From positions 498,736-562,735 of the forward strand of contig NZ_VHIQ01000001.1 in the NCBI RefSeq assembly GCF_006494535.1: a DNA stretch of 64,000 nt, written 5' to 3'. How positions within the stretch are numbered: position 1 is the first letter of the stretch; the number at the start of each line of letters is the position of its first letter. A program made the position numbers and the translations under genes. The stretch is from Paucihalobacter ruber (GTDB taxonomy: Bacteria > Bacteroidota > Bacteroidia > Flavobacteriales > Flavobacteriaceae). Shown piece after piece: positions 1-64,000 of this stretch. A model generated the notes under the pieces. That model was not told where the DNA came from. It made no database searches and saw only the letters and a list, made by a program, of their open reading frames with translations.

Positions 1-869
1 TTTGGAGTGCCTTCGGCATCGCCGTAAGAGGGTTGCACAGAATGTTGCACAAACATACAAGCGTCATTAAAATAAGGCATCAACTGATTGTGGTTGATAC
101 CCCCGGTAAAAGTAACCCGGTCTTCAATATGCCATGCTTTGGCAATGGATTTACATGCCTCTAATAATTCGCCGGTACCCACCATAATTAAACGGGCCTC
201 GGCACATTTTGGCATGGCATCTTTAAAAGCCTGCAACGTTAATTGGGGTGCTTTAATATCTGTAAAACGCCCAATATTTAATATGGTAGAACCATAACTG
301 GATTGTACCTCATAAAAAAAAGCTTGCGGTCCATAAGGGTTATAGACAATCTTATCTTCGGGGCAGCCTAATGACAATAGTTTATCGGTCATGAAATGCG
401 AGACGCTCACAATCTTGTAAGCATAGGCAAACATGGCTTTGTAATTAGATTTGACTTCATCGGTTAACAGAGGATCTCTGTGGGCATCATGCCCGTGGAA
501 ATGGACTACCAGAGGTATCTCCAAACTTTTGGCAAAAGGTGTGATGGCCGCTCCCTGGAACCCAAATTCTGCTAAAATTACATTGACTTGGTGGGCTTTA
601 AAAAAGCCTGCTAAGGCATCTAGTTTACCATTAAACGATTGCTGCCATAAGGTGACTTTTTTATGGTAAAGCCATTGGGGTAATAGTTTTTTTAGCTTTT
701 GCAACCATGGGTGTTTGCTGTAAAACAGACCAATGGAACGGTTGTTATATTGTAAATCGTGCGTTGGTCCATGTATCAACACTTTATCCCCTTTCATCAG
801 CTCAGCGTGAGCCCTGATAAAGGAACCGCTAAAATTACTGGTGCCGGCTTGTATGATGCAAATTTTCAT
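1..869 (-). CDS. Glycosyltransferase family 4 (partial, runs off left edge)
   Basis: The minus strand reads open from an ATG at 869 to the window edge, about 289 codons, so the C-terminus is missing. The start immediately follows the TAA stop of the sulfotransferase upstream. Seen motifs are an early glycine/serine acceptor loop (TSNFSGSFIR), VVHFHGHDAH, a Rossmann nucleotide-sugar half beginning ILNIGRFTDIKAPQL, and near the edge HSVQPSYGDAEGTP, where the Glu is the usual retaining GT4 donor-binding residue. It would transfer a sugar from a nucleotide donor to a lipid-linked glycan in the cytoplasm. It is probably one step of the polysaccharide repeat made by this operon. Donor and acceptor cannot be read from sequence. 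Confidence 0.88.
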   Translation of the reverse strand, partial: MKICIIQAGTSNFSGSFIRAHAELMKGDKVLIHGPTHDLQYNNRSIGLFYSKHPWLQKLKKLLPQWLYHKKVTLWQQSFNGKLDALAGFFKAHQVNVILAEFGFQGAAITPFAKSLEIPLVVHFHGHDAHRDPLLTDEVKSNYKAMFAYAYKIVSVSHFMTDKLLSLGCPEDKIVYNPYGPQAFFYEVQSSYGSTILNIGRFTDIKAPQLTLQAFKDAMPKCAEARLIMVGTGELLEACKSIAKAWHIEDRVTFTGGINHNQLMPYFNDACMFVQHSVQPSYGDAEGTP

Positions 870-1580
870 TTATTTTAAAAATGAAAGGATTTTTCGGAAT
901 GATAAAACCACAAACCTTACTGGTTTACTGTTCAATATTGTATTAAAAATTCTTTTTAAAACTGAAAAGTATTTTTTAACAAAATATTCAAAAACATAAT
1001 AATAATACTCATAGAAACTTAATTTAGTTGATTCATCTAAATCTTCAAACTTATAATTATATATTTTTAAATCTTTATTGTATAAGTACTTCACAATTGC
1101 TTTTGTCCTTTTGTCATAAAAACTTTGATAAGGTTTTTCAGTATTTGATTTTTCAATGTGGGGTAGCTGCAAATTAAGGTTGAGTTTATTGCATACGATA
1201 GAAAAATCTTCATTTAATCTTTCAAATCTACAAACATAATCTAAAGTTTCATCTATAATATCATGGTAAAATGGGCTTTGAACCTCATGCCTAGCAGGTT
1301 TAAAATTTATTACAAAATCATAAAGTTTTTCAGTGTTTTTTGGATAATAAAAACCTCTTTTCCAGCATGATACTAGTCGACTATATGGGTTACGAACGAC
1401 AGAAAATTTAAAATAATCCTCCCAAATTTCAATACCTATTAATTGTTTTGTTTCACTTGCCTTTAAATGCTTTTCAGAATAATCATTATAACTCATTTCT
1501 ATGTTAAAAGCTCCCTCAATGCTAGTACCGCCGGTTCGAGGTATGTGTATAAGTATGCATTTATTTTTATGATCTATCAT
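870..1580 (-). CDS. Sulfotransferase family protein (polysaccharide operon)
   Basis: This 236-aa protein opens with the 5'-phosphosulfate loop (HIPRTGGTSIEGAF, residues about 13-26) and has a 3'-phosphate segment, FSVVRNPYSRLVSCW, near residue 60. Both are hallmarks of PAPS-dependent carbohydrate sulfotransferases. No signal peptide is visible, so it should act in the cytoplasm on a nascent glycan. The last 40 residues are basic and hydrophobic, possibly a membrane-proximal tail. It sits between two GT4 genes, 9 bp after one and directly abutting the next, so it is part of the operon. It is one of three sulfotransferases here. The exact sugar and position sulfated are unknown. Confidence 0.85.
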   Translation of the reverse strand: MIDHKNKCILIHIPRTGGTSIEGAFNIEMSYNDYSEKHLKASETKQLIGIEIWEDYFKFSVVRNPYSRLVSCWKRGFYYPKNTEKLYDFVINFKPARHEVQSPFYHDIIDETLDYVCRFERLNEDFSIVCNKLNLNLQLPHIEKSNTEKPYQSFYDKRTKAIVKYLYNKDLKIYNYKFEDLDESTKLSFYEYYYYVFEYFVKKYFSVLKRIFNTILNSKPVRFVVLSFRKILSFLK

Positions 1581-1589
1581 AACCTGAAA

Positions 1590-2858
1590 TTACATTGATT
1601 TGTTTTGATTTAAAATTTTATATAAACGATGCTTTAGCAAGCCTAGACGTAGCTTAAGTAGATTAACTAAATCAATTATTGGCCTTCTTTTGTCTGCACG
1701 TGCTAAATCAGGATGCACGCTTGGCAATTTTAATAACTTTGGTACGGATACAATATTCAATTTTTTAGATTTAAAACTTGACAAGTAATTAAACCAATGC
1801 TCATGACATAGAGTCATAGTAAAATTCTCTGAAATGTATTGTTTTGCATTTTTAGACATGGTATGCCATAAAGTGTGATCAGCCTGAAGTGTTTTAATGG
1901 CATTTAAAAAATCATCGTTGCGGTCATTAACTACAAAGCCTGTTACGCCTTGTTTGATTTGTTCCGATATACCGCTTTTCATTTGCAAACATACCGGTAC
2001 CACACCACAAGCCATGGCTTCCAGGACTGAAATGGGCAAACCTTCAAAATCAGACAGCAAGACAATCACGTGGGCTTCTAGCAACTTTTTTTGTATCTCA
2101 TGTGAGGGAATACTACCGGCAATACTTACAGGTAAACCCTCGCCTTCGGTTTGTAAAATGCTTTCTAAATTGCCTTTATCGGGGCCATCACCATAGAAAA
2201 CAGCTGATGTATTTGGTATTGCTGCAGTCATTCTGCAAAATGCCTTAGCAACTTCAGAAATGCGCTTTTGTTCTTCGGCAAACCGGCCCACATACACTAC
2301 TTTTAGGTTGGCATCTAAGCGTTTCGCTTTTTCTTGAGGAACATGAACACCATAAGGTATGCGCTCTACAGCTATTTCATTAGCAAAAGCGCTGCCCTTT
2401 AACTGTTTTTCTAATTCGCCGGATACACACACCATACCACTGAGCCTGAAATCTTTTGAACCGTCTATAAATTCTTTTTGGATGGCATGATAAAAAGGAT
2501 CGTCGGAATGCGATACGCCTATCGTATAAATCCCCGCTTTTTTGGCCCATTTAGAAGCGTAATAAGCAGGGACTACCAGATTAGGCACAAAGATTTGAGG
2601 AGGCTCATTCTTAAGACATTCAAGTATCCATTTGATATTGTCTTCTGTATAATTATTAAATTTGGTGGTTTGGCATGGTACCCCATGATTGGTTAAATGC
2701 TCGTATAAAGGTCCTGTCTCACCCAGATGAAACAAAATAAGACAGCGCACATCCAAACCACGCTGCTTTAATGCCGGTAATAAATGCTGTAACCAGGTAA
2801 CAGGACCACCAATACTACCGGGTTTATCGTATGCACAAAAGGTAATACTTTGGTTCAA
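1590..2858 (-). CDS. Glycosyltransferase family 4
   Basis: A 422-aa GT4 enzyme. The N-terminus has the glycine-rich acceptor loop (GSIGGPVTWLQHLLPAL). The C-terminal half has VVYVGRFAEEQKRISEVAKAF and the donor-site motif DFEGLPISVLEAMACGVVPV, with the conserved Glu pair. The likely start is a TTG at 2858 that overlaps the TGA stop of the upstream GT11 gene (TTGA), a translational-coupling arrangement; no nearby ATG is available. The basic C-terminal tail of about 40 residues may attach it to the membrane. It should act in the cytoplasm, adding one sugar of the repeat unit. Sugar specificity is not readable. Confidence 0.87.
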   Translation of the reverse strand: MNQSITFCAYDKPGSIGGPVTWLQHLLPALKQRGLDVRCLILFHLGETGPLYEHLTNHGVPCQTTKFNNYTEDNIKWILECLKNEPPQIFVPNLVVPAYYASKWAKKAGIYTIGVSHSDDPFYHAIQKEFIDGSKDFRLSGMVCVSGELEKQLKGSAFANEIAVERIPYGVHVPQEKAKRLDANLKVVYVGRFAEEQKRISEVAKAFCRMTAAIPNTSAVFYGDGPDKGNLESILQTEGEGLPVSIAGSIPSHEIQKKLLEAHVIVLLSDFEGLPISVLEAMACGVVPVCLQMKSGISEQIKQGVTGFVVNDRNDDFLNAIKTLQADHTLWHTMSKNAKQYISENFTMTLCHEHWFNYLSSFKSKKLNIVSVPKLLKLPSVHPDLARADKRRPIIDLVNLLKLRLGLLKHRLYKILNQNKSM

Positions 2859-3832
2859 GATTGATTTCTCAATTTATCATTTTCAGAAGAACGAATAATT
2901 ATTCTGCCTTCATGTTCTTTACTTAATAAAACAATTTGATGACCAAAAGTTGACGCTTGGGTTAAAATAAAATGCTGGCATTGTGAGGCTAAATACATAT
3001 CCTTAAATCCATTTTGATCATCATTAAAATCGGCAAAATGAATTGGGAATTCGGATTTTAGATGTTTTTTACACCAATCTATGTCATCAGAAAAAACAAA
3101 AAATGCACCTGCCGAAAGTTTTGATTCTATATCGTTAATTGCATTTATATAAAAATCTAAAGTAACAGATTGCCCCCCTTCGTTAGTCAAAAAATCACCT
3201 CGTCGAACATGTATGGCAACTGGATTTTTAGAATTTTTGATTTGATTTAAAAATTCATAATCAACATTTTTAAAAAAAGTTTTATAATCTAGAGTAAGCT
3301 CTTCAAAAATGTTATTATTCTTGGCATAATCAGTTGCGGCTTCTCTTATATCAAGAGAGGCCCATATATTGACTTCAACACTATCGTGAAGAAGTACTTC
3401 ATTCTTAATTCTTTCAATATCATTATTTAGCAATTTAAGTTTCCCTTTACTATAAATCGTGATGTTATTTTGACTTTTTATAAAATTTATAGTTTCAGAA
3501 TCAGGTATAATGATATCGTATCTTATTCCATAATTTGTTATTTGCAAATTACGACTCGTCTGCCCTTCCTTGGTATTCGTATAAAACGTTGTATCAATAA
3601 TTAATGTTGCCTTTTTAATATCGGCTAATAATCGTCCTGCCATATAACAAATCATTTGATTTGTTAAACCTCCTGCCATTTTAACTATTACGGCATTTTT
3701 TAATAAAAACTTCTTTTGATGACCTTTAAAAATATGATTTTCAACATTGCGTAAACTTATGTAACTTTTATATACATATATTGGAAATAAAATGTAACGA
3801 AATAAATTCTTAATCTTTTGATATAGTTTCAT
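2855..3832 (-). CDS. GT11-like (alpha-1,2-fucosyltransferase family) glycosyltransferase
   Basis: This 325-aa protein has the order of motifs expected for GT11. A GGLTNQMICYMAGR segment (residues about 54-67) corresponds to the family GGLGNQ motif, IHVRRGDFL matches the HxRRxD donor site, and a C-terminal part reads DMYLASQCQHFILTQASTFG. GT11 enzymes move fucose from GDP-fucose in alpha-1,2 linkage, so a fucosylated glycan is a reasonable inference. The match to the first motif is imperfect (T for G, I for F), so a different deoxy-sugar is possible. Its 5' end overlaps the upstream GT4 gene by 23 bp and its stop overlaps the next start by 4 bp, so expression is coupled. Confidence 0.78.
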   Translation of the reverse strand: MKLYQKIKNLFRYILFPIYVYKSYISLRNVENHIFKGHQKKFLLKNAVIVKMAGGLTNQMICYMAGRLLADIKKATLIIDTTFYTNTKEGQTSRNLQITNYGIRYDIIIPDSETINFIKSQNNITIYSKGKLKLLNNDIERIKNEVLLHDSVEVNIWASLDIREAATDYAKNNNIFEELTLDYKTFFKNVDYEFLNQIKNSKNPVAIHVRRGDFLTNEGGQSVTLDFYINAINDIESKLSAGAFFVFSDDIDWCKKHLKSEFPIHFADFNDDQNGFKDMYLASQCQHFILTQASTFGHQIVLLSKEHEGRIIIRSSENDKLRNQS

Positions 3833-4985
3833 AGTTCTCTAAATACATTTTTTCTAGTTTTTTTATAACTACCTTCCAATCATATTCCCCTAAAACCCGC
3901 TGTCTGGCTTTTGAACCTATGGTGTTATCATTGATGGCCAACAGGGTTTTTCCTTTTAAATCCTCCATATTACCTAACTCATAAAAGTAACCATAAGCGC
4001 CGTTATCGATGGCTTCCATACTTCCAGGCTCATTGGAGACCACCACAGGTTTACTATGGGCCATACCCTCTAAGACCAAAGTAGGTAAGCCTTCTTTTTT
4101 TGCGGTACTTATCAGACACCTACACGCGGCAATGGCGTGTTGTACTTCTATTTGAGACATTTTTCCAAAAATTTTTAAATTTTTTGGTGGTATGATATGG
4201 TAGTGCTCCTGAAATAACAATTCTGAAAACTCACTGCCTATAATGACAAAGTTATGCTCCGGCATGCTTTTAGCTAACATTACAAACTCTCCGGGATTTT
4301 TCACAGGGTCATGCCTGCTAACATTTAAAATGTAATTGCTTAAGTGGTATTTTTCCTGAAAATAGTGAGCGTCTGCTTTGTCACATTGTGCTACATCAAC
4401 GCCATTAGGAATATAAATAGTGTCTATATTAAATTTCTCTTTGTAAAATTTTTGTTGCCATTTCGACACCGATATTTTGACATCAGCCTTAGAGGCTTCT
4501 TCTACAAAAACCCTATTGAATTCTTTTTGCCAGTTTAACAAATCTTTGCCTGTATGTTCTTTAAAATAGTGTAAATGATACGTATGAATCCATTTTAAAT
4601 TGTTGTTTTTAGCCCTTTGCTCTTGGCACCATAAAATATATTTTGGATACACATGAGAATGTAAAACAGCAGTACCAGGTACTTGTAATTCTTGGATGTA
4701 ATCTCTTAAAAAAACATCCATACTTATTTTCTTTAAAATAGCATCTGGCGGAACAAGTGTGGTTGAAAGATTCGAATTTTTATGGATGGCGTGGATATGA
4801 AAATCAACACCATTAAGCTTTAAGATATTAGCGCCAATATATACTTGTGGCTGTTCTTTCTTGAGTTTTTTAAACCAATTAAAAACTACTCTTCTTTGTA
4901 AATACAACTCCCAATCCCTTTTGCATTTGTTTTTAAAAACATTGAGATGGTAAAAAGCCGATTTTATTTTTCTAAAAAGAATCAA
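3810..4985 (-). CDS. Glycosyltransferase family 4
   Basis: A 391-aa GT4-type enzyme. Readable motifs are AVLHSHVYPKYILW in the acceptor half, the strand-loop NVSRHDPVKNPGEFVMLA, and the donor-site region KEGLPTLVLEGMAHSKPVVVS followed by GSMEAI. The start is uncertain. The first usable codon after an in-frame stop is TTG at 4985, and no ATG occurs until much later in the N-terminal domain. The N-terminal 50 residues are rich in Lys/Arg and aromatics, as in membrane-associated transferases. It is followed by the GT11 gene with a 23-bp overlap. The role is inferred to be addition of one sugar to the exported polysaccharide. Confidence 0.84.
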   Translation of the reverse strand: MILFRKIKSAFYHLNVFKNKCKRDWELYLQRRVVFNWFKKLKKEQPQVYIGANILKLNGVDFHIHAIHKNSNLSTTLVPPDAILKKISMDVFLRDYIQELQVPGTAVLHSHVYPKYILWCQEQRAKNNNLKWIHTYHLHYFKEHTGKDLLNWQKEFNRVFVEEASKADVKISVSKWQQKFYKEKFNIDTIYIPNGVDVAQCDKADAHYFQEKYHLSNYILNVSRHDPVKNPGEFVMLAKSMPEHNFVIIGSEFSELLFQEHYHIIPPKNLKIFGKMSQIEVQHAIAACRCLISTAKKEGLPTLVLEGMAHSKPVVVSNEPGSMEAIDNGAYGYFYELGNMEDLKGKTLLAINDNTIGSKARQRVLGEYDWKVVIKKLEKMYLENYETISKD

Positions 4986-5009
4986 AATTACTTAAAATAT
5001 TGTGAATCA

Positions 5010-5702
5010 TTATTTAATAGCGTACTTATTGAAATATTTCAATATTATATTTTTATATTCAAATTTAAATCTAAAAAAATCAATGTCCTCTTTGTATATT
5101 CTTGAAACTAAGTTTCTTGTTTTCCAATTATAATAATAACTGTAGTGATTCTTTTTTATGGGATTAACATTCGCCATAACATTGAAGAAATCAGAGTTTA
5201 AATTTAAATCTTCGATAACGCGATTTAAGCCGATTTGCAAAGAATCAAAATTTATTTCGGCATCATAAACAATCTTTTGACCATTCAAATAAAAATAGTC
5301 TTTTTGTAGTGCTAAATGGTTACCACAATACAAATGATTTTGAGTGTTATTCAAGATATTACTAAATTTGCCCTTCCTTTTTAAATAATTTTTAAAAGAA
5401 TCCTCTATTTTGTAACTCCTACCTGTCCAAAAATAATCTGATAACAACTTATCCCAAGAGTTCCTGTAGACTATAAATTTATAATAAGTAGACCATTGAT
5501 CTTTAGAGATCAAATTTAAATCTATAAGTTGTTGGGGAGTTGCATGCTGTAAATGTAATTTCAAATTTTCATCCCAACCAAATAATTGATCGTGGTCAGC
5601 ATGTAAATAACTTGAAGTGTTTATACCAAATGCCTTTTCTATACTTGTACCTGCACATTTAGAAATGTGGATAAAAATACATTTATGTTTATGTGATATC
5701 AT
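5010..5702 (-). CDS. Sulfotransferase family protein (polysaccharide operon)
   Basis: A 230-aa sulfotransferase-like protein. The PAPS 5'-phosphosulfate loop is FIHISKCAGTSIEKAFG (residues about 10-26) and a 3'-phosphate strand reads FIVYRNSWDKLLSDYF near residue 80. The ISKCAGTS form is typical of the eukaryote-like sulfotransferase family 2 group found in bacterial capsule loci. No signal peptide is seen. Its ATG overlaps the stop of the next sulfotransferase gene by one base (TAATG), so the two should be translated together. Very AT-rich codon usage (many Asn, Lys, Tyr) contrasts with the neighbouring exporter genes and suggests acquired cargo. The substrate is presumably a sugar of the surface glycan. 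Confidence 0.8.
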   Translation of the reverse strand: MISHKHKCIFIHISKCAGTSIEKAFGINTSSYLHADHDQLFGWDENLKLHLQHATPQQLIDLNLISKDQWSTYYKFIVYRNSWDKLLSDYFWTGRSYKIEDSFKNYLKRKGKFSNILNNTQNHLYCGNHLALQKDYFYLNGQKIVYDAEINFDSLQIGLNRVIEDLNLNSDFFNVMANVNPIKKNHYSYYYNWKTRNLVSRIYKEDIDFFRFKFEYKNIILKYFNKYAIK

Positions 5703-6376
5703 TATTTAACTATTGTTTTGATAATGTTTAAAAATTTGAATTCATCTTGGTACCATTGCGTCAAATTATCAATAGATTGTTGCTCTAAATTTTTATCTAA
5801 TGTAATATCATTGGCATGGGCCTCAACAGTATTTTTATCAGGAAGATGAAGATTTACAGGGAGCTTAAATTTCCTCTTAAACTCCTCAAAATCGTCAACT
5901 AATTGCCCTTGTTGAAAAACAAAACCTATAGATTGTTTGCGTTGAAGCAGGTATTCTTCATTAATAAACCAATCCCAATATGATGACCTGACATGCTCTA
6001 TGGAATACATCGCAAATTCCGCGTTAATACGTTTTTGACTATTATCACTATATAAATCTCTTGCTAATTCGTTAGGCGTGTGAAATATCTGAAATGCAAT
6101 AGCTTCGGAAGCGCTCCACTCAGAATAATATTTTGGTTGTCCTTTCCTTTGTCTTGAGTAAAACCCACTAATAAATCGGTCTATAGGATTTCGAACTGCG
6201 AAAAAGCAAAGATGACCTTCAGGTACTGCGGTAAGCTTGAATTTATGATTGTGCAAATGTATTTTTATATGTTTAACATCACAGTTCTTTGTTAAAGCGT
6301 GTTTAATAGCTGTGCCTCCTGTTTTGCCGATATGGAGAAAGTGCAAATTTTTCTTTTTATGTAGAATATAATACAT
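5702..6376 (-). CDS. Sulfotransferase family protein (polysaccharide operon)
   Basis: A 224-aa protein whose N-terminus has FLHIGKTGGTAIKHAL (PAPS-binding loop) and, near residue 60, CFFAVRNPIDRFISGFYS (3'-phosphate motif). That spacing is normal for the family. It is the first gene after the exporter ATPase, 37 bp downstream, and overlaps the following sulfotransferase by one base. The two adjacent sulfotransferases differ clearly outside the motifs, so they are not a recent duplication and probably modify different positions. The protein is shorter than many family members but has both nucleotide-binding motifs, so it is likely active. Confidence 0.8.
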   Translation of the reverse strand: MYYILHKKKNLHFLHIGKTGGTAIKHALTKNCDVKHIKIHLHNHKFKLTAVPEGHLCFFAVRNPIDRFISGFYSRQRKGQPKYYSEWSASEAIAFQIFHTPNELARDLYSDNSQKRINAEFAMYSIEHVRSSYWDWFINEEYLLQRKQSIGFVFQQGQLVDDFEEFKRKFKLPVNLHLPDKNTVEAHANDITLDKNLEQQSIDNLTQWYQDEFKFLNIIKTIVK

Positions 6377-6413
6377 TATTAATATTTGTTTGATTATAGG
6401 TTTCTAAAGTCCC

Positions 6414-7610
6414 TCAAATAGGCTTATAATGTGCATCAAGTAAAAAAGACTGATAATGATCTTCCTCATGCGTTACCTGAAATTGCAGAACCTGATTCAC
6501 GCGCAATAAGGCCTCAATACTATTGGCTTTAAATACCACCAGACTTAAGGTATATATGCCTTTAGTTAATTGATTTCTTTCGTGTGTTATTCTAAAATGT
6601 AGTTTATGGTTTGATATTTTTAAATGAGAATTAGTTTCATTTTTCTTCAAAACAGCTACGGGTCTTTGTTCTTTATCAAAAATAACCAGTTTAAAAATTG
6701 GTATATCTATATTTTTCTTTATCCCTAAACAAATTTCAATAGATAACGTCTCACCCCAATTGATACTATCTGTAGGACTTTTATTGGCATCTACTATTTG
6801 AATTTTTTCTAATTCGAGTACGCCTGCATCATAAACAATGTTAGCGTGGTTATTGACAAACTTTTTATAATAATCATCTATTCCTTTACTCACATCACCT
6901 CCATGGTACGCTTCTTCGCCGTTCTCCAGTAAAATGACTTGATCGCAAACTCTGGAAATCATAGGCATGTTATGAGAAACAAATATCACTGCCGTATTCT
7001 TTAAAAGTACGTCTATCGTTCTAAAGCATTTTAAAACAAATCCTAAATCTCCTACCGCCAACACTTCATCTATAATCAACACATCCGGTTCCATTTGGGC
7101 CGCGACCGCAAAACCCAGTCTTACCTTCATACCCGAGCTGTAGTTTTGTACGGGCATATCAATAAACTCTCTTATTTCGGAGAAATCGATAATAGCTTCT
7201 ACTTTGGCGTCTATTTCTTTACGGGTAAACCCTAAAACCGCGCCGTTGTTGTAAATATTTTCTCTACCGGTGAGGATGGGGTTAAAACCGGCGCCCAGTT
7301 CTATCAAGGCGCCCACCCTGCCGCGCATGGTCACCGTACCGGCATCGGGATTGATTAAGCCGTTTAAAATTTTTAATAAGGTGGATTTACCGGCACCGTT
7401 ATGGCCAATTAAACCCAAGCACTCGCCACGGCGCAACTCAAAATTAATGTCTTTGACGGCCCAGAATTCCTTAGGCCGCAACTCGCCATCGGTGTCATGG
7501 CCTTTAATGCCCATAAACATATCCTTAACGCCATACCACAAGCTCGTTTTTAAATCTTTGCAGAATTTTTTTGAGACGCCTTCTACTTTTACCAATACTT
7601 CACCTGCCAT
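6414..7610 (-). CDS. Polysaccharide ABC exporter, ATP-binding protein (Wzt/TagH type)
   Basis: A 398-aa ATPase with Walker A GHNGAGKST (69-77), ABC signature YSSGM (157-161) and Walker B VLIIDE (177-182). About 150 further residues (250-398) are predicted beta-rich and match in position the C-terminal carbohydrate-recognition domain of Wzt proteins. It would energise export of a finished, undecaprenyl-linked glycan across the inner membrane with the permease encoded 2 bp upstream. The C-terminal domain in this family reads the modified end of the chain. Base composition is higher in GC than the transferases that follow. The exporter type means the glycan is assembled in the cytoplasm, matching the cytoplasmic sulfotransferases. 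Confidence 0.93.
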   Translation of the reverse strand: MAGEVLVKVEGVSKKFCKDLKTSLWYGVKDMFMGIKGHDTDGELRPKEFWAVKDINFELRRGECLGLIGHNGAGKSTLLKILNGLINPDAGTVTMRGRVGALIELGAGFNPILTGRENIYNNGAVLGFTRKEIDAKVEAIIDFSEIREFIDMPVQNYSSGMKVRLGFAVAAQMEPDVLIIDEVLAVGDLGFVLKCFRTIDVLLKNTAVIFVSHNMPMISRVCDQVILLENGEEAYHGGDVSKGIDDYYKKFVNNHANIVYDAGVLELEKIQIVDANKSPTDSINWGETLSIEICLGIKKNIDIPIFKLVIFDKEQRPVAVLKKNETNSHLKISNHKLHFRITHERNQLTKGIYTLSLVVFKANSIEALLRVNQVLQFQVTHEEDHYQSFLLDAHYKPI

Positions 7611-7612
7611 AT

Positions 7613-8473
7613 CTATGCGCTTAAACGTTCTACAATTACGGGAATGGAAATTCTGTAAATCACCAAACTTATCAACAACAACACTATACCTGCTCCTGTC
7701 AAACCTATAAAATAACTTAAAAACTGTACGTCTTGCCCAACGGTTACATCTCTTAGAGTGGTGACTAAGGGCGTAAATGGGTTGTAGGTCATAATGGTTT
7801 TCATGATACCGCTATCCGGGATGCCATACATAACCGGTGTAAGGTACATCACCAAAGACAGCGCCATGGTGATTAACCTCGACACATCGGTATAGAGCAA
7901 ACCTATGGGCGTCAACAGTAAACCAAAAGCTGTACCAACCAGAATGGCACAACACAGTACCAATGGAAATAGCAATAATGACCAATGAAACCCAACACCA
8001 AACACAAATATAAATACCACTAAGAGCACTACTTTAACGCTACTGTTAAACAACAATTTATAAATACCAGATAGAATTAGTGCTTCCTTTGGAAAGTTGA
8101 TTTTACTTAAAATACTGCGTGCGGCATTGGTACTTACCGTGGGTGAATTGATAGCTTCTAACAACATAGACCAAATCAAAGTTCCCGAAAACACATAAAC
8201 AGGATAAGGCATCCCGGTATCGGCGATGGCTAAGGTTCCTGAGCTATTTAAAAATATCCAAATGGCCGCAGAAGCCAAAGGCGTTAAAAACAGCCATATA
8301 ATTCCCAAATAAGATTGCCGGTATTGCGAGCTGATATCGCGCTTGGCAAATTGCCAGGCCAAAAAATGAGAACCCCACAAATCTTGAAGGGTTTCTTTCA
8401 GCAATGAAAATACCCTTGCTTTGTTTTGCCGCTTGTATATTTTAACCGGTAGTGGACTTTGTTGCGATGTCAT
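7613..8473 (-). CDS. Polysaccharide ABC exporter, permease (Wzm/TagG type)
   Basis: A 286-aa membrane protein. A cytoplasmic N-terminus ends in LWGSHFLAWQFAKRDISSQYRQSYLG, the amphipathic entry helix typical of ABC-2 polysaccharide permeases. Six hydrophobic segments follow, with a periplasmic segment reading YLTPVMYGIPDSG. It forms the export channel for the glycan together with the ATPase whose gene starts 2 bp later (TAGATATG). It lies 258 bp after the antiterminator gene. Length and topology are normal for the family. Confidence 0.92.
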   Translation of the reverse strand: MTSQQSPLPVKIYKRQNKARVFSLLKETLQDLWGSHFLAWQFAKRDISSQYRQSYLGIIWLFLTPLASAAIWIFLNSSGTLAIADTGMPYPVYVFSGTLIWSMLLEAINSPTVSTNAARSILSKINFPKEALILSGIYKLLFNSSVKVVLLVVFIFVFGVGFHWSLLLFPLVLCCAILVGTAFGLLLTPIGLLYTDVSRLITMALSLVMYLTPVMYGIPDSGIMKTIMTYNPFTPLVTTLRDVTVGQDVQFLSYFIGLTGAGIVLLLISLVIYRISIPVIVERLSA

Positions 8474-8731
8474 TTATTTAGTTTGTGAGTATTTAAGTAT
8501 TTGAGTTTTCTAGTCTCTTAGTTTATTTTAACTTTTACGCCTCATGCAGTTCACCGGTGAACCTGTAGGTCTTTTATTTTTTTGTCATGATTATTTTATC
8601 ATCCGTCTTCTGTCCTCCGTCCTCTCTTCTCTCTTCTCTATATTCTCTTCTCTCCCTTCAGCGCACGGCTTCGCCAATGTCAGTCACATGTTTCAGTGCT
8701 AACTAATTTATAATAAATATATTATCAATCC
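8474..8731. other. Spacer between antiterminator and exporter genes, with palindrome and purine-rich tract
   Basis: No gene is seen. The spacer holds a perfect 14-bp palindrome GTTCACCGGTGAAC (8549-8562) and a long polypyrimidine stretch at about 8595-8660 that is GA-rich in the transcript. Similar low-complexity tracts occur elsewhere in the window. It would be transcribed as part of the operon and could carry a pause or processing site on which the antiterminator acts, but that is only an inference from position. Confidence 0.4.
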
Positions 8732-9313
8732 CTAGGCTGCGATGTCATTCAGCTTCTTTACCTGAGATTTTGAAATATCTAACGTTACTGCCCATTGCAG
8801 TACTTCGAGCGCCACCACCAAACGGTGTTGCCCTTTTAACTCTGTTAAGGTGCCGCGCATGCCTTTAAACTGTCCCTGGGTGACCTCCACCCAATCGCCT
8901 TCACACAAATGGGGACCACCCATATCAAGCTGCACCTCGTTGCCACTCCAGGCCTTGGCCAATAAGAGCAGGTTGTTAATTTCGTGCCATTTTACCAGTG
9001 CCGGTTGTCCGAACTCTTTTAAAACCCCCTGTACCAAGGCATATTGGTATAAAGCCGTTATGTTCTCTATGCTATTTTCCACAAACACCACTCCTGGAAT
9101 GAGTGGCAGCTCTACCTTTTTCTTGCGGTCTGACCATTGTCTTAGGGTAGTGTAGGTAATGGCATAACAGTTAATGCCATGAGCCGAGAGTTGCTGCGCC
9201 AGTTTTTTCTCGGCGCGTGGCTTGGTTTTGACCACCAGCCATTGCTGTGATTTTAAAGCCTCTTGACTATCTTGGGGTGATTTGGTATATATGGCAGGTG
9301 AATTATTTAACAT
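8732..9313 (-). CDS. UpxY-family transcription antiterminator (NusG-like)
   Basis: A 193-aa NusG/RfaH-like protein. The NGN domain begins with WLVVKTKPRAEKKLAQQL and carries LPLIPGVVFV. A C-terminal KOW segment reads EGDWVEVTQGQFKGMRGTL. In Bacteroidota, UpxY proteins encoded first in capsule operons bind RNA polymerase and let it read through the long operon. Position at the head of the polysaccharide operon agrees. I chose the ATG at 9313 because an AAAGGAGA sequence lies about 11 bases before it. A GTG at 9340 would add nine residues. It is expressed from the TATGTTTG promoter at 9470-9500, giving a leader of about 150 bases. Confidence 0.88.
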   Translation of the reverse strand: MLNNSPAIYTKSPQDSQEALKSQQWLVVKTKPRAEKKLAQQLSAHGINCYAITYTTLRQWSDRKKKVELPLIPGVVFVENSIENITALYQYALVQGVLKEFGQPALVKWHEINNLLLLAKAWSGNEVQLDMGGPHLCEGDWVEVTQGQFKGMRGTLTELKGQHRLVVALEVLQWAVTLDISKSQVKKLNDIAA

Positions 9314-9469
9314 GCTAGGTTCATCTCCTTTAAAAACCACTAGAGACGGTTGTTTTTTTATTGATTTGACCTGAATAATTTGCCGTTGTTGTCATTGATA
9401 TGGGGTCAATAATTTACAAAGCAAAATGATGATTTTTAACAAGCTAATTTTCTTTAAAACAATATTTGG

Positions 9470-9500
9470 CAAACATAAGCCATATAATTAAATGTTCAAA
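9470..9500 (-). promoter_or_regulatory. Promoter for the polysaccharide operon
   Basis: On the minus strand, TTTG (9497-9500) is followed after 19 bp by TATGTTTG (9470-9477). This is an exact match to the Bacteroidota -33/-7 consensus TTTG and TAnnTTTG. Transcription would start near 9463 and leave a leader of about 150 bases before the antiterminator ATG. It is the best promoter match seen in the window. Confidence 0.65.
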
Positions 9501-10689
9501 GTGATTGATTTAATCTTTGTGTTTTATTCGGTGAAATTTTCCGTTCATTTTTTCATGACTATTGAGTCATTACAGTTGTAAAAGCCATCTATTCCAAAAA
9601 AAAGAATTAATAAGTCAACTCAAAAAAATAAATAATCAAATGCGTCAGACTAAAACCATAACCTCTAATCAAACGGCCTTCAAAACTTCAAACCAAATTT
9701 TTTTGCCTACCCCTTGGGCTAGGGTAGAGACAAAAAAACGAACTCAAATAAGTAAATATTAACCGTAGTTAACAAAAATCACTCCCTAAAATAAATGGAT
9801 TTTAATTAAACTTTAAACAATTAATAGTTACTGTAGGCATTGACAAAATAACAGTTAATTAATTTCTATAAAAACATCATTTGATAGATTTGAGCCGAGA
9901 GGCGTCCTGGAGAGAATTAAACCCCATGACAAGGGTGTAGCAAGAATAACCCAGACAGGCACTCGTTACAAACGCCTGCGCGCCTCTGGTGGGAGCGCCA
10001 GGGGCGAGTTTATATTGAAGAGCACATGTTCTGACTCGATGAGATTGCTTCACCCTTTGGGTTCGCAATGACTCCCGTTTGTTGAGGTTTTGGCTTTGGA
10101 TTCAGCACCAAACAAAGCGTTGAAAACATCCGCCAACTGCGTTGGGGACAAGCCACCAATCAAAGAAAAGAACATAGGCGAACCCACCCGACCCGTTATG
10201 AGTAAACACCAATGGCAATCCCACCGACCCTATGCAGAACTAGCGAGCTAACTAAACGAAGTTAACCATTACAATCTGGAAGTCATGATAATCATTATAA
10301 ACCCTGATAAAAATCCTTAAGAAAAAAGCGAGCGTTGCGCAGCAAGTTCCTCATAGGGTCTTGATTCCTGCCTGCCGGCAGGCAGGTTTGTTGGTTCGTT
10401 TTTTTGATCAAGCAAAAAAATGAACAAGAAAATATTTAAAACTCCAAATCGACCTTCAACATAAACATTCTCCTTTAAACTCTGAATTTATTTTTAAGAA
10501 TATATGTTCTGACTCGAGGAGATTGCCACACCCCAACAAGTTGGGGTTCGCCTGTCTGCCGACAGGCAGGCAATGACTTCCGTTTGTTGAAGATTTGGCT
10601 TTGGCTCAATCTAATTCAGAACTCAACAAACACACAACAAACAACAGAAAACCCATCCACCAACTCCGTTGGGGACGAGCAACAACCCA
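9501..10689. other. Long gene-free, repeat-rich intergenic region
   Basis: About 1.2 kb without a supportable gene. The left part is AT-rich unique sequence. From about 9886 on it is a mosaic of dispersed repeats: a GGCACTCGTTACAAACGCC element (from about 9958), the 10045-10438 composite repeat and a third partial copy at 10520-10690. Short open frames here start at TTG or run through repeats and show no protein-like pattern. Confidence 0.6.
10045..10438. repeat. Composite intergenic repeat, copy A
   Basis: This block matches 14850-15256 over most of its length. It begins GATTGCTTCACCC, passes GGCTTTGG, an ATAGGCG segment, CTAGCGAGCTAACTAAAC, GCGAGCGTTGCGCAGCAAG and TCATAGGGTCTTGATTCCTG, and ends after ATGAACAAGAAA. 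It includes the 20-bp palindrome CCTGCCTGCCGGCAGGCAGG at 10367-10386. No open frame is conserved between copies, so it looks like a non-coding dispersed element rather than a gene remnant. Confidence 0.75.
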
Positions 10690-10690
10690 T
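10520..10690. repeat. Composite intergenic repeat, partial copy C
   Basis: A shorter copy carries only the left part of the composite: GATTGC, a CAATGAC…CCGTTTGTTGA segment, GGCTTTGG and, further on, CCGTTGGGGACGAGC. It contains two small palindromes, CCCCAACAAGTTGGGG (10531-10546) and CCTGTCTGCCGACAGGCAGG (10551-10570). It ends at the stop of the DUF6266 gene. Confidence 0.6.
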
Positions 10691-11352
10691 CAAACCACCA
10701 CACTACCCGCATAGGTACTCATAGCAGCACGCTGCTCATGCGGTCTGTAAAACCCTAGCCAAACATGTGTTACCGCACCAGTCGCATACATCCCCAGTTG
10801 CAAGGTCACTTCACCCTCGGCTCTTACCGCCAGATCATAACGGATATTGGTTATAGAACGTTCCGGTGTGTGGGTCACTATAATCAGGGCATCATCGCCA
10901 TAAGCCATGGCCTGATCACTGTTATTGGTCCAGCTAAGGCGTATTTCCTGTGGCGCGCTCCCGGGTTGCCTGCCTGTCGTCAGACAGGTGAGTTGCACAC
11001 CGGTAGCCGGACGCAAATCGCCAAAACTGATGAGTGCTTTGGGGTAATCGATGGTAAAAGAATCATTCACGGGTATGACCACCTCACGCAAGTAATACGA
11101 TTTCGCCGCATGAAACCCCGATTTTTGAGATGCAAACGGCACATAAGCCTCTTGCAACAAGCGTTTCAACGGTTTTAAAAAGTCCATCACCGTCGTCATT
11201 TTTAAGCGTTGTCGCTCCTGAAGCACACTGGGCTTCTTCTTGGTGGGTGTAGGTACCATACTTATATAGGCACCGTTTTTACCCTTTTTAAACACCAATT
11301 CACCAACCTTTCCTGATAATTCTCCAAACGGATTTTTAACAATTCTGGCCAT
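10690..11352 (-). CDS. DUF6266 family protein
   Basis: A 220-aa protein with the DUF6266 opening MARI…NPFGELSGKVGELVFKK and a central FHAAKSYYL segment, then a beta-rich C-terminal half. The family is widespread in Bacteroidota and has no established function. No signal peptide is visible. It is isolated between repeat arrays and has no operon partner. Odd: residues around TCLTTGRQPG are encoded by a copy of the dispersed CCTGCCTG-type palindrome (10969-10988), so a repeat seems to have inserted in frame. Codon use is more GC-rich than its neighbours. A shadow frame overlaps its 5' end and is not counted. Confidence 0.8.
   Translation of the reverse strand: MARIVKNPFGELSGKVGELVFKKGKNGAYISMVPTPTKKKPSVLQERQRLKMTTVMDFLKPLKRLLQEAYVPFASQKSGFHAAKSYYLREVVIPVNDSFTIDYPKALISFGDLRPATGVQLTCLTTGRQPGSAPQEIRLSWTNNSDQAMAYGDDALIIVTHTPERSITNIRYDLAVRAEGEVTLQLGMYATGAVTHVWLGFYRPHEQRAAMSTYAGSVVV
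10969..10988. repeat. Dispersed GC-rich palindrome inside a coding region
   Basis: CCTGCCTGTCGTCAGACAGG is an imperfect palindrome of the same family as 10367-10386, 10551-10570, 15144-15183 and 32375-32396. Here it lies in frame inside the DUF6266 gene; the other four copies are intergenic. Confidence 0.7.
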
Positions 11353-11882
11353 ATCTCATAAAATTTAAGTGATTCATACGCCATCAACCCCCAAGGGATC
11401 CTTCCAGTATACATCCGGCATACTTCAAGCCTTGGCCCACTCTTAATCGTAGTTTCTTCGATATTTTTACGATAAAGGCACGTCATATATACAATATACG
11501 ACTAAACATCGAAGCAGCTACGTATAAATATCGGTGTTTCTTAGAACAACATCCGAACCAATCCCCTGCCCATCCCGAAGACGAGCCAAGGGCCCATCCT
11601 CTCTTTCAACATGATATAAATGTAATAAAATAACGGACAGCTCCTGTGTTGTTTACAGCTTAGTTATTAACAAGTTATTCCCATTTTTCAACCGGCTTAG
11701 CCCAAAAACCATAAAAGGTATTACCGATTATCACTTCTCAAACAGGCCATACCATCAAAAGCTCTAAAGCCACACTCAACAATTATTTATCAACACGAAA
11801 ACGTTTGCGGATTATTTTTTGTCTTTTAAATTATAATTTTATAAAATAATTCCTTCTGAAACTTTTTAAAACAACAATAAAA
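11353..11882. other. Gene-free region between divergent genes
   Basis: About 530 bp between the DUF6266 gene and the first T9SS gene. I see no convincing gene, exact promoter or hairpin terminator. The last 70 bases are strongly AT-rich and probably hold the promoter of the secreted protein gene. Confidence 0.4.
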
Positions 11883-14726
11883 ATGAATAAGTATTTAGTG
11901 AGTATAGCCGCAGTTTTTTTTTGTATTGTTTTTAGTTATGGACAAACACAACAAATATTTTGGCGTTCTGAAGCTGTAAATGGGGAATGGTTTGAGGCCA
12001 ATCCTTGCGGAGAAATTGGAACATCTAACTCTCAATGGTTTTACCCACATTTTGGAGGTAATACGTCGAGAAACGCACCTAATTGTTTCGGAATATATGA
12101 TTTAGTTTTTGGCAACAACCATGAACTAATAATGAATAATAGCGAAAGTTTTTTCAACATAAATCGAATTACTTTTGATGGTAGTAATACGAATACCCGA
12201 ACGCTAAATGGCCAAGGAATTGATTTAAGAAATGAAGGTATTAATATCCCTATAATCAGAAACTTAAGTGTTGGAAGCCATATTATAAATATACCAATTG
12301 CCTTACAGAATTCCCCAGTAGAATTCAACCCAGTAAATGGCAACTTAACCTTTTCTAATACTATCTTTAACAATGGTAACTTTATTGATGTTTTTGGCAA
12401 TAATGGCAATATTCTAAGATTATCCGGTAATGTACAAGGCACCGGTGGTATAGCGCTCAAACAAAATTCAATCATTGAGATTGCCGGAGCCATGACCTAT
12501 ACCGGCGGCACAGCCATAGAAGCTGGCACTTTAAGAATTGAAGCGGGAGGAGATTTATCAAATGATACGGCAGTAACTATTTCTAGTAGTGCTACTTTTG
12601 ATTTAAATGACCAAAGCATCACAGTTCGCTCTGTATCAGAAACCGCATCAGGAAACGGTGGAACCGTAGATTTAGGATCGGGTACGTTAACTGTTGCCGG
12701 TGGATGGTCCGGCGAGTTATTTCAAAATACCATAACTGGTAGTGGCAATATTGTAAAAAATGGTAGTGGAACATGGTCTCTTTATGGCACAAATACCTAT
12801 AGTGGCACTACCACAATTAATGGCGGCACTTTAAAATTACTCAATAGTTCACCTAATAGTGACATCACCATAGAAACCGGTGGTACTTTGATTATTGAAG
12901 GTAGTAGTGAAATTACCGTCAAATCAGTTAACATTCAATCCGGAGGTTTACTTCAAATTAATGGCGGGCAAAGCCTAAAAATCACGGGGGATTTGATAAA
13001 TAATGGCACTGTTAATTTATCGCTTTCTTTAGGTGGCGACTTAAAAGTAGGCGGCAACTTTACCCAAAACGGTATCTTAACCAACAACGGTCGCGCCGTG
13101 TTTTTTGATGGGACAGGCGCACAAACAGTTACGGGCAGCTCTTTACCTTTAAGCTTTGACTATGTAAGAGTGGATAAATCAGGTACTACCCTGAGTTTTG
13201 CAGAAGATGTAGTGGTAACCCAGGTAAACGGCGGTGTGGGCTATGAACAAACCAACGGTATTGTTACGGTTGCAGCAGGTAAATCGCTTACGGTACAAAA
13301 TGGTGGTAATTTTGACATAGTTGCAGGAACCTTTACCTTAGAATCCAACAGCACTTCTTATTCCAGTTTAATCGTTAATAATGTTACCAACACCGGTGGC
13401 AGCATACAATACAACCGCTATACCAACGCCATTGGCTCAGGAACTACCGGTGGCAACGATTTGGTAGCACCGCCTTTGGGCGGACAAGCCTTTGGTGCTT
13501 TTGCTACTACTAACGACGGTGTTTTAGCGGCTTCAGGCGACCTGCGTGCTTTTGCACCCTTCAACAATGGCGCAAATCCCGGAGCTTATCAAAATTACAA
13601 TGTTGTAACCGATGCCGCTACTGCCTTGCAAGCCGGCCAAGGATACCGCGCGGCGGCCGGTGCGACTCTACTATTTACCGGTGATGTAACTACCGGCAAT
13701 TTAAGTGTGGGCATCACAGCACCAACCGGCACTTTTGGTGAATGGAACCTGATAGGCAATCCGTATCCCTCTTACATTGATATTGGAGCGTTTTTAAATC
13801 ATGCAGCATCAGGCACCTCCAATATTGACTTAATGAAAAATGCCTCGGGTATTTATGGTTACGACGGCGTCGCTACCGACGGCTGGGATGTGATTACCCT
13901 TGCCAACGCCGGCACCAGATTGATGGCACCCGGACAAGGATTTTTTGTAGCGGCCGATGCCGATGAAAGCTTAGAATTTACCCCTGCCATGAGAAGAACC
14001 GGAAGTTCAGATGATTTTATTCCCGGACGCAGTGCCCCGCTTACCTATTTAAAACTCAAAGCTTCCAACGGTCAGCAAAGCTATAAAACCGACTTTTACT
14101 TTAACCAAAATGCCACAACAGGCTTCGATGCGGGCTACGATGCGCGTACCTGGGGCAACCAAAGCAGCGGTTTTATCCTCTATTCTCATTTGGTAACCGA
14201 TAATACAGGAATTCCCATGGCATTACAGGCTTTGGGTATGGATGATCTTAACGATGTAAGCATTCCGCTGGGCATCAACGCAGCATCGGGCAGTACCTTA
14301 GAATTTAGTATTTTGGAATCGCAATTACCGACCAATACGCAGGTGTATTTAGAGGATTTGACTAATAATACCATTACCTCTATTACCAACACCAGTTACA
14401 GTGTGAACCTTAACCAACCGGTAAGCGGCACCGGACGTTTCTTTTTAAGATTCACCACCGGTACCCTTGGCATTGGCGACGATACGGCCAACTCATTAAA
14501 CATCTATCATGATGCGGCTGCACAAAACATTGTTATTGCAGGACAATTAAGTGCTAACACTCAGGCCTATCTATACGATTTACAAGGTCGAGCAGTTAGC
14601 GCCACCGCCCTAAGCGCAGCCCAATTAGATCAACGTATAGATGTAAGCAGTCTCAGCAGCGGTGTATATGTGCTTAGCTTTGATAATGGCAACACACGCA
14701 TTAGTAAAAAACTGATGATTAGATAA
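11883..14726 (+). CDS. T9SS-secreted protein with autotransporter-type beta-strand repeats
   Basis: A 947-aa protein. Residues 1-20 are a signal peptide ending SYGQ. The middle holds beta-helix repeats of the autotransporter-associated type, such as GGIALKQNSIIEIAGAMTYTG and TNTYSGTTTINGGTLKLL. From about residue 513 to the end it is colinear with the 718-aa paralogue downstream (NAIGSGTTGGNDL…). The last 75 residues, with LYDLQGR, SSGVYVLSF and a basic KKLMIR end, are a type A T9SS sorting domain. It should cross the outer membrane by T9SS and be anchored or released at the surface, probably as an adhesin. A strong hairpin terminator follows. Confidence 0.9.
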   Translation: MNKYLVSIAAVFFCIVFSYGQTQQIFWRSEAVNGEWFEANPCGEIGTSNSQWFYPHFGGNTSRNAPNCFGIYDLVFGNNHELIMNNSESFFNINRITFDGSNTNTRTLNGQGIDLRNEGINIPIIRNLSVGSHIINIPIALQNSPVEFNPVNGNLTFSNTIFNNGNFIDVFGNNGNILRLSGNVQGTGGIALKQNSIIEIAGAMTYTGGTAIEAGTLRIEAGGDLSNDTAVTISSSATFDLNDQSITVRSVSETASGNGGTVDLGSGTLTVAGGWSGELFQNTITGSGNIVKNGSGTWSLYGTNTYSGTTTINGGTLKLLNSSPNSDITIETGGTLIIEGSSEITVKSVNIQSGGLLQINGGQSLKITGDLINNGTVNLSLSLGGDLKVGGNFTQNGILTNNGRAVFFDGTGAQTVTGSSLPLSFDYVRVDKSGTTLSFAEDVVVTQVNGGVGYEQTNGIVTVAAGKSLTVQNGGNFDIVAGTFTLESNSTSYSSLIVNNVTNTGGSIQYNRYTNAIGSGTTGGNDLVAPPLGGQAFGAFATTNDGVLAASGDLRAFAPFNNGANPGAYQNYNVVTDAATALQAGQGYRAAAGATLLFTGDVTTGNLSVGITAPTGTFGEWNLIGNPYPSYIDIGAFLNHAASGTSNIDLMKNASGIYGYDGVATDGWDVITLANAGTRLMAPGQGFFVAADADESLEFTPAMRRTGSSDDFIPGRSAPLTYLKLKASNGQQSYKTDFYFNQNATTGFDAGYDARTWGNQSSGFILYSHLVTDNTGIPMALQALGMDDLNDVSIPLGINAASGSTLEFSILESQLPTNTQVYLEDLTNNTITSITNTSYSVNLNQPVSGTGRFFLRFTTGTLGIGDDTANSLNIYHDAAAQNIVIAGQLSANTQAYLYDLQGRAVSATALSAAQLDQRIDVSSLSSGVYVLSFDNGNTRISKKLMIR

Positions 14727-14753
14727 TCGCAACAGGTTATAGCATAAAGACAA

Positions 14754-14780
14754 GACAGCCGCTATGGCTGTCTTTTTTTT
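14754..14780 (+). terminator. Rho-independent terminator
   Basis: GACAGCC, loop GCTAT, GGCTGTC, then eight T residues, 27 bases after the stop of the T9SS gene. Confidence 0.88.
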
Positions 14781-14849
14781 GCTGATATGATAGGTGTTAA
14801 GTATATAAGATTTCAAGACTTAAAGATTATATAGATATACCATCGTGTA

Positions 14850-15256
14850 GATTGCTTCACCCTTCCACGCCACAGGCAAAGTTTATCACGCCACAGGCGT
14901 GGCAATGACACCAGTTTTTTGATGCTTTGGCTTTCGGTGCTGTACCAGCCAAGCTATTGTAAACAAACATCAATCAAAGTAAACAACATAGGCGGGCAAA
15001 GCGACCCTATGAAGAACTAGCGAGCTAACTAAACAAAGTTAACTATTATAATCTGGAAGTCATGATAACGTTTATAGACCCTGATAAACATCCTTAAGAA
15101 AAAAGCGAGCGTTGCGCAGCAAGTTCCTCATAGGGTCTTGATTCCTGCCTGCCGCCAGCCTGCCGGCAGGCAGGGCAGGCAGGTTTTTTGGGTAGCCTGC
15201 CTCGAGCTTGTCGAGAGGTCTTGATCAAGCAAAAAAATGAACAAGAAACGATTAAC
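14850..15256. repeat. Composite intergenic repeat, copy B
   Basis: The second long copy of the composite repeat at 10045-10438, with small insertions. One is an extra palindromic run, CACGCCACAGGC…GCCACAGGCGTGG, near its left end. Another is an expanded palindrome cluster at 15144-15183. It also has a GCCTCGAGCTTGTCGAGAGG insertion near 15195. Most of the gap 14727-15632 consists of this copy and a GGCACTCGTTACAAACGCC element at about 15349-15397 shared with 9958-10004. No gene is seen in the gap. Confidence 0.75.
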
Positions 15257-15586
15257 ACTCCAAAACTGCCCTTTAACTAAACACATCATCTTGATATTCT
15301 CTTGAAAGCCGCATTGCAAATGCGCTTATAATCAAAATAATTATAGACAGGGCACTCGTTACAAACGCCTGCGCGCCTGTGGCGGGAGCGCCAGGGTACC
15401 GGAAAAGGGGTGTGTTTCGAAACGAAGAATCGTATCGAGAAGCAAGCCTTCAGTTTGTAAGCAATCATAACATTAGCCTATGTAATTAACTGTTGATAAG
15501 TGCATCTAATGAAAAACTTCCCTAAATTTAATTGAAAAAAAATGGGTAAATAGCAATTTTTTTTATATTCTTGCCGCTTAAAGCAT

Positions 15587-15594
15587 TACCTTTG
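15587..15594 (+). promoter_or_regulatory. Candidate -7 element for the second T9SS gene
   Basis: TACCTTTG matches TAnnTTTG, 38 bases before the ATG at 15633. The nearest upstream TTG is only 13 bp away, shorter than the usual 17-23 bp spacing, so this is a weak call. Confidence 0.35.
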
Positions 15595-15632
15595 TGCCGT
15601 TAACAACAATACATCCTATCAAATCTATTCAT

Positions 15633-17789
15633 ATGAAACAACTTTACATCTTCGTCATACTATTATCGTTCAGTTTTATTGGTTTTGGTCAAACCACCTT
15701 GGTGACTTATGATTTTACCGGGCAGCCGGGAACTCAGGCTACACAGCTCACTGCTACTTTAGGTAGCAATATTACAGCAACTCCAATAAGCCGTGGAACA
15801 CTTGCTACAGGCTCTGCACTAACTAATAGTATGGTTTCCGGCAACTGGCCATTAACAAACAGCATCAATATAGAAACTTATTTTGAATTTAGCGTAACAC
15901 CTACTCCTGGTTATGTTTTAACTTTAAACCAACTAATATTTTCTGACATAAATAGCAGAAATGGTGCCTTGAGTTTCGCTATCCGAACCAATTTTGATGC
16001 ATTTGCTAATGATGTATTTACTGATGCCATACCCTCTGTATCAGGTAATAATAGCGTTACAACACCCCGCAATATAAACCTACCTGCCATTTCGTCTAGC
16101 AATGCTATTACTATTAGAATTTATGGCTACAATAGAGCAAATGGAGCAAATAGAAGTTGGGGCTTGACAAATAACATGCAATTAACCGGTACCGTTACTC
16201 CCATTACTTATGTATACGATAATGGCTGGACACCGGCTAATCCTGAAGGGCTATCTACGAATGTTAATCCTATAGAAATTGTGTCGGGAAATTATACATT
16301 TGGCGCAGATGTTACGTGCGAAAGTATAACGGTATCACCGGGCAGCACAATAACTGTTAACAATGGTGTGCTCATTGAAGCTGTGAATGGAATCAATTTG
16401 CAATCTGTTTCTAATAACTACTCTGGTCTCATTTTAAATAATGGCTTTATAGATGGACCCATAAGATACAGTAGGTATGTGAATGCCATTGGTTCTGGTA
16501 CCACAGGTGGTAACGACCTTATTACTCCTCCACTAAACGGTCAGAGATTTGATCTTTTCGCCAATGCCAATGCCGGAGTATTAGCCGAATCAGGAAATGT
16601 CAGAGCTTGGGCACCTTTTAACAATGCGAGTGGTGTTTATGAAAATTACGACATCTTAACTGATAGATTTACACTTTTGGAATCTGGTCAAGGTTTCCGC
16701 GCTGCAACAATAGGTGGAGCCAATTTGTTATTTACAGGTACGTCTAATAATACCAATTTTGATGCTACCATTACTTCAGAAACAGGTACTTTTGGTAAGT
16801 GGAATGCCATTGGCAACCCTTATCCGTCCTATATTGATATTGATGCCTTTTTAAATCACACCGTTTCTGGCTTAACAAATATTGATAAATTGGCTGCCGA
16901 TGCACAGGCCATCTACGGTTATGACGGATCTGCCACCGATGGCTGGGATGTTATTAATCTGGCTAATGCTGCCGGCAGACTCATGGCGCCCGGACAAGGC
17001 TTTTTTGTAGCAGCCGATACAGGCGGTGCATTCTTGCGATTTACACCGGCCATGCGCACTGTAGGTAGTGGTGACGACTTTATACTTGGGCGCACGCAAC
17101 CATTAACCTTCCTAAAGCTAAATGCTACTAATGGTAGCCAAACCTACAATACTGATATTTACTTTAATGATAATGGTAGTTTAGGTTTCGACCCCGGTTA
17201 CGATGCCAAATTATGGGGTGGCGATACCAGCGGGTTTAAATTGTATTCTCATGTAGTTGAGAATAATATGGGCATTCCACTGGCTTTGCAAACCGTTAAT
17301 ACCAACCATTTAAGTGACGTAATTATTCCGTTGGGAATTAATAGTGCTGCCGGAACTGATGTCACCTTTAGCCTGGCCGCTTTTAATTTACCGGGAACCG
17401 TTGAGGTGTATCTGGAAGATGATGTTAACAACACCATCACCCGTATTGATAACGGAAACTATACGGTTACACTTAACCAAACGGTGAGTGGCACTGGACG
17501 TTTCTTTTTAAGGGTTAGTGGTAGCAGTTTAAATATTGATGACGAAAGCCGTCCTCGTTTAAATATCTATCAACTACCTACCGAAAAGGCCATTGTAATT
17601 GCAGGGGCTATTAACAACAATACCGAAGCCCATTTATACGATATACAAGGCCGTATGGTAAGTACTACTGTATTAAATGCAGCCCAATTAGAGCAGCGTA
17701 TTGATGTAAGTGGTTTGGGTACCGGCGTATATGTATTGAGTTTTGAAAATGGTGCGGAACGCATTTCTAAAAAACTGATGATACAATAA
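15633..17789 (+). CDS. T9SS-secreted protein, paralogue of the 947-aa protein
   Basis: A 718-aa protein starting MKQLYIFVILLSFSFIGFGQ, a signal peptide. I chose this ATG because the longer frame needs a GTG and overlaps the -7 element. Residues about 20-200 form a separate N-terminal domain not found in the 947-aa protein. From about residue 283 to the end the two proteins are colinear for about 435 residues. The C-terminus is a T9SS type A sorting domain (LYDIQGR, GTGVYVLSF, KKLMI). It is probably a surface-exposed or released protein. Its gene lies 120 bp before the small-peptide cassette on the same strand, with only a weak hairpin between them. Confidence 0.88.
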   Translation: MKQLYIFVILLSFSFIGFGQTTLVTYDFTGQPGTQATQLTATLGSNITATPISRGTLATGSALTNSMVSGNWPLTNSINIETYFEFSVTPTPGYVLTLNQLIFSDINSRNGALSFAIRTNFDAFANDVFTDAIPSVSGNNSVTTPRNINLPAISSSNAITIRIYGYNRANGANRSWGLTNNMQLTGTVTPITYVYDNGWTPANPEGLSTNVNPIEIVSGNYTFGADVTCESITVSPGSTITVNNGVLIEAVNGINLQSVSNNYSGLILNNGFIDGPIRYSRYVNAIGSGTTGGNDLITPPLNGQRFDLFANANAGVLAESGNVRAWAPFNNASGVYENYDILTDRFTLLESGQGFRAATIGGANLLFTGTSNNTNFDATITSETGTFGKWNAIGNPYPSYIDIDAFLNHTVSGLTNIDKLAADAQAIYGYDGSATDGWDVINLANAAGRLMAPGQGFFVAADTGGAFLRFTPAMRTVGSGDDFILGRTQPLTFLKLNATNGSQTYNTDIYFNDNGSLGFDPGYDAKLWGGDTSGFKLYSHVVENNMGIPLALQTVNTNHLSDVIIPLGINSAAGTDVTFSLAAFNLPGTVEVYLEDDVNNTITRIDNGNYTVTLNQTVSGTGRFFLRVSGSSLNIDDESRPRLNIYQLPTEKAIVIAGAINNNTEAHLYDIQGRMVSTTVLNAAQLEQRIDVSGLGTGVYVLSFENGAERISKKLMIQ

Positions 17790-17853
17790 GGTGTTATTAT
17801 TAACGCCCTTATTAAATGCCCATCAACAAACATTTTGTAAAGCATTGTTTAAA

Positions 17854-17887
17854 TTGCTTTTAATTATAAATTATTTTATTACTTTTG
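17854..17887 (+). promoter_or_regulatory. Promoter of the small-peptide cassette
   Basis: TTG (17854-17856), 23 bp spacer, then TACTTTTG (17880-17887), an exact TAnnTTTG match. The GTG start of the peptide follows 22 bases after the -7 element, with an AAAGAGA sequence between. This supports the peptide and the two enzymes after it as a separate transcription unit. Confidence 0.5.
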
Positions 17888-17909
17888 AATTTTAAAGAGA
17901 ACATATAGC

Positions 17910-18071
17910 GTGAAAAAGACTAGCGACAATCATAAAATTACCCGTAAGGAAGCCCTGAAAAAAATGGGGAAATATGCGGCTTTTACCGCCATTGGTACAT
18001 TTTTAATTTTAAACCCCAAAACGGCACAAGCGCAATCACTACCTCCTGATCCGGGTGGAGATTTTGATTAA
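17910..18071 (+). CDS. Small exported peptide, candidate substrate of the adjacent kinase and nucleotidyltransferase
   Basis: A 53-aa frame with a GTG start. It reads a basic N-terminus (KKTSDNHKITRKEALKKMG), a hydrophobic stretch (YAAFTAIGTFLIL) and an AQA cleavage-like site, leaving about 12 residues, QSLPPDPGGDFD. The TRKEALKKMG segment resembles, but does not fully match, a twin-arginine signal. I recognise no named family. A promoter lies directly upstream, and the HprK-like gene starts 19 bp after its stop. The organisation (short precursor with a tiny Pro/Gly/Asp-rich tail, a kinase-fold enzyme, a nucleotidyltransferase) suggests a modified, exported peptide. The modification is inferred, not shown. 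The alternative is a small lipoprotein-like envelope peptide with unrelated neighbours. Confidence 0.7.
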   Translation: MKKTSDNHKITRKEALKKMGKYAAFTAIGTFLILNPKTAQAQSLPPDPGGDFD

Positions 18072-18090
18072 GCCCTATTTGTAAAGAATT

Positions 18091-19218
18091 TTGAATAAGC
18101 ATCTGGCGCCCACATACCAGTGCCTCTTAAACGGGCATGTGGTACTTTGGCACCAAAATTCTAATAATTACAGCGTTGTTACCTCAGCATTTGTTGAATT
18201 ATTGGGTCACTACCTAGACGCTAAAAACAGTGAAGACTTTATGAATAGTCTTCAAAATAGTTATGGTTTTGACGAGGCTACTGCTACAAAATTGGAAACA
18301 GACATCACCCTTCAGCTTGAGGCCGCCAATGCTTTAAAAGACAGCACACCTATTGCCCCCGATCATTACGATACGGCATTAGCTGAAATTACCAAATGTT
18401 ACCAAGCGTTTAACAGCACCTTTAAAATTGCCGCCCAACATAAAGGCTTGCTGCATTATGTGCATCCGGCACTCGCCCATTTGGAATGCGAGGACCTCAA
18501 CAATGCCACGACGGAATTTTACTTAAGTGAAAATCCGGATGGTTTGCATTTGTTTTTAAACCAACAACACTATGGGAGTTTTCCAAAAAAGGACTATCAC
18601 CTACTGCAAGGCAGATTTGTGATGTTACTTCTTGGTGCGATTCACCATCAGAACGATGCCAACTGGATGGCATCCTTTCACGCTTCCACCATAGCCAAAA
18701 ACGGTAAAGCCGTCATGCTGACGGGCGCTTCGGGTAAAGGTAAAAGTACGCTCACCGCACTACTTTCTTTTAATGGATTTGAATTTGTTGCCGACGATGT
18801 AACCGGCATGTTATACCCAAATCTGGAGGTGTACAGTTATCCCGCCGCCATTTCGGTGAAGGCCGGGGCTTTTGAGGTTTTGAAAAAGACCATTCCTGAA
18901 ATAACCACGCTACCACTGGCTGCAAATCATCCTAAAGGGTCGGTTAAATTCCTGCCGGTTGTTCAGCAAAAAGCAAGCCATTATCCGTGTCAAGACATTG
19001 TGTTTGTGCATTACAGTCCTAACCCTATAACAGCAGCGCTGAAACCTATCTCGACAGTTACCGCTTTACAAACCTTAATCCCCGACACCTGGCTGTCGCC
19101 AAAACCGGAACACGCCAAAGCATTTTTAGACTGGCTGCCCGGCTTAAAAGCCTATGAGTTGCACTATCACCATAATCATGAGGCCATTGAAATCATGGAA
19201 GCGCTCTTTAAAAACTAA
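18091..19218 (+). CDS. HPr kinase-like protein, possibly with a PqqD-like N-terminus
   Basis: A 375-aa protein. The C-terminal part has the HprK P-loop GASGKGKST (212-220) followed at the right distance by FEFVADD (230-236), the paired Asp of the HprK fold, then a beta-rich segment SYPAAISVKAG. Residues 1-95 have the size and pattern of a PqqD-type peptide-recognition domain (SAFVELLGHYLDAKNSEDFM…), but this is a weak, by-eye match. An in-frame stop at 18082 and no early ATG make TTG at 18091 the likely start. HprK-like enzymes in lasso-peptide loci phosphorylate the peptide; a similar role here is inference. It sits between the small peptide gene and the nucleotidyltransferase gene, 24 bp apart. 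Confidence 0.78.
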   Translation: MNKHLAPTYQCLLNGHVVLWHQNSNNYSVVTSAFVELLGHYLDAKNSEDFMNSLQNSYGFDEATATKLETDITLQLEAANALKDSTPIAPDHYDTALAEITKCYQAFNSTFKIAAQHKGLLHYVHPALAHLECEDLNNATTEFYLSENPDGLHLFLNQQHYGSFPKKDYHLLQGRFVMLLLGAIHHQNDANWMASFHASTIAKNGKAVMLTGASGKGKSTLTALLSFNGFEFVADDVTGMLYPNLEVYSYPAAISVKAGAFEVLKKTIPEITTLPLAANHPKGSVKFLPVVQQKASHYPCQDIVFVHYSPNPITAALKPISTVTALQTLIPDTWLSPKPEHAKAFLDWLPGLKAYELHYHHNHEAIEIMEALFKN

Positions 19219-19242
19219 GGGGTTTTAGTATCTTAGCTGTAA

Positions 19243-20289
19243 ATGATACCAATGAAACGGCAAAAGCTTTCTACCTACAAGTTAATTGGACAGATTATTA
19301 GTTTTAGCGGGACTAAAGAGACTTTGGTACAACAACTTAAGGACTATCAAAACTGGGAAGCACTGGTGTATTACGGGAGTCAGCATTTATTGTTACCTAC
19401 CATCTACAAGCGACTCAAAGACCTGCAAATACTGCACTTATTACCCGATGACCTGGTAGCATATCTCGAAGAGATCCATCAAATCAACCACAACCGCAAT
19501 TTGTTGCTGCTTCAACAAATAAAGCAGCTACATGGCGTCTTGTCTGAAGCACATGTCAACCACCTCTTTTTAAAAGGTGCCGCATTTTTAATTAAAGGTG
19601 CCCACAGCAACAACCTTGAACGTATGGTGGGCGATATTGACATTTTAGTAGATGTCTCTCAAGCACAAAAGGCCTTTGAATTGCTTAAAGAGAACGGCTA
19701 TGACCAACAAATTGGCTTTAATTACGAGGTCAAAAACTATCGGCATCTTAACAGACAGATTTCAAAAGCCGGTTTGGCAGCGGTAGAATTACACGGCGAC
19801 CTTTTAAAACATCCTAAACAATATCTTATAAAAGCCAAAGAAATGCTTGAAACACAAGTTTTATGCAACCATTTACCCATACCAAATAACTATTTTATGG
19901 GTTTGCACAGCGTTCTGGCACTTCAAATCAACGATTTAGGCTACTATTACAAAACCGTATCGCTAAAAACGCTCAATGATACTTTGGTTTTGGGTATTGC
20001 ACAACAACCTCAACTTATTCAAAACCTGCAATCTCACAAATACGGGCGCTTGTTTTTAGCCTATGCCCAACAATTTAGTAGAGACTTTAGCGTTTTAAAA
20101 TTGAGCAAATGGCAACAATTTCAAGGCTTATGGTTATCTTTTAAGTTAAGGTTACCTCTGTACAGTTACTTGGTACATCGCTTAAAAAGTGCTTTGTGGT
20201 TCTTATTCAACCGCTTGTATTTGTGGTTAACCAATTCAAGCTATCGAAAAAACCTGCTAAAAAATAAATTTAAACAACCTCATAATTAG
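19243..20289 (+). CDS. Nucleotidyltransferase family protein (PF14907-type)
   Basis: A 348-aa protein with the nucleotidyltransferase signature LFLKGAAFLIKGAH…MVGDIDILVD; D131 and D133 are the likely metal ligands. The layout (helical N-terminus, GD-x-D core near residue 130, long helical C-terminus with a basic aromatic end) matches the NTP_transf_5 family. These proteins recur beside HprK-like and PqqD-like proteins in RiPP and exopolysaccharide loci. Substrate is unknown; transfer of a nucleotidyl group to a peptide or sugar are both possible. It is the third gene of the cassette. ATG at 19243 or 19252 would serve as start. Confidence 0.83.
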   Translation: MIPMKRQKLSTYKLIGQIISFSGTKETLVQQLKDYQNWEALVYYGSQHLLLPTIYKRLKDLQILHLLPDDLVAYLEEIHQINHNRNLLLLQQIKQLHGVLSEAHVNHLFLKGAAFLIKGAHSNNLERMVGDIDILVDVSQAQKAFELLKENGYDQQIGFNYEVKNYRHLNRQISKAGLAAVELHGDLLKHPKQYLIKAKEMLETQVLCNHLPIPNNYFMGLHSVLALQINDLGYYYKTVSLKTLNDTLVLGIAQQPQLIQNLQSHKYGRLFLAYAQQFSRDFSVLKLSKWQQFQGLWLSFKLRLPLYSYLVHRLKSALWFLFNRLYLWLTNSSYRKNLLKNKFKQPHN

Positions 20290-20346
20290 CATTTTTGAAA
20301 ATAAATATGTTATTTTGCCCGATAGCTTTTAATTAAATAGTTACAA

Positions 20347-20943
20347 ATGAAAAATACTACTTTACTGCTTCTTATAATGTTCGGTTTTGGAATTGCCAAC
20401 TCTTTTGGTCAATCAACAAGATCTATAGATAAAGACGAATGGTTAATAGGTGTTGGATTCAACACCATCAATTCGCAAGGTACCAAATCACCGTTTGGAG
20501 ATATCTCAGACTGGGCTTTTAGATATCCTCTGGCGGTAAGTGCTGAAACTTATTGGTCAAGATTGTTCTCTGTTGAACTAGCGGCGAGCTTAAATGGCTA
20601 CAAAGCCGGTGATGCTATTGACGCAGTAGGACCGTCTGACGACAACCTTACCTATTTTGCCATCGACACCCACCTTAAATATTATTTTGGAGAAAAGATT
20701 TTCCCAAGAACCGAATGGCTCGACTTTTACGCCTTAGCTGGTCTTGGTTTTTTTACAGTTGAAGATGGCAACCTCTCAGGAAATATCGGAGGTGGCGCTA
20801 TGTTTTGGTTAGATAAAAAACAATCTAAAGGTATCAAACTTCAAGGTGTTGCCAAATTAGCATTTAATCACAGTAATTCAGGCTCAACTTACGCCAATAA
20901 CCACTTTCAGTACAACTTAATGTTTGTTTTTAGATTGTATTAA
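20347..20943 (+). CDS. Outer-membrane beta-barrel protein (porin-like)
   Basis: A 198-aa protein with a signal peptide (to NSFGQ, residue about 22), followed by alternating hydrophobic strands with aromatic ends: WLIGVGFNTI, FRYPLAVSAETYW, LFSVELAASLNGY, LTYFAIDTHLKYYF, FYALAGLGFFTV. It ends in FQYNLMFVFRLY, the terminal aromatic typical of OMP strands. An eight-strand barrel is likely. It stands 57 bp after the nucleotidyltransferase gene on the same strand and is followed by a terminator, so it may belong to the same transcript. Function unknown. Confidence 0.8.
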   Translation: MKNTTLLLLIMFGFGIANSFGQSTRSIDKDEWLIGVGFNTINSQGTKSPFGDISDWAFRYPLAVSAETYWSRLFSVELAASLNGYKAGDAIDAVGPSDDNLTYFAIDTHLKYYFGEKIFPRTEWLDFYALAGLGFFTVEDGNLSGNIGGGAMFWLDKKQSKGIKLQGVAKLAFNHSNSGSTYANNHFQYNLMFVFRLY

Positions 20944-20968
20944 TGGTGTATATAAAATAGCAATTTAA

Positions 20969-20996
20969 AGGCCTCTCATAGTAGAGGCTTTTTTTA
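20969..20996 (+). terminator. Rho-independent terminator
   Basis: GCCTCT, loop CATAGT, AGAGGC and a run of seven T, about 28 bases after the barrel gene stop. Confidence 0.8.
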
Positions 20997-21173
20997 TGGT
21001 ATGATGTGTAGTTTCTTAGTTTGATAGGAATGCGACATGCATGTCAGGAATTAAGACTTAAGATGTAAGATGTAAGATGTAAGATTTAAAATTTGGAATT
21101 TGGAATTTGGAATTTGAATTTGGTTCTTGGAATTTAGATTTTGGAATTTGGAATTTATTAAACCCTATATCAA
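20997..21173. other. Low-complexity intergenic tract
   Basis: Short-period repeats dominate: GATGTAAGAT units at about 21063-21085 and GGAATTT(G) units at about 21095-21155. No gene is seen. Similar AAGACTTAAGAC words recur near 21245, 21510 and 24005. Confidence 0.6.
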
Positions 21174-21703
21174 CTAAACCTGGTGCTCGTTTGCAACGAG
21201 TGCCCATTTACACCAGCGTTTATAACGCGAGTAATATGTTTAGACTTAAGAATGAAAGACTTAAGACTTACGACTTGATCTAGTCAGGCATGCTCAAGAC
21301 TTCAACCATTCAGCACAAACCAAGAACATCCAAACCCTATATCAACCCCAAATCTTTAACCGTTGCAATGAGTTGCGTGGCATTTTTAGCACCAAACTGA
21401 ATGCGCAGTAAACCAATTCGCTTTTCGACCGAACTAAACTAAACCTGGTGCTCGTTTGCAACGAGTGCCCATTTACACCAGCGTTTATAACGCGAGTAAT
21501 ATGTTTAGACTTAAGACTGAAAGACATAAGACTTACGACTAGATCTATTCAGGCATGCTCAAGACTTCAACAATTAACCACAAACCAAGAACATCCAAAC
21601 CCTATATCAACCCCAAATCTTTAACCGTTGCAATGAGTTGCGTGGCATTTTTAGCACCAAACTGAATGCGCAGTAAACCAATTCGCTTTTCGACCGAACT
21701 TAG
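21174..21703. repeat. 265-bp tandem duplication including the 3' end of the response regulator gene
   Basis: Copy 1 is 21174-21438 and copy 2 is 21439-21703, offset exactly 265. Each starts CTAAACCTGGTGCTCG, passes GCGAGTAATATGTTTAGAC and ends TTCGCTTTTCGACCGAA. Copy 2 holds the last 34 codons of the response regulator; copy 1 is a detached duplicate of those codons. By eye the coding-derived 100 bp are identical in both copies, while about nine differences lie in the spacer part. GGTGCTCGTTTGCAACGAG at the left end resembles the repeat at 9958 and 15349. Confidence 0.85.
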
Positions 21704-22267
21704 ACTGTAGGGTTTGATGCGCTGAACTTTAAACTCGTGGGCTATTTCGTCTTGCACCATACCTTTGGCCAGGTGTTTGAGCAACTCAATATCGTAGTCT
21801 TCAATTTCCATGACACTTTTTTTATGCAGGGCCGATTCAACCTGCGGCGACACATAAATATGGTTGTTACTGATACTGTTGATGGCCAGTTCCAATTCCA
21901 ACAATCCCCTGCGACCTTTACACACATAGGCATCTACGCCATGAGATTTAATGAGTTTTCGCACCATTGGAATGCGTTCTTCTACACTGTAAACTATAAT
22001 TTTTAAATTAGGAAAGTTAAGCTTTAGTGCCAGTGCCAGCTCATCGCCCGAGCGGATGCTTTGTTCGCGGTGGTCGGTTTTAAACGACAAATCGGTGACC
22101 ACCAAATCAAATGCACAACCATCCTTGGCGGCAGCTTTTACCTTAAGGAGTGCATCATCGCAATAATTCACCCTGTGAATCTGCGGGATATTCATTTTTT
22201 CCAAAACCGCCGATACACCCATATTGATGCTCTCGAGATCGTCGGCTATTAAAACCTTTGAAAACAT
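21602..22267 (-). CDS. Response regulator with LuxR-like C-terminus
   Basis: A 221-aa regulator. The receiver domain has the acidic pair D9/D10 (LIADD), phospho-acceptor D59 (VVTDLSF) and an IIVYSVEE strand. The C-terminal part (LLKHLAKGMVQDEIAHEF…SSVEKRIGLLRIQFGAKNATQLIATV) is an atypical LuxR/FixJ-like helix-turn-helix with an insert before the recognition helix. It is encoded directly after the TPR histidine kinase, sharing one base (TAATG), so the two form a two-component system controlling transcription. Targets are unknown. Its last 34 codons are tandemly duplicated downstream. Confidence 0.88.
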   Translation of the reverse strand: MFSKVLIADDLESINMGVSAVLEKMNIPQIHRVNYCDDALLKVKAAAKDGCAFDLVVTDLSFKTDHREQSIRSGDELALALKLNFPNLKIIVYSVEERIPMVRKLIKSHGVDAYVCKGRRGLLELELAINSISNNHIYVSPQVESALHKKSVMEIEDYDIELLKHLAKGMVQDEIAHEFKVQRIKPYSLSSVEKRIGLLRIQFGAKNATQLIATVKDLGLI

Positions 22268-23910
22268 TATATAACTATTTTAACCTGAAACCCTTTTCCG
22301 GGTTCTGTGTCAAATGTAATACTTCCGTTTAAGGCAAAAATGCGGTTTTCCGCATTTTGCAAACCATTTTGCTTTTTTAACACCGTTCCTACCCCATTAT
22401 CGGTATATTTAATTTCGGTTTTATTCTTTATTTGGCTTACGCTCAACACTACCAAAGTAGCCTCACTGTGTTTTTTCATGTTGGTTAACAATTCCTGTAA
22501 CACCCGATATACGGCGTTTTTCTTGTTTTGAGACAAGACATTCCAGTTGTATTTGGACACATTGCGGTTAAGGATGCGAAGCTCATCGGACTGATAGGAC
22601 GACAGTAAATCCAGTAACACTTCATCATATGGCAATTTGTTATCCAACATATTAAATTCTTTTGAAATATCTCGCGAACGGTTATAAATAGACTCTAAAT
22701 CGTCTAACCACTCATCGGAAGTATCTTTATTTAATTGCATTTTTACCATGAGCTGATACACTTCGTTGGCCACTTCGTCATGCACCTTTTTTGAAATTCT
22801 GCTTTCAGTGGTAAACACTTCGCGCTGCTTGATTTGTTTGATGCGATACAGTATAAATAAAATTACAACAACAAATAACACGGCACTTAAAATAGCAATC
22901 AACAAGGTAAGTTGTTTTTCGCTTCGTTCTTTTTCCAGTTGGGCTTGGGCACGCTGACTAACCAGTTTTTCGCGGTTAACGTCAAAACGCATGGCCGCAT
23001 AGATATTTTGTACTTCACGGTTGGCTTCGTTAAGACTGTCGGTTAATTTTTTATAACCAAGCACCATAGCATCATCACTTAAATCTACCAGTAAATTATA
23101 GGCCTCTTTAAGATAAGACGCACTGTTAAGCTCCTTTGCAATGCTTAGACATTTATCGGCATAAGCCCGGGCTTGTAAGAACTCGTTTTGAGCCCGGTAA
23201 TAGTGTGCCAGATGGCGGTAACTGCCAAAGACACCTTCTTTACTGTTTTTAAGTTGGCGCAAACGCAAACCTTCCATTAAAACCGGCAAGGCTTCACTAT
23301 GGTTTTGCCTGGTAAGAACAGCGCCATAATTATTAATGGTACGTGCCAGTGCCAGCGTATCGTTTATACTACGGGCTTTGTCCATTACCCAACGGTAATC
23401 TGTTTTAGCAGCTTCGTAGGTCTCAAGTTCGCGATACACATTACCACGGTTATTGATAATGGTAATACTATCGGATAAAGTTACCGCTACCGTTAGGGCA
23501 TTGTTATAGTAATTTAAGGCCTGATCAAACAGGTCTTTATCTTCGTATAATCGGCCTAACTGATTGTACAAACCCAGTAAGCGATTGGGTATCATTTCGG
23601 GTTTTGACTTAAAATTAGCAAGCAGATTAAGTGCCTCCACGCTTTGATTTTCGCTTTCGGTTAAATCGCCTATTTTAAAAGCCGCAATAGCCAGCATGCG
23701 CATGGCATCAACAGCTGCAATGGTATCTGCATTTTTTAAAAAGACGTCCTTTTGATTGGCATAATAAAGGAAACCCCTTGGTAAATCGGATGGATTTTTT
23801 GGATATAAAATGGCTTGATGGGGCGACACTAATGTGTCGTTATTGGGTTGTGCCTTTACAACAACCATCGACAACAACAAAACCAAGCAACAAATGAAGT
23901 ACCGAATCAT
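22267..23910 (-). CDS. TPR-domain sensor histidine kinase
   Basis: A 547-aa kinase. Signal peptide (to VVKAQ), a periplasmic array of about six TPR units (residues about 60-290, such as GLYNQLGRLYEDKDLFDQALNYYNNAL), a coiled-coil, one membrane span (LLIAILSAVLFVVVILFIL), an H-box KKVHDEVANEVYQLM and an ATPase domain with QELLTNMKKHSEA (N-box) and DNGVG (G1). This is the LiaS/NarX-like class that pairs with LuxR-type regulators, as found here. The periplasmic TPR part presumably senses an envelope protein or peptide. Confidence 0.9.
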   Translation of the reverse strand: MIRYFICCLVLLLSMVVVKAQPNNDTLVSPHQAILYPKNPSDLPRGFLYYANQKDVFLKNADTIAAVDAMRMLAIAAFKIGDLTESENQSVEALNLLANFKSKPEMIPNRLLGLYNQLGRLYEDKDLFDQALNYYNNALTVAVTLSDSITIINNRGNVYRELETYEAAKTDYRWVMDKARSINDTLALARTINNYGAVLTRQNHSEALPVLMEGLRLRQLKNSKEGVFGSYRHLAHYYRAQNEFLQARAYADKCLSIAKELNSASYLKEAYNLLVDLSDDAMVLGYKKLTDSLNEANREVQNIYAAMRFDVNREKLVSQRAQAQLEKERSEKQLTLLIAILSAVLFVVVILFILYRIKQIKQREVFTTESRISKKVHDEVANEVYQLMVKMQLNKDTSDEWLDDLESIYNRSRDISKEFNMLDNKLPYDEVLLDLLSSYQSDELRILNRNVSKYNWNVLSQNKKNAVYRVLQELLTNMKKHSEATLVVLSVSQIKNKTEIKYTDNGVGTVLKKQNGLQNAENRIFALNGSITFDTEPGKGFQVKIVI

Positions 23911-24383
23911 GGCCTAAAAATACGACGAGATTTGAAAATAAAAACTGATTTAGATTCTTCACAGCCGATATTATATAATCGACATAAGATTACACCACCT
24001 AAGACATAAGACTTAAAGCGGTTAACGTTCGTCTAGAAATCTCATTACCGCGCTATAATAAAGGTACGCCTGACTGCCAAAGGTGGGATATTAGAAGTGG
24101 GATATTCGATATTAGATATTAGAAGGGTGTACGTGGCTGATATAGGTTGAATAATTATGGTCAATACATAGAACTAATTGTCCCCTTGAGGGGACTTTAG
24201 GGGTGTAAAACCTACTTAACAAAAATTTGAAAAATTAATATTAAAAACGGTCAACTCTATTCAGGGAAGTTCAGGGAATAAGAACATGATACACTCGCTA
24301 AAAACAATAAAGCCCTTCTCAAAATTGATAAAGGGCTTTTATTCTCATAAATTTTGTTTCGACTTAAAAGTGACCATATTTGG
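23911..24383. other. Gene-free region with dispersed repeat words
   Basis: No gene is seen. It contains AAGACATAAGACTTAAAG and GGGATATTAGAAG-type short repeats (about 24000-24130), a GTCCCC…GGGGAC hairpin (24180-24195) and the terminator of the downstream receptor gene. Confidence 0.55.
24309..24339 (-). terminator. Rho-independent terminator of the TonB receptor gene
   Basis: AAAGCCCTT and AAGGGCTTT flank a 13-base loop. It lies 45 bases past the end of the 829-aa gene on the minus strand. The tract after the stem reads TTATTG in that direction, so the T run is short. Confidence 0.7.
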
Positions 24384-26873
24384 CTAAAACATACCGCCGT
24401 CACTCTTGGCTTCGTTATCATCGCGTTGCTTTCTGCTCATGGCCCGATATTTTCCACCGCCAAAACGGTAGTTGATACCTGCAAATACAGTTCTGCTTTC
24501 CCAATTCCAGTTACCCACTTGTCTAAATGGTCTGTCGCTCTCAAATCTCGAGAACATGGTTCCAAAAATATCATTAAAATTAAGTGAAAATGTGCCGTTC
24601 TCAACAAAATTATAACGCATGCCCAAATTAACCATACCCATGGCCTTTGAGTTAAACTGTACACCATCCTGAGGACCTCTAAACAGTCCGAAAGCAGAAA
24701 GACTCAGTTTTTTGGTGACCTTAAAATTATTAAAAAGGCGAGCGTTAAAAACCACATTTTCTACTGTTACGGTTTCCCTGATAATATCGTCTACACCGGC
24801 CTCATTGGTTGGTACCGTTAAACGCTCGGCGATACTTTTTTGAGACCTCGAAAACACATCGATGCCGGTATTGATGCTCCACCAGGCGGTAGGTTTTAAA
24901 CTTGCAGAGACTTCCACCCCATAGGACACTGAGTTATCAAAATTATCGAAACTTATAATCAATCGGTTGAGATCGTCTCTGTCTATAAATAAATACTGAT
25001 TAATCTCATCTTGAATCACCCTGTAAAAAACACCACCGGTTATACTGCCTTTTTCAAATTGTTTGGTATAATTGGCCTCTAGCGAATTTGTGAATTGCGG
25101 TTTTAAATCAGGATTCCCAAACTGCGAAACCAAAGGCGTTGTAAATTCGGGCAACGGATTTAACTGATTGGGATTGGGCCTGTCCACGCGTCTGCTGTAA
25201 CTCAATTGATAAGTCCCCTTTTCGGAAGGTGCATAGGTAACAAAAGCCGACGGGTACAACTCAAAATAATTATTGGCAAAGGTTAAGCTGTTGTCAATTT
25301 CGGTATTTAAGTCGGTTTCAATGGCAATTCCGGTTTCTCTAACATTCTCAGCTCTTAAGCCCACTTGATAGGTCCATTTATCTATTTTATTGCCAAAAGT
25401 GGCGTAACCTGAATAAATATCTCGCGTTAAATCATAATTCGTGGCATTTGGAATAAAATCTCCATCAATGTTTTGTACTCTGGCATCGGAAAAATAATCG
25501 GTCACCGAATTCAACAATCTTGCTTCTAATCCGGCTTCCAGCTTCTTGGTTTCAGATAAAGGATTGGCATAATCCAAATTAAAAATGCTTTGCTCTCTTT
25601 TAACACCAATGTCTTCAATAAAGTTAGGTCGGGTATTAAAACCATTAAATGTATTAACATTAAAAGCATCTGAATCAAACCTATTATGGTCTGCTTCAAA
25701 CTCAAGGGTATGATCTTCTTTATCCAGTTTTAATTTGTAGGCCAAGTTGTATTGCTGCGAATCGTTATTATTGTTTATATCTAAGTTTTGATTGATCTCT
25801 GCCAGATTATTAGCTTCACCGGTTATAAATGTATCGCCTATTAATCCACCGTCGAAAATATTCTGATTGGTAAAAACCGACAGGGTGTTTTTGTCATTAA
25901 TGTAGTAATCAACCCCGATTTTATATAATGTGGACTTGTTTCTGTTTAACAAATCAAATCGTTGATTAACACCTTCATCTGTTCTGTTAATGGAGCCAAA
26001 ATTGTCGTTTTTGGCAATATTATTACTCACATTACCATAAAAATTAAACTTGCCATTTCTGTAATTTAAATTCAAGGCACTGTTAAACTTAGGCTCTATT
26101 TGATAGGCTAAGCCAACATCTACGCTGCCGTTAAAACCCATGGCCACATTTTTGTGAAGTATGATATTGATAATACCGCTCATACCTTCAGGATTGTATT
26201 TGGCAGACGGATTGGTAATTAATTCAATTTGCTTAATAGCATTGGAAGGTATTTGTTTAAGCAACTGAGCCACCGGCACGTTCGACAACTTCCCGTCAAC
26301 CATAACGGTAACGTTTTGATTACCTCTAAATGTTAGTTCGCCACTTTGTTCGTCAACCCGTACCGACGGTAAATTATTCATAATGTCTGAGGCAGTAGGC
26401 CCGGCAGTAGTTAGGTCTTTACCAACATTAATCACCTTGCGGTCTACTCTTTGCTCAATGCTCGAAACTTCTGCCACCACCGTTACCTCCTCTAATGAGG
26501 TCATATCTTCCTCAAGTGTAATGGTGTCGAGATTAACGGAATAAGCATCAGCGGAAATGCTAATGTCCTTTTGATAGGTCTTAAAACCTATATACTGTAT
26601 CTTAACGCGATAATTACCTTCTTGTAAACTATTAACTTTAAAGTATCCTTTATCATCTGTAATACCGCCGGTTAAAATTTCTCCTAAAGTATTTTCAATG
26701 ACTACTGTAACGTAAGCTAAAGGTACTTGGTGAGAGGCGTCAATTACAATACCTTCAACACTTCCCTTGCCATCTGAAGCCGGTTTGTAAAACGTTTTTG
26801 AATTTACGGTTGACCAAATGGTCAAACTCCATAGTAATGCCAAAGGCATACATAACAACACTCGTCTGTTCAT
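24384..26873 (-). CDS. TonB-dependent receptor-like outer-membrane barrel (OMP_b-brl_3)
   Basis: An 829-aa protein. Signal peptide, then a carboxypeptidase-regulatory-like domain (GSVEGIVIDASHQVPLAYV…, residues about 35-120), a plug domain (PTASDIMNNLPSVRVDE, VMVDGKLSNVP, NPSAKYNPEGMSGIINI) and a long barrel with FELYPSAFVTYAPSEKGTYQLSYSRRVDRP. This is the Bacteroidota OMP_b-brl_3 receptor type. The substrate is unknown, and no SusD-like partner is encoded nearby. It ends GINYRFGGGKYRAMSRKQR followed by a short acidic tail beyond the last strand, which is unusual. It is a single-gene unit with its own terminator. Confidence 0.88.
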   Translation of the reverse strand: MNRRVLLCMPLALLWSLTIWSTVNSKTFYKPASDGKGSVEGIVIDASHQVPLAYVTVVIENTLGEILTGGITDDKGYFKVNSLQEGNYRVKIQYIGFKTYQKDISISADAYSVNLDTITLEEDMTSLEEVTVVAEVSSIEQRVDRKVINVGKDLTTAGPTASDIMNNLPSVRVDEQSGELTFRGNQNVTVMVDGKLSNVPVAQLLKQIPSNAIKQIELITNPSAKYNPEGMSGIINIILHKNVAMGFNGSVDVGLAYQIEPKFNSALNLNYRNGKFNFYGNVSNNIAKNDNFGSINRTDEGVNQRFDLLNRNKSTLYKIGVDYYINDKNTLSVFTNQNIFDGGLIGDTFITGEANNLAEINQNLDINNNNDSQQYNLAYKLKLDKEDHTLEFEADHNRFDSDAFNVNTFNGFNTRPNFIEDIGVKREQSIFNLDYANPLSETKKLEAGLEARLLNSVTDYFSDARVQNIDGDFIPNATNYDLTRDIYSGYATFGNKIDKWTYQVGLRAENVRETGIAIETDLNTEIDNSLTFANNYFELYPSAFVTYAPSEKGTYQLSYSRRVDRPNPNQLNPLPEFTTPLVSQFGNPDLKPQFTNSLEANYTKQFEKGSITGGVFYRVIQDEINQYLFIDRDDLNRLIISFDNFDNSVSYGVEVSASLKPTAWWSINTGIDVFSRSQKSIAERLTVPTNEAGVDDIIRETVTVENVVFNARLFNNFKVTKKLSLSAFGLFRGPQDGVQFNSKAMGMVNLGMRYNFVENGTFSLNFNDIFGTMFSRFESDRPFRQVGNWNWESRTVFAGINYRFGGGKYRAMSRKQRDDNEAKSDGGMF

Positions 26874-27249
26874 TTTTTGATTGATTTATTGGTTATTAAG
26901 CTGTTGAATTAGGTGCTTATGTTTACTTGATGAGAGTATCACAATAATTCAAGCAGCATGTGTTTATAAAAGACTATTCAAATTAAATTTTGTTACAGTG
27001 GCATTCTCAATGCTTTTATAATTGTGAGGTGTCAAATTAAAAAAAAGCAATTAAAATATTTGACTATGAATAATTTAAGCAAAAAAATGATATCGATACG
27101 AAAAGATGAGATTTGGCAAGTACAAAGCGCCGAAACACCTATATGTCAATTGGTAGAAATGAGATTAAGCAAAACAAGGAGGAGCCAATAATTTAACTAT
27201 CCATTAAAAATGAAAAAACCCTTCTCAAATTATGGAAGGGCTTTTTTAT
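26874..27249. other. Gene-poor gap between the two receptor genes
   Basis: 376 bp. A 41-codon frame at 27066-27191 is present on the plus strand but has no promoter match or recognisable product. A hairpin terminator lies at the right end. The rest is AT-rich and should contain the promoter of the 829-aa receptor gene. Confidence 0.45.
27212..27248 (-). terminator. Rho-independent terminator (usable in both directions)
   Basis: CCCTTC and GAAGGG flank a 10-base loop, with a run of six A before and six T after. It lies directly after the 901-aa gene stop on the minus strand. Confidence 0.75.
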
Positions 27250-29955
27250 TTACAAATTATATCGCAGTCTAAAGGTGATAAATCTGGGTTGTATAAAATA
27301 CTCCGTTACACTAACTGAAATATTATTTGCAGAGGAGTTGACCTGAGATTGTGTATTGAGTAAGTTGGTAGCTCTAATCTCATATTCAAACTTTGAGTCT
27401 TTATCTTTTCTATAGTTTAATGAGGCATTCCAGATTTCAAACGTATTGAGGGTGCTATTATCATCTTTTAGATTATTGTAAGCATAATCTGTTCTAAAGG
27501 TAAATGTTTTCCAAATCAAGGCGTCGAACTCTACGGAAGGTGCGTTTCTGTAAAACTTTGTAAAGCTGGAACCTTGATCATTTTGATCGATGCCGTAAGT
27601 ATATCTGACGGTAAAATTGGGTGCTTCTCTAAAATTACTATTCACCTCAGCAGTGTAGGTTTGTCCGTAACTCTGGTTTACAGATCTCACATTTTGAATA
27701 AACTGGTTAAACTTAGCATAATTGAAACGGCCATTAGCTGTAGCTCTAATTTTTCCAAAGGTGCGCTGAAAACGTCCGAAGGCAGAAAAAGTTTCATCTG
27801 CAAATGCCGAATTAAAAGGCGAACTGGTTCTAATAACGCTTTCAAAATTGGTTAAATTTCTAATTTGGTCTATACTTTTATTGTAAGTTAAGGTTCCTAT
27901 TACATTGGTGTAATTAAATAAATTAAAGCTTCGGTACGTTAAATTTACAGAATGAGACAGCGCATTCTCTAAAGCTTCATTACCCGAAAAAATAGAGTTA
28001 AAGCTATTAAGCACCAGTCCGCGTGCCAGATTAGTAACATCGGTAAACTGGTTTTGCATGCGGTAATTAAAAATAATAGTTTCACTCTTTTTTAACTGAA
28101 TTCTCGCAAGAAAGTCGGGCAGTACTCTAAAGAAATTATCTTCAAATTCCTCACCAAACTGCACGTTTCTGTTACCATAGGCATGCGCTGAAAAACCTGG
28201 TGTTAAGGTGAAGATTCCCGATTTTAAGGTATAGTGCACCCCAACATACAAATCGCTAAAGTTATACTGGGTATCGTTTACATTTAATCCATCGTTAAAA
28301 ATTGGCGTTGGTGTAAACACGCTGTTATCGTCTAAAAACTGAAACATATTAGAATCAAAATCCTGACGACTTAAGATGGTTCCAAATGTAAAGTTGATAT
28401 TACTTTTATTATTGAGTACATTCCAGTAATCTAACTTGGCGTCTAACTGATTTGATTTAACTCTTCTATCTTGCGCAATATTGAAATTGTTTTGAAGGTT
28501 GTCAAAACCTAAAGCTGTAGCAGTATTTTCATAGCTGTCTTTATCTTCTAATACGGCATTGTAAAACGGATCTTCGTCTTGCAATAAATGCTGTACTTCA
28601 AACGCAAAGATGTTTTTTTCGTCTAGGGTATAATAATAGTTCAAGTTCTGATTGATGCTGAAAGGTGTAACATCTTCAATCTGGTCTGTGTTACCAAGTA
28701 CAGATGAAAATAATTGCTCGGTTTGCACTTCTTTAGACATTCTTCCCAAAACATCGTAATCTAACTGATTATTAACATTGGGTTTGTAAATAGCACTCAA
28801 CTTTAAAATGCCTTGGTCGCTACTTTGGCGCGTTCTGGAACGCGTTTCTTCGTCTGGTATACCCAAACTTTGATCGGTATAAATAAGATCCCTATTTTGC
28901 TGTAATCTAATACGACTACCGGCAAAAATGGCAAAACCACTCAAATCTAACTTGTTGTTAGGTGAATAATTAAAACTAGCCGCTCCTAATTTAGTCTGTA
29001 AATCTTGCGCTCTGTTATTTTGTAAGGCTGCAAAATTTAAATTATTGTTTCCTAAATTAATATTGGTACCACTTTGTCTGCTGGGATTTCTAAATCCCCC
29101 TGAAAAATTTCTAATATCCCTGTTAGAGAGTGCCAACTCGCCGATATTATTCATATCGCCGATAAAATTAATACTGTATTTAGGACTGTAATAAAACAAT
29201 TTTGGTTGTGCCAGATACAATTCATTTTCGGTTGAAGCACCACCACCCACAGTAACATCACCAAACCAGAAATTCTTTTTGCCTTCTTTTAATTTGATAT
29301 TAATGGCAATATTATCCTGATTGTTTTGCACACCGCTTAACTGGCCGACTTCAGCGTAATTTTTTAACACCTGAATTTTGTCGACCGCGTTGGAAGGTAT
29401 GTTTTGAACACCGAGCTTGGTATCGCCATCAAAAAAATCTTTACCATCAATCATCAACTTTTGAACACGCACGCCATCTACTTCAATTTGGCCATCGGCA
29501 TTGACTTCTACTCCGGGCAGCTTTTTAAGTACGTCTTCCAGCTTACGCTCGGTACCACTTTTAAAGGAGTCGGCATTGTAAACAATAGTATCGCCACTAA
29601 TGGTTACGGGCATTTCGTAGGTGAGTTCTACCGCATCAAGCGCATTATCGGCTATTAGGATAAAGTCTTTATTGATGTCGGATTCTTTGGTCTCAATGGT
29701 TTCTTCGGAAGTTTTCATGCCTATGTAACTTACCTGTAATTTATATCTGGCATTTTTATTTAGCGATAACTGGTATCTGCCTTTGTCGTTGGTAATGGCA
29801 TAAGCATCTAAACTGTTGGTTTCAATATTTATGGCAATAACATTGGCTAGCTCTAATGGCGAACCGATACTGTCTTTTACCACGCCTTGTACTTTAACCT
29901 GGGCATTGCTGTACGACACTACAGTTAAAAACAGTAGTATAAAAAATTTGTTCAT
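27250..29955 (-). CDS. TonB-dependent receptor-like barrel in a GLPGLI operon
   Basis: A 901-aa outer-membrane protein. Signal peptide (to SNAQ), carboxypeptidase-regulatory-like domain (VQGVVKDSIGSPLELANVIAI…, ending GMKTSEETIE), a plug (KLEDVLKKLPGVEVNADGQIEVDGVRVQKLMIDGKDFFDGD) and a barrel ending in RFITFRLRYNL. The LPGVEVNADGQIEVDG plug form is characteristic of the OMP_b-brl group commonly encoded with GLPGLI proteins. It is the last gene of an operon after two GLPGLI genes. The transported or assembled substrate is not known. Confidence 0.88.
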   Translation of the reverse strand: MNKFFILLFLTVVSYSNAQVKVQGVVKDSIGSPLELANVIAINIETNSLDAYAITNDKGRYQLSLNKNARYKLQVSYIGMKTSEETIETKESDINKDFILIADNALDAVELTYEMPVTISGDTIVYNADSFKSGTERKLEDVLKKLPGVEVNADGQIEVDGVRVQKLMIDGKDFFDGDTKLGVQNIPSNAVDKIQVLKNYAEVGQLSGVQNNQDNIAINIKLKEGKKNFWFGDVTVGGGASTENELYLAQPKLFYYSPKYSINFIGDMNNIGELALSNRDIRNFSGGFRNPSRQSGTNINLGNNNLNFAALQNNRAQDLQTKLGAASFNYSPNNKLDLSGFAIFAGSRIRLQQNRDLIYTDQSLGIPDEETRSRTRQSSDQGILKLSAIYKPNVNNQLDYDVLGRMSKEVQTEQLFSSVLGNTDQIEDVTPFSINQNLNYYYTLDEKNIFAFEVQHLLQDEDPFYNAVLEDKDSYENTATALGFDNLQNNFNIAQDRRVKSNQLDAKLDYWNVLNNKSNINFTFGTILSRQDFDSNMFQFLDDNSVFTPTPIFNDGLNVNDTQYNFSDLYVGVHYTLKSGIFTLTPGFSAHAYGNRNVQFGEEFEDNFFRVLPDFLARIQLKKSETIIFNYRMQNQFTDVTNLARGLVLNSFNSIFSGNEALENALSHSVNLTYRSFNLFNYTNVIGTLTYNKSIDQIRNLTNFESVIRTSSPFNSAFADETFSAFGRFQRTFGKIRATANGRFNYAKFNQFIQNVRSVNQSYGQTYTAEVNSNFREAPNFTVRYTYGIDQNDQGSSFTKFYRNAPSVEFDALIWKTFTFRTDYAYNNLKDDNSTLNTFEIWNASLNYRKDKDSKFEYEIRATNLLNTQSQVNSSANNISVSVTEYFIQPRFITFRLRYNL

Positions 29956-29991
29956 TTAGTTGGTTTAGTAGTTAGTAAGTAATCTTTTTAT

Positions 29992-30867
29992 TTAGAAGCC
30001 GCGGCTTCTATTGCGGCCACTCCACATTTCGCGCATTTCGGCCATTTTTTCCTTTACGGTTTCGTTATACTTTTCCTGTGTTATTTCTTTTCCTTTTGAT
30101 GGTACTTTGATTTCTTCCTTATCGGCAGGGTTCAACACAATTTTAGTGCATAAAATAACTGTTCTGTCTGCACTAACCTCTAAAATTAAACCGGGTAATC
30201 CCCAATATTCTCCGGGACCGTGACTTACCGGTATTTGAGGTGTGTACCAAGCCGTGACTTCAACGGTTTTGGGGATTTCTATTTCTTCGGAGACCTCTTT
30301 TGTAGCGGTTGTATCGGTTTTTTTCTCGGCCGTGTCGTCTCGTCTTCTCATACTTCTCCAGTCGAACTCATCAACTTCTTTAGTAGCCGTTGCCTTTAAA
30401 CACATATACTGACCAATTTGTTTGGTTTCGCCGGTCATTTTCCAGTCTAATTTTTTTAATTCGTCTTTTACCAAAAACTGCTTCCCAAAAAACTCCTGCT
30501 CTTGCAATAAGGCCAGATCCTTTACATTTTTGTATTGCGGCCCGCCGGTTAAACTGGCTCCAAATCCGCCAAAACCTCTTCCGCCACCACCGGCCCCCGG
30601 CGCTTCTAATCTTTCTTCTTCTTTATAAATAGACTCGGTTTTATTAAAGGTGAGTATAAAGGTTTTTTCAAGGAAAGTCTTCATTCGCTCCATCATCTGT
30701 TTTTTTTGCTGCTCAGATAGTTCGCGTCCGCCCCAATTGCCCATATCCATAGTGGTTTTAGTTTGGTATACGGCTCTTCCCTGAAAATCCTGGGCATTAA
30801 TGGTTTGAAAAGTCATTGAAAACAGCAACAGTAAACTAATAACCAAAAGGTTGTAAAAAGATTTCAT
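29992..30867 (-). CDS. GLPGLI family protein
   Basis: A 291-aa exported protein. Signal peptide (to INAQ), a Gly-rich loop AGGGGRGFGGFGAS near residue 100, and the defining motif WGLPGLILEVS at about residue 225. GLPGLI proteins are found only in Bacteroidota, usually beside a TonB-receptor-like barrel, and have no proven function. The C-terminus is basic (MWSGRNRSRGF). Gene spacing (36 bp before the receptor gene) indicates co-transcription. It resembles the 283-aa neighbour in the same region and is probably a diverged tandem copy. Confidence 0.9.
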   Translation of the reverse strand: MKSFYNLLVISLLLLFSMTFQTINAQDFQGRAVYQTKTTMDMGNWGGRELSEQQKKQMMERMKTFLEKTFILTFNKTESIYKEEERLEAPGAGGGGRGFGGFGASLTGGPQYKNVKDLALLQEQEFFGKQFLVKDELKKLDWKMTGETKQIGQYMCLKATATKEVDEFDWRSMRRRDDTAEKKTDTTATKEVSEEIEIPKTVEVTAWYTPQIPVSHGPGEYWGLPGLILEVSADRTVILCTKIVLNPADKEEIKVPSKGKEITQEKYNETVKEKMAEMREMWSGRNRSRGF

Positions 30868-30972
30868 ATAGTTGATTTTAAAATAGTCGATGTAAATGTA
30901 TGCGATTAAACAGTACTTAGACGATTCTAAAATCTTAAAGTTAAAGTGGTTGTAGTTAAATTTATCTTAAAG

Positions 30973-31824
30973 TTATCCGCCAATTCTAATTTGGATATGT
31001 TCGCCGCTGCCACTTCTACCTGTTGGCCTATTTTGTTCTTGCATTTCTTTAAGCCGCTTATCTACCAACACTTTGTATTCTGCTTGACTTACCTTTTTAC
31101 CTTTTGTTGGTGCTTTAATTTCCAGCTTATCTGTTGGATTCAATACAATACTCGTGCAAACTATGGTTTGAGAGCCATCGTTAATTTCTAAAATTAACCC
31201 GGGCAAACCCTGGAATTTTCCGGGTCCGTTTGAAACAGGAATTTGTGGGGTGTACCATGCGGTGGTTACAATTTCTTTTTTAACCATTTCAGGTTCTTCG
31301 TCACTTTCAACGACAGAAAAACTAAGGTTGTTGGTTTTTGGCACTTCTATCTCTCTGGTGTAGGTGGCTTTAAAGCAGGTGTAATCACCAATAAATTTGG
31401 TTTCGTTTTCAAGTTTCCAGTCGTAGTTATGCAAACTGTCTTGAATCAAAAATATTTTACCCATGGTTTCCTTTTGACTAGTAAATTCAAGTGCTTTTGT
31501 GTCTTTAAATAACACATCACTTCCGCCGCCACCAAAAGAAGTAACCATTATTCCGCCGGATGTGTTTGGTGCTTCTAAGGTTTCTTCTTCTTTATACATA
31601 GAAGTCTCCTTATCGAACACTAATTTATATGTTTTTTGAAATTGTTTTTTTAGCATTTCTTGCATTTCTTTTTCCATGGCACTGGTAACCTTGGTGCTAT
31701 CCAATTTAATTTCTACCTTCCTATGAGATTTGTAGGTGGCTATACCTTGAAAGTCTTGCGCAGAGACCTTTGAAATTACGAGCATTGACATAACAATACT
31801 CAAATTAATTAGAATATTTTTCAT
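30973..31824 (-). CDS. GLPGLI family protein
   Basis: A 283-aa exported protein with a signal peptide (to VSAQ) and the motif FQGLPGLILEIN. Its N-terminal DFQGIATYKSHRKVEIKL and its TAWYTPQIPVSNGPG segment align with the 291-aa GLPGLI protein, so the two are paralogues. It ends in a basic Gly/Arg tail (RPTGRSGSGEHIQIRIGG). It is encoded 3 bp after the small exported protein and 105 bp before the other GLPGLI gene. Probable periplasmic or outer-membrane partner of the receptor-like barrel. Confidence 0.9.
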   Translation of the reverse strand: MKNILINLSIVMSMLVISKVSAQDFQGIATYKSHRKVEIKLDSTKVTSAMEKEMQEMLKKQFQKTYKLVFDKETSMYKEEETLEAPNTSGGIMVTSFGGGGSDVLFKDTKALEFTSQKETMGKIFLIQDSLHNYDWKLENETKFIGDYTCFKATYTREIEVPKTNNLSFSVVESDEEPEMVKKEIVTTAWYTPQIPVSNGPGKFQGLPGLILEINDGSQTIVCTSIVLNPTDKLEIKAPTKGKKVSQAEYKVLVDKRLKEMQEQNRPTGRSGSGEHIQIRIGG

Positions 31825-31827
31825 GAT

Positions 31828-32196
31828 TTATGGATTTTGATTATAAAATTTTATGATGGTCTTTTTTGCTTTTTGAAAACGGCTCATAAAAACGTCAAGT
31901 TCATTTGAATTACCTTCAATTTTGAGTGAAAAATTTTCTATTAAGTAATTATCGCCCTGGTCTTTCTCACAAACAAATTCAAAATAAATGCTTTGATTTG
32001 GGCTAGATGATTCAAATATGGCTCTAACATCATCATCGTTCAAAGTTTCAATTTTTTCTAAAGAATCAGCTTTTAGTGTGACACCTATATTGGATGTTAA
32101 CACCTTAGATTCTAAAATTTGACCATTTAATGGTTTTGTTTGTGCCGCTACCGAAAAGCCGATGAGCATGGTGATAAAAAGAATAACAGTTTTCAT
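31828..32196 (-). CDS. Small exported protein of unknown function, first gene of the GLPGLI operon
   Basis: A 122-aa protein beginning MKTVILFITMLIGFSVAAQ, a clear signal peptide. I take the ATG at 32196 because the longer frame needs a TTG at 32235 and would add a non-signal prefix. The mature part is mixed alpha/beta and acidic with no motif I recognise. Only 3 bp separate it from the first GLPGLI gene, so it is part of that operon. Its start lies just downstream of the GTTAAC boxes, so its promoter is the likely control point of the operon. Confidence 0.75.
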   Translation of the reverse strand: MKTVILFITMLIGFSVAAQTKPLNGQILESKVLTSNIGVTLKADSLEKIETLNDDDVRAIFESSSPNQSIYFEFVCEKDQGDNYLIENFSLKIEGNSNELDVFMSRFQKAKKTIIKFYNQNP

Positions 32197-32220
32197 AATT
32201 TGAGTTTTAATTCTACAGTG

Positions 32221-32276
32221 CAAATATGACAACAATAAATCAGCAATAAGGTTAACCAGTGTTAACGTGTGTTAAC
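32221..32276 (-). promoter_or_regulatory. Candidate promoter with three phased GTTAAC boxes
   Basis: GTTAAC occurs at 32251, 32261 and 32271, exactly 10 bp apart. Directly downstream on the minus strand is a TTG (32244-32246), 17 bp, and TATTTG (32221-32226), an imperfect -7. Boxes placed next to a -33 element at one-turn spacing are what OmpR-family regulators bind when they activate. The regulator encoded from 34042 is the obvious candidate. The motif itself is seen; binding is inferred. Confidence 0.45.
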
Positions 32277-32374
32277 CAATTGTATTGGTGAAAACTAAAA
32301 AAACTACTTTTGATTTATGAAATGGCCATTAACAAAATGGTAAACCAACCGAGAATGATTTTGTGGGCATTGCA

Positions 32375-32396
32375 CCTGCCTGCCGGCAAAGGCAGG
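32375..32396. repeat. Dispersed GC-rich palindrome
   Basis: CCTGCCTGCCGGCAAAGGCAGG, a member of the CCTGCCTG palindrome family seen at four other sites. It falls between the divergent promoters. Confidence 0.65.
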
Positions 32397-32519
32397 TCTG
32401 ACCGATAAAAACAAATAAATATAAACAGATGAAACGTCAATGTAGAAATATTGACGCACAGAAGTCTGATTATCGCAGGGCGTTCCATGTGACCATTGAA
32501 AATCAATAAATATAAACAC

Positions 32520-34052
32520 ATGAATAGTAAAACTTACACTTGGATTCTATACGTAATTGCCACCGTTATTGTGGCCACCATTTGCATTCAAGCTTATTGG
32601 AATTATAAAAACTACCTCGTCAACAAACAGCAACTCATTAACGAAGTTCAAATAAGTTTGGATAAAGCTGTTGACGATTATTATGCTGCCCTGGCACAAA
32701 ATTCCACTGTTGGATTTACATTTAACAGCGATTCTGAAAAAAATATCTTCGGAAAGGACAGCACTTTTATTAAAATTTTATCAAGTATTGATAGTACCCA
32801 AAACAAATTTAAAAAATTAGACCATATCAAACCTGAAAGCATAGAAGGCGTTACTGTTTTTAGAGGCGCCGAGGTTAAATCGATGGATACCATTTCTCTT
32901 GAGTACGCCAGATTTGAAGATGATAACGCCACCACTTCTTTTTTAAGAAATAATCCCGATTCACTTCAAGAAAAAGCAATCAAATTCTTAACATCTAAAA
33001 TTGTGATATCCATCAAAAACGACAGTTTAGATTTGAAGCAAGTTGACAGTCTGCTTAAAAACGAATTCCAACGAAAAAAAATAAATGTCACTTACCTCAT
33101 GCAGTATAGCAATGATAAAAAGGCGCAGTATTTTAGATGGTTTGAAGACAACTTTGAAACAACAAGTAAATCGGACTCGTTGGTAAAAGGCCTCAACACC
33201 AAAGCAAACTCAAGCTTTCTCCCGCCGGGAAGTGAATTAAACTTGTACTTTACCAATGAAATGCCTTTGCTTTTAAAACGAATATCGGGCGGTATTTTAT
33301 TGTCCTCAATTCTTGTTTTAGGAGTGATTGGCTGTTTGTTTTATTTGCTCAAAATCATCAATCATCAAAAACAATTGGCCGAAATTAAAAATGATTTGAT
33401 TAGCAACATTACCCACGAATTTAAAACACCCATTGCCACCATTAGTGCCGCTTTAGAAGGTATGAGTACTTTTAACGCCATAGATGACAAGAACAAATCC
33501 AGACATTATATTAACATGTCTGCCAACCAGTTAGCGAAATTGAATACCATGGTTGAAAAACTCCTGGAAACGGCCACTCTAGATAGTAACGAACTTGAAT
33601 TTAGTAAAGAAGAAATTAATCTGAGCAATTTAATCGAAGCCTCTGTGAATAGCTTTAAAAATCAGCATCCCGATAAGACTTTTATAATCAATAAAGACAG
33701 CGATCTCATCTCGACTGAAGTAGATGTCTTTCATTTTGAAAATGCCATTAATAACATTTTAGACAATGCCGTTAAATATGGCGGCAATATAATTGAAGTG
33801 GGTATTAAATCCTTAAAAAATAATATTGAAATTGATATTTCAGATAATGGCAACAGCTTAAAAAATTCGGACAAGGATCGCATCTTCGATAAGTTTTATC
33901 GTGTTCCAAAGGGTAATACACATGATGTGAAAGGTTTTGGAATTGGTTTGTTTTACAGCAAAACCATCATAGAAAAACACGGTGGAAGTATTGTCTTAAA
34001 TTTGAATGACCATAAAACAACCTTTAAAATTAAGTTGCCTCATGAGCGCTAA
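32520..34052 (+). CDS. Sensor histidine kinase (OmpR-type system)
   Basis: A 510-aa kinase. I use the ATG at 32520; the longer frame needs a TTG. Two membrane spans (residues about 7-27 and 258-280) flank a periplasmic domain of about 230 residues with no family match by eye. The cytoplasmic part has H299 in NITHEFKTPIATI, the N-box NNILDNAVKYG, G1 DISDNG, and KGFGIGLFYSK. It is encoded with its regulator (11-bp overlap) and divergently from a GLPGLI/TonB-receptor operon. Those outer-membrane genes are its likely target, and the periplasmic domain the likely sensor of an envelope signal. Confidence 0.9.
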   Translation: MNSKTYTWILYVIATVIVATICIQAYWNYKNYLVNKQQLINEVQISLDKAVDDYYAALAQNSTVGFTFNSDSEKNIFGKDSTFIKILSSIDSTQNKFKKLDHIKPESIEGVTVFRGAEVKSMDTISLEYARFEDDNATTSFLRNNPDSLQEKAIKFLTSKIVISIKNDSLDLKQVDSLLKNEFQRKKINVTYLMQYSNDKKAQYFRWFEDNFETTSKSDSLVKGLNTKANSSFLPPGSELNLYFTNEMPLLLKRISGGILLSSILVLGVIGCLFYLLKIINHQKQLAEIKNDLISNITHEFKTPIATISAALEGMSTFNAIDDKNKSRHYINMSANQLAKLNTMVEKLLETATLDSNELEFSKEEINLSNLIEASVNSFKNQHPDKTFIINKDSDLISTEVDVFHFENAINNILDNAVKYGGNIIEVGIKSLKNNIEIDISDNGNSLKNSDKDRIFDKFYRVPKGNTHDVKGFGIGLFYSKTIIEKHGGSIVLNLNDHKTTFKIKLPHER

Positions 34053-34725
34053 AATAAAATTATTATTAGCTGAAGATGAAGCTGCTTTGGGACAAATCAT
34101 TAAAGAGAGTCTTGAAACACGCGATTTTGAGGTATTACTTTGTGAAAATGGAGACAAAGCCTTTGAAGCTTACAAAAAACATCAACCCGATGTGTTGGTT
34201 TTAGATGTGATGATGCCTAAAAAAGATGGTTTTACTCTGGCAAAAGATATTAGAACCATTGACCATAGCGTTCCTATTATTTTCTTAACAGCTAAATCTC
34301 AAACTGCCGATGTGGTGGAAGGTTTTTCGATTGGTGGCAACGATTATTTAAAGAAACCATTTAGCATGGAAGAGTTGATTGTGCGCGTTCATAATTTACT
34401 CGACCGTAAAAAGCATCAGCATAAAGTGGCACTGGTTACATTGGGCGACTACACCTTTGATTTTCCCAAGCAACAACTTGCTTATAAAACCGAGGCAGCT
34501 GTTCAACTTACACACAGAGAGGCCCATTTACTGTTTCATTTAATAAAAAATAAAAATCAGGTTTTAGATCGAACCATCATTCTCAATCACCTTTGGGGTA
34601 CCGACGACTTTTTTGCGGCGCGCAGTATGGATGTTTTTATTACCAAACTTCGTAAAAAACTTCAAAAAGACGAGACGATTCAAATACTAAATGTACGCGG
34701 TTACGGTTATAAATTAGTGTGCTAA
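34042..34725 (+). CDS. OmpR-family response regulator
   Basis: A 227-aa regulator. The receiver has LLAEDE, phospho-acceptor D55 in VLVLDVMMPKKDG, and the Lys of YLKKPFS. A winged-helix domain follows with LTHREAHLLFHLI and DVFITKLRKKLQKD…NVRGYGYKL. I chose the ATG at 34042, inside the last codons of the kinase gene, because it begins the receiver domain; an ATG at 34006 would add twelve unrelated residues. It would bind direct repeats at 10-11 bp spacing; the GTTAAC boxes upstream of the divergent operon fit this. Confidence 0.92.
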   Translation: MSAKIKLLLAEDEAALGQIIKESLETRDFEVLLCENGDKAFEAYKKHQPDVLVLDVMMPKKDGFTLAKDIRTIDHSVPIIFLTAKSQTADVVEGFSIGGNDYLKKPFSMEELIVRVHNLLDRKKHQHKVALVTLGDYTFDFPKQQLAYKTEAAVQLTHREAHLLFHLIKNKNQVLDRTIILNHLWGTDDFFAARSMDVFITKLRKKLQKDETIQILNVRGYGYKLVC

Positions 34726-34757
34726 ACATCTATTTATTTTTGTAATTTGTGGCTTGT

Positions 34758-35540
34758 ATGATACGATTGTTTTTTACATTTTTTATAGGAGTGGTTCCTT
34801 TGTTTGGTCAGGACACTATTGTGCCAGTTCTCCTTAAAACTGAAGCTGTAAAAGCCGAAGTGATTGGCGGCTACGACAAGTTTGACAACTTTTATTACAC
34901 CACAATAAACAACAACTTTATTAAACGCAGTAATGGTAAAGAAACAACGTTTAGTAATGTGCAATTGGGCACTATTGAAAGTGTTAATATTTTTAATCCC
35001 TTAAAAATCAATATTTTTTATAAAGACTTGAATAGTTTTATCATCTTAGATAATCGGATGGCCGATGTGTTTATCATCGATTTTAACCAATTACAACCTT
35101 TTAGAAACATCACCCATCTGTCTACCGGACCGGACAACACAGTATGGATTTTTAATACAGACAGCCAGCAACTGGAATTGTACGATTACAAGCAAAATCG
35201 CTCGAGATTTAGATCGGTACCAATTAACGGCAAGGTTCTGGATTTAAAAAGCAACTTCAACTTTTGTTGGTTACTCACTCAAAATTATCTTTATCAGTAT
35301 AATTATTTGGGTAGCATGATATCTAAAATCCCAAACAACGGCTACGAAAAAATAGCACTTTCAAAAGAGAAACTCATAGTTTTAAAACAAGGGCAATTAT
35401 ACAGAGTGACGAAAGATTTAGAGGTCATGCAACCCATTAAATCACCAAATTTGTTAATAAAACAGTTTTTTGCAACCACAGAAACCTTGTATATTTACGA
35501 TGGTGAAATTTTACACCACTACCAACTAAAATTAGACTAA
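34758..35540 (+). CDS. Conserved hypothetical exported protein, propeller-like repeats
   Basis: A 260-aa protein. Signal peptide MIRLFFTFFIGVVPLFGQ; the longer frame from a GTG at 34749 is less likely. The rest is strand-rich with repeating aromatic and Asp/Asn turns (GTIESVNIFNPLKINIFY, STGPDNTVWIFNTDSQQLELYD, NYLYQYNYLGSMIS), suggestive of a beta-propeller. No catalytic motif is visible. It lies 32 bp after the response regulator and 4 bp before the deoxynucleoside kinase gene, so it may be co-transcribed with the latter. Function not known. Confidence 0.72.
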   Translation: MIRLFFTFFIGVVPLFGQDTIVPVLLKTEAVKAEVIGGYDKFDNFYYTTINNNFIKRSNGKETTFSNVQLGTIESVNIFNPLKINIFYKDLNSFIILDNRMADVFIIDFNQLQPFRNITHLSTGPDNTVWIFNTDSQQLELYDYKQNRSRFRSVPINGKVLDLKSNFNFCWLLTQNYLYQYNYLGSMISKIPNNGYEKIALSKEKLIVLKQGQLYRVTKDLEVMQPIKSPNLLIKQFFATTETLYIYDGEILHHYQLKLD

Positions 35541-35544
35541 CATT

Positions 35545-36159
35545 ATGCATATTGCCGTAGCAGGAAACATTGGCGCCGGAAAGACAACGCTTACAAAATT
35601 TTTAGCCAAACATTACAAATGGGAAGCCCAACTTGAAGATGTAGTAGACAACCCATATCTCGATGATTTTTACAACCAAATGGAACGTTGGAGCTTTAAC
35701 CTTCAGGTTTACTTTTTGAACAGCCGTTTTCGTCAGGTATTACAAATTAGAGAAAGTGGTAAAGACATTATTCAAGACCGTACCATCTATGAAGATGCCC
35801 ATATTTTTGCACCAAACTTACATGCCATGGGTTTAATGACCAATAGAGATTTTGAAAATTATCGCTCGCTTTTTGATTTAATGGAATCTTTGGTAAAAGG
35901 CCCGGATTTATTAATTTATTTAAGAAGCTCCATTCCAAATTTAGTGTCTCAAATTCACAAACGCGGTCGCGATTACGAAAACTCCATCAGTATTGATTAT
36001 TTAAGTCGACTTAACGAACGTTACGAAGCATGGATTCACGATTACAACAAAGGCAATTTACTGATTATAGATGTGGATCGTATAGATTTTGTTGCCAACC
36101 CTGAAGATTTAGGTTTGGTCATTAATAAAATTGATGCTGAAATTAATGGGTTGTTTTAG
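35545..36159 (+). CDS. Deoxynucleoside kinase
   Basis: A 204-aa kinase with P-loop GNIGAGKTT (residues about 7-15), the substrate-site RSS…F part (FLNSRFRQ), the DRTIYEDA motif with the Asp-Arg pair, and a C-terminal LSRLNERYEAW lid helix. This is the dNK/dGK-dAK fold. It phosphorylates deoxynucleosides with ATP in the cytosol in purine or pyrimidine salvage; specificity cannot be assigned by eye. Length is normal. The gene follows the propeller-like protein gene by 4 bp. Confidence 0.9.
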   Translation: MHIAVAGNIGAGKTTLTKFLAKHYKWEAQLEDVVDNPYLDDFYNQMERWSFNLQVYFLNSRFRQVLQIRESGKDIIQDRTIYEDAHIFAPNLHAMGLMTNRDFENYRSLFDLMESLVKGPDLLIYLRSSIPNLVSQIHKRGRDYENSISIDYLSRLNERYEAWIHDYNKGNLLIIDVDRIDFVANPEDLGLVINKIDAEINGLF

Positions 36160-36415
36160 ACCATAACAATTCCACTAATTTTTATCCATAGACACCTATA
36201 AAACTCAATAAACTTCAACCGTAAAACCTATCGCTGAATTGATGGGTTTTATTCTTCAGGTATTTGATGGTGCACTTTTTGTCGGAATAGTTAAATCTCC
36301 TATAAACGTTAATCTTTCTTTAAAAAACACCCAACTCGATTGTTGGTGTTGGCTTCCATAGTAATGATTTATTACTTTAGTAGCTTTAATGATCAAATCA
36401 CCAACTTCACATCGC

Positions 36416-38941
36416 ATGAAAAAAACTATTTTTGTTTCCTTTTTAGGGCTATTAATGTTGATGGCCCATTCGCAAGACAAACCCAACAACACACCAACAC
36501 CAAACTACCGTGCAGCAGCAAAATTTTCGCCAACTAATCTTGCCAAACTGGTTCATTCTACTTCAGTGAATCCACATTGGTTAAAAAATGGTAATCGTTT
36601 TTGGTACCAGTACAAAACCACCGAAGGTTCTAAATATTACCTGGTAGACGCCGATAAACGAACCAAAACCGAATTATTCGACAACGAAAAAATGGCCCGA
36701 TGGCTTACTGAAATCACCAAAGATCCCTACGACGCCCAACACCTGCCACGTTTCGATTTTAAATTTGTAAAAAACGAAACCGCTATTCAATTTAGAGTTA
36801 CCTCAACAGAAAAAGTTGAAGTTACAGAAGATGAAGACGAAAAAACTACGGTTGAAACCGATTCTACCAAAACCAAAAAGAAACCCAAAAAACCCAAAAT
36901 GGAAAACAAAGTATACCATTTTGAATACCAATTGGGCAGTAACTCGCTCACACTTCTAGACAACAAAAAGAAAGACAAAGAAGACTGGAAAAAATGGGCC
37001 AACATAGCTCCCGACAGTTCTATTGTTCTGTTTTCAAAACATCACAATTTATATTGGATGGATAAAGAAAACTTCCTGAAGGCCGTAAAAAATGAAAAAG
37101 ACACCACCATTGTTGAAAATCAATGGACCACAGATGGTGAGGAACACTATTCCTACGGTGGTAGCAGTGGTCGCGGCGAAACCAATGAGAGTAAAATTAA
37201 AGAAAAAGATGACCGAAAAAGTATTTATGGCTTGTGGTCGCACGACTCGAAAAAGTTCGTCTTTCAAAAATCTGATTCTAGACACATTAAAGATTTATGG
37301 GTAATCAATACCACTTCAGACAAACGTCCAACTCTAGAAACTTACAAATACCATATGCCGGGCGAAGATGAATTTTATAAGTATGAAATGATTGTATTTG
37401 ATATCCCAACAAAAGGGATGACCAAAGTTGCCCTTGACACCACCAAACAGCAGAGTATACAGGTGTATCGCGAGCCTATTAAAAACTCCGATCGCGACGA
37501 CGATTTTAAACCGGCATTATTACTATCTAAAAAAGGCGATATCTATTTCAATACCATTAGTCGAGATCGCAAAAAATTAGATATATGTGTTGCCGATATG
37601 AATACCGGTGAAGTTAAAACGCTTATAGAAGAACGCTTTAATACTTATATTGAAACACGCCCCTTAGTATTATTCAACAACGAAACCGAGATGCTGCACT
37701 GGGCCGAGCGCGATGGTTGGGCACATTATTATTTGTACGACACAAAAGGCAATCTGAAAAATCAAATTACCAAAGGTTCCTTTCATGTTGAAAGCGCCAT
37801 TGGTGTAGATGAAAAAACCAGAACACTCTATTTTACCGCGCACGGTATCCCGAAAGATCAAGACCCCTATTACGAGCAGTTGTATAAAATTAATTTGAAT
37901 GGCAGTGGTCTGAAATCGCTTAATCCCGGTGATTTCAGCACCAATACCAGTATGGCAGACTCCAATATGTTTTTTGTGAGCAATTACTCTAGAGTAAATA
38001 CCGTTCCGAAATCTGAATTGAGAAATAGCTCAGGTAATGTGGTCATGCAGCTGGAAGAAGCCGATTTATCGCAATTGATGGCAGCGGGATATCAATTTCC
38101 GGAACCTTTTAAAATGAAAGCCGATGATGGTATCACCGATATTTATGGTGTGATGTATAAACCTTTTGACTTTGATGAAACACTAAAATATCCTTTATTA
38201 CAATATGTATATCCGGGTCCGCAAACCGAGGCAGTTAACAAATCCTTTTCTTTAGGAATGGACAGGTTAGACAGAATGGCGCAGGTTGGATTTATAGTAG
38301 TGACATTAGGTAACCGAGGCGGTCATCCCGACCGTTCTAAGTGGTATCACAATTACGGTTACGGCAATTTGCGCGATTACGGTCTTGCCGATAAGCGTCA
38401 CGTAGCCGAGCAATTGGCCGACGCCTATAATTTTATCGATATTGAAAAGGTTGGAATTTACGGGCATTCGGGTGGCGGATTTATGTCTACCGCTGCTATG
38501 CTGGTTTATCCCGACTTTTTTAAAGCTGCCGTGTCGTCTGCCGGAAATCACGACAATACCATCTACAACAGCTGGTGGAGTGAAACACACCATGGTGTTC
38601 AAGAGGAAATAGACGACAATGGTAATGTAAAATACAAGTATATGATTGACACCAACCAATCGCTGGCCAAAAATCTTAAAGGTAAATTAATGCTCATCAC
38701 AGGCGATGTAGATAACAATGTTCATCCCGGCGGCACCATTCGCATGGCTGAAGCCTTGATAAAAGCCAATAAAAGATTTGATTTTATGCTCATGCCCGGG
38801 CAGCGTCATGGCTTTGGCAACATGACCGAATATTCCTTCTGGTTAAGAGCCGATCATTTTAGTAAACACCTGCTGGGCCATGAAATTGAAGAAGTCGACA
38901 TCACCGAAATGAATAGAGACACACCCAAAACAAAAGGATAA
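36416..38941 (+). CDS. S9 family peptidase (dipeptidyl-peptidase IV type)
   Basis: An 841-aa secreted peptidase. The ATG at 36416 opens a signal peptide (MKKTIFVSFLGLLMLMAHSQ); the longer frame only adds a non-signal prefix. An N-terminal beta-propeller includes a Lys/Glu-rich insert (residues about 135-170, KTKKKPKKPK). The C-terminal hydrolase domain has S685 in GHSGGG, D766 in DVDNNVH and H798 in QRHGFG. A classical DPP-IV Glu pair was not located by eye, so exact dipeptide specificity is open. It acts in the periplasm or outside the cell on proline-type peptides. A strong terminator follows. Confidence 0.9.
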   Translation: MKKTIFVSFLGLLMLMAHSQDKPNNTPTPNYRAAAKFSPTNLAKLVHSTSVNPHWLKNGNRFWYQYKTTEGSKYYLVDADKRTKTELFDNEKMARWLTEITKDPYDAQHLPRFDFKFVKNETAIQFRVTSTEKVEVTEDEDEKTTVETDSTKTKKKPKKPKMENKVYHFEYQLGSNSLTLLDNKKKDKEDWKKWANIAPDSSIVLFSKHHNLYWMDKENFLKAVKNEKDTTIVENQWTTDGEEHYSYGGSSGRGETNESKIKEKDDRKSIYGLWSHDSKKFVFQKSDSRHIKDLWVINTTSDKRPTLETYKYHMPGEDEFYKYEMIVFDIPTKGMTKVALDTTKQQSIQVYREPIKNSDRDDDFKPALLLSKKGDIYFNTISRDRKKLDICVADMNTGEVKTLIEERFNTYIETRPLVLFNNETEMLHWAERDGWAHYYLYDTKGNLKNQITKGSFHVESAIGVDEKTRTLYFTAHGIPKDQDPYYEQLYKINLNGSGLKSLNPGDFSTNTSMADSNMFFVSNYSRVNTVPKSELRNSSGNVVMQLEEADLSQLMAAGYQFPEPFKMKADDGITDIYGVMYKPFDFDETLKYPLLQYVYPGPQTEAVNKSFSLGMDRLDRMAQVGFIVVTLGNRGGHPDRSKWYHNYGYGNLRDYGLADKRHVAEQLADAYNFIDIEKVGIYGHSGGGFMSTAAMLVYPDFFKAAVSSAGNHDNTIYNSWWSETHHGVQEEIDDNGNVKYKYMIDTNQSLAKNLKGKLMLITGDVDNNVHPGGTIRMAEALIKANKRFDFMLMPGQRHGFGNMTEYSFWLRADHFSKHLLGHEIEEVDITEMNRDTPKTKG

Positions 38942-38960
38942 TATTTATTGATAAGACACA

Positions 38961-38987
38961 AAAAAACCCGCAAAAGCGGGTTTTTTT
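38961..38987 (+). terminator. Rho-independent terminator (both directions)
   Basis: ACCCGC, loop AAAA, GCGGGT, with A-run before and seven T after. It serves the S9 peptidase gene and, in the other direction, the end of the pyrophosphatase gene. Confidence 0.88.
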
Positions 38988-39005
38988 ATTACTTTAAATT
39001 TAAAG

Positions 39006-41393
39006 TTATATTTTCTCAATAATCACTTCGTTGATGATTACCTGTCTGTTTTCATCAATTTTCAGGGTAGATTCAAAAACCTTAATAGCCTCGTTTACCT
39101 CAGCTTCAGTACCTTCAAATTCTTTAATCTCATCGCTTACAATACCGTCTTCAATAACGGAATAATTAACCGTGGCTTTTGCAAAGTCATTTTCAACTAC
39201 CATTTCAACTTCAACATTATTGCCAGCCACACTATTTATTTCAGAATGATGACCTAATATAGGCGCAATAACCAAACCTACTAAACAAGTTAATTTGATT
39301 AAAATATTCATTGAAGGGCCTGATGTATCTTTAAATGGATCACCAACCGTATCACCTGTTACGGCAGCTTTGTGCGCCTCACTTCCTTTGTATTCCATTT
39401 TTCCGTTGATTTCAACGCCTGCTTCAAATGATTTTTTGGCATTATCCCAGGCACCACCGGCATTATTTTGAAAAATAGCCCACATTACACCACTAACACA
39501 AACACCGGCCATATAACCACCAAGTGGTTCAGCACCAAATAAAAATCCGATAATAATAGGCGTAATAATAGTGATTAATCCGGGTAAAAGCATTTCTCTT
39601 AAGGCGGCTTGTGTAGAAATATCCACACATTTGGCGTATTCAGGTTTTCCGGTACCTTCTAAAATTCCGGGGATTTCTCTAAACTGTCTTCTCACCTCCT
39701 GTACCATCTCCATAGCAGCTTTACCTACCGATTGCATGGCCAAAGCTGAAAATACCACCGGTATCATTCCACCAACAAATAGCATGGCTAATACATCGGC
39801 TTTAAAAATGTTTATACCGTCAATTCCTGTAAAAGTTACATAAGCCGCGAATAAGGCCAGAGCCGTTAAAGCCGCAGATGCAATAGCAAAACCTTTACCA
39901 ACTGCAGCTGTGGTATTACCAACAGAATCTAATATATCGGTGCGTTCTCTAACTTCAGGATCTAGTTCGCTCATTTCGGCAACACCACCTGCATTATCGG
40001 CAATAGGTCCAAAAGCATCAATGGCCAATTGCATAGCCGTTGTGGCCATCATAGCAGAGGCTGCCAGTGCCACGCCGTAAAAACCGGCTAAGGTATACGA
40101 ACCAAAAATAGCAGCAGCAAACAAAATAACCGATGCGAAGGTAGATTTCATACCAACGGCCAAACCGGCAATGATGTTAGTTGCAGCACCGGTTGAACTA
40201 TTTTTTACAATATTTAAAACCGGCTTTTTACCCAAACTGGTGTAATAAGCAGTAACCATTGAGATTAACGCACCAACCGCCAAGCCAATGGTAGCGGCAT
40301 AAAATACATGTCTGGATGGAATAGATTTAACCCCTTCACCAAAAAAGGTCATGTCCATTTGCATTGGTAACATCCATTTAATTAAAAACCAGCTGGCAAC
40401 CCATGTTAAACCGATAGCTGCCCAGTTACCTGTATCTAAAGCTTTTTGAACTTGCGGTTCTCTAGCATCATTACTTGTTATATTCACCAAAAACGTTCCT
40501 AAAATGGAGGCCAATACGCCAACACCGGCAATCACCAATGGTAATAAAATCGGACCCATATTATTAAAGGCGTCTGTAAATTGTGTGGTAGCAGACATAT
40601 CTTTAATAAGGTAATTACCCAACACCATCGCTGCTAAAACCGTGGCCACATAACTACCAAATAAATCGGCACCCATACCGGCAACATCACCTACGTTATC
40701 ACCAACATTATCGGCAATGGTAGCTGGGTTTCTAGGATCATCCTCAGGAATACCAGCTTCAACTTTACCCACCAAATCCGCACCAACATCGGCTGCTTTG
40801 GTATAGATACCGCCACCAACACGCGCAAATAGAGCGATTGATTCAGCACCAAGAGAAAATCCTGCTAAGGCTTCCAATACCATGGTCATATTATCATAGA
40901 AACTACCGTCCTGACTCATGAACTGACCTAAAAAAAACAAAAACAACAAACTTAAACCTAATACGGCCAAACCTGCAACGCCAAGACCCATCACAGTGCC
41001 ACCACCAAACGATACCTTCAAGGCTTGTGGCAGACTTGTTTTGGCAGCTTCTGCTGTTCTAGTATTTGCGTCTGTAGCAATTCTCATACCTATATTACCG
41101 GCCAAAGCTGAAAAGAATGCACCAATAACGAATGCAGGAACAATCATCCAACTGGTTGCAGGAACCATATAAGAAATTCCAAATAATGCGACTGATGCAA
41201 CAATAACAAACACAACCAAAATTCTATATTCAGCATCCAAAAATGCCAATGCACCTTCTTTAATAGCTTTTGAGATTTGTTGCATTTTTTCGCTGCCGGG
41301 ATTTTGTTTCCTAACCCAGGTCATTTTGATGTACATAAAAACTAGTCCAAGGATTGCCAAGGCTATTGGCAGAAAAATTATATTAGATTCCAT
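39006..41393 (-). CDS. hppA: Membrane ion-translocating pyrophosphatase
   Basis: A 795-aa polytopic protein of about 16 spans. The pyrophosphate site appears as DVGADLVGK…[32 protein letters not shown]. The motif [13 protein letters not shown] has Ala where K+-independent enzymes have Lys, so a K+-dependent enzyme is likely; H+ or Na+ as coupling ion is not decided. It hydrolyses pyrophosphate and pumps cations across the inner membrane. Odd: about 80 residues follow the last span ([21 protein letters not shown]…), an acidic extension. The soluble pyrophosphatase gene lies directly upstream, with a terminator and a separate -7 element between. Confidence 0.95.
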
Positions 41394-41419
41394 ATAAAAT
41401 TGATTTGTTAATTGCTCGG

Positions 41420-41427
41420 CAAAAGTA
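41420..41427 (-). promoter_or_regulatory. Candidate -7 element of hppA
   Basis: TACTTTTG on the minus strand matches TAnnTTTG, 26 bases before the start codon. No good -33 partner is seen at the right distance. Confidence 0.4.
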
Positions 41428-41446
41428 GTAAAATGAATGATAATAG

Positions 41447-41480
41447 AAAAACCCTTTTCTGCCGTAGCAAAAAGGGTTTT
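41447..41480 (-). terminator. Rho-independent terminator between ppa and hppA
   Basis: AAAACCCTTTT and AAAAAGGGTTTT form a long stem, 21 bases past the ppa stop on the minus strand. It would separate ppa transcription from hppA. Confidence 0.75.
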
Positions 41481-41501
41481 ATTTTGTTGTTTTACAGTTG
41501 T

Positions 41502-42026
41502 TTAAATTGAAAAAGCCGATGTTTTCTTCAAACCGTTATCAACGTAGCGCTTAACACAAGCATGTAAAATTTCCACAGCTTCGTTCACATCTCCCCAGCC
41601 ACCAACGTCAACTTTCTTCTTTTCCAAGTCTTTGTAAACCTGAAAAAAGTGCTCGATTTCTTTCATTAGATGCGGATTCATTTCAGATAAATCGTTTAGA
41701 TTATTCCAAATGGGGTCGGACATCGGTACACAGATGATCTTTTCATCAGGACCTTTTTCGTCGGTCATATGAAAAACGCCTATTGGCTTCACTTCCATTA
41801 CACACATCGGGAAAGTAGGTTCTGATCCAAGAACTAACACATCTAAAGGATCGCCGTCTAATGCTAAGGTTTCAGGGATAAAACCGTAATCGGCCGGATA
41901 CATCATAGATGAGAATAACATCCTGTCGAATCTAATTTTCTTCAATTTAAAATCGTATTCATACTTATTACGGCTGCCTTTTGGTATTTCAATTAAAACA
42001 TCAAAGGTTGGAGTGTCGTTTGTCAT
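41502..42026 (-). CDS. ppa: Inorganic pyrophosphatase (soluble, family I)
   Basis: A 174-aa enzyme with the family I active site. IEIPKGSRNKYEYD, YPADYGFIPET, and DGDPLDVLVL (Asp triad for Mg2+), then KDLEKKKVDVGGWGD. It hydrolyses pyrophosphate in the cytosol, pulling biosynthetic reactions forward. Length is normal. It is divergent from nothing nearby; the DUF5686 gene lies upstream on the same strand and hppA downstream. Having both the soluble and the membrane enzyme side by side is notable. A -7 element TATCTTTG lies at 42046-42053. Confidence 0.96.
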   Translation of the reverse strand: MTNDTPTFDVLIEIPKGSRNKYEYDFKLKKIRFDRMLFSSMMYPADYGFIPETLALDGDPLDVLVLGSEPTFPMCVMEVKPIGVFHMTDEKGPDEKIICVPMSDPIWNNLNDLSEMNPHLMKEIEHFFQVYKDLEKKKVDVGGWGDVNEAVEILHACVKRYVDNGLKKTSAFSI

Positions 42027-42045
42027 TTTATTATTATTTAGAGTG

Positions 42046-42053
42046 CAAAGATA
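42046..42053 (-). promoter_or_regulatory. Candidate -7 element of ppa
   Basis: TATCTTTG on the minus strand, an exact TAnnTTTG, 19 bases before the ppa start. The -33 region lies in the end of the upstream gene and has no clear TTG. Confidence 0.42.
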
Positions 42054-42067
42054 CTGAATTAATTAGG

Positions 42068-44569
42068 TTAAAAATAGAATCCGAAGCTACCTGTAACACC
42101 AAATCTTCTGGCACCGGGTGCATCGAGATAATTACCTCTGAAATTGAAGTCTAACCGCAGAATTTTAAAAATATTGGCTACCCCAAAACTGTATTCGTAG
42201 TAAACCTGATTGTTTGGCGCAATTAAAGGAAACTCAACCGGATTTCCGGTGGTACTGATGGCTCTGTTGGCATCGGAAAGATCACCCCAGACGCCGCGCA
42301 AGCCTACAATGGCGCGTAAATTATATTTTTTTAGAAACGGTATTCGAGAAAACAACCTGCCGTTAAAATTGTGTTCTAAATGCACTGATGTGTAGGTGTC
42401 GGTTACAAATTCGTAAAAGTCTAACTGTGGAAATGTGTTGTAAATTGAAAAGTAGGTTTGGTTACCCGGTACCACACTAAGCAAGCCCAAAGGTACATCG
42501 CCAAAGGTTTTACCGGCTTCTAAAGAGGTTACCAATCTTCCAAATCCGCCAACCTGTATGGGCTGCACGTAAGACATTTGCAATTTGGTATAGTTGAAAT
42601 CGCTATCCAAAAAACCTGAATTTCCCAAACTTATCTGGGTTAAAATTCTGGCAAAATAGTCGTTAGCCGTTTTTCTTTCAACACCAAAACCTGTCATTTT
42701 TCTACCGGGAAAGTAATTAACGGAAAATCTGCTCTCAAACTGATTAATTTCAGATGACACACCGGTTGGCGACGTATCGTCTACATAATCTAAACTAAAA
42801 GTTGGTGATGCAGATCTGAGGGTTCTATAAGTGGCTTGCATAGAGAACACCAAATTTTTTACCGGCTCAATTTCAAGACCTAAGGTAGATAAATTAATAT
42901 TGGTAAGCTTATCGTTAGCACCTGTACCTATCACCGCCGACGATGCCAGGCTGCGACCCAATACATCGGTTGAACTGGTTAAACTGGCCCCTATTTGTTC
43001 AACATCCCGCCTGTTTCCACCAAAAACAATGAGTCGGTTGTATTTATTTAAAAGGAATTTTGCCGAAATACCATACTTAAATTTGTTGTCTCTAAAACCG
43101 TAAGCCGTAAAACCTTCCAAACGCCACAAATCATTGGGACCAAAATAGGTTCTACCGCCGGTTCTCAGCCTAAGACCTTCGACTTCGTTATAACCAAACG
43201 TTGAAAAAATAGGGCCATAATCGAGCTTTAACGAAGGTATTTCAACATAACCCGAAGCCATAATACTACCAATGTTATAAAGCGTTCTAAACTTTTTAAC
43301 GGTGGTTAAGGTATCGAGCATTTTATAAATCCCGGCTTCGTCTTTGTTGAGGGCTTCTAATCTGTTTTGTTCCCAGAAATCATCGTCGCGGTTGTAAACT
43401 TCTTCATCAAAATTAAAAACCTTAACATCGTAAAACTTGGGTTCTTTTGGCTCATCAAATTTATAATTCGTAAATAAAGTAGTGCGTTTTCCATACACAC
43501 CCTTAGAGGACTCTTTCTTATTTAAGGTGAAATCTGATAGGAAATAATCTCTTGTAAGTAAGAATAAGGAATCGTTAACAACTTCAAATTCCTGTTCTAT
43601 ATAAATTTCTTTAACCCAGTTAATGTTAGCGCTTTTTGAAGCCTGAAGTTTTATTTCCTTAATGGCGTAGGTGGTGTCATTCACCCAAAAATCGCCTTTA
43701 AAGGTAAGTTCGTTTTTGCGACGCGGATAATAAATGATATTATAGCACCATTTATTATCGATGAAAGCACTGTCTGATAACACATAATTGTAATTATCGA
43801 TACCTGTTTTGGATAACGGACTTACAAAACTCTTATCAAAGAACTTCAAGTAATTATCGTAAATATCATAGTCTGAATACAAGTCATCAACAAAGTCGAT
43901 AATCACCTGATTGTTACTAAACCCCGAGTTTTTATTGCCTACAAGCTCTTCGCGTTCTTTTTTAAGATTGTTATCGCCGTAAATGCGCTTAAAAGATTCA
44001 TTTAAAAAAATGGGTAAATATGTTTTTCCGGTAATATTAGAAGTATCGACCTCTTCAAAAACAAACTCCATACCTTTAAACAGTTTGCTTTTCATCAAAG
44101 CACTGTCTATGGTATTGAGGTCGAACTCAATTTTTTCGTATTTGTCGTATTCGTATTGTTTGAATTGTTTGAGACCGTTTTGACGTTTACGCTCCCAGAT
44201 TTTCCTTAAAATATCAATAGCCGGATTGTTCTTTTTTGATTGTTTACCGGTAACGATAAACACCTCGCCCAAGGCACTGGCTTCTTCTTCTAAAATTACT
44301 ATTAAATCAAAAACTACTTTTGAATTTAGAGGAATAAATTTAGTCTTATATCCTAAAAACGAAATGACTAAAGTATCATGTGAATTGCGCGATTCCAGAT
44401 AAAATCGACCATTCTCATCAGTAATGGTTCCCTCGGTAGAATTTTTAAAAAGCACATTGGCGTAGGCAACAGACTGATTTTTTACATCAAACACATTACC
44501 ACTCACTTTAGTTTGAGCAATAACAGCAAGTTGTAGAAACAATAATAAACCAAGTAGATAATACTTCAT
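42068..44569 (-). CDS. DUF5686 and carboxypeptidase-regulatory-like domain protein
   Basis: An 833-aa envelope protein. Signal peptide (to VIAQ), a carboxypeptidase-regulatory-like domain (VSGNVFDVKNQSVAYANV…FLGYKTKFIPL, residues about 20-95), then the DUF5686 region (NPAIDILRKIWERKRQNGLKQFKQYEYDKYEKIEF…) and a C-terminal barrel ending in FGVTGSFGFYF. Such proteins are outer-membrane and Bacteroidota-specific, with no assigned function. It sits 60 bp after the E1 beta gene on the same strand and could be co-transcribed with it. Confidence 0.88.
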   Translation of the reverse strand: MKYYLLGLLLFLQLAVIAQTKVSGNVFDVKNQSVAYANVLFKNSTEGTITDENGRFYLESRNSHDTLVISFLGYKTKFIPLNSKVVFDLIVILEEEASALGEVFIVTGKQSKKNNPAIDILRKIWERKRQNGLKQFKQYEYDKYEKIEFDLNTIDSALMKSKLFKGMEFVFEEVDTSNITGKTYLPIFLNESFKRIYGDNNLKKEREELVGNKNSGFSNNQVIIDFVDDLYSDYDIYDNYLKFFDKSFVSPLSKTGIDNYNYVLSDSAFIDNKWCYNIIYYPRRKNELTFKGDFWVNDTTYAIKEIKLQASKSANINWVKEIYIEQEFEVVNDSLFLLTRDYFLSDFTLNKKESSKGVYGKRTTLFTNYKFDEPKEPKFYDVKVFNFDEEVYNRDDDFWEQNRLEALNKDEAGIYKMLDTLTTVKKFRTLYNIGSIMASGYVEIPSLKLDYGPIFSTFGYNEVEGLRLRTGGRTYFGPNDLWRLEGFTAYGFRDNKFKYGISAKFLLNKYNRLIVFGGNRRDVEQIGASLTSSTDVLGRSLASSAVIGTGANDKLTNINLSTLGLEIEPVKNLVFSMQATYRTLRSASPTFSLDYVDDTSPTGVSSEINQFESRFSVNYFPGRKMTGFGVERKTANDYFARILTQISLGNSGFLDSDFNYTKLQMSYVQPIQVGGFGRLVTSLEAGKTFGDVPLGLLSVVPGNQTYFSIYNTFPQLDFYEFVTDTYTSVHLEHNFNGRLFSRIPFLKKYNLRAIVGLRGVWGDLSDANRAISTTGNPVEFPLIAPNNQVYYEYSFGVANIFKILRLDFNFRGNYLDAPGARRFGVTGSFGFYF

Positions 44570-44629
44570 AAAAACCTGACTTCACATTGGTCGTAAACAT
44601 GAAGCATAAATAACGAAAATAAAGTTGCT

Positions 44630-45607
44630 TTATTTGTAAAGCACTTTTTTTACAGCCTTAATAACATCTTTGCTGTTAGGTAGCCATTCTTCCAGCAACA
44701 CAGGAGAATAAGGTGCCGGAGTATCTGCAGTATTAATTTTAATAATTGGCGCATCGAGGTAATCAAAAATTTGAGATTGCACCTGATAGGTTATTTCGGT
44801 AGCAACGTTTCCAAATGGCCAAGCCTCTTCAAGAATTACCAAACGGTTGGTTTTCTTTACCGAAGTCAGGATAGCATCGTGATCCATTGGTCTTACCGTT
44901 CTCAAATCTATGATTTCGCATGAAATACCTTCTTTTTCCAATTCTTCGGCAGCGATGTAGGCTTCTTTAATAATCTTTCCGAAAGATACAATAGTAACAT
45001 CGGTACCTTCACGTTTGATTTCGGCAACGCCAATTGGTATGGTATATTCACCTTCGGGCACTTCGCCTTTATCACCATACATTTGCTCGCTTTCCATAAA
45101 AATTACCGGATCATCATCTCTAATGGCCGATTTTAAAAGCCCTTTTGCATCGTAAGGATTTGAAGGCACAATTACTTTTAAACCGGGAGTGTTGGCAAAC
45201 CAGCTTTCAAAAGCCTGCGAGTGCGTAGCTGCCAGCTGTCCGGCTGAAGCCGTGGGACCTCTAAAAACTATGGGGCATTTAAACTGACCGCCAGACATTT
45301 GTCTGATTTTGGCAGCGTTATTTATAATTTGATCAATCCCCACCAACGAGAAATTAAAAGTCATGTATTCTACAATAGGTCTGTTGCCTGTCATGGTAGA
45401 ACCAATGGCTATACCGGCAAAACCAAGTTCGGCAATTGGGGTATCGATAACGCGTTTAGGTCCAAATTCATCTAACATTCCTTTAGAAGCCTTGTAAGCA
45501 CCGTTATATTCTGCAACTTCTTCACCCATCAAATAAATGCTTTCATCTCTTCGCATTTCTTCGCTCATGGCTTCACAAATGGCTTCTCTAAATTGGATCG
45601 TTCTCAT
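44630..45607 (-). CDS. pdhB: Pyruvate dehydrogenase complex E1 component, beta subunit
   Basis: A 325-aa subunit with MGEEVAEYNGAYKASKGML (thiamine-diphosphate interaction), DTPIAELGFAGIAIG, and a C-terminal transketolase-like half (SFGKIIKEAY…IDLRTVRPMD). It pairs with an E1 alpha subunit, encoded elsewhere, to decarboxylate pyruvate in the pyruvate dehydrogenase complex. Branched-chain 2-oxo acid E1 beta is similar, but the MGEEVAEYNGAYK form favours pyruvate. A promoter candidate lies upstream at 45631-45638. Confidence 0.92.
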   Translation of the reverse strand: MRTIQFREAICEAMSEEMRRDESIYLMGEEVAEYNGAYKASKGMLDEFGPKRVIDTPIAELGFAGIAIGSTMTGNRPIVEYMTFNFSLVGIDQIINNAAKIRQMSGGQFKCPIVFRGPTASAGQLAATHSQAFESWFANTPGLKVIVPSNPYDAKGLLKSAIRDDDPVIFMESEQMYGDKGEVPEGEYTIPIGVAEIKREGTDVTIVSFGKIIKEAYIAAEELEKEGISCEIIDLRTVRPMDHDAILTSVKKTNRLVILEEAWPFGNVATEITYQVQSQIFDYLDAPIIKINTADTPAPYSPVLLEEWLPNSKDVIKAVKKVLYK

Positions 45608-45630
45608 TTAACATGTTTTAAAATGAAACG

Positions 45631-45665
45631 CAAAAGTAAAAAATCTGAATCATAATTCCTCACAA
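45631..45665 (-). promoter_or_regulatory. Candidate promoter of pdhB
   Basis: Minus-strand TACTTTTG (45631-45638) with a TTG 24 bp further upstream (45663-45665). The -7 is exact; spacing is one base beyond the usual range. Confidence 0.42.
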
Positions 45666-45798
45666 AATGTGACTCAGAATTTTTCAAAAACTACCTTAAT
45701 TGCAAATTTCCTTTAGTTCGCAATATATGCTCAACTTTACAGAGGCGGTTTTATAAAAAATTTATTATGCATGCATAGGAAATTTAAAATTTAATCCT

Positions 45799-45806
45799 TA
45801 ATTTTG
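45799..45806 (+). promoter_or_regulatory. Candidate -7 element of etfBA
   Basis: TAATTTTG matches TAnnTTTG, 38 bases before the etfB start. No TTG is seen at the -33 position. Confidence 0.35.
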
Positions 45807-45844
45807 ACAGCTCAAATTCATTCCAATAAACTATTTCTATTATT

Positions 45845-46591
45845 ATGAAAATACTAGTATGTATAAGTCACGTACCCGATACCACCTCAAAAATTAATTT
45901 TACAGAAGGCGATACCAAATTCGACACCAATGGTGTTCAATTTGTAATTAACCCTAACGATGAGTTTGGCTTAACACGTGCCATGTGGTTTAAAGAAAAG
46001 CAAGGTGCTACCGTAGATGTAGTAAACGTTGGCGGGCCCGAAACAGAACCAACATTGAGAAAAGCTCTGGCTATTGGCGCTGATAGTGCTATTAGAGTTA
46101 ACATGCCCGCAACCGATGGATTTGCCGTAGCACAACAATTGGCCAGCGTTGCTAAGGATGGTGCCTACGATTTAATTATTGCCGGTCGCGAATCTATAGA
46201 TTACAACGGCGGTATGGTACCGGGTATGATGGCCGCGATGCTAGGTAAAGCTTTTGTAACCAATTGTGTTGGACTTGAAATTGAAGGCAATACCGCAACT
46301 GCTGTAAGAGAAATTGACGGTGGTAAGGAAACCGTCACTGCTACATTACCTCTGGTAATTGGCGGACAAAAAGGATTGGTTGAAGAAAGCGATTTAAAAA
46401 TACCAAACATGCGCGGTATCATGATGGCCAGACAAAAACCTCTAAAAGTAGTAGAACCTGTTGATGTGAACAATGCTTCGGCTACCAATAAATTTGAAAA
46501 ACCGGCTCCTCGAGGCGCTGTTAAATTGATTGATGCCGACAACATAGATGAGCTTATTAACTTATTACACAATGAGGCCAAAGTGCTGTAA
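45845..46591 (+). CDS. etfB: Electron transfer flavoprotein, beta subunit
   Basis: A 248-aa subunit with MKILVCISHVPDT, NPNDEFGLTRA, and the AMP/NADH-binding loop DLIIAGRESIDYNGGMVPGMMAAMLG. It pairs with EtfA, encoded 34 bp downstream, to carry electrons from acyl-CoA dehydrogenases to the ETF-quinone oxidoreductase. Length is normal and the gene pair order (B then A) is the usual one. Some ETF pairs bifurcate electrons, but the required extra features are not assessable by eye. Confidence 0.95.
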   Translation: MKILVCISHVPDTTSKINFTEGDTKFDTNGVQFVINPNDEFGLTRAMWFKEKQGATVDVVNVGGPETEPTLRKALAIGADSAIRVNMPATDGFAVAQQLASVAKDGAYDLIIAGRESIDYNGGMVPGMMAAMLGKAFVTNCVGLEIEGNTATAVREIDGGKETVTATLPLVIGGQKGLVEESDLKIPNMRGIMMARQKPLKVVEPVDVNNASATNKFEKPAPRGAVKLIDADNIDELINLLHNEAKVL

Positions 46592-46625
46592 ACAATTTAT
46601 ATTTTAAAATTAAAACAAAAAAACT

Positions 46626-47588
46626 ATGTCAGTTTTAGTATATACCGAATCAGAAAAAGGAAAATTTAAAAAAGCGGCTTTTGAAGTGGCATCTTATGCC
46701 AAGGCTGTGGCCGACTTACTTAATACCACTGTTACCGCCATATCTGTAAATGCAGAAGGTGCAGACCAGCTGGGAACTTACGGGGTTACGAAGGTGCTTA
46801 AGGTATCTAACAGCAGTATAGAGAACTTTAATGTAGATACCTACGCCAGCATTGTTGCACAAGCGGCTCAGCACGAAACTGCTCAAATAGTGATAGTGAG
46901 TTCGTCGGCCGATAGCAGATACCTGGCACCTGTTTTAGCCGTTAAATTAAATGCAGGATATGCCTCTAATGTTGTGGCTGTACCTACTTCAACCGCACCA
47001 CTAACGGTAAAAAGAACCGCTTTTACCAACAAAGCATTTGCGCATACCGAGTTAACTACCAACAACAAAATTATAGGTTTGTCTAACAACTCATTTGGTT
47101 TGGTTGAAAATCCTATTGCAGCGCAGGTTGAAGAATTCAACGTTGATTTACCTGTTTCTAACATCACGGTGAAAAGCGTAGATAAGGCTGCCAATAAAGT
47201 TACCATTGCCGATGCAGAAGTAGTAGTGTCGGGCGGTAGAGGATTAAAAGGGCCTGAAAACTGGGGATTAATTGAAGACCTCGCCGAAGTTTTAGGAGCA
47301 GCAACCGCTTGCTCTAAACCGGTATCAGATTTGGGTTGGAGACCTCACAGTGAACACGTAGGGCAAACGGGTAAACCCGTAGCTACCAACTTGTATATTG
47401 CCATTGGAATTTCAGGAGCCATTCAGCATTTGGCAGGTATTAACGCCTCAAAAGTAAAGGTGGTGATCAATACCGATCCTGAAGCACCATTTTTTAAAGC
47501 TGCAGACTACGGGATTGTTGGCGATGCTTTCGAAGTGGTACCAAAACTCACACAAAAATTAAAGGAATTTAAAGCTCAAAACGCATAA
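46626..47588 (+). CDS. etfA: Electron transfer flavoprotein, alpha subunit
   Basis: A 320-aa FAD-binding subunit. The C-terminal FAD domain is clear: VVSGGRGLKGPENWGLIEDLAEVLGAATACSKPVSDLGW, then HSEHVGQTGKPVATNLYIAIGISGAIQHLAG and NTDPEAPFF…DYGIVGDAFEVVP. It forms a heterodimer with EtfB. The preceding gene gap is 34 bp, so the two are one operon. No terminator is obvious in the 145 bp before the next gene. Confidence 0.96.
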   Translation: MSVLVYTESEKGKFKKAAFEVASYAKAVADLLNTTVTAISVNAEGADQLGTYGVTKVLKVSNSSIENFNVDTYASIVAQAAQHETAQIVIVSSSADSRYLAPVLAVKLNAGYASNVVAVPTSTAPLTVKRTAFTNKAFAHTELTTNNKIIGLSNNSFGLVENPIAAQVEEFNVDLPVSNITVKSVDKAANKVTIADAEVVVSGGRGLKGPENWGLIEDLAEVLGAATACSKPVSDLGWRPHSEHVGQTGKPVATNLYIAIGISGAIQHLAGINASKVKVVINTDPEAPFFKAADYGIVGDAFEVVPKLTQKLKEFKAQNA

Positions 47589-47733
47589 TTTTCTTAAATT
47601 GTAGGTCCAAACGTCAAGGATTTGTCTTTAACATTTATCCAAATGTGAGTGAGTCGCTTAGGCTTATGTTGAATAATTGACGTTTGGGCATTTGGTAATT
47701 TCCAAATTTAAGCTGTTATTTGCGTTTTAATTT

Positions 47734-48342
47734 ATGAGCTTAGTTAAACTAAATATTAAAGGTATTTCTTACAGCCAAACACAAAATGGTGCCTATGCAC
47801 TCATTTTAAGTGAAGTTGATGGCGATAGAAAATTACCTATAGTTATTGGGGCTTTTGAAGCCCAATCTATTGCCATAGCTCTTGAAAAAGAAATCAGACC
47901 ACCGCGTCCCTTAACACACGATTTATTTAAAAATTTTGCCGACAGGTTTGATATTGTTGTAAAACAAGTCATTATCCATAAGTTGGTTGACGGCGTCTTT
48001 TATTCCAGTATGATTTGCGAGCGTGATAAAATTGAAGAAATTATCGATGCGCGCACCAGTGATGCAATTGCATTGGCTTTAAGATTTCAGGCACCAATTT
48101 TTACCTATAAAAACATATTGGATAAAGCGGGTATTTACCTTAAAGTGAATCCGAAATCAGATACCGAAAATGAGGATAAAATATTGGTAGACGAATTAAT
48201 TGCCGAAGAAGTAGATGCGGCCATTCATGAAAATTACAAAAATAAATCTCTCGAAGAGCTTCATCAATTACTTAGCGAGGCCGTTCAAAACGAAGATTAC
48301 GAATTAGCAGCTAAAATAAGAGACGAAATTTCTAAACGTTAA
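47734..48342 (+). CDS. Bifunctional nuclease family protein (DUF151) with UVR domain
   Basis: A 202-aa protein. The N-terminal DUF151 part has LILSEVDGDRKLPIVIGAFEAQSIAIALE, PRPLTHDLF and DARTSDAIALALRF. The last 40 residues (LEELHQLLSEAVQNEDYELAAKIRDEISKR) are a UvrB/UvrC-type motif. DUF151 proteins are reported to have RNase/DNase activity in some organisms. In Flavobacteriaceae a DUF151-UVR fusion is common. The nupC-like gene follows after 7 bp, so they are likely co-transcribed. Confidence 0.87.
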   Translation: MSLVKLNIKGISYSQTQNGAYALILSEVDGDRKLPIVIGAFEAQSIAIALEKEIRPPRPLTHDLFKNFADRFDIVVKQVIIHKLVDGVFYSSMICERDKIEEIIDARTSDAIALALRFQAPIFTYKNILDKAGIYLKVNPKSDTENEDKILVDELIAEEVDAAIHENYKNKSLEELHQLLSEAVQNEDYELAAKIRDEISKR

Positions 48343-48349
48343 TTACTGC

Positions 48350-50107
48350 ATGAAAAAACAATTGGTTTTATTCCTTGTACTTGTTCTTGCTACCATAAAT
48401 TTTCAAGCACAAGAAATAGAAAAAACCTGGCAATTTAGTAGCATTGAAAATTTAGACAATCTTCCACTTTACACCATTTCAAAACAAGACACCTTAAGTT
48501 TAAAAAGCGGCGAATTTATCTATTCGCTACAAGCTAAAGACAACTTAATGGCTAAAGGAGATTACCTTCATCAGAATAATTTGTTGGTGTTCTACTATAA
48601 TCAGCCTAACGATACGATAAGACGGTATAAAATCACCACACTAACCGATTCAACCCTTGTTTTTGAAGATCGCGGCATTCAATACAAATTTACAGACCAG
48701 GCTTATTTACAAAACAAAGCCCTTGCTGCCAAGCTCGAGGCTGAAAATAGCATTGTTAAAAGTGAAGGGTTTTCATTAAACAGCTTGTTAAGAGGTGCTT
48801 TAGGAATGTTTATTTTAATTTTCATAGCCTTTCTTTTAAGCAGCAACCGAAAAGCTATTAAATGGAAAACCGTTGGACTAGGCCTATTAGCCCAACTGGT
48901 GCTCGCCATTGGCGTATTAAAAGTACCCTTTGTACAAAGCATCTTTGAGTTTATAGGTCAGGGATTTGTTGCCATATTAGATTTTACAGTAGCCGGTAGT
49001 ACCTTTTTATTGGGAGATTTAATGAACGTTGACAGCTACGGATTTATATTTTTATTCCAGGTGTTACCAACCATTATCTTCTTTTCGGCACTTACATCGG
49101 TGTTGTTTTATTTGGGAATTATTCAAAAAATAGTAAAAGGTTTGGCATTGGCACTTACCAAACTCCTTGGAATTTCGGGTGCTGAAAGTTTAAGTGTAGC
49201 CGGCAATATTTTCTTAGGCCAAACCGAAGCGCCGCTGATGATTAAGGCCTATCTGGAAAAAATGACCAAATCTGAAATTTTACTGGTAATGATTGGCGGT
49301 ATGGCCACCGTAGCCGGTGGGGTTTTAGCCGCTTATATAGGGTTTTTAGGCGGCGAAGATGAGGCATTAAAGTTATTTTATGCCAAGCACTTATTAACGG
49401 CTTCGGTCATGGCCGCACCGGGTGCCATTGTGATTTCTAAAATATTGTATCCGCAACAGGCAAAAATCAATACCGAAGTTGAAATTACCCAGGATAAAAT
49501 TGGCTCAAACATTCTGGATGCCATCGCCAACGGTACCACCGAAGGTCTAAAATTAGCTGCCAACGTGGGTGCCATGTTACTCGTTTTTCTTGCATTTATT
49601 GCCATGATCAATGGTATTTTAGGATTTGTAGCCGGATTTAACGGGTTTACCATTGAGGCACTTAACATCAGCTGGCATTTTACGTCTTTAAATGAAGTGA
49701 TTGCCAACAACACCCAATACGACGGCTTGTCGCTTGAATTCATTCTCGGTTATATGTTTGCACCATTAATGTGGCTCATTGGGGTAGCCAAAGAAGACAT
49801 TGCGCTCATGGGGCAACTTCTGGGCATTAAATTAGCAGCCAGTGAATTTGTAGGCTATATACAATTAGCCGAACTTAAAAACGTGGCCAGCCTTACCCAT
49901 TTAAAATTTGAAAAATCCATTATCATGGCCACCTATATGTTGTGCGGATTTGCCAATTTTGCCTCGATTGGTATACAAATTGGCGGTATTGGCTCACTCG
50001 CACCCGGACAAAGAAAAACGCTTTCTGAATTTGGAATGCGCGCCTTGATTGGAGGCACCATTGCATCGCTATTATCGGCTACCATTGCCGGAATGATCAT
50101 AGGTTAA
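48350..50107 (+). CDS. Nucleoside transporter (NupC/CNT family) with exported N-terminal domain
   Basis: A 585-aa protein. Residues 1-22 are a signal peptide or first span (MKKQLVLFLVLVLATINFQA), followed by about 110 soluble, probably periplasmic residues (KTWQFSSIENLDNLPLYTIS…). The rest is a concentrative nucleoside transporter: GLLAQLVLAIGVLKVPFVQS, GAESLSVAGNIFLGQTEAPLMIKAYL, and GFANFASIGIQIGGIGSLAPGQR near the end. It imports nucleosides with Na+ or H+. The N-terminal domain is not part of bacterial NupC and is unusual. Its stop is followed immediately by an inverted repeat. Confidence 0.9.
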   Translation: MKKQLVLFLVLVLATINFQAQEIEKTWQFSSIENLDNLPLYTISKQDTLSLKSGEFIYSLQAKDNLMAKGDYLHQNNLLVFYYNQPNDTIRRYKITTLTDSTLVFEDRGIQYKFTDQAYLQNKALAAKLEAENSIVKSEGFSLNSLLRGALGMFILIFIAFLLSSNRKAIKWKTVGLGLLAQLVLAIGVLKVPFVQSIFEFIGQGFVAILDFTVAGSTFLLGDLMNVDSYGFIFLFQVLPTIIFFSALTSVLFYLGIIQKIVKGLALALTKLLGISGAESLSVAGNIFLGQTEAPLMIKAYLEKMTKSEILLVMIGGMATVAGGVLAAYIGFLGGEDEALKLFYAKHLLTASVMAAPGAIVISKILYPQQAKINTEVEITQDKIGSNILDAIANGTTEGLKLAANVGAMLLVFLAFIAMINGILGFVAGFNGFTIEALNISWHFTSLNEVIANNTQYDGLSLEFILGYMFAPLMWLIGVAKEDIALMGQLLGIKLAASEFVGYIQLAELKNVASLTHLKFEKSIIMATYMLCGFANFASIGIQIGGIGSLAPGQRKTLSEFGMRALIGGTIASLLSATIAGMIIG

Positions 50108-50381
50108 ATTCCTGCGAACGCAGGAATCTCGTCGTTAGAAATATCAATTTGAATTTTTTTGTCATCATCTCACTAATTGTTTGCTCATTACGTTCTGTGC
50201 ACATCTGTGCCATCTGTGAGAAAATTACCTCCATAGCCACATCACATTTCAGCATTGATAGTTAATAACTTTTAATAGAATTATAAGCCTAATAGGTTTG
50301 ATATTTTTTGCTTTTTGATATTTTTGATGACAACTGAAATTTTACAATAACTAAAAAGAGATTCCCGCTTTCGCGGGAAAT
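50108..50381. repeat. Spacer flanked by inverted hairpin repeats (MITE/REP-like)
   Basis: The left end is ATTCCTGCGAACGCAGGAAT followed by CTC (50108-50130). The right end is GAG followed by ATTCCCGCTTTCGCGGGAAAT (50358-50381). Each is a hairpin, and the right end is the inverted complement of the left, about 19 of 22 bases. The block begins one base after the nupC stop and ends three bases before the thyA start. It includes a GTGCACATCTGTGCCATCTGTG run, a word common in such elements. Transposition origin is inferred. Confidence 0.6.
50297..50326 (+). promoter_or_regulatory. Promoter of thyA
   Basis: TTTG (50297-50300), 18 bp, TATTTTTG (50319-50326), both exact. The transcript would begin near 50333 and carry the right-hand hairpin (50361-50381) immediately before the thyA start codon at 50385. 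Confidence 0.55.
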
Positions 50382-50384
50382 GTT

Positions 50385-51209
50385 ATGAAACAATACCACG
50401 ATCTCGTTAAATACGTGTTAGAGCACGGACACGAAAAATCAGACAGAACCGGCACCGGTACCAAAAGCGTTTTTGGCTACCAAATGCGATTTGATTTAAG
50501 CGAAGGTTTCCCTATGGTTACCACCAAAAAACTGCATTTAAAATCCATTATTTATGAGTTGTTATGGTTTTTAAACGGCGATACTAATATTAAATATTTA
50601 CAAGACAACGGTGTAAGAATCTGGAATGAATGGGCAGACGACAACGGCAATCTTGGACCGGTGTACGGACATCAATGGCGCAACTGGAACAGCGACGACA
50701 TTGATCAGATAAAAGAAGTCATCCATACCCTTAAGCACAATCCAGACAGCCGACGTATGTTGGTATCTGCATGGAACCCTTCGGTGTTGCCCGACAATTC
50801 CAAAAGTTTTGCCGAAAATGTAGCCAATGACAAAGCGGCCTTACCTCCTTGTCATGCCTTTTTTCAATTTTATGTAGCCAACGGTAAATTATCTTGTCAG
50901 TTATACCAACGCAGTGCAGATATTTTTCTGGGTGTTCCTTTTAATATTGCATCATACGCCTTACTTACCATGATGGTGGCGCAGGTTTGCGGTTATCAAC
51001 CGGGCGATTTTGTGCATACCTTTGGCGATGCTCATATTTACAGCAATCACTATGAGCAACTAGAACTTCAGTTATCCAGAGACATCAGACCATTACCAAA
51101 AATGATATTAAACGCAGAGGTGAAAGATATTTTCAGTTTTAAGTTTGAAGATTTTACTTTGGTAGATTATAATCCGCATCCACATATAAAAGGAACCGTT
51201 GCGGTTTAA
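50385..51209 (+). CDS. thyA: Thymidylate synthase
   Basis: A 274-aa enzyme. [39 protein letters not shown], the catalytic C156 in [10 protein letters not shown], and [22 protein letters not shown] are all classical ThyA. It methylates dUMP with methylene-tetrahydrofolate to give dTMP and dihydrofolate in the cytosol. DHFR, encoded 650 bp downstream, recycles the dihydrofolate. The hairpin just before its start is odd. Length is normal. Confidence 0.97.
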
Positions 51210-51225
51210 TATGATGAGATAACAA

Positions 51226-51255
51226 AAAAAGCGCTACCATTGGGTAGCGCTTTTT
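51226..51255. terminator. Bidirectional terminator between thyA and the CBM48 gene
   Basis: AAAAAGCGCTACC and GGTAGCGCTTTTT form a near-perfect 13-bp stem with A and T runs on both sides, ideal for convergent genes. Confidence 0.9.
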
Positions 51256-51275
51256 CAGTAAAACAAAATAACTAA

Positions 51276-51572
51276 TTACAAATTTAGTACACCATTTTCG
51301 GCTGCTGCAAATTCATTCCATTGAAAAGCATCAGCTTGCTCGTCGTTAACGTAAGTACCGTCAACAACATATCTAAATTCATAAGAGTTGTCTTTTTCTA
51401 AATCAACGGTTCCTTTAAAAGTGCCGTTTTTTAATTTAGTAAGTTGTGTAGCTTCAGTATTCCACTCGTTAAAGCTTCCTACCACCGATACATTTTGAGC
51501 CTCTTCTGCTTCAATAGCAAAAGTTACTTTGCACACGGGCTTGCTTTTTAAATACTGTTTTCTAATTGCCAT
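51276..51572 (-). CDS. Stand-alone glycogen-binding (CBM48/isoamylase early-set) protein
   Basis: A 98-aa protein. After a basic start (MAIRKQYLKSKPVCKVTF) it is one early-set beta-sandwich: VSVVGSFNEWN, the conserved start of AMPK-type glycogen-binding modules, then GTFKGTVDLEKDNSYEFRYVVDGTYVND. No catalytic domain is attached and no signal peptide is present. It probably binds glycogen or an alpha-glucan in the cytosol. In Flavobacteriaceae it is often found between thyA and folA, as here, but why is unknown. Length (98 aa) equals one complete module. Confidence 0.82.
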   Translation of the reverse strand: MAIRKQYLKSKPVCKVTFAIEAEEAQNVSVVGSFNEWNTEATQLTKLKNGTFKGTVDLEKDNSYEFRYVVDGTYVNDEQADAFQWNEFAAAENGVLNL

Positions 51573-51857
51573 GATTTAAGTGTTTAATGTTGGGTCAAAA
51601 TTATAAAAGAAAAATATAGCTTGGTAATTCTTAACACAATGATGATGAAGATTTACGAATATGTCAATTTTTTAATAGTATTTGCGCGAATAGCGTACTT
51701 TTACAAGTGCATTTCTGGATATTTTTCAATAAAAAAATATTATGTTAATACCTGATTTTCAACTATATCGTTTTCGAAAATTGTAAATCTCAAAAAGCAA
51801 AAACTCATTACATCGTTTTCGTAATTATTAAGTAACTTTACTTACTTATTTTTTATC

Positions 51858-52745
51858 ATGTTCGGAAGAAAAAAACAACCACAAATTAGTAAAGAAGATT
51901 TGGCTTTATACGAAAATGCCAAACGCAGAATTCGTCAGAAAAAAAGACTTCAGGCTCATGCCGTAGTATTTGTTATAGGAGCCATTTTTTTGGTGGTGGC
52001 ATCGCAACTCCTAAAAATTGGTGAAAACCTTACCTTTTTTGGTTATAATTGGGTTATTTACGCTATTTTAATTTGGGTTGCCATGTTGTTATATCATCTC
52101 GTTTCGGTTTTTATCACCAATCGTTTTATGGGAAAAGAATGGGAAGACGAACAAACAGCCATTTTAATAGCCAAGCAAAAAGCGCGTATTGAAGCCCTTG
52201 CTAAAAAAGTAGAAGCCGATCAACCATTACAACTCAAAGCAACTCTTAAAGCGCAAACGGTGACTATTATTGCTGCAGCCGATGAAAACAACGCCATTGG
52301 AAAAGACAACCAACTTATTTGGCATTTAAGTGAAGATTTAAAGCGTTTTAAAACGCTTACCAATGGGCATCATATTATTATGGGCAGAAAAACCTTTGAA
52401 AGTTTTCCAAAGCCACTACCTAACAGAACTCACATTGTAATAAGCAGACAAAGAGACTACAAAGTACCAAAAGGCGTTATTGTAGTAAATAATTTGCTCG
52501 ATGCACTTGATGCTGCAAAAAGTGATGACCGACCCTATATTATTGGTGGTGGTGAAATTTATAAACAGGCCATGGAATTTGCCGATGTTATCGAACTTAC
52601 CAAAGTACACCATCGCTTTGAAAATGCAGACACCTATTTTCCTGAAATAGATACCGCCGTATGGCAAATTGTCAATAATCAGAAATTTGAAATTGATGAA
52701 CGCCACGATTACCCCTATTCTTTTATAACTTATAAAAGAAAGTAA
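51858..52745 (+). CDS. folA: Membrane-anchored dihydrofolate reductase (2TM-DHFR fusion)
   Basis: A 295-aa protein. Residues about 1-130 are a 2TM domain: a basic start, two spans (VVFVIGAIFLVVASQLL and YNWVIYAILIWVAMLLYHL) and a Lys/Ala coiled linker. Residues about 133-295 are a complete DHFR: VTIIAAADENNAIGKDNQLIWHLSEDLKRFK, IIMGRKTFESFPKPLPNRTHIVIS, and PYIIGGGEIYKQAM. The junction is in frame with no Met at the DHFR start, so both halves are one protein. It reduces dihydrofolate made by ThyA. Most DHFRs are soluble; membrane tethering is unusual. Confidence 0.92.
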   Translation: MFGRKKQPQISKEDLALYENAKRRIRQKKRLQAHAVVFVIGAIFLVVASQLLKIGENLTFFGYNWVIYAILIWVAMLLYHLVSVFITNRFMGKEWEDEQTAILIAKQKARIEALAKKVEADQPLQLKATLKAQTVTIIAAADENNAIGKDNQLIWHLSEDLKRFKTLTNGHHIIMGRKTFESFPKPLPNRTHIVISRQRDYKVPKGVIVVNNLLDALDAAKSDDRPYIIGGGEIYKQAMEFADVIELTKVHHRFENADTYFPEIDTAVWQIVNNQKFEIDERHDYPYSFITYKRK

Positions 52746-52747
52746 AC

Positions 52748-54307
52748 ATGGTTAAAGAGCTTCAACTGCGTGTAGCCTTGCATGAAGAAGCTACACAAGC
52801 TGATATTTTAAGCCAGAAAGCTGCTGAAAATTTAGGCATATCTCCCGAACAAATTTCGGGTATTAAAGTGCTTAGAAAATCTATAGATGCCAGAAAATCA
52901 ACCATCTATTTAAATTACAAGTTGGCCGTTTATATCAACGAACCTGTACCTGAGTCCTCAGACTATGAGTTTGATTACAAAGACGTTTCCAATGCCAAAC
53001 CCATTCATATCATTGGGTTTGGACCTGCCGGTATGTACGCTGCCTTGCGCTGTATAGAACTGGGTTTTAAACCTGTAGTTTTAGAGCGAGGTAAAAATGT
53101 TCGAGACCGTCGTCGCGATATTCGCGCTATCAATCAAGACCATATTGTCAATAACGATTCAAACTATTGCTTTGGCGAAGGTGGCGCCGGTACTTACAGC
53201 GATGGCAAACTTTACACACGCAGCTTAAAACGTGGTGATGTACGACGAATTTTTGAAAATTTGGTCTATCATGGTGCTACCGACCAGATATTGGTAGATG
53301 CACATCCACATATTGGCACCAACAAATTACCAAAGGTGGTGCAGAATATTCGTGAAACCATCCTAAAATATGGTGGCGACATTCATTTTGAAACACGAGT
53401 AACCGACTTCACTCTTAAAAACAATCAGATAGTTAGCGTACACCTTCATAATGGTGATGAGATTCCTGTACAGCGCGTGATTTTGGCAACAGGACACTCG
53501 GCGCGCGATATTTTTTATTTACTTCAAAAGAAGGCTATTGCCTTGCAAGCAAAATCTTTCGCCATGGGTGTTCGCGTAGAACATCCGCAGCATATTATAG
53601 ACAGCATTCAGTACCATTGCTCCGGCAAACGAGACGACTTGCTACCGGCAGCAGCTTACAGTTTGGTTCAGCAGGTAAATGATCGCGGTGTGTATTCGTT
53701 TTGCATGTGTCCTGGTGGTTTTATAGTTCCGGCAGCCACGGCTCATGGCGAGGTTGTAGTTAACGGGATGTCGCCTTCCAAACGAAATAATTTGTATGCC
53801 AACTCCGGTATTGTGGTTGAAATTAATGCCGATAAAGATTTATACAAATACGAACATTTTGGTGCTTTGAAAGGTTTAGAATATCAAAAGGATCTGGAAA
53901 AGTTGGCTTTTACCTCGGGTGGACGAACCCAGACAGCTCCCGCGCAACGCCTTACCGATTTTGTTGAAGGCAAATTGTCGTCTACCTTAAACGACACATC
54001 CTACCAACCCGGTTTAAAATCGGCACCCTTACACTCGTTATTGCCAAAAATTATAGGAAGTCGTTTGCGCACAGGTTTTATGGCTTTTGGCCAAAAAATG
54101 CGTGGCTATTACACTGAGGAAGCTAATATTGTTGGTGTTGAATCTCGAACCTCGTCACCGGTTACTGTACCAAGAAACGAACATTTTGCCCATCCGCAAA
54201 TCAACAATTTATTTCCTTGTGGCGAAGGTGGTGGTTATGCCGGCGGTATTGTTTCGGCAGCTATGGATGGTGAACGCTGCGCTGAGGCTGCGATTGCTGG
54301 CATGTAA
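52748..54307 (+). CDS. FAD-dependent oxidoreductase
   Basis: A 519-aa flavoprotein with a dinucleotide fold IHIIGFGPAGMYAALRCIELG near residue 90, CFGEGGAGTYSDGKLYTR, VILATGHSARDIFYLL and a C-terminal NLFPCGEGGGYAGGIVSAAMDGERCAEA that closes the FAD site. The N-terminal 80 residues are a separate domain seen in the COG2509 group. Substrate is unknown. The gene starts 2 bp after the DHFR stop, so the pair should be co-translated. Confidence 0.85.
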   Translation: MVKELQLRVALHEEATQADILSQKAAENLGISPEQISGIKVLRKSIDARKSTIYLNYKLAVYINEPVPESSDYEFDYKDVSNAKPIHIIGFGPAGMYAALRCIELGFKPVVLERGKNVRDRRRDIRAINQDHIVNNDSNYCFGEGGAGTYSDGKLYTRSLKRGDVRRIFENLVYHGATDQILVDAHPHIGTNKLPKVVQNIRETILKYGGDIHFETRVTDFTLKNNQIVSVHLHNGDEIPVQRVILATGHSARDIFYLLQKKAIALQAKSFAMGVRVEHPQHIIDSIQYHCSGKRDDLLPAAAYSLVQQVNDRGVYSFCMCPGGFIVPAATAHGEVVVNGMSPSKRNNLYANSGIVVEINADKDLYKYEHFGALKGLEYQKDLEKLAFTSGGRTQTAPAQRLTDFVEGKLSSTLNDTSYQPGLKSAPLHSLLPKIIGSRLRTGFMAFGQKMRGYYTEEANIVGVESRTSSPVTVPRNEHFAHPQINNLFPCGEGGGYAGGIVSAAMDGERCAEAAIAGM

Positions 54308-54329
54308 CAAGCCAAAGTCAATAAAATAT

Positions 54330-54480
54330 TTGGGCGTTACCCATTTATGCACCTTTATTGTGCATAAATGCGTCGGGCTATTCGTTTCAATCTTTTGACT
54401 CGTACCTCATCAAAAGGATTTCCACTACTATCCCTAACGCAGTAGTCACTAACGGCTCAAAGATTAAAACCCATAGCCTA
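54330..54480. repeat. Dispersed intergenic element with hairpin
   Basis: It begins TTGGGCGTTACCC, has an 11-bp perfect hairpin CATTTATGCAC…GTGCATAAATG (54342-54370), then GTCGGGCTATTCG, ATCTTTTG…CAAAAGGATT, and CTATCCCTAACGC. The GGGCG…CCCTAACGC layout recurs between genes in many Bacteroidota genomes as I recall it. It could also act as a terminator after the oxidoreductase gene. Confidence 0.5.
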
Positions 54481-54523
54481 AACCAAGAATTTCAACTATA
54501 TCAAGTTCTAATAAAATAATTCC

Positions 54524-54531
54524 TATTTTTG
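54524..54531 (+). promoter_or_regulatory. Candidate -7 element of fabD
   Basis: TATTTTTG, an exact TAnnTTTG, 21 bases before the fabD start. No TTG at the -33 position. Confidence 0.4.
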
Positions 54532-54552
54532 TCGCCATAACAGAAATTAATT

Positions 54553-55440
54553 ATGAATGCATATATATTTCCCGGTCAAGGCGCACAATTTACGGGCATG
54601 GGATTAGACCTTTACAACCAATCAGCACTCGCCAAACAATTATTTGAGCAAGCCAACGATATTTTAGGTTTTCGCATTACCGACATTATGTTTGAAGGCA
54701 CTGCCGAAGATTTAAAACAAACCAAGGTAACACAACCTGCTATATTTTTACATTCGGTTATTTTAGCCAAAACCTTAGGTGATCATTTTAAACCGGATAT
54801 GGTTGCGGGTCATTCATTGGGTGAATTTTCAGCCCTAGTGGCCAATAAAACTTTAAGCTTTGAAGATGGTTTACAATTGGTTTTTAAGCGTGCTTTGGCT
54901 ATGCAAAAAGCCTGCGAATTACAACCAAGTACCATGGCTGCTGTTTTAGGCTTAGAAGATGACATAGTTGAAAATATTTGTGCAGAAACCGCCGGTGTGG
55001 TAGTGGCAGCCAATTATAATTGTCCGGGCCAGTTAGTAATTTCAGGAGACATAGATGCCGTTAATAACGCATGCGAAGCCTTAAAAGCCGCCGGTGCCAG
55101 ACGTGCCTTGGTGTTGCCCGTTGGTGGCGCATTCCATTCTCCTTTAATGGAGCCGGCAAGGGAAGAACTTGCTAACGCTATTGAAAACACGCAATTTAGC
55201 AAACCCATTTGTCCCATCTATCAAAATGTAACGGCAGCGGCCGTCAATAATGAAGCCGATATTAAACAAAATTTAATTTCCCAACTCACGGCACCGGTAA
55301 AATGGACGCAATCGGTTAACCAAATGATTGCCGATGGTGCTTCAGAATTTATAGAAGTTGGTCCCGGTAATGTTTTGCAAGGACTCGTTAAAAAAATTAA
55401 CCGAGACGCCATTACCTCAGCCGCTCAACTTAACCCATAA
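54553..55440 (+). CDS. fabD: Malonyl-CoA:ACP transacylase
   Basis: A 295-aa enzyme with FPGQGAQFTGMG, the nucleophile S88 in GHSLGEFSAL, PVGGAFHSPLM (catalytic His) and VGPGNVLQGL. It loads malonyl units onto acyl carrier protein for fatty-acid synthesis in the cytosol. Length is normal. The lspA gene follows 9 bp later, so they form one unit. Confidence 0.96.
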   Translation: MNAYIFPGQGAQFTGMGLDLYNQSALAKQLFEQANDILGFRITDIMFEGTAEDLKQTKVTQPAIFLHSVILAKTLGDHFKPDMVAGHSLGEFSALVANKTLSFEDGLQLVFKRALAMQKACELQPSTMAAVLGLEDDIVENICAETAGVVVAANYNCPGQLVISGDIDAVNNACEALKAAGARRALVLPVGGAFHSPLMEPAREELANAIENTQFSKPICPIYQNVTAAAVNNEADIKQNLISQLTAPVKWTQSVNQMIADGASEFIEVGPGNVLQGLVKKINRDAITSAAQLNP

Positions 55441-55449
55441 ATCTATCAA

Positions 55450-55956
55450 ATGAAGTTATCGAGAAATGCTTTTATAATTGTACTCATCATTATCAATATT
55501 GCTTTAGACCAAATTTCAAAAGCCATAGCAAGAGTTTATATACAAAAAGGCGAAGTCATCGATGTGATTGGCGATGTATTTCAGCTATACCATGTAGAAA
55601 ATAAAGGTGCTTTTTTAGGCATGGGTAGCGACATGAATGATACCATGAAGTTGATTTTTTTATTAATACTCCCGGTGCTGGTATTAGGTTACGTGATTTA
55701 CTTTATCGTCAAAAATAAAGAACTTGACAAATTAAGCCTGATCGCCTTTTGCTGTATTGTTGGTGGCGGGATTGCCAACGTTTACGACCGAATTGTTTAT
55801 GGAAAAGTAACCGACTTTCTGCACTTAGATTTTGGAGGCGTGTTTAGAACCGGCATCTTTAATGTAGCCGATATGTCTGTAACCACCGGAATGATTATTC
55901 TGCTTTATGCAAGTTTCTTTATAAAGCCCAAAAAGGAGGAAGTAAGCAACAACTAA
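55450..55956 (+). CDS. lspA: Lipoprotein signal peptidase (signal peptidase II)
   Basis: A 168-aa membrane protein with four spans. The catalytic dyad appears in GGIANVYDRIVYGKVTDFL and in FNVADMSV; the first Asp is in VYDR and the second in NVAD. It cleaves diacylated prolipoproteins at the inner membrane. It follows fabD by 9 bp. The C-terminal tail is short and basic, as usual. Confidence 0.95.
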   Translation: MKLSRNAFIIVLIIINIALDQISKAIARVYIQKGEVIDVIGDVFQLYHVENKGAFLGMGSDMNDTMKLIFLLILPVLVLGYVIYFIVKNKELDKLSLIAFCCIVGGGIANVYDRIVYGKVTDFLHLDFGGVFRTGIFNVADMSVTTGMIILLYASFFIKPKKEEVSNN

Positions 55957-56166
55957 TTAACGCTGCAAATTGCAATCGACGCAATCTTTAACCTCGCCGT
56001 AGTAGGTTTCCCTGTATTTGTGAATTGTTTGAACCGGAATGTTCAATACCTTTCTTTTGATGTAAGTAACGCGGGTTTGTAGTTTACCCATTTTTGGTGT
56101 GTAACGGTCTTCAACTACCGTTTTACGTTTAACGCTTATTAGCTTCATAACACTCATTTTTTCCAT
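55957..56166 (-). CDS. Small conserved hypothetical protein with C-terminal CxxC
   Basis: About 69 residues, basic, with RKTVVEDRYTPKMGKLQTRVTYIKRKVLNIP and a C-terminal KDCVDCNLQR. I recognise it as a small Flavobacteriaceae protein without known function. The CVDC pair could bind metal. The start is uncertain: ATGs occur at 56166, 56157 and 56148, and a TTG further up. Its stop abuts the lspA stop on the other strand. Confidence 0.65.
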   Translation of the reverse strand: MEKMSVMKLISVKRKTVVEDRYTPKMGKLQTRVTYIKRKVLNIPVQTIHKYRETYYGEVKDCVDCNLQR

Positions 56167-56410
56167 TATCATTGAATACAAAGGTAAGGTTTATATGACG
56201 GAATGGCAAATATGAAAGTATATTAAATTGATTTTATGATATTTAATATATTTTATAAACATCTAAAGCGAAGCATTCACCCGCATTTTTGAATGAACCA
56301 GTCGGTAGCAATAAAGCCCACACCATCCAAGAAAACCAGATGAATGTGTCAAAATGTACGGATACGAAAAAATATTAATTCCAGATTGAAATAACTATTT
56401 CAATAGATAA

Positions 56411-57433
56411 TTATTTAATATTTCTAATTTGTTTTTCCCACTCCCAGGCAGAAGCCATGGCTTCATCTAATGACAGCTCGGCTCTCCACCCTAAATCTTC
56501 ATTAGCTTTGGTGGTTTCGGCATATGCCGCAATGACATCGCCTTCTCTTCTACCTACAATTTGATAATTTAATTTTTGACCCGTAACGCGCTCAAAAGAT
56601 TGTACGACCTCTAAAACAGAGCTGCCTTTACCGGTGCCTAAGTTAAAAATCTCACAATTAGATTTATTTTTGTGTTGAAGTAATCTTTGCAATGCCACCA
56701 CATGCGCTTTCGCAAGATCAACCACATGAATGTAATCTCTAATACAGGTACCATCTTCGGTAGGATAATCGTCTCCAAAAACAGACAGTTTTTCACGTAA
56801 GCCGGCAGCAGTTTGGGTAATAAACGGCACCAAATTTTGAGGTACACCAAGAGGTAACTCGCCAATTTTCGCACTTGGATGCGCACCAATAGGATTGAAA
56901 TATCTCAAGGCAATGGCTTTAAATTTTAGATCAATTTTACACAAATCCTTAATGATTTCTTCTCCAATTTGTTTGGTGTTTCCGTAAGGAGATTCGGCTG
57001 GTTTTACCGGTGCATTTTCTGAAATTGGCAATGCATCGGCTTGGCCATATACGGTACACGAAGAACTAAAAATAAAATTAGCATCGGCCAATTGGCGCAA
57101 CTCTTGAAGCAAATACACCAATGTACTGATGTTGTTTTCGTAATAAAGCAAGGGTTCCTGAACACTTTCGCCCACCGCTTTACTGGCTGCAAAATGTATG
57201 ATGCCCTTTATATTTGGATAACGTTTAAAAAAATCTTGAACTTTTGGTTTTTCTCTTAAATCGAACTTCTCAAAAATTGGTTTCTTGCCAGATATTTCGG
57301 TAATACCATCTAAAACATCTATCGAAGAGTTAGATAAATTATCTATGATAATAACTTCAAAACCTTCGTTTTGCAATTCAACTACGGTATGAGAACCTAT
57401 AAAACCGAGTCCGCCGGTAACAACTATTTGCAT
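56411..57433 (-). CDS. galE: UDP-glucose 4-epimerase
   Basis: A 340-aa short-chain dehydrogenase-type epimerase. NAD loop GGLGFIGSHT (7-16), DNLSNSS, the catalytic Y150-x3-K154 (SPYGNTK) and the substrate region RYFNPIGAHPSAKIGE. It interconverts UDP-glucose and UDP-galactose (or the N-acetyl forms) in the cytosol. Its ATG overlaps the aminotransferase stop by one base (TAATG), so the two are coupled and may feed a common sugar-nucleotide pathway for surface glycans. Confidence 0.93.
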   Translation of the reverse strand: MQIVVTGGLGFIGSHTVVELQNEGFEVIIIDNLSNSSIDVLDGITEISGKKPIFEKFDLREKPKVQDFFKRYPNIKGIIHFAASKAVGESVQEPLLYYENNISTLVYLLQELRQLADANFIFSSSCTVYGQADALPISENAPVKPAESPYGNTKQIGEEIIKDLCKIDLKFKAIALRYFNPIGAHPSAKIGELPLGVPQNLVPFITQTAAGLREKLSVFGDDYPTEDGTCIRDYIHVVDLAKAHVVALQRLLQHKNKSNCEIFNLGTGKGSSVLEVVQSFERVTGQKLNYQIVGRREGDVIAAYAETTKANEDLGWRAELSLDEAMASAWEWEKQIRNIK

Positions 57434-58593
57434 TAATTATTCTGATTTAAAAAATTGATAACTGTATTAGTAATGAATTGAATTTGGTCATCGTCTAATT
57501 CGGTGTGCATGGGCAACGAAATAACTTCGTCAGACAATTGGTTTGTTACTTCAAAGTCGGCTTCGTTATAACGTTCGTCTGCGTAAGCCTTTTGTCTGTG
57601 TAACGGAATTGGGTAATAAATACCATGAGGAATACCCTTTTCAGCTAAATGTTGTGCCAGTGCATCTCTGTCGGCATTGACAATCTTCAAAGTATATTGA
57701 TGAAACACATGGCAGTCGCAAGTGCTGCAAATACCATCGCAAGTTGATAATCCTGTTGGTGTGATAATATTTGGGTGATTTTTAAATGCGTCGTTATATT
57801 TTCTGGCTGCATTTCTTCTGGCGTTGTTATACGCATCTAAATTGGGTAATTTGGCATCTAAAACCGCTGCCTGTATAGCATCCAATCTCGAGTTAACACC
57901 CACCACATCGTGATGATAACGCACATACATACCGTGATTAACAATACCGCGAATGGTATGCGCCAATTCGTCGTTATTGGTAAAAATGGCACCGCCATCA
58001 CCATAACATCCTAAATTCTTTGAAGGAAAAAATGAGGTACAACCAACATCGCCAATCACGCCGGCTTTTACTTTGCTGCCATCTTTAAAAGTATAATTAG
58101 CGCCTATGGCCTGAGCATTATCTTCGATGACGTATAAATTATGTTCTTTGGCAAGTTCCATCACATCTTCCATATTAGCCACCAGACCAAACAAGTGAAC
58201 AGGTACAATAGCTTTGGTTTTGGGTGTAATGGCCCTTTTTAAAGCTTCAATATCGATATTAAAATTAACCGGATCTACATCAACCAAAACCGGTGTAAGT
58301 TTTAGCAGCGCAATCACCTCAACGGTTGCCGCGAAGGTGAAATCGGCTGTAATCACCTCATCGCCTTGCTCCAAACCAAGTCCCATAATGGCAATTTGAA
58401 GCGCATCGGTACCATTGGCACAAGGGATTACATGCTTCACATTAAGGTAATTTTCCAGATTTTTTTGAAACTCATGAACTTTTGGTCCGTTTATAAACAT
58501 TGCTGAATCAATTACTTCCTGGATGGACGCATCTACTTCGGCTTTAATTGGCTCATATTGACGCTGCAGGTCAACCATTTGAATTTTTCTCAT
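57433..58593 (-). CDS. DegT/DnrJ/EryC1/StrS-family aminotransferase
   Basis: A 386-aa PLP enzyme. I start at ATG 58593 (MRKIQMVDLQRQYEPI) because the longer frame adds a hydrophobic, unrelated prefix. Motifs: CANGTDALQIAIMGLGL, EDNAQAIGA, and PLP-lysine K192 in FFPSKNLGCYGDGGAI. It should make an amino-sugar nucleotide from a keto-sugar nucleotide. A CDGICSTCDCHVFHQY segment near residue 285 has four Cys, perhaps metal binding, which is less common. It is coupled to galE. Confidence 0.9.
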   Translation of the reverse strand: MRKIQMVDLQRQYEPIKAEVDASIQEVIDSAMFINGPKVHEFQKNLENYLNVKHVIPCANGTDALQIAIMGLGLEQGDEVITADFTFAATVEVIALLKLTPVLVDVDPVNFNIDIEALKRAITPKTKAIVPVHLFGLVANMEDVMELAKEHNLYVIEDNAQAIGANYTFKDGSKVKAGVIGDVGCTSFFPSKNLGCYGDGGAIFTNNDELAHTIRGIVNHGMYVRYHHDVVGVNSRLDAIQAAVLDAKLPNLDAYNNARRNAARKYNDAFKNHPNIITPTGLSTCDGICSTCDCHVFHQYTLKIVNADRDALAQHLAEKGIPHGIYYPIPLHRQKAYADERYNEADFEVTNQLSDEVISLPMHTELDDDQIQFITNTVINFLNQNN

Positions 58594-58714
58594 AAAAACA
58601 ATTTGAAATTTACGCACCATCACAACGGTTTGGTACGCCAAGCGAAAATACAAAATTTAGCCCGCTAACACTAATTCAAGTTTAAGAAAAGAACTGTATT
58701 TTAGCACAAATAAA

Positions 58715-59953
58715 TTGAGTTTGCACACATTTTATAACATAGTTATTGCGCTTTTAGAAGTGATTTTAAAAATCGGGTCGCGATTTGATTTAAAGTTAAG
58801 ACAAGGTTATGTTGGCCGAAAGCAAACATTTGAGCGTTTGGCGCAACATATAACGGTTCAAGATAAGGTTTTCTGGTTTCATTGTGCTTCATTAGGCGAA
58901 TACGAACAGGGCTTACCGGTTTTTGAAGCGTTGAAACAGAAACGGCCGGACCACAAGGTTGTACTTAGCTTTTTTTCACCTTCGGGTTATGAAATTAAAC
59001 AAAACGCCGAAATTGCCGACGTTGTAGTTTATTTACCAACAGACAGTAAAAGCAATGCTAAAAAGTTTTTAGACCTGGTACATCCCGAACTAATTGTATT
59101 TGTTAAGTATGAAATTTGGATTAATTACCTTTTTGAAATAAAAAACAGACATTATAAAGCCATTTTAATTTCGGCCTTGTTTAGAGACCAACAAATTTTC
59201 TTTAAATGGTATGGCGGTTTATTTAGAAAAGCTTTAACAGCTTTTCATCACATTTTTGTTCAAAATGTCAACTCGCAAATTTTACTGGAAAACAAAGGCA
59301 TTCAAAACACAACTGTTGCCGGCGATACCAGATTTGATCGAGTTTTACAAAACAAAGCTACTTCGAAACCGGTTGCGCATATCAATGAATTCATCAACGG
59401 AAAGCTTTGCATAGTTATTGGTAGTTCATGGCCCGAAGATGAAATTATTTTGTCTCGATATATCAATCAAACCAAACACGATGTGAAGTTTATTTTCGTG
59501 CCACATAATGTTAATACATCACATATCAATCACATAAAAAACTTATTAAAAGTACCAACCATTGTGTTTTCTGAAGCAGATTCAGACAACTGTGTTGAGA
59601 TGAAAGTAATGATCGTTAACAAAATTGGTCTGTTGCGTAATTTATACAACTTTGGAGATATTGCTTATGTGGGCGGCGCCATGGGAAAAACAGGATTACA
59701 TAATATACTTGAACCGGCTGTATTTGGGATACCCATTATTATTGGAAAGAACTTTGCAAAATTTCCTGAAGCCAAAGCCATGATCAAAAATGGCGGTGTA
59801 ATAAGTATTGACAACTATAAATCATTAGCCGCTGAACTAGAAGACCTTATTACGAATGATATTGCGCGACGAGATAAAGGTCAGAAAAACGCGAACTTTG
59901 TTAACCTAAATTCGGGTGTCGTGTCAAAAATTATTGGCATTATTGAATTGTAG
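58715..59953 (+). CDS. kdtA: 3-deoxy-D-manno-octulosonic acid transferase
   Basis: A 412-aa GT30-type enzyme. An N-terminal membrane helix (FYNIVIALLEVIL), FWFHCASLGEYEQGLPVFEAL, LSFFSPSGYEI, ELIVFVKYEIWINYL and, in the C-terminal half, GDIAYVGGAMGKTGLHNILEPAVFGIPIIIG. It adds Kdo to lipid A at the inner membrane. No ATG is available; TTG at 58715 or 58721 must be the start. Length is normal. Its presence shows the organism makes Kdo-containing lipopolysaccharide. Confidence 0.92.
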   Translation: MSLHTFYNIVIALLEVILKIGSRFDLKLRQGYVGRKQTFERLAQHITVQDKVFWFHCASLGEYEQGLPVFEALKQKRPDHKVVLSFFSPSGYEIKQNAEIADVVVYLPTDSKSNAKKFLDLVHPELIVFVKYEIWINYLFEIKNRHYKAILISALFRDQQIFFKWYGGLFRKALTAFHHIFVQNVNSQILLENKGIQNTTVAGDTRFDRVLQNKATSKPVAHINEFINGKLCIVIGSSWPEDEIILSRYINQTKHDVKFIFVPHNVNTSHINHIKNLLKVPTIVFSEADSDNCVEMKVMIVNKIGLLRNLYNFGDIAYVGGAMGKTGLHNILEPAVFGIPIIIGKNFAKFPEAKAMIKNGGVISIDNYKSLAAELEDLITNDIARRDKGQKNANFVNLNSGVVSKIIGIIEL

Positions 59954-60050
59954 TACCCTAATTGTGTTAAAATAAATATAAATTTTTTCATGGTTTTTTA
60001 AAATTAAGTTCTTAATTTCGTAGTTATCAATTAACACTAAAACTATAAAA

Positions 60051-60431
60051 ATGAAGAAATTAGTATTAAGCTTAATCATGTTAATGGCCTTAACGGTTAC
60101 CTTAACTTCATGCAGAGACACTAAAGACAAAACAGAAGATGCTGTTGAAGATGCTATCGACGCTACGGGCGATGCCATTGAGGATGCAACAGATGCTGCT
60201 AATGATGCTATGGATGATGCTAGCGACGCCGCTAACGACGCCATGGAAAGTGCAGAAGATGCTGCCGAAGAAGCAAAAGATGCTGTAGATGGCGCTGTTG
60301 AGGATGCTAAAGAAGCGATTGACGGTGCTGTTAAAGATGCAAAAGACGCCGCCAACAAAGCAGTTGAAGATGCTGAAAAAACCGGTACTGATGCTATGAA
60401 GAAAGCAGCAGACAAAGTGAAACAGAACTAA
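60051..60431 (+). CDS. Ala/Asp-rich helical lipoprotein
   Basis: A 126-aa protein. The signal peptide ends in a lipobox (TLTSC, Cys at about 20). The rest repeats an 11-residue-like pattern (DAVEDA, DATGDAIEDATDAANDAMDD, VEDAKEAIDGAVKDAKDAA), a long amphipathic, acidic helix of LEA/apolipoprotein type. It should be tethered to a membrane and could buffer stress or act as a spacer. The complementary strand has a long artefactual Ser/Ala frame. A strong terminator follows. Confidence 0.85.
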   Translation: MKKLVLSLIMLMALTVTLTSCRDTKDKTEDAVEDAIDATGDAIEDATDAANDAMDDASDAANDAMESAEDAAEEAKDAVDGAVEDAKEAIDGAVKDAKDAANKAVEDAEKTGTDAMKKAADKVKQN

Positions 60432-60452
60432 TTCATTTTGACGTAAAATGTT

Positions 60453-60478
60453 AAAAGCCTGATTTTTCAGGCTTTTTT
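60453..60478 (+). terminator. Rho-independent terminator
   Basis: AAAAGCCTGA, loop TTTT, TCAGGCTTTT with a further T run, 22 bases after the lipoprotein stop. Confidence 0.9.
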
Positions 60479-60488
60479 TATATCTCTT

Positions 60489-60523
60489 AAGACCTCACAG
60501 GTTTCAAAAACCTGTGAGGTCTT
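60489..60523. repeat. Perfect inverted repeat
   Basis: AAGACCTCACAGGTTT and its complement AACCTGTGAGGTCTT flank a short loop. It stands between the lipoprotein gene and the end of ackA on the other strand, and could terminate ackA transcription or be a dispersed palindrome. Confidence 0.65.
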
Positions 60524-60626
60524 TTATTAAGAACAAATAAGAATTTTGTTGCTATAGTGTTTTAAGATTGACATTAAGCAATGATGTCAGATCTAAAGAA
60601 CCTGTTAATACATCCTATAACTAAAT

Positions 60627-61820
60627 CTAAATAGAAGATGTAACCAATCTAAATGCCTGCTTGGCAATCTCCAATTCTTCATTAGTAGGTATTACAAATA
60701 TTTTCGCCCTAGAAGAATCGCTGTTGATTTCTCGGAGTATGGCCGATTTGGTTTCATTTTTAGTTGCGTCTAATTTTATGCCAAACACCTCCATATCATC
60801 ACACACCAGTTGCCTCATCAAACTAGAGTTTTCACCAATACCGGCTGTAAAAATTAACGCATCTAACCCGTTCAGGGCTGCTGTATAGGCACCAATGTAT
60901 TTTTTAATTCTATAGGCATTCATTGCCAAAGCCAACTTACAATCTGTGTTGCCTTCTTCGGCTTTTGCTTGAATATCTCTTAAATCGCTGTATCCGGTTA
61001 AACCAAGCATACCACTCTTTTTGGTGAGTAAATTATTGACTTCGGTAAGTGAGTATCCTAAATTTTCAACCAAATAAAAAATTATGGCATGATCAATATC
61101 GCCACTTCTGGTACCCATAATTAAACCATTAGAAGGTGAAAACCCCAAACTATGGTCTACACTTTTACCATTTTTACTGGCAGTAATGCTGCAGCCGTTC
61201 CCCAAGTGAACAGAAATGATTTTTGATGTTGCTAACCCTAAGTATTCTATAGCTTTTTCTGTTACATATTTATGACTGGTACCGTGAAAACCGTACAATT
61301 GAATACCGTGTTCAGCTGTTAAATGTTTAGGAATGGCATACTGTTTGGCTTTCTGTGGAATGGTTTGATGAAATGCCGTGTCGAAAACAGCAACTTGTGC
61401 AGCCTGAGGAAAAAGCTGTTCTGCCACCAAAATTCCTTCAAGATTATTAGGGTTATGTAATGGTGCCAGGCTCGAAAAATTTTTAATTTCCTGTTTGACT
61501 TCTGCAGTAATCAAAGCAGTATCTGAAAATGAATTTCCTCCATGAACAACGCGGTGTCCCACGACATTGATTTCGCTGGTATCATGAATCACACCGTTTT
61601 GGGAATTTTGTAATAAATCTATAATTTTCTGCAAACCCTCATTATAGGTTTTAATATAAGATGATTTTTTAATGTTGATTTCTTTGGTTTTATAATTAAG
61701 AACAGCATCTTTTTCGCCAATTCGCTCTACGATACCGCTGCATACCAGTACTTCTGAGGGCATTTGAATTAATTGAAACTTGATGGAAGAACTTCCTGAA
61801 TTGAGCACTAAAATATTCAT
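60627..61820 (-). CDS. ackA: Acetate kinase
   Basis: A 397-aa enzyme. VLNSGSSSIKFQL, HRVVHGG, FDTAFHQTIP, YGFHGTSHKYV, HLGNGCSITA and TRSGDIDHAI are all acetate kinase motifs. It converts acetyl phosphate and ADP to acetate and ATP in the cytosol. It follows pta by 14 bp, forming the Pta-Ack pathway. Length is normal. Confidence 0.97.
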   Translation of the reverse strand: MNILVLNSGSSSIKFQLIQMPSEVLVCSGIVERIGEKDAVLNYKTKEINIKKSSYIKTYNEGLQKIIDLLQNSQNGVIHDTSEINVVGHRVVHGGNSFSDTALITAEVKQEIKNFSSLAPLHNPNNLEGILVAEQLFPQAAQVAVFDTAFHQTIPQKAKQYAIPKHLTAEHGIQLYGFHGTSHKYVTEKAIEYLGLATSKIISVHLGNGCSITASKNGKSVDHSLGFSPSNGLIMGTRSGDIDHAIIFYLVENLGYSLTEVNNLLTKKSGMLGLTGYSDLRDIQAKAEEGNTDCKLALAMNAYRIKKYIGAYTAALNGLDALIFTAGIGENSSLMRQLVCDDMEVFGIKLDATKNETKSAILREINSDSSRAKIFVIPTNEELEIAKQAFRLVTSSI

Positions 61821-61834
61821 AAACCTGCTGTATT

Positions 61835-63928
61835 TTAAGAGTTTTGAGCCTGTATGGCAGTTACAATAACTGTGTTGAAAATATCATCTACCGTGCAGCC
61901 TCTGCTCAAATCATTAACCGGCTTGTTCAAACCTTGAATAATAGGACCAATAGCCAATGCTTTGGTTTCGCGTTGTACGGCTTTGTAGGTGTTGTTACCC
62001 GTGTTCAAATCAGGAAAAATAAATACGTTGGCGCGTCCTGCGACTTCTGAATGTGGTAGTTTTATTTTACCAACATTAATATCTACTGCGGCATCATACT
62101 GAATTGGTCCTTCAACTTTTAAATCTGGTCTTTTACTTTTAATAATTTCGGTGGCTTTTCTTACGCGCTCCACATCGGCTCCTACGCCCGAAGTACCCGA
62201 TGAATAAGACAACATGGCAATTTTTGGTTTAATATCAAACGCCATGCTCGATTCTGCCGACGAAATAGCTATCTCGGCCAGTTGCTCTGCAGTAGGATTT
62301 GGATTAATGGCACAATCTCCATAAACCGAAACCCGATCTTCTAAACACATAAAAAACACAGAGGAAACAATTGATGCTTCAGGTTTAGTTTTAATAAACT
62401 GTAATGCCGGTCTTATGGTGTGTTGTGTTGTGTGTACTGCGCCTGAAACCATTCCGTCGGCATGACCGTGATACACCATCATGGTGCCAAAATAAGACAC
62501 GTCTTCCATCAAGTCTTTAGCCATGGCAAGGTTCACATTTTTATGTTTACGAAGCTCGTACAAGGTATTGGCATAAAATTCAAAATTATCAGATTCAACA
62601 GGATTGATAACATTAATACCGTTTAGATCTAATCCGAGATTAAGCGTAGCAATTTTTTCTTCTATTTGTTTTTGGTCGCCAAGCAAAGTGATTTTTACCA
62701 CATCGAGATCTTTCAGGTGCTTGGTAGCTTTTAAAATACGCTCGTCTAATCCTTCGGGTAAGACAATATGTTTTTGATTAGATTTTGCCTTTTTTAATAA
62801 ATTGTACTGAAACATTCTGGGCGTAACCCCATTCGATTTAAAGGTGATGAGTCGTTCAATTAACGCTTCAACCTTCACAAATTTCTCAAAATCGTTGATA
62901 GACGTAGTTATTTTTTGTGTATTTCCGGCATAGATTTGAGATTTAATCATACCTATTCTATTCGCTACTGAAAACGTACCCTCTTGCACAGATATAATTG
63001 GCACCACATCAGAAAGTCCTTCGATAAGACGTATAATGGTTGGTTCAGGAATCAAGCCACCTGTAAGAACAATACCTGAAACAGCAGGATAATTCTCTGA
63101 AATATTGGCTTGCAAGGCACCTAAAATAAGATCGGCTCTGTCTCCCGGTGTAATGACCAGTCCGTTCTCCTGCAGATGGGTTAGATAATTTCGTAATTGC
63201 ATGGCACCAACGCTAAACGATGCCGCCTGATTATTGATAGATGATTCACCAAACAAGACTTTTGCGTCGAGTTCATCTACAATTTCCTTAATGGATGGAT
63301 TGGCCAAAACCGGGTTTAGTGGTATAGCGCTAACAATAACATCTTTAGGCAGGTATTGCTCTAATTGTGTTACTACCAACTCCAAATTTTCGGTTTGAAC
63401 TTTATTAGCAATTACCGATAACACTTCAACGCCTTTATCTTTAAAAGAATCATAGGCCATTTGTATGTTTCCCGTAAGTTCATCGATAGTTTTGTTCTTA
63501 CCGCTGGCAATAATAATGGCCGGAACACCCAAATTTTTAGCAATCACCACATTAATATCTAACTCGATGATAGCACCTTCACCTTCAAAACTAGTGCCTT
63601 CAACCAGCACAAAATCGAAACGATCTTCCAGGGCTTTGTACTTTTCTATAATTCTACCAATGATCTCGTCATCCTTATTCTCGTTTTTCATTTTAATGAC
63701 CTCGCTTCTATGAAAAGCGTAAGCATCTTCAAATGAAATATTTAAATTAAAGTAACTGTTAACAGTATTGATATGATTGTCGATTTCACCCTCTTTAAGG
63801 TCGTCAATAATCGGTCTAAAATAACCTACCTTGGCTGCTCTTCCCAATAGGGAATGCATTAAACCTAAGGAGACAATTGATTTTCCGCTGTTAGATTCTG
63901 TGGTGGCGATATAGATGGCTTTGCTCAT
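61835..63928 (-). CDS. pta: Phosphate acetyltransferase
   Basis: A 697-aa long-form enzyme. An N-terminal P-loop-like domain (IATTESNSGKSIVSLGL), a DRTGG-like middle (ISVQEGTFSVANRIGMI) and the catalytic C-terminal domain (ISSAESSMAFDIKPKIAMLSYSSGTSGVGADVERVRKAT…). It converts acetyl-CoA and phosphate to acetyl phosphate. It is the first gene of a pta-ackA operon. A -7 element lies near the right edge. Confidence 0.96.
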   Translation of the reverse strand: MSKAIYIATTESNSGKSIVSLGLMHSLLGRAAKVGYFRPIIDDLKEGEIDNHINTVNSYFNLNISFEDAYAFHRSEVIKMKNENKDDEIIGRIIEKYKALEDRFDFVLVEGTSFEGEGAIIELDINVVIAKNLGVPAIIIASGKNKTIDELTGNIQMAYDSFKDKGVEVLSVIANKVQTENLELVVTQLEQYLPKDVIVSAIPLNPVLANPSIKEIVDELDAKVLFGESSINNQAASFSVGAMQLRNYLTHLQENGLVITPGDRADLILGALQANISENYPAVSGIVLTGGLIPEPTIIRLIEGLSDVVPIISVQEGTFSVANRIGMIKSQIYAGNTQKITTSINDFEKFVKVEALIERLITFKSNGVTPRMFQYNLLKKAKSNQKHIVLPEGLDERILKATKHLKDLDVVKITLLGDQKQIEEKIATLNLGLDLNGINVINPVESDNFEFYANTLYELRKHKNVNLAMAKDLMEDVSYFGTMMVYHGHADGMVSGAVHTTQHTIRPALQFIKTKPEASIVSSVFFMCLEDRVSVYGDCAINPNPTAEQLAEIAISSAESSMAFDIKPKIAMLSYSSGTSGVGADVERVRKATEIIKSKRPDLKVEGPIQYDAAVDINVGKIKLPHSEVAGRANVFIFPDLNTGNNTYKAVQRETKALAIGPIIQGLNKPVNDLSRGCTVDDIFNTVIVTAIQAQNS

Positions 63929-63979
63929 TTTTACGGTGTTCTAAATAAATTTGTTATGGTTTCTGTATCAATAAGTCAG

Positions 63980-63987
63980 CAAAATTA
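63980..63987 (-). promoter_or_regulatory. Candidate -7 element of pta
   Basis: Minus-strand TAATTTTG, an exact TAnnTTTG, 52 bases before the pta start. The -33 position falls outside the window. Confidence 0.35.
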
Positions 63988-64000
63988 AGGCAAAAAAAGC

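Follow-up and report, generated by a model that had tools for sequence, protein, structure and literature searches.

A candidate peptide-modification cassette with an HprK-fold kinase bearing an RRE-like domain beside a T9SS cargo gene in Paucihalobacter ruber

The analysed window is a 64,000-nucleotide stretch of the Paucihalobacter ruber genome, and all positions below refer to it. A precursor peptide gene with a GTG start lies on the plus strand at 17910..18071 and encodes the 53 aa product VKKTSDNHKITRKEALKKMGKYAAFTAIGTFLILNPKTAQAQSLPPDPGGDFD. Its leader contains ITRKEALKKMGKYAAFTAIGTFLILNP, an AQA site occupies residues 39-41, and 11 residues run from the invariant Ser43 to the end. The Ser43 codon (TCA, 18036..18038, + strand) would specify the phosphate acceptor, as predicted from family conservation and from the precedent of Ser3 in the linear polyphosphorylated peptides (LPPs) discussed below. 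After a spacer of 19 bases follows a 375 aa kinase with a TTG start (18091..19218, + strand; GASGKGKST and FVADD), whose residues 1-80 (18091..18330, + strand) are modelled as a PqqD-like RRE domain of three strands and then three helices. Another 24 bases downstream begins a 348 aa nucleotidyltransferase (19243..20289, + strand; GDIDILVD; PF14907, E 3.2e-27). The original prediction had described the GTG frame, the AQA site, the spacers and the motifs of both enzymes, and all were borne out on re-reading.

Two further genes flank this trio on the same strand. On the 5' side, 15594..17789 encodes a T9SS-sorted surface protein with a type A C-terminal sorting domain (Por_Secre_tail, PF18962; E 1.7e-10, 41.4 bits against a cut-off of 27). 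On the 3' side, 20347..20943 encodes a secreted protein of 198 aa that is outer-membrane-barrel-like by eye and had no match in Pfam; it is loosely linked, with relatives at 12 of 21 loci. Upstream of the peptide gene, TACTTTTG (17880..17887, + strand) fits the Bacteroidota-type promoter element TAnnTTTG. Such an element was found within 70 bases upstream of 16/27 peptides with a gap of more than 90 bases to the preceding frame, against 10/64 where that gap was shorter and 4.3% of shuffled sequences. This enrichment lends modest support to the proposal that the peptide gene has its own promoter.

The small gene is real, and its product is a member of a conserved family. When the own genome was searched with a profile of the peptide and 21 relatives, the frame was recovered at E 5.9e-29, and the sole other match had an E of 0.52. 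For the family analysis, 104 peptides were retained from 119 profile matches; they are unique sequences, not independent lineages. Eight rows with E >1e-15 were excluded (two of L057, L082, the second copies of L085, L087, and L088, and two of L090; mostly decayed or frameshifted), as were the fragments L194 and L199. Position 43, two residues past the AQA site, was Ser in 102 of the 104; one exception was a truncated copy and the other a Tyr copy from a genome without a detected kinase. R12, A15, L34, and P36 were identical in 104/104. Since Ser43 is not the sole invariant position, its conservation alone is no proof that it is the acceptor. The earlier claim of a modified tail can nevertheless be narrowed: judging from the alignment, the likely modification site is Ser43 at the tail start rather than the Pro/Gly/Asp tail as a whole. 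The hydrophobic segment is strongly conserved, and both Ala of the A-x-A site are present in 84/104 peptides, which suggests leader removal. The tails are conserved between genera and, inside one genome, are near-identical across differing cargo genes. The peptide thus does not diversify, and a bacteriocin-like product of that kind was rejected.

The full kinase model matched PEPCK and HPr kinases. The P-loop was invariant, and so were H197, K218, D235, and D236 in alignments of 20 and 52 sequences. They follow the order of the His-Lys-Asp-Asp motif in lasso kinases (PMC9266682, cited from excerpts), and we infer that the residues are equivalent. The kinase scored below curated cut-offs, with 20.7 against 33.3 bits for PF07475 and 68.9 against 200 bits for TIGR04352 (E 3.6e-19 for the kinase region). 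Among the best 60 of 88 matches of the kinase profile in a PDB sequence search, only P-loop regions were aligned.

Residues 1-90 of the kinase were modelled alone with a pLDDT of 85.9. The top VIA-align match was a lasso B1 protein with its leader (6jx3, Z 8.3 over 78 residues), followed by TbiB1 (5v1u, Z 7.5) and a sactipeptide enzyme (5why, Z 6.9). We take all top seven rows to be RiPP-pathway proteins. Foldseek E values for this domain were weak (best 0.026). The Z scores and the consistency of the VIA-align list support an RRE-like fold for residues 1-80, in line with the suggestion in the original prediction that residues 1-95 may be PqqD/RRE-like. PF05402 matched the N-terminal part of a Methylobacterium kinase relative (E 4.9e-9); no PqqD match was among the best 25 of 51 Pfam families found with 20 kinases.

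In the nucleotidyltransferase, D131, D133, E182, and H184 were invariant in 21 aligned sequences, and its profile matched no PDB sequence up to E 1. The gene trio recurs in relatives, although a nucleotidyltransferase match was not directly 3' of the kinase in 21/80 of them; of these 21, four had ~1 kb or less of downstream sequence and three had a match elsewhere in the locus. Because no adjacent match was found at these loci, phosphorylation looks like the core activity and the nucleotidyltransferase an accessory one. With the trio recurring, the small frame is conserved beside the kinase, the reverse of what the original prediction had named as counting against it.

Linkage also holds at the genome level. 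In 299 genomes of the family (own included), the kinase was found in 30, the peptide in 32, and both in 28 (Fisher p=8e-33), which rules out a chance ORF. Two genomes without a kinase by profile, G069 and G294 (assemblies 89% and 92% complete), both had defective peptides: in G069, Tyr replaces Ser and no in-frame ATG, GTG, or TTG precedes the motif, and in G294 the frame is interrupted and ends before the serine. G136 and G275 kept the serine without a full kinase, in assemblies 84% and 82% complete; G136 had a kinase tail match of 26 positions. The kinase was present with only a truncated peptide in G151, an assembly 82% complete. Peptide and kinase occurred together though unlinked in G383, G597, and G123, and G383 and G597 had one enzyme pair each with six peptides on other contigs, indicating a one-to-many pairing in trans. 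At 14 of 80 kinase loci no peptide was found inside the retrieved flanks, some of which were short, and three further loci had weak, decayed matches only. No peptide was found by profile for L212-L215, distant kinases of 276-304 aa from outside the family. A search of 395 genomes of the phylum gave clear peptides in 5 genomes, all belonging to the own family; two other matches were weak and fell on Tat-like leaders.

The cargo gene is a conserved companion of the peptide. For 4 of 91 unique peptides, no ORF of 100 aa lay in the 1300 bases upstream; of the 87 ORFs left, 20 served to train a profile and the other 67 as the test set, with a few counted twice at tandem peptides (L076, L077, L141). 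The T9SS sorting domain was found on 65 of these 67 held-out ORFs. The gap from cargo gene to peptide gene was often almost nil. The own genome also encodes T9SS paralogs without a peptide. This conserved partner was absent from the original prediction, whose coordinates are slightly narrow because the gene at 15594-17789 is part of the conserved unit.

Related peptides also occur outside the Bacteroidota. Twin-arginine-led peptides lay near such kinases at 7/9 proteobacterial plasmid loci, and their leaders resemble those of the flavobacterial peptides across the phyla. No peptide was obtained for the Methylosinus locus L154, and the Vibrio protein was missed by the leader profile.

Given the linkage, the RRE-like fold, and the recurrence, a peptide-modification cassette, as originally predicted, appears to be the best reading. 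With a probability of about 0.68, the product of the cassette is a short, linear, exported peptide that carries phosphoserine, and the cassette is a Gram-negative relative of the LPPs. The evidence from sequence and fold comprises the RRE-like domain, the catalytic residues, the invariant serine, the linkage, the in-trans pairing, and the T9SS partner; from it we infer the chemical steps, export, cleavage, and role as follows. The N-terminal RRE of the kinase would bind the conserved leader (ITRKEALKKMGKYAAFTA...), and the HprK-fold domain would then put a phosphate on Ser43. Where present, the PF14907 enzyme may add a nucleotidyl or sugar group to this phosphate, as proposed for PsmN of pseudomycoidin. 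One fixed serine would thus probably receive a phosphate and then a further group. The peptide is probably exported: the same leader would serve as the export signal, and a housekeeping signal peptidase would cut after AQA, leaving a peptide that begins with QS(P). Once past the inner membrane, the product would act in concert with the T9SS protein whose gene lies 5' of its own.

The position of nearly every peptide gene behind a T9SS cargo gene, the near-identical tails across different cargo genes within a genome, and the conserved hydrophobic segment would also fit a small membrane or periplasmic partner of the cargo (a chaperone, pilotin, or regulator), with the kinase and nucleotidyltransferase toggling a reversible serine modification. 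We consider this unlikely, since the kinase bears a RiPP-type leader-binding fold typical of precursor processing and the A-x-A site suggests that the leader is removed. Moreover, alphaproteobacterial relatives keep the leader and the serine but have quite different tails, and for four of them the annotated neighbours include no gene named as T9SS. It is even less probable that the modified peptide is an acceptor for the T9SS sortase, carrying a phosphoserine-linked sugar and being consumed one-for-one to tie cargo to surface glycan; this is a speculative reading to which we give little weight. In Porphyromonas gingivalis, T9SS cargo is held by a seryl linking sugar (SAGA; PMC13086638), and the peptide, if so used, would be its genetically encoded counterpart. 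The cargo gene 5' of nearly every peptide, the similar tails within a genome, the single enzyme pair serving all copies in trans, and the nearby glycan or sugar-nucleotide genes are all consistent with such an acceptor. Against it stand the paralogs without a peptide in the same genome. Further, T9SS is not known from Proteobacteria, where the relatives would work without one.

The surroundings raise the question of whether the cassette belongs to the adjacent surface-glycan locus, its enzymes taking a sugar or a lipid as substrate and its peptide being a by-standing signal or a glycan primer. Positions 870-9340 comprise a sulfated-glycan locus whose exporter, the ABC pair at 6414-8473, is of the Wzt/ABC-2 type. 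Glycan-type clusters (epimerase/dehydrogenase, flippase, NusG-like) were counted by eye upstream in 12/21 loci, and in both L123 and L026 a PF00483 sugar nucleotidyltransferase comes after the kinase, joined by an APH-type kinase in L123. We nevertheless regard this explanation as rather improbable: peptide and kinase co-occur genome-wide even when unlinked, an RRE on a sugar kinase has no evident reason, and none of the annotated neighbours at the Sinorhizobium meliloti Ak57 locus is a glycan-assembly gene. It is very improbable that the product is a lasso peptide or a RiPP cyclised in some other way by an enzyme encoded elsewhere in the genome. The kinase fold, the RRE-like domain, and the nucleotidyltransferase do recall the paeninodin and pseudomycoidin clusters, but no lasso macrolactam synthetase (C) or B2 leader peptidase was found among the Pfam-scanned ORFs of at least 150 aa at 870-30867 (one antisense frame at 12041 excluded), and lasso kinases are reported in PMC9266682 to act on a C-terminal Ser, whereas the serine here is at the tail start.

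Compared with known systems, the preferred LPP-like cassette shares parts with several. As in Tat signal peptides, the leader has [TS]R[KN]EAxxK ahead of a hydrophobic stretch and A-x-A, and the genome encodes TatC. True RR was present in 8/8 proteobacterial relatives but in 0/104 flavobacterial peptides, which rules out a canonical Tat substrate; leader conservation also extends through KYAAxTAxGT, seemingly past what an export signal needs. In paeninodin and pseudomycoidin, PadeK and PsmK are likewise HprK-fold serine kinases with His-Lys-Asp-Asp (PMC9266682, PMC8498205, both cited from excerpts), and PsmN, a nucleotidyltransferase homologue, acts on phosphoserine, onto which a hexose transfer was proposed (PMC9266682). 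Unlike in those clusters, the serine is not C-terminal, the leader is export-signal-like, and no cyclase was seen nearby, for which reason a lasso peptide proper was rejected. The HPr-rel-A group (TIGR04352 kinase A, TIGR04353 PqqD family chaperone) resembles the cassette in its kinase, and a small ORF, kinase A, and nucleotidyltransferase are consecutive in Vibrio alfacsensis, the small ORF being PqqD-like by eye and position only, with no family match. Here, by contrast, the kinase is far under the TIGR04352 cut-off and the PqqD part is fused. We propose the leader-peptide family as the substrate in both groups, which would give HPr-rel-A kinases and nucleotidyltransferases without a named substrate a candidate. 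The titles and abstract starts listed by literature searches contained no account of the cassette in Bacteroidota and no Tat-like leader paired with an HprK kinase.

The original prediction had spoken of a minimal system of an unrecognised kind. A published relative exists, and the nearest one is the LPPs, described in 2026 with LppA, LppK, LppB, LppS, LppD, and LppN, restricted to Bacillota according to the authors, and of unknown role (PMC13381572). Both systems have a linear precursor, an HprK-like kinase, an RRE, and an NTP transferase; the kinase here qualifies by its fold, P-loop, and His-Lys-Asp-Asp, though its score is below the Pfam cut-off. The LPP core begins with AQS, the phosphorylated serine lying just past the cleavage site, and LppK phosphorylates only S3 of AQSNWK, the S3A, S3T, and S3Y changes abolishing phosphorylation (PMC13381572). 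LPP loci are also often near surface-polysaccharide loci, with one to several precursors. In contrast, the LPP RRE is a discrete protein and here an RRE-like domain is fused to the kinase; the LPP leader has a YxxP motif, whereas [YW]xxP was found in 0/104 of our peptides, with an export-signal-like leader; no LPP-type SpI peptidase or MsbA-like exporter was found among the Pfam-scanned ORFs; the peptide is paired with a T9SS cargo gene; and the distribution covers Flavobacteriaceae, with related peptides in Proteobacteria. Full LPP membership was rejected, since three defining features were not found here. The family looks like an unrecognised branch of this recently described phosphorylated-peptide class, and the comparison points to a Gram-negative LPP-like branch spanning two or more phyla, whose leader apparently acts as the export signal too. 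One kinase-RRE would serve multiple peptides in trans, and almost every peptide in Flavobacteriaceae is tied to a T9SS surface protein, offering a first functional handle on why such phosphopeptides are placed beside surface polysaccharides.

Every feature named in the original prediction was found in the window sequence at the position given for it. The precursor peptide is read in the sequence as a frame of 53 aa with a GTG start (17910-18071), the kinase gene begins 19 bases behind it with a TTG start (18091-19218), and the nucleotidyltransferase follows after a further 24 bases (19243-20289; PF14907, E 3.2e-27). Directly upstream, on the same strand as the cassette, lies the gene of a type IX secretion (T9SS)-sorted protein of 731 aa (15594-17789; PF18962, E 1.7e-10). 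Farther upstream, on the opposite strand, the gene content defines a sulfated surface-glycan locus (870-9340) with three Sulfotransfer_2 proteins, glycosyltransferases, a Wzt/ABC-2 exporter and a NusG-like regulator. Downstream of the cassette, a secreted protein of 198 aa (20347-20943), which has relatives in 12 of 21 loci, gave no match in a Pfam scan. An intergenic, palindromic-looking stretch of ~60 bases (ctggtgctcgtttgcaacgagtgcccatttacaccagcg...) is present in two copies, at about 21174-21240 and 21440-21500.

The small peptide frame is a real, conserved gene. A peptide profile search of its own genome returned the frame at E 5.9e-29 and a single further place at 0.52. Among 299 genomes of the family, the kinase was present in 30 and the peptide, searched with a 22-sequence profile, in 32; both surveys had the same draw size, and their genome handles were identical wherever listed. 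Kinase and peptide occurred together in 28 genomes (Fisher p 8.2e-33, which overstates independence because the surveyed genomes are related). The kinase was found without the peptide in G048, a genome 82% complete with the kinase at a contig start, and in G246, with a partial kinase match. Peptides without a kinase were found in G069, G136, G275 and G294, and a second, profile-based search revealed a 26-position kinase tail in G136. A contig scan with the kinase as the query confirmed 125 stretches, and 80 loci were kept, all assigned by record titles to Flavobacteriaceae genera or to MAGs labelled Flavobacteriaceae, Flavobacteriales, Bacteroidia or Bacteroidetes. The flanks of 66 of these 80 loci contained a peptide match, which was strong in 63.

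In 104 unique peptides, R12, A15, L34 and P36 were invariant. Ala39 and Ala41 of the A-x-A site were found in 97 and 91 peptides, respectively, and both in 84. Behind this site Ser43 was the most constant position, equalled by none other and kept in 102/104. Counted from Ser43, the tail was 7-16 residues long in 85/104 peptides; F or W stood among its final three residues in 83/104, and 65/104 tails had an additional Ser or Thr. One exception to Ser43 was a truncated copy, identical in two loci (L124 and L021), in a genome with the kinase. The other was the copy in the same-genus genome G069, where Tyr takes its place, no start codon lies in frame ahead of the motif, and neither the kinase nor the nucleotidyltransferase was found behind the peptide. 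In G294, where the kinase was not found, the frame was interrupted and stopped ahead of the serine; such defective peptides without a kinase are few and come from incomplete assemblies. The serine was retained in G275 and G136 (82% and 84% complete, respectively).

The kinase model, built from a 52-sequence alignment (mean pLDDT 93.9), matched PEPCK and HPr kinases. H197, K218, D235 and D236 were invariant in alignments of 20 and of 52 sequences, and their order is that of the motif required by lasso-peptide kinases (PMC9266682). Three strands and three helices were predicted for residues 1-80. The N-terminal domain, modelled separately (pLDDT 85.9), matched the leader-bound lasso B1 protein (6jx3; Z 8.3, rmsd 2.5, 78 residues), followed by TbiB1 (5v1u; Z 7.5), the sactipeptide enzymes 5why (Z 6.9) and 5wgg (Z 6.8), TigE (Z 6.0) and the PbtF RiPP recognition element (RRE; Z 5.2), with unrelated proteins from Z 4.9 downward. 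Foldseek by itself also placed RiPP leader-binding proteins on top, with weak E-values from 0.026. The N-terminal part of a Methylobacterium relative matched PF05402 (PqqD) at E 4.9e-9. Because of this match and the RiPP leader-binding folds recovered with the model, the kinase most likely carries a leader-binding domain of its own.

The enzymes are paired with the peptides in trans, one to many. In both G383 and G597, six peptide genes were found, all on contigs other than the one that carries the sole kinase-nucleotidyltransferase pair. Of these twelve peptides, 11 immediately followed a frame whose C terminus is of T9SS type, and the remaining one stood in tandem with a sister peptide that precedes it. 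In G123 the two peptides were located about 370 and 490 kb away from the single kinase site. Peptide tails were nearly alike inside one genome.

For 87 of 91 unique peptides, an ORF with 100 aa or more lay upstream. When a sorting-domain profile was trained on 20 of these ORFs, it matched 65 of the other 67. The background rate was 29/265, counted in 20 loci over stop-to-stop frames with 150 aa or more, the partners themselves still among them. By eye, the two missed cases lay behind remnants of a second kinase. Peptides with such remnants in front of them were seen around 10099 in L052 and 5807 in L078, suggesting duplication and decay of the cassette. In its own genome, the T9SS partner had two close (62% and 40% identity) and three weak paralogs, and a single peptide was found. 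The cargo genes at 11883-14726 and 15594-17789 are tandem paralogs, 62% identical in the C-terminal part, with a peptide behind the second only. TAnnTTTG lay upstream near the peptide start in 16/27 cases with a long gap to the T9SS frame versus 10/64 with a short one, and in 4.3% of shuffled stretches.

Outside the family, 32 plasmid records matched, and nine loci from the 20 listed, eight alphaproteobacterial and one from Vibrio, were examined. When a profile of flavobacterial leaders only was run against their 1749 six-frame stretches, seven small twin-arginine-led peptides, one per locus in seven loci, ranked first (E 0.001 to 0.71); in these cross-phylum searches single E-values are modest and the weight rests on ranks. 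In the reverse search, the profile came from six alphaproteobacterial leaders and was run against 17,602 stretches from the flavobacterial loci and the window; ranks 1-45 were all flavobacterial peptide frames (43 by pattern, two by reading), the window peptide being 15th (E 0.0055). A profile of eight proteobacterial peptides, run against the whole 3.5-Mb genome with E up to 10, found one place, the window peptide (E 0.109). These eight kept the RR motif (R17, R18), G25 and T31 without exception, together with a serine that follows the hydrophobic stretch (S51). The leader profile found no peptide in the Methylosinus locus. In Vibrio alfacsensis the order was a twin-arginine-led protein, a small ORF, PqqD-like by eye and without a family match, kinase A and the nucleotidyltransferase; the twin-arginine-led partner there (L151:3614-4438) is a Cys-containing protein of 274 aa, not a small peptide. 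Rhizobial plasmids, including L161 and L162, had more leader copies, some without an annotated kinase adjoining, and some records had several such places.

The original prediction held that the peptide tail is modified with a phosphate or nucleotidyl group before or during export. This interpretation is partly supported and can be sharpened: we infer that the kinase would phosphorylate Ser43, that the nucleotidyltransferase would act in the cassette, and that the peptide would be exported, cleaved and put to a role. Export could be Tat-like or Sec; the RR of the relatives and TatC in its own genome fit a Tat-like route, whereas RR was found in 0/104 flavobacterial peptides. Since the peptides go with cargo genes and their tails are so alike, a role as stoichiometric partner of the T9SS cargo seems likelier than one as a secreted weapon, which is the least certain part of our reading.

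The closest known system is the linear polyphosphorylated peptides (LPPs), limited to Bacillota according to their authors. As described in PMC13381572, they comprise an RRE, the HprK kinase LppK, the NTP transferase LppN, the SpI-type peptidase LppS and the exporter LppD, often near capsular polysaccharide genes. LppK adds up to four phosphates, with S3 of the AQS-starting core as the sole site, and deletion of lppN in a heterologous host caused no change (PMC13381572). The best hint to the action of the nucleotidyltransferase comes by analogy from PsmN of pseudomycoidin, which adds hexoses to phosphoserine, although a host enzyme may be responsible there (PMC9266682). Two loci had a PF00483 sugar nucleotidyltransferase behind the kinase instead of PF14907 (L123:7074-9004, besides an APH-type kinase, and L026:603-1487), a replacement that likewise points to a sugar. 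The nucleotidyltransferase was not directly behind the kinase in 21/80 loci, and in four of these the sequence continues for at most about 1 kb. Compared with the LPPs, the cassette would operate in the same way through the phosphorylation step, but it lacks a discrete RRE and a YxxP leader, and no peptidase or exporter of its own was found among the Pfam-scanned neighbours. Because it departs from the LPPs in these three defining features, we file the cassette not as an LPP member but as a new variant beside the LPPs.
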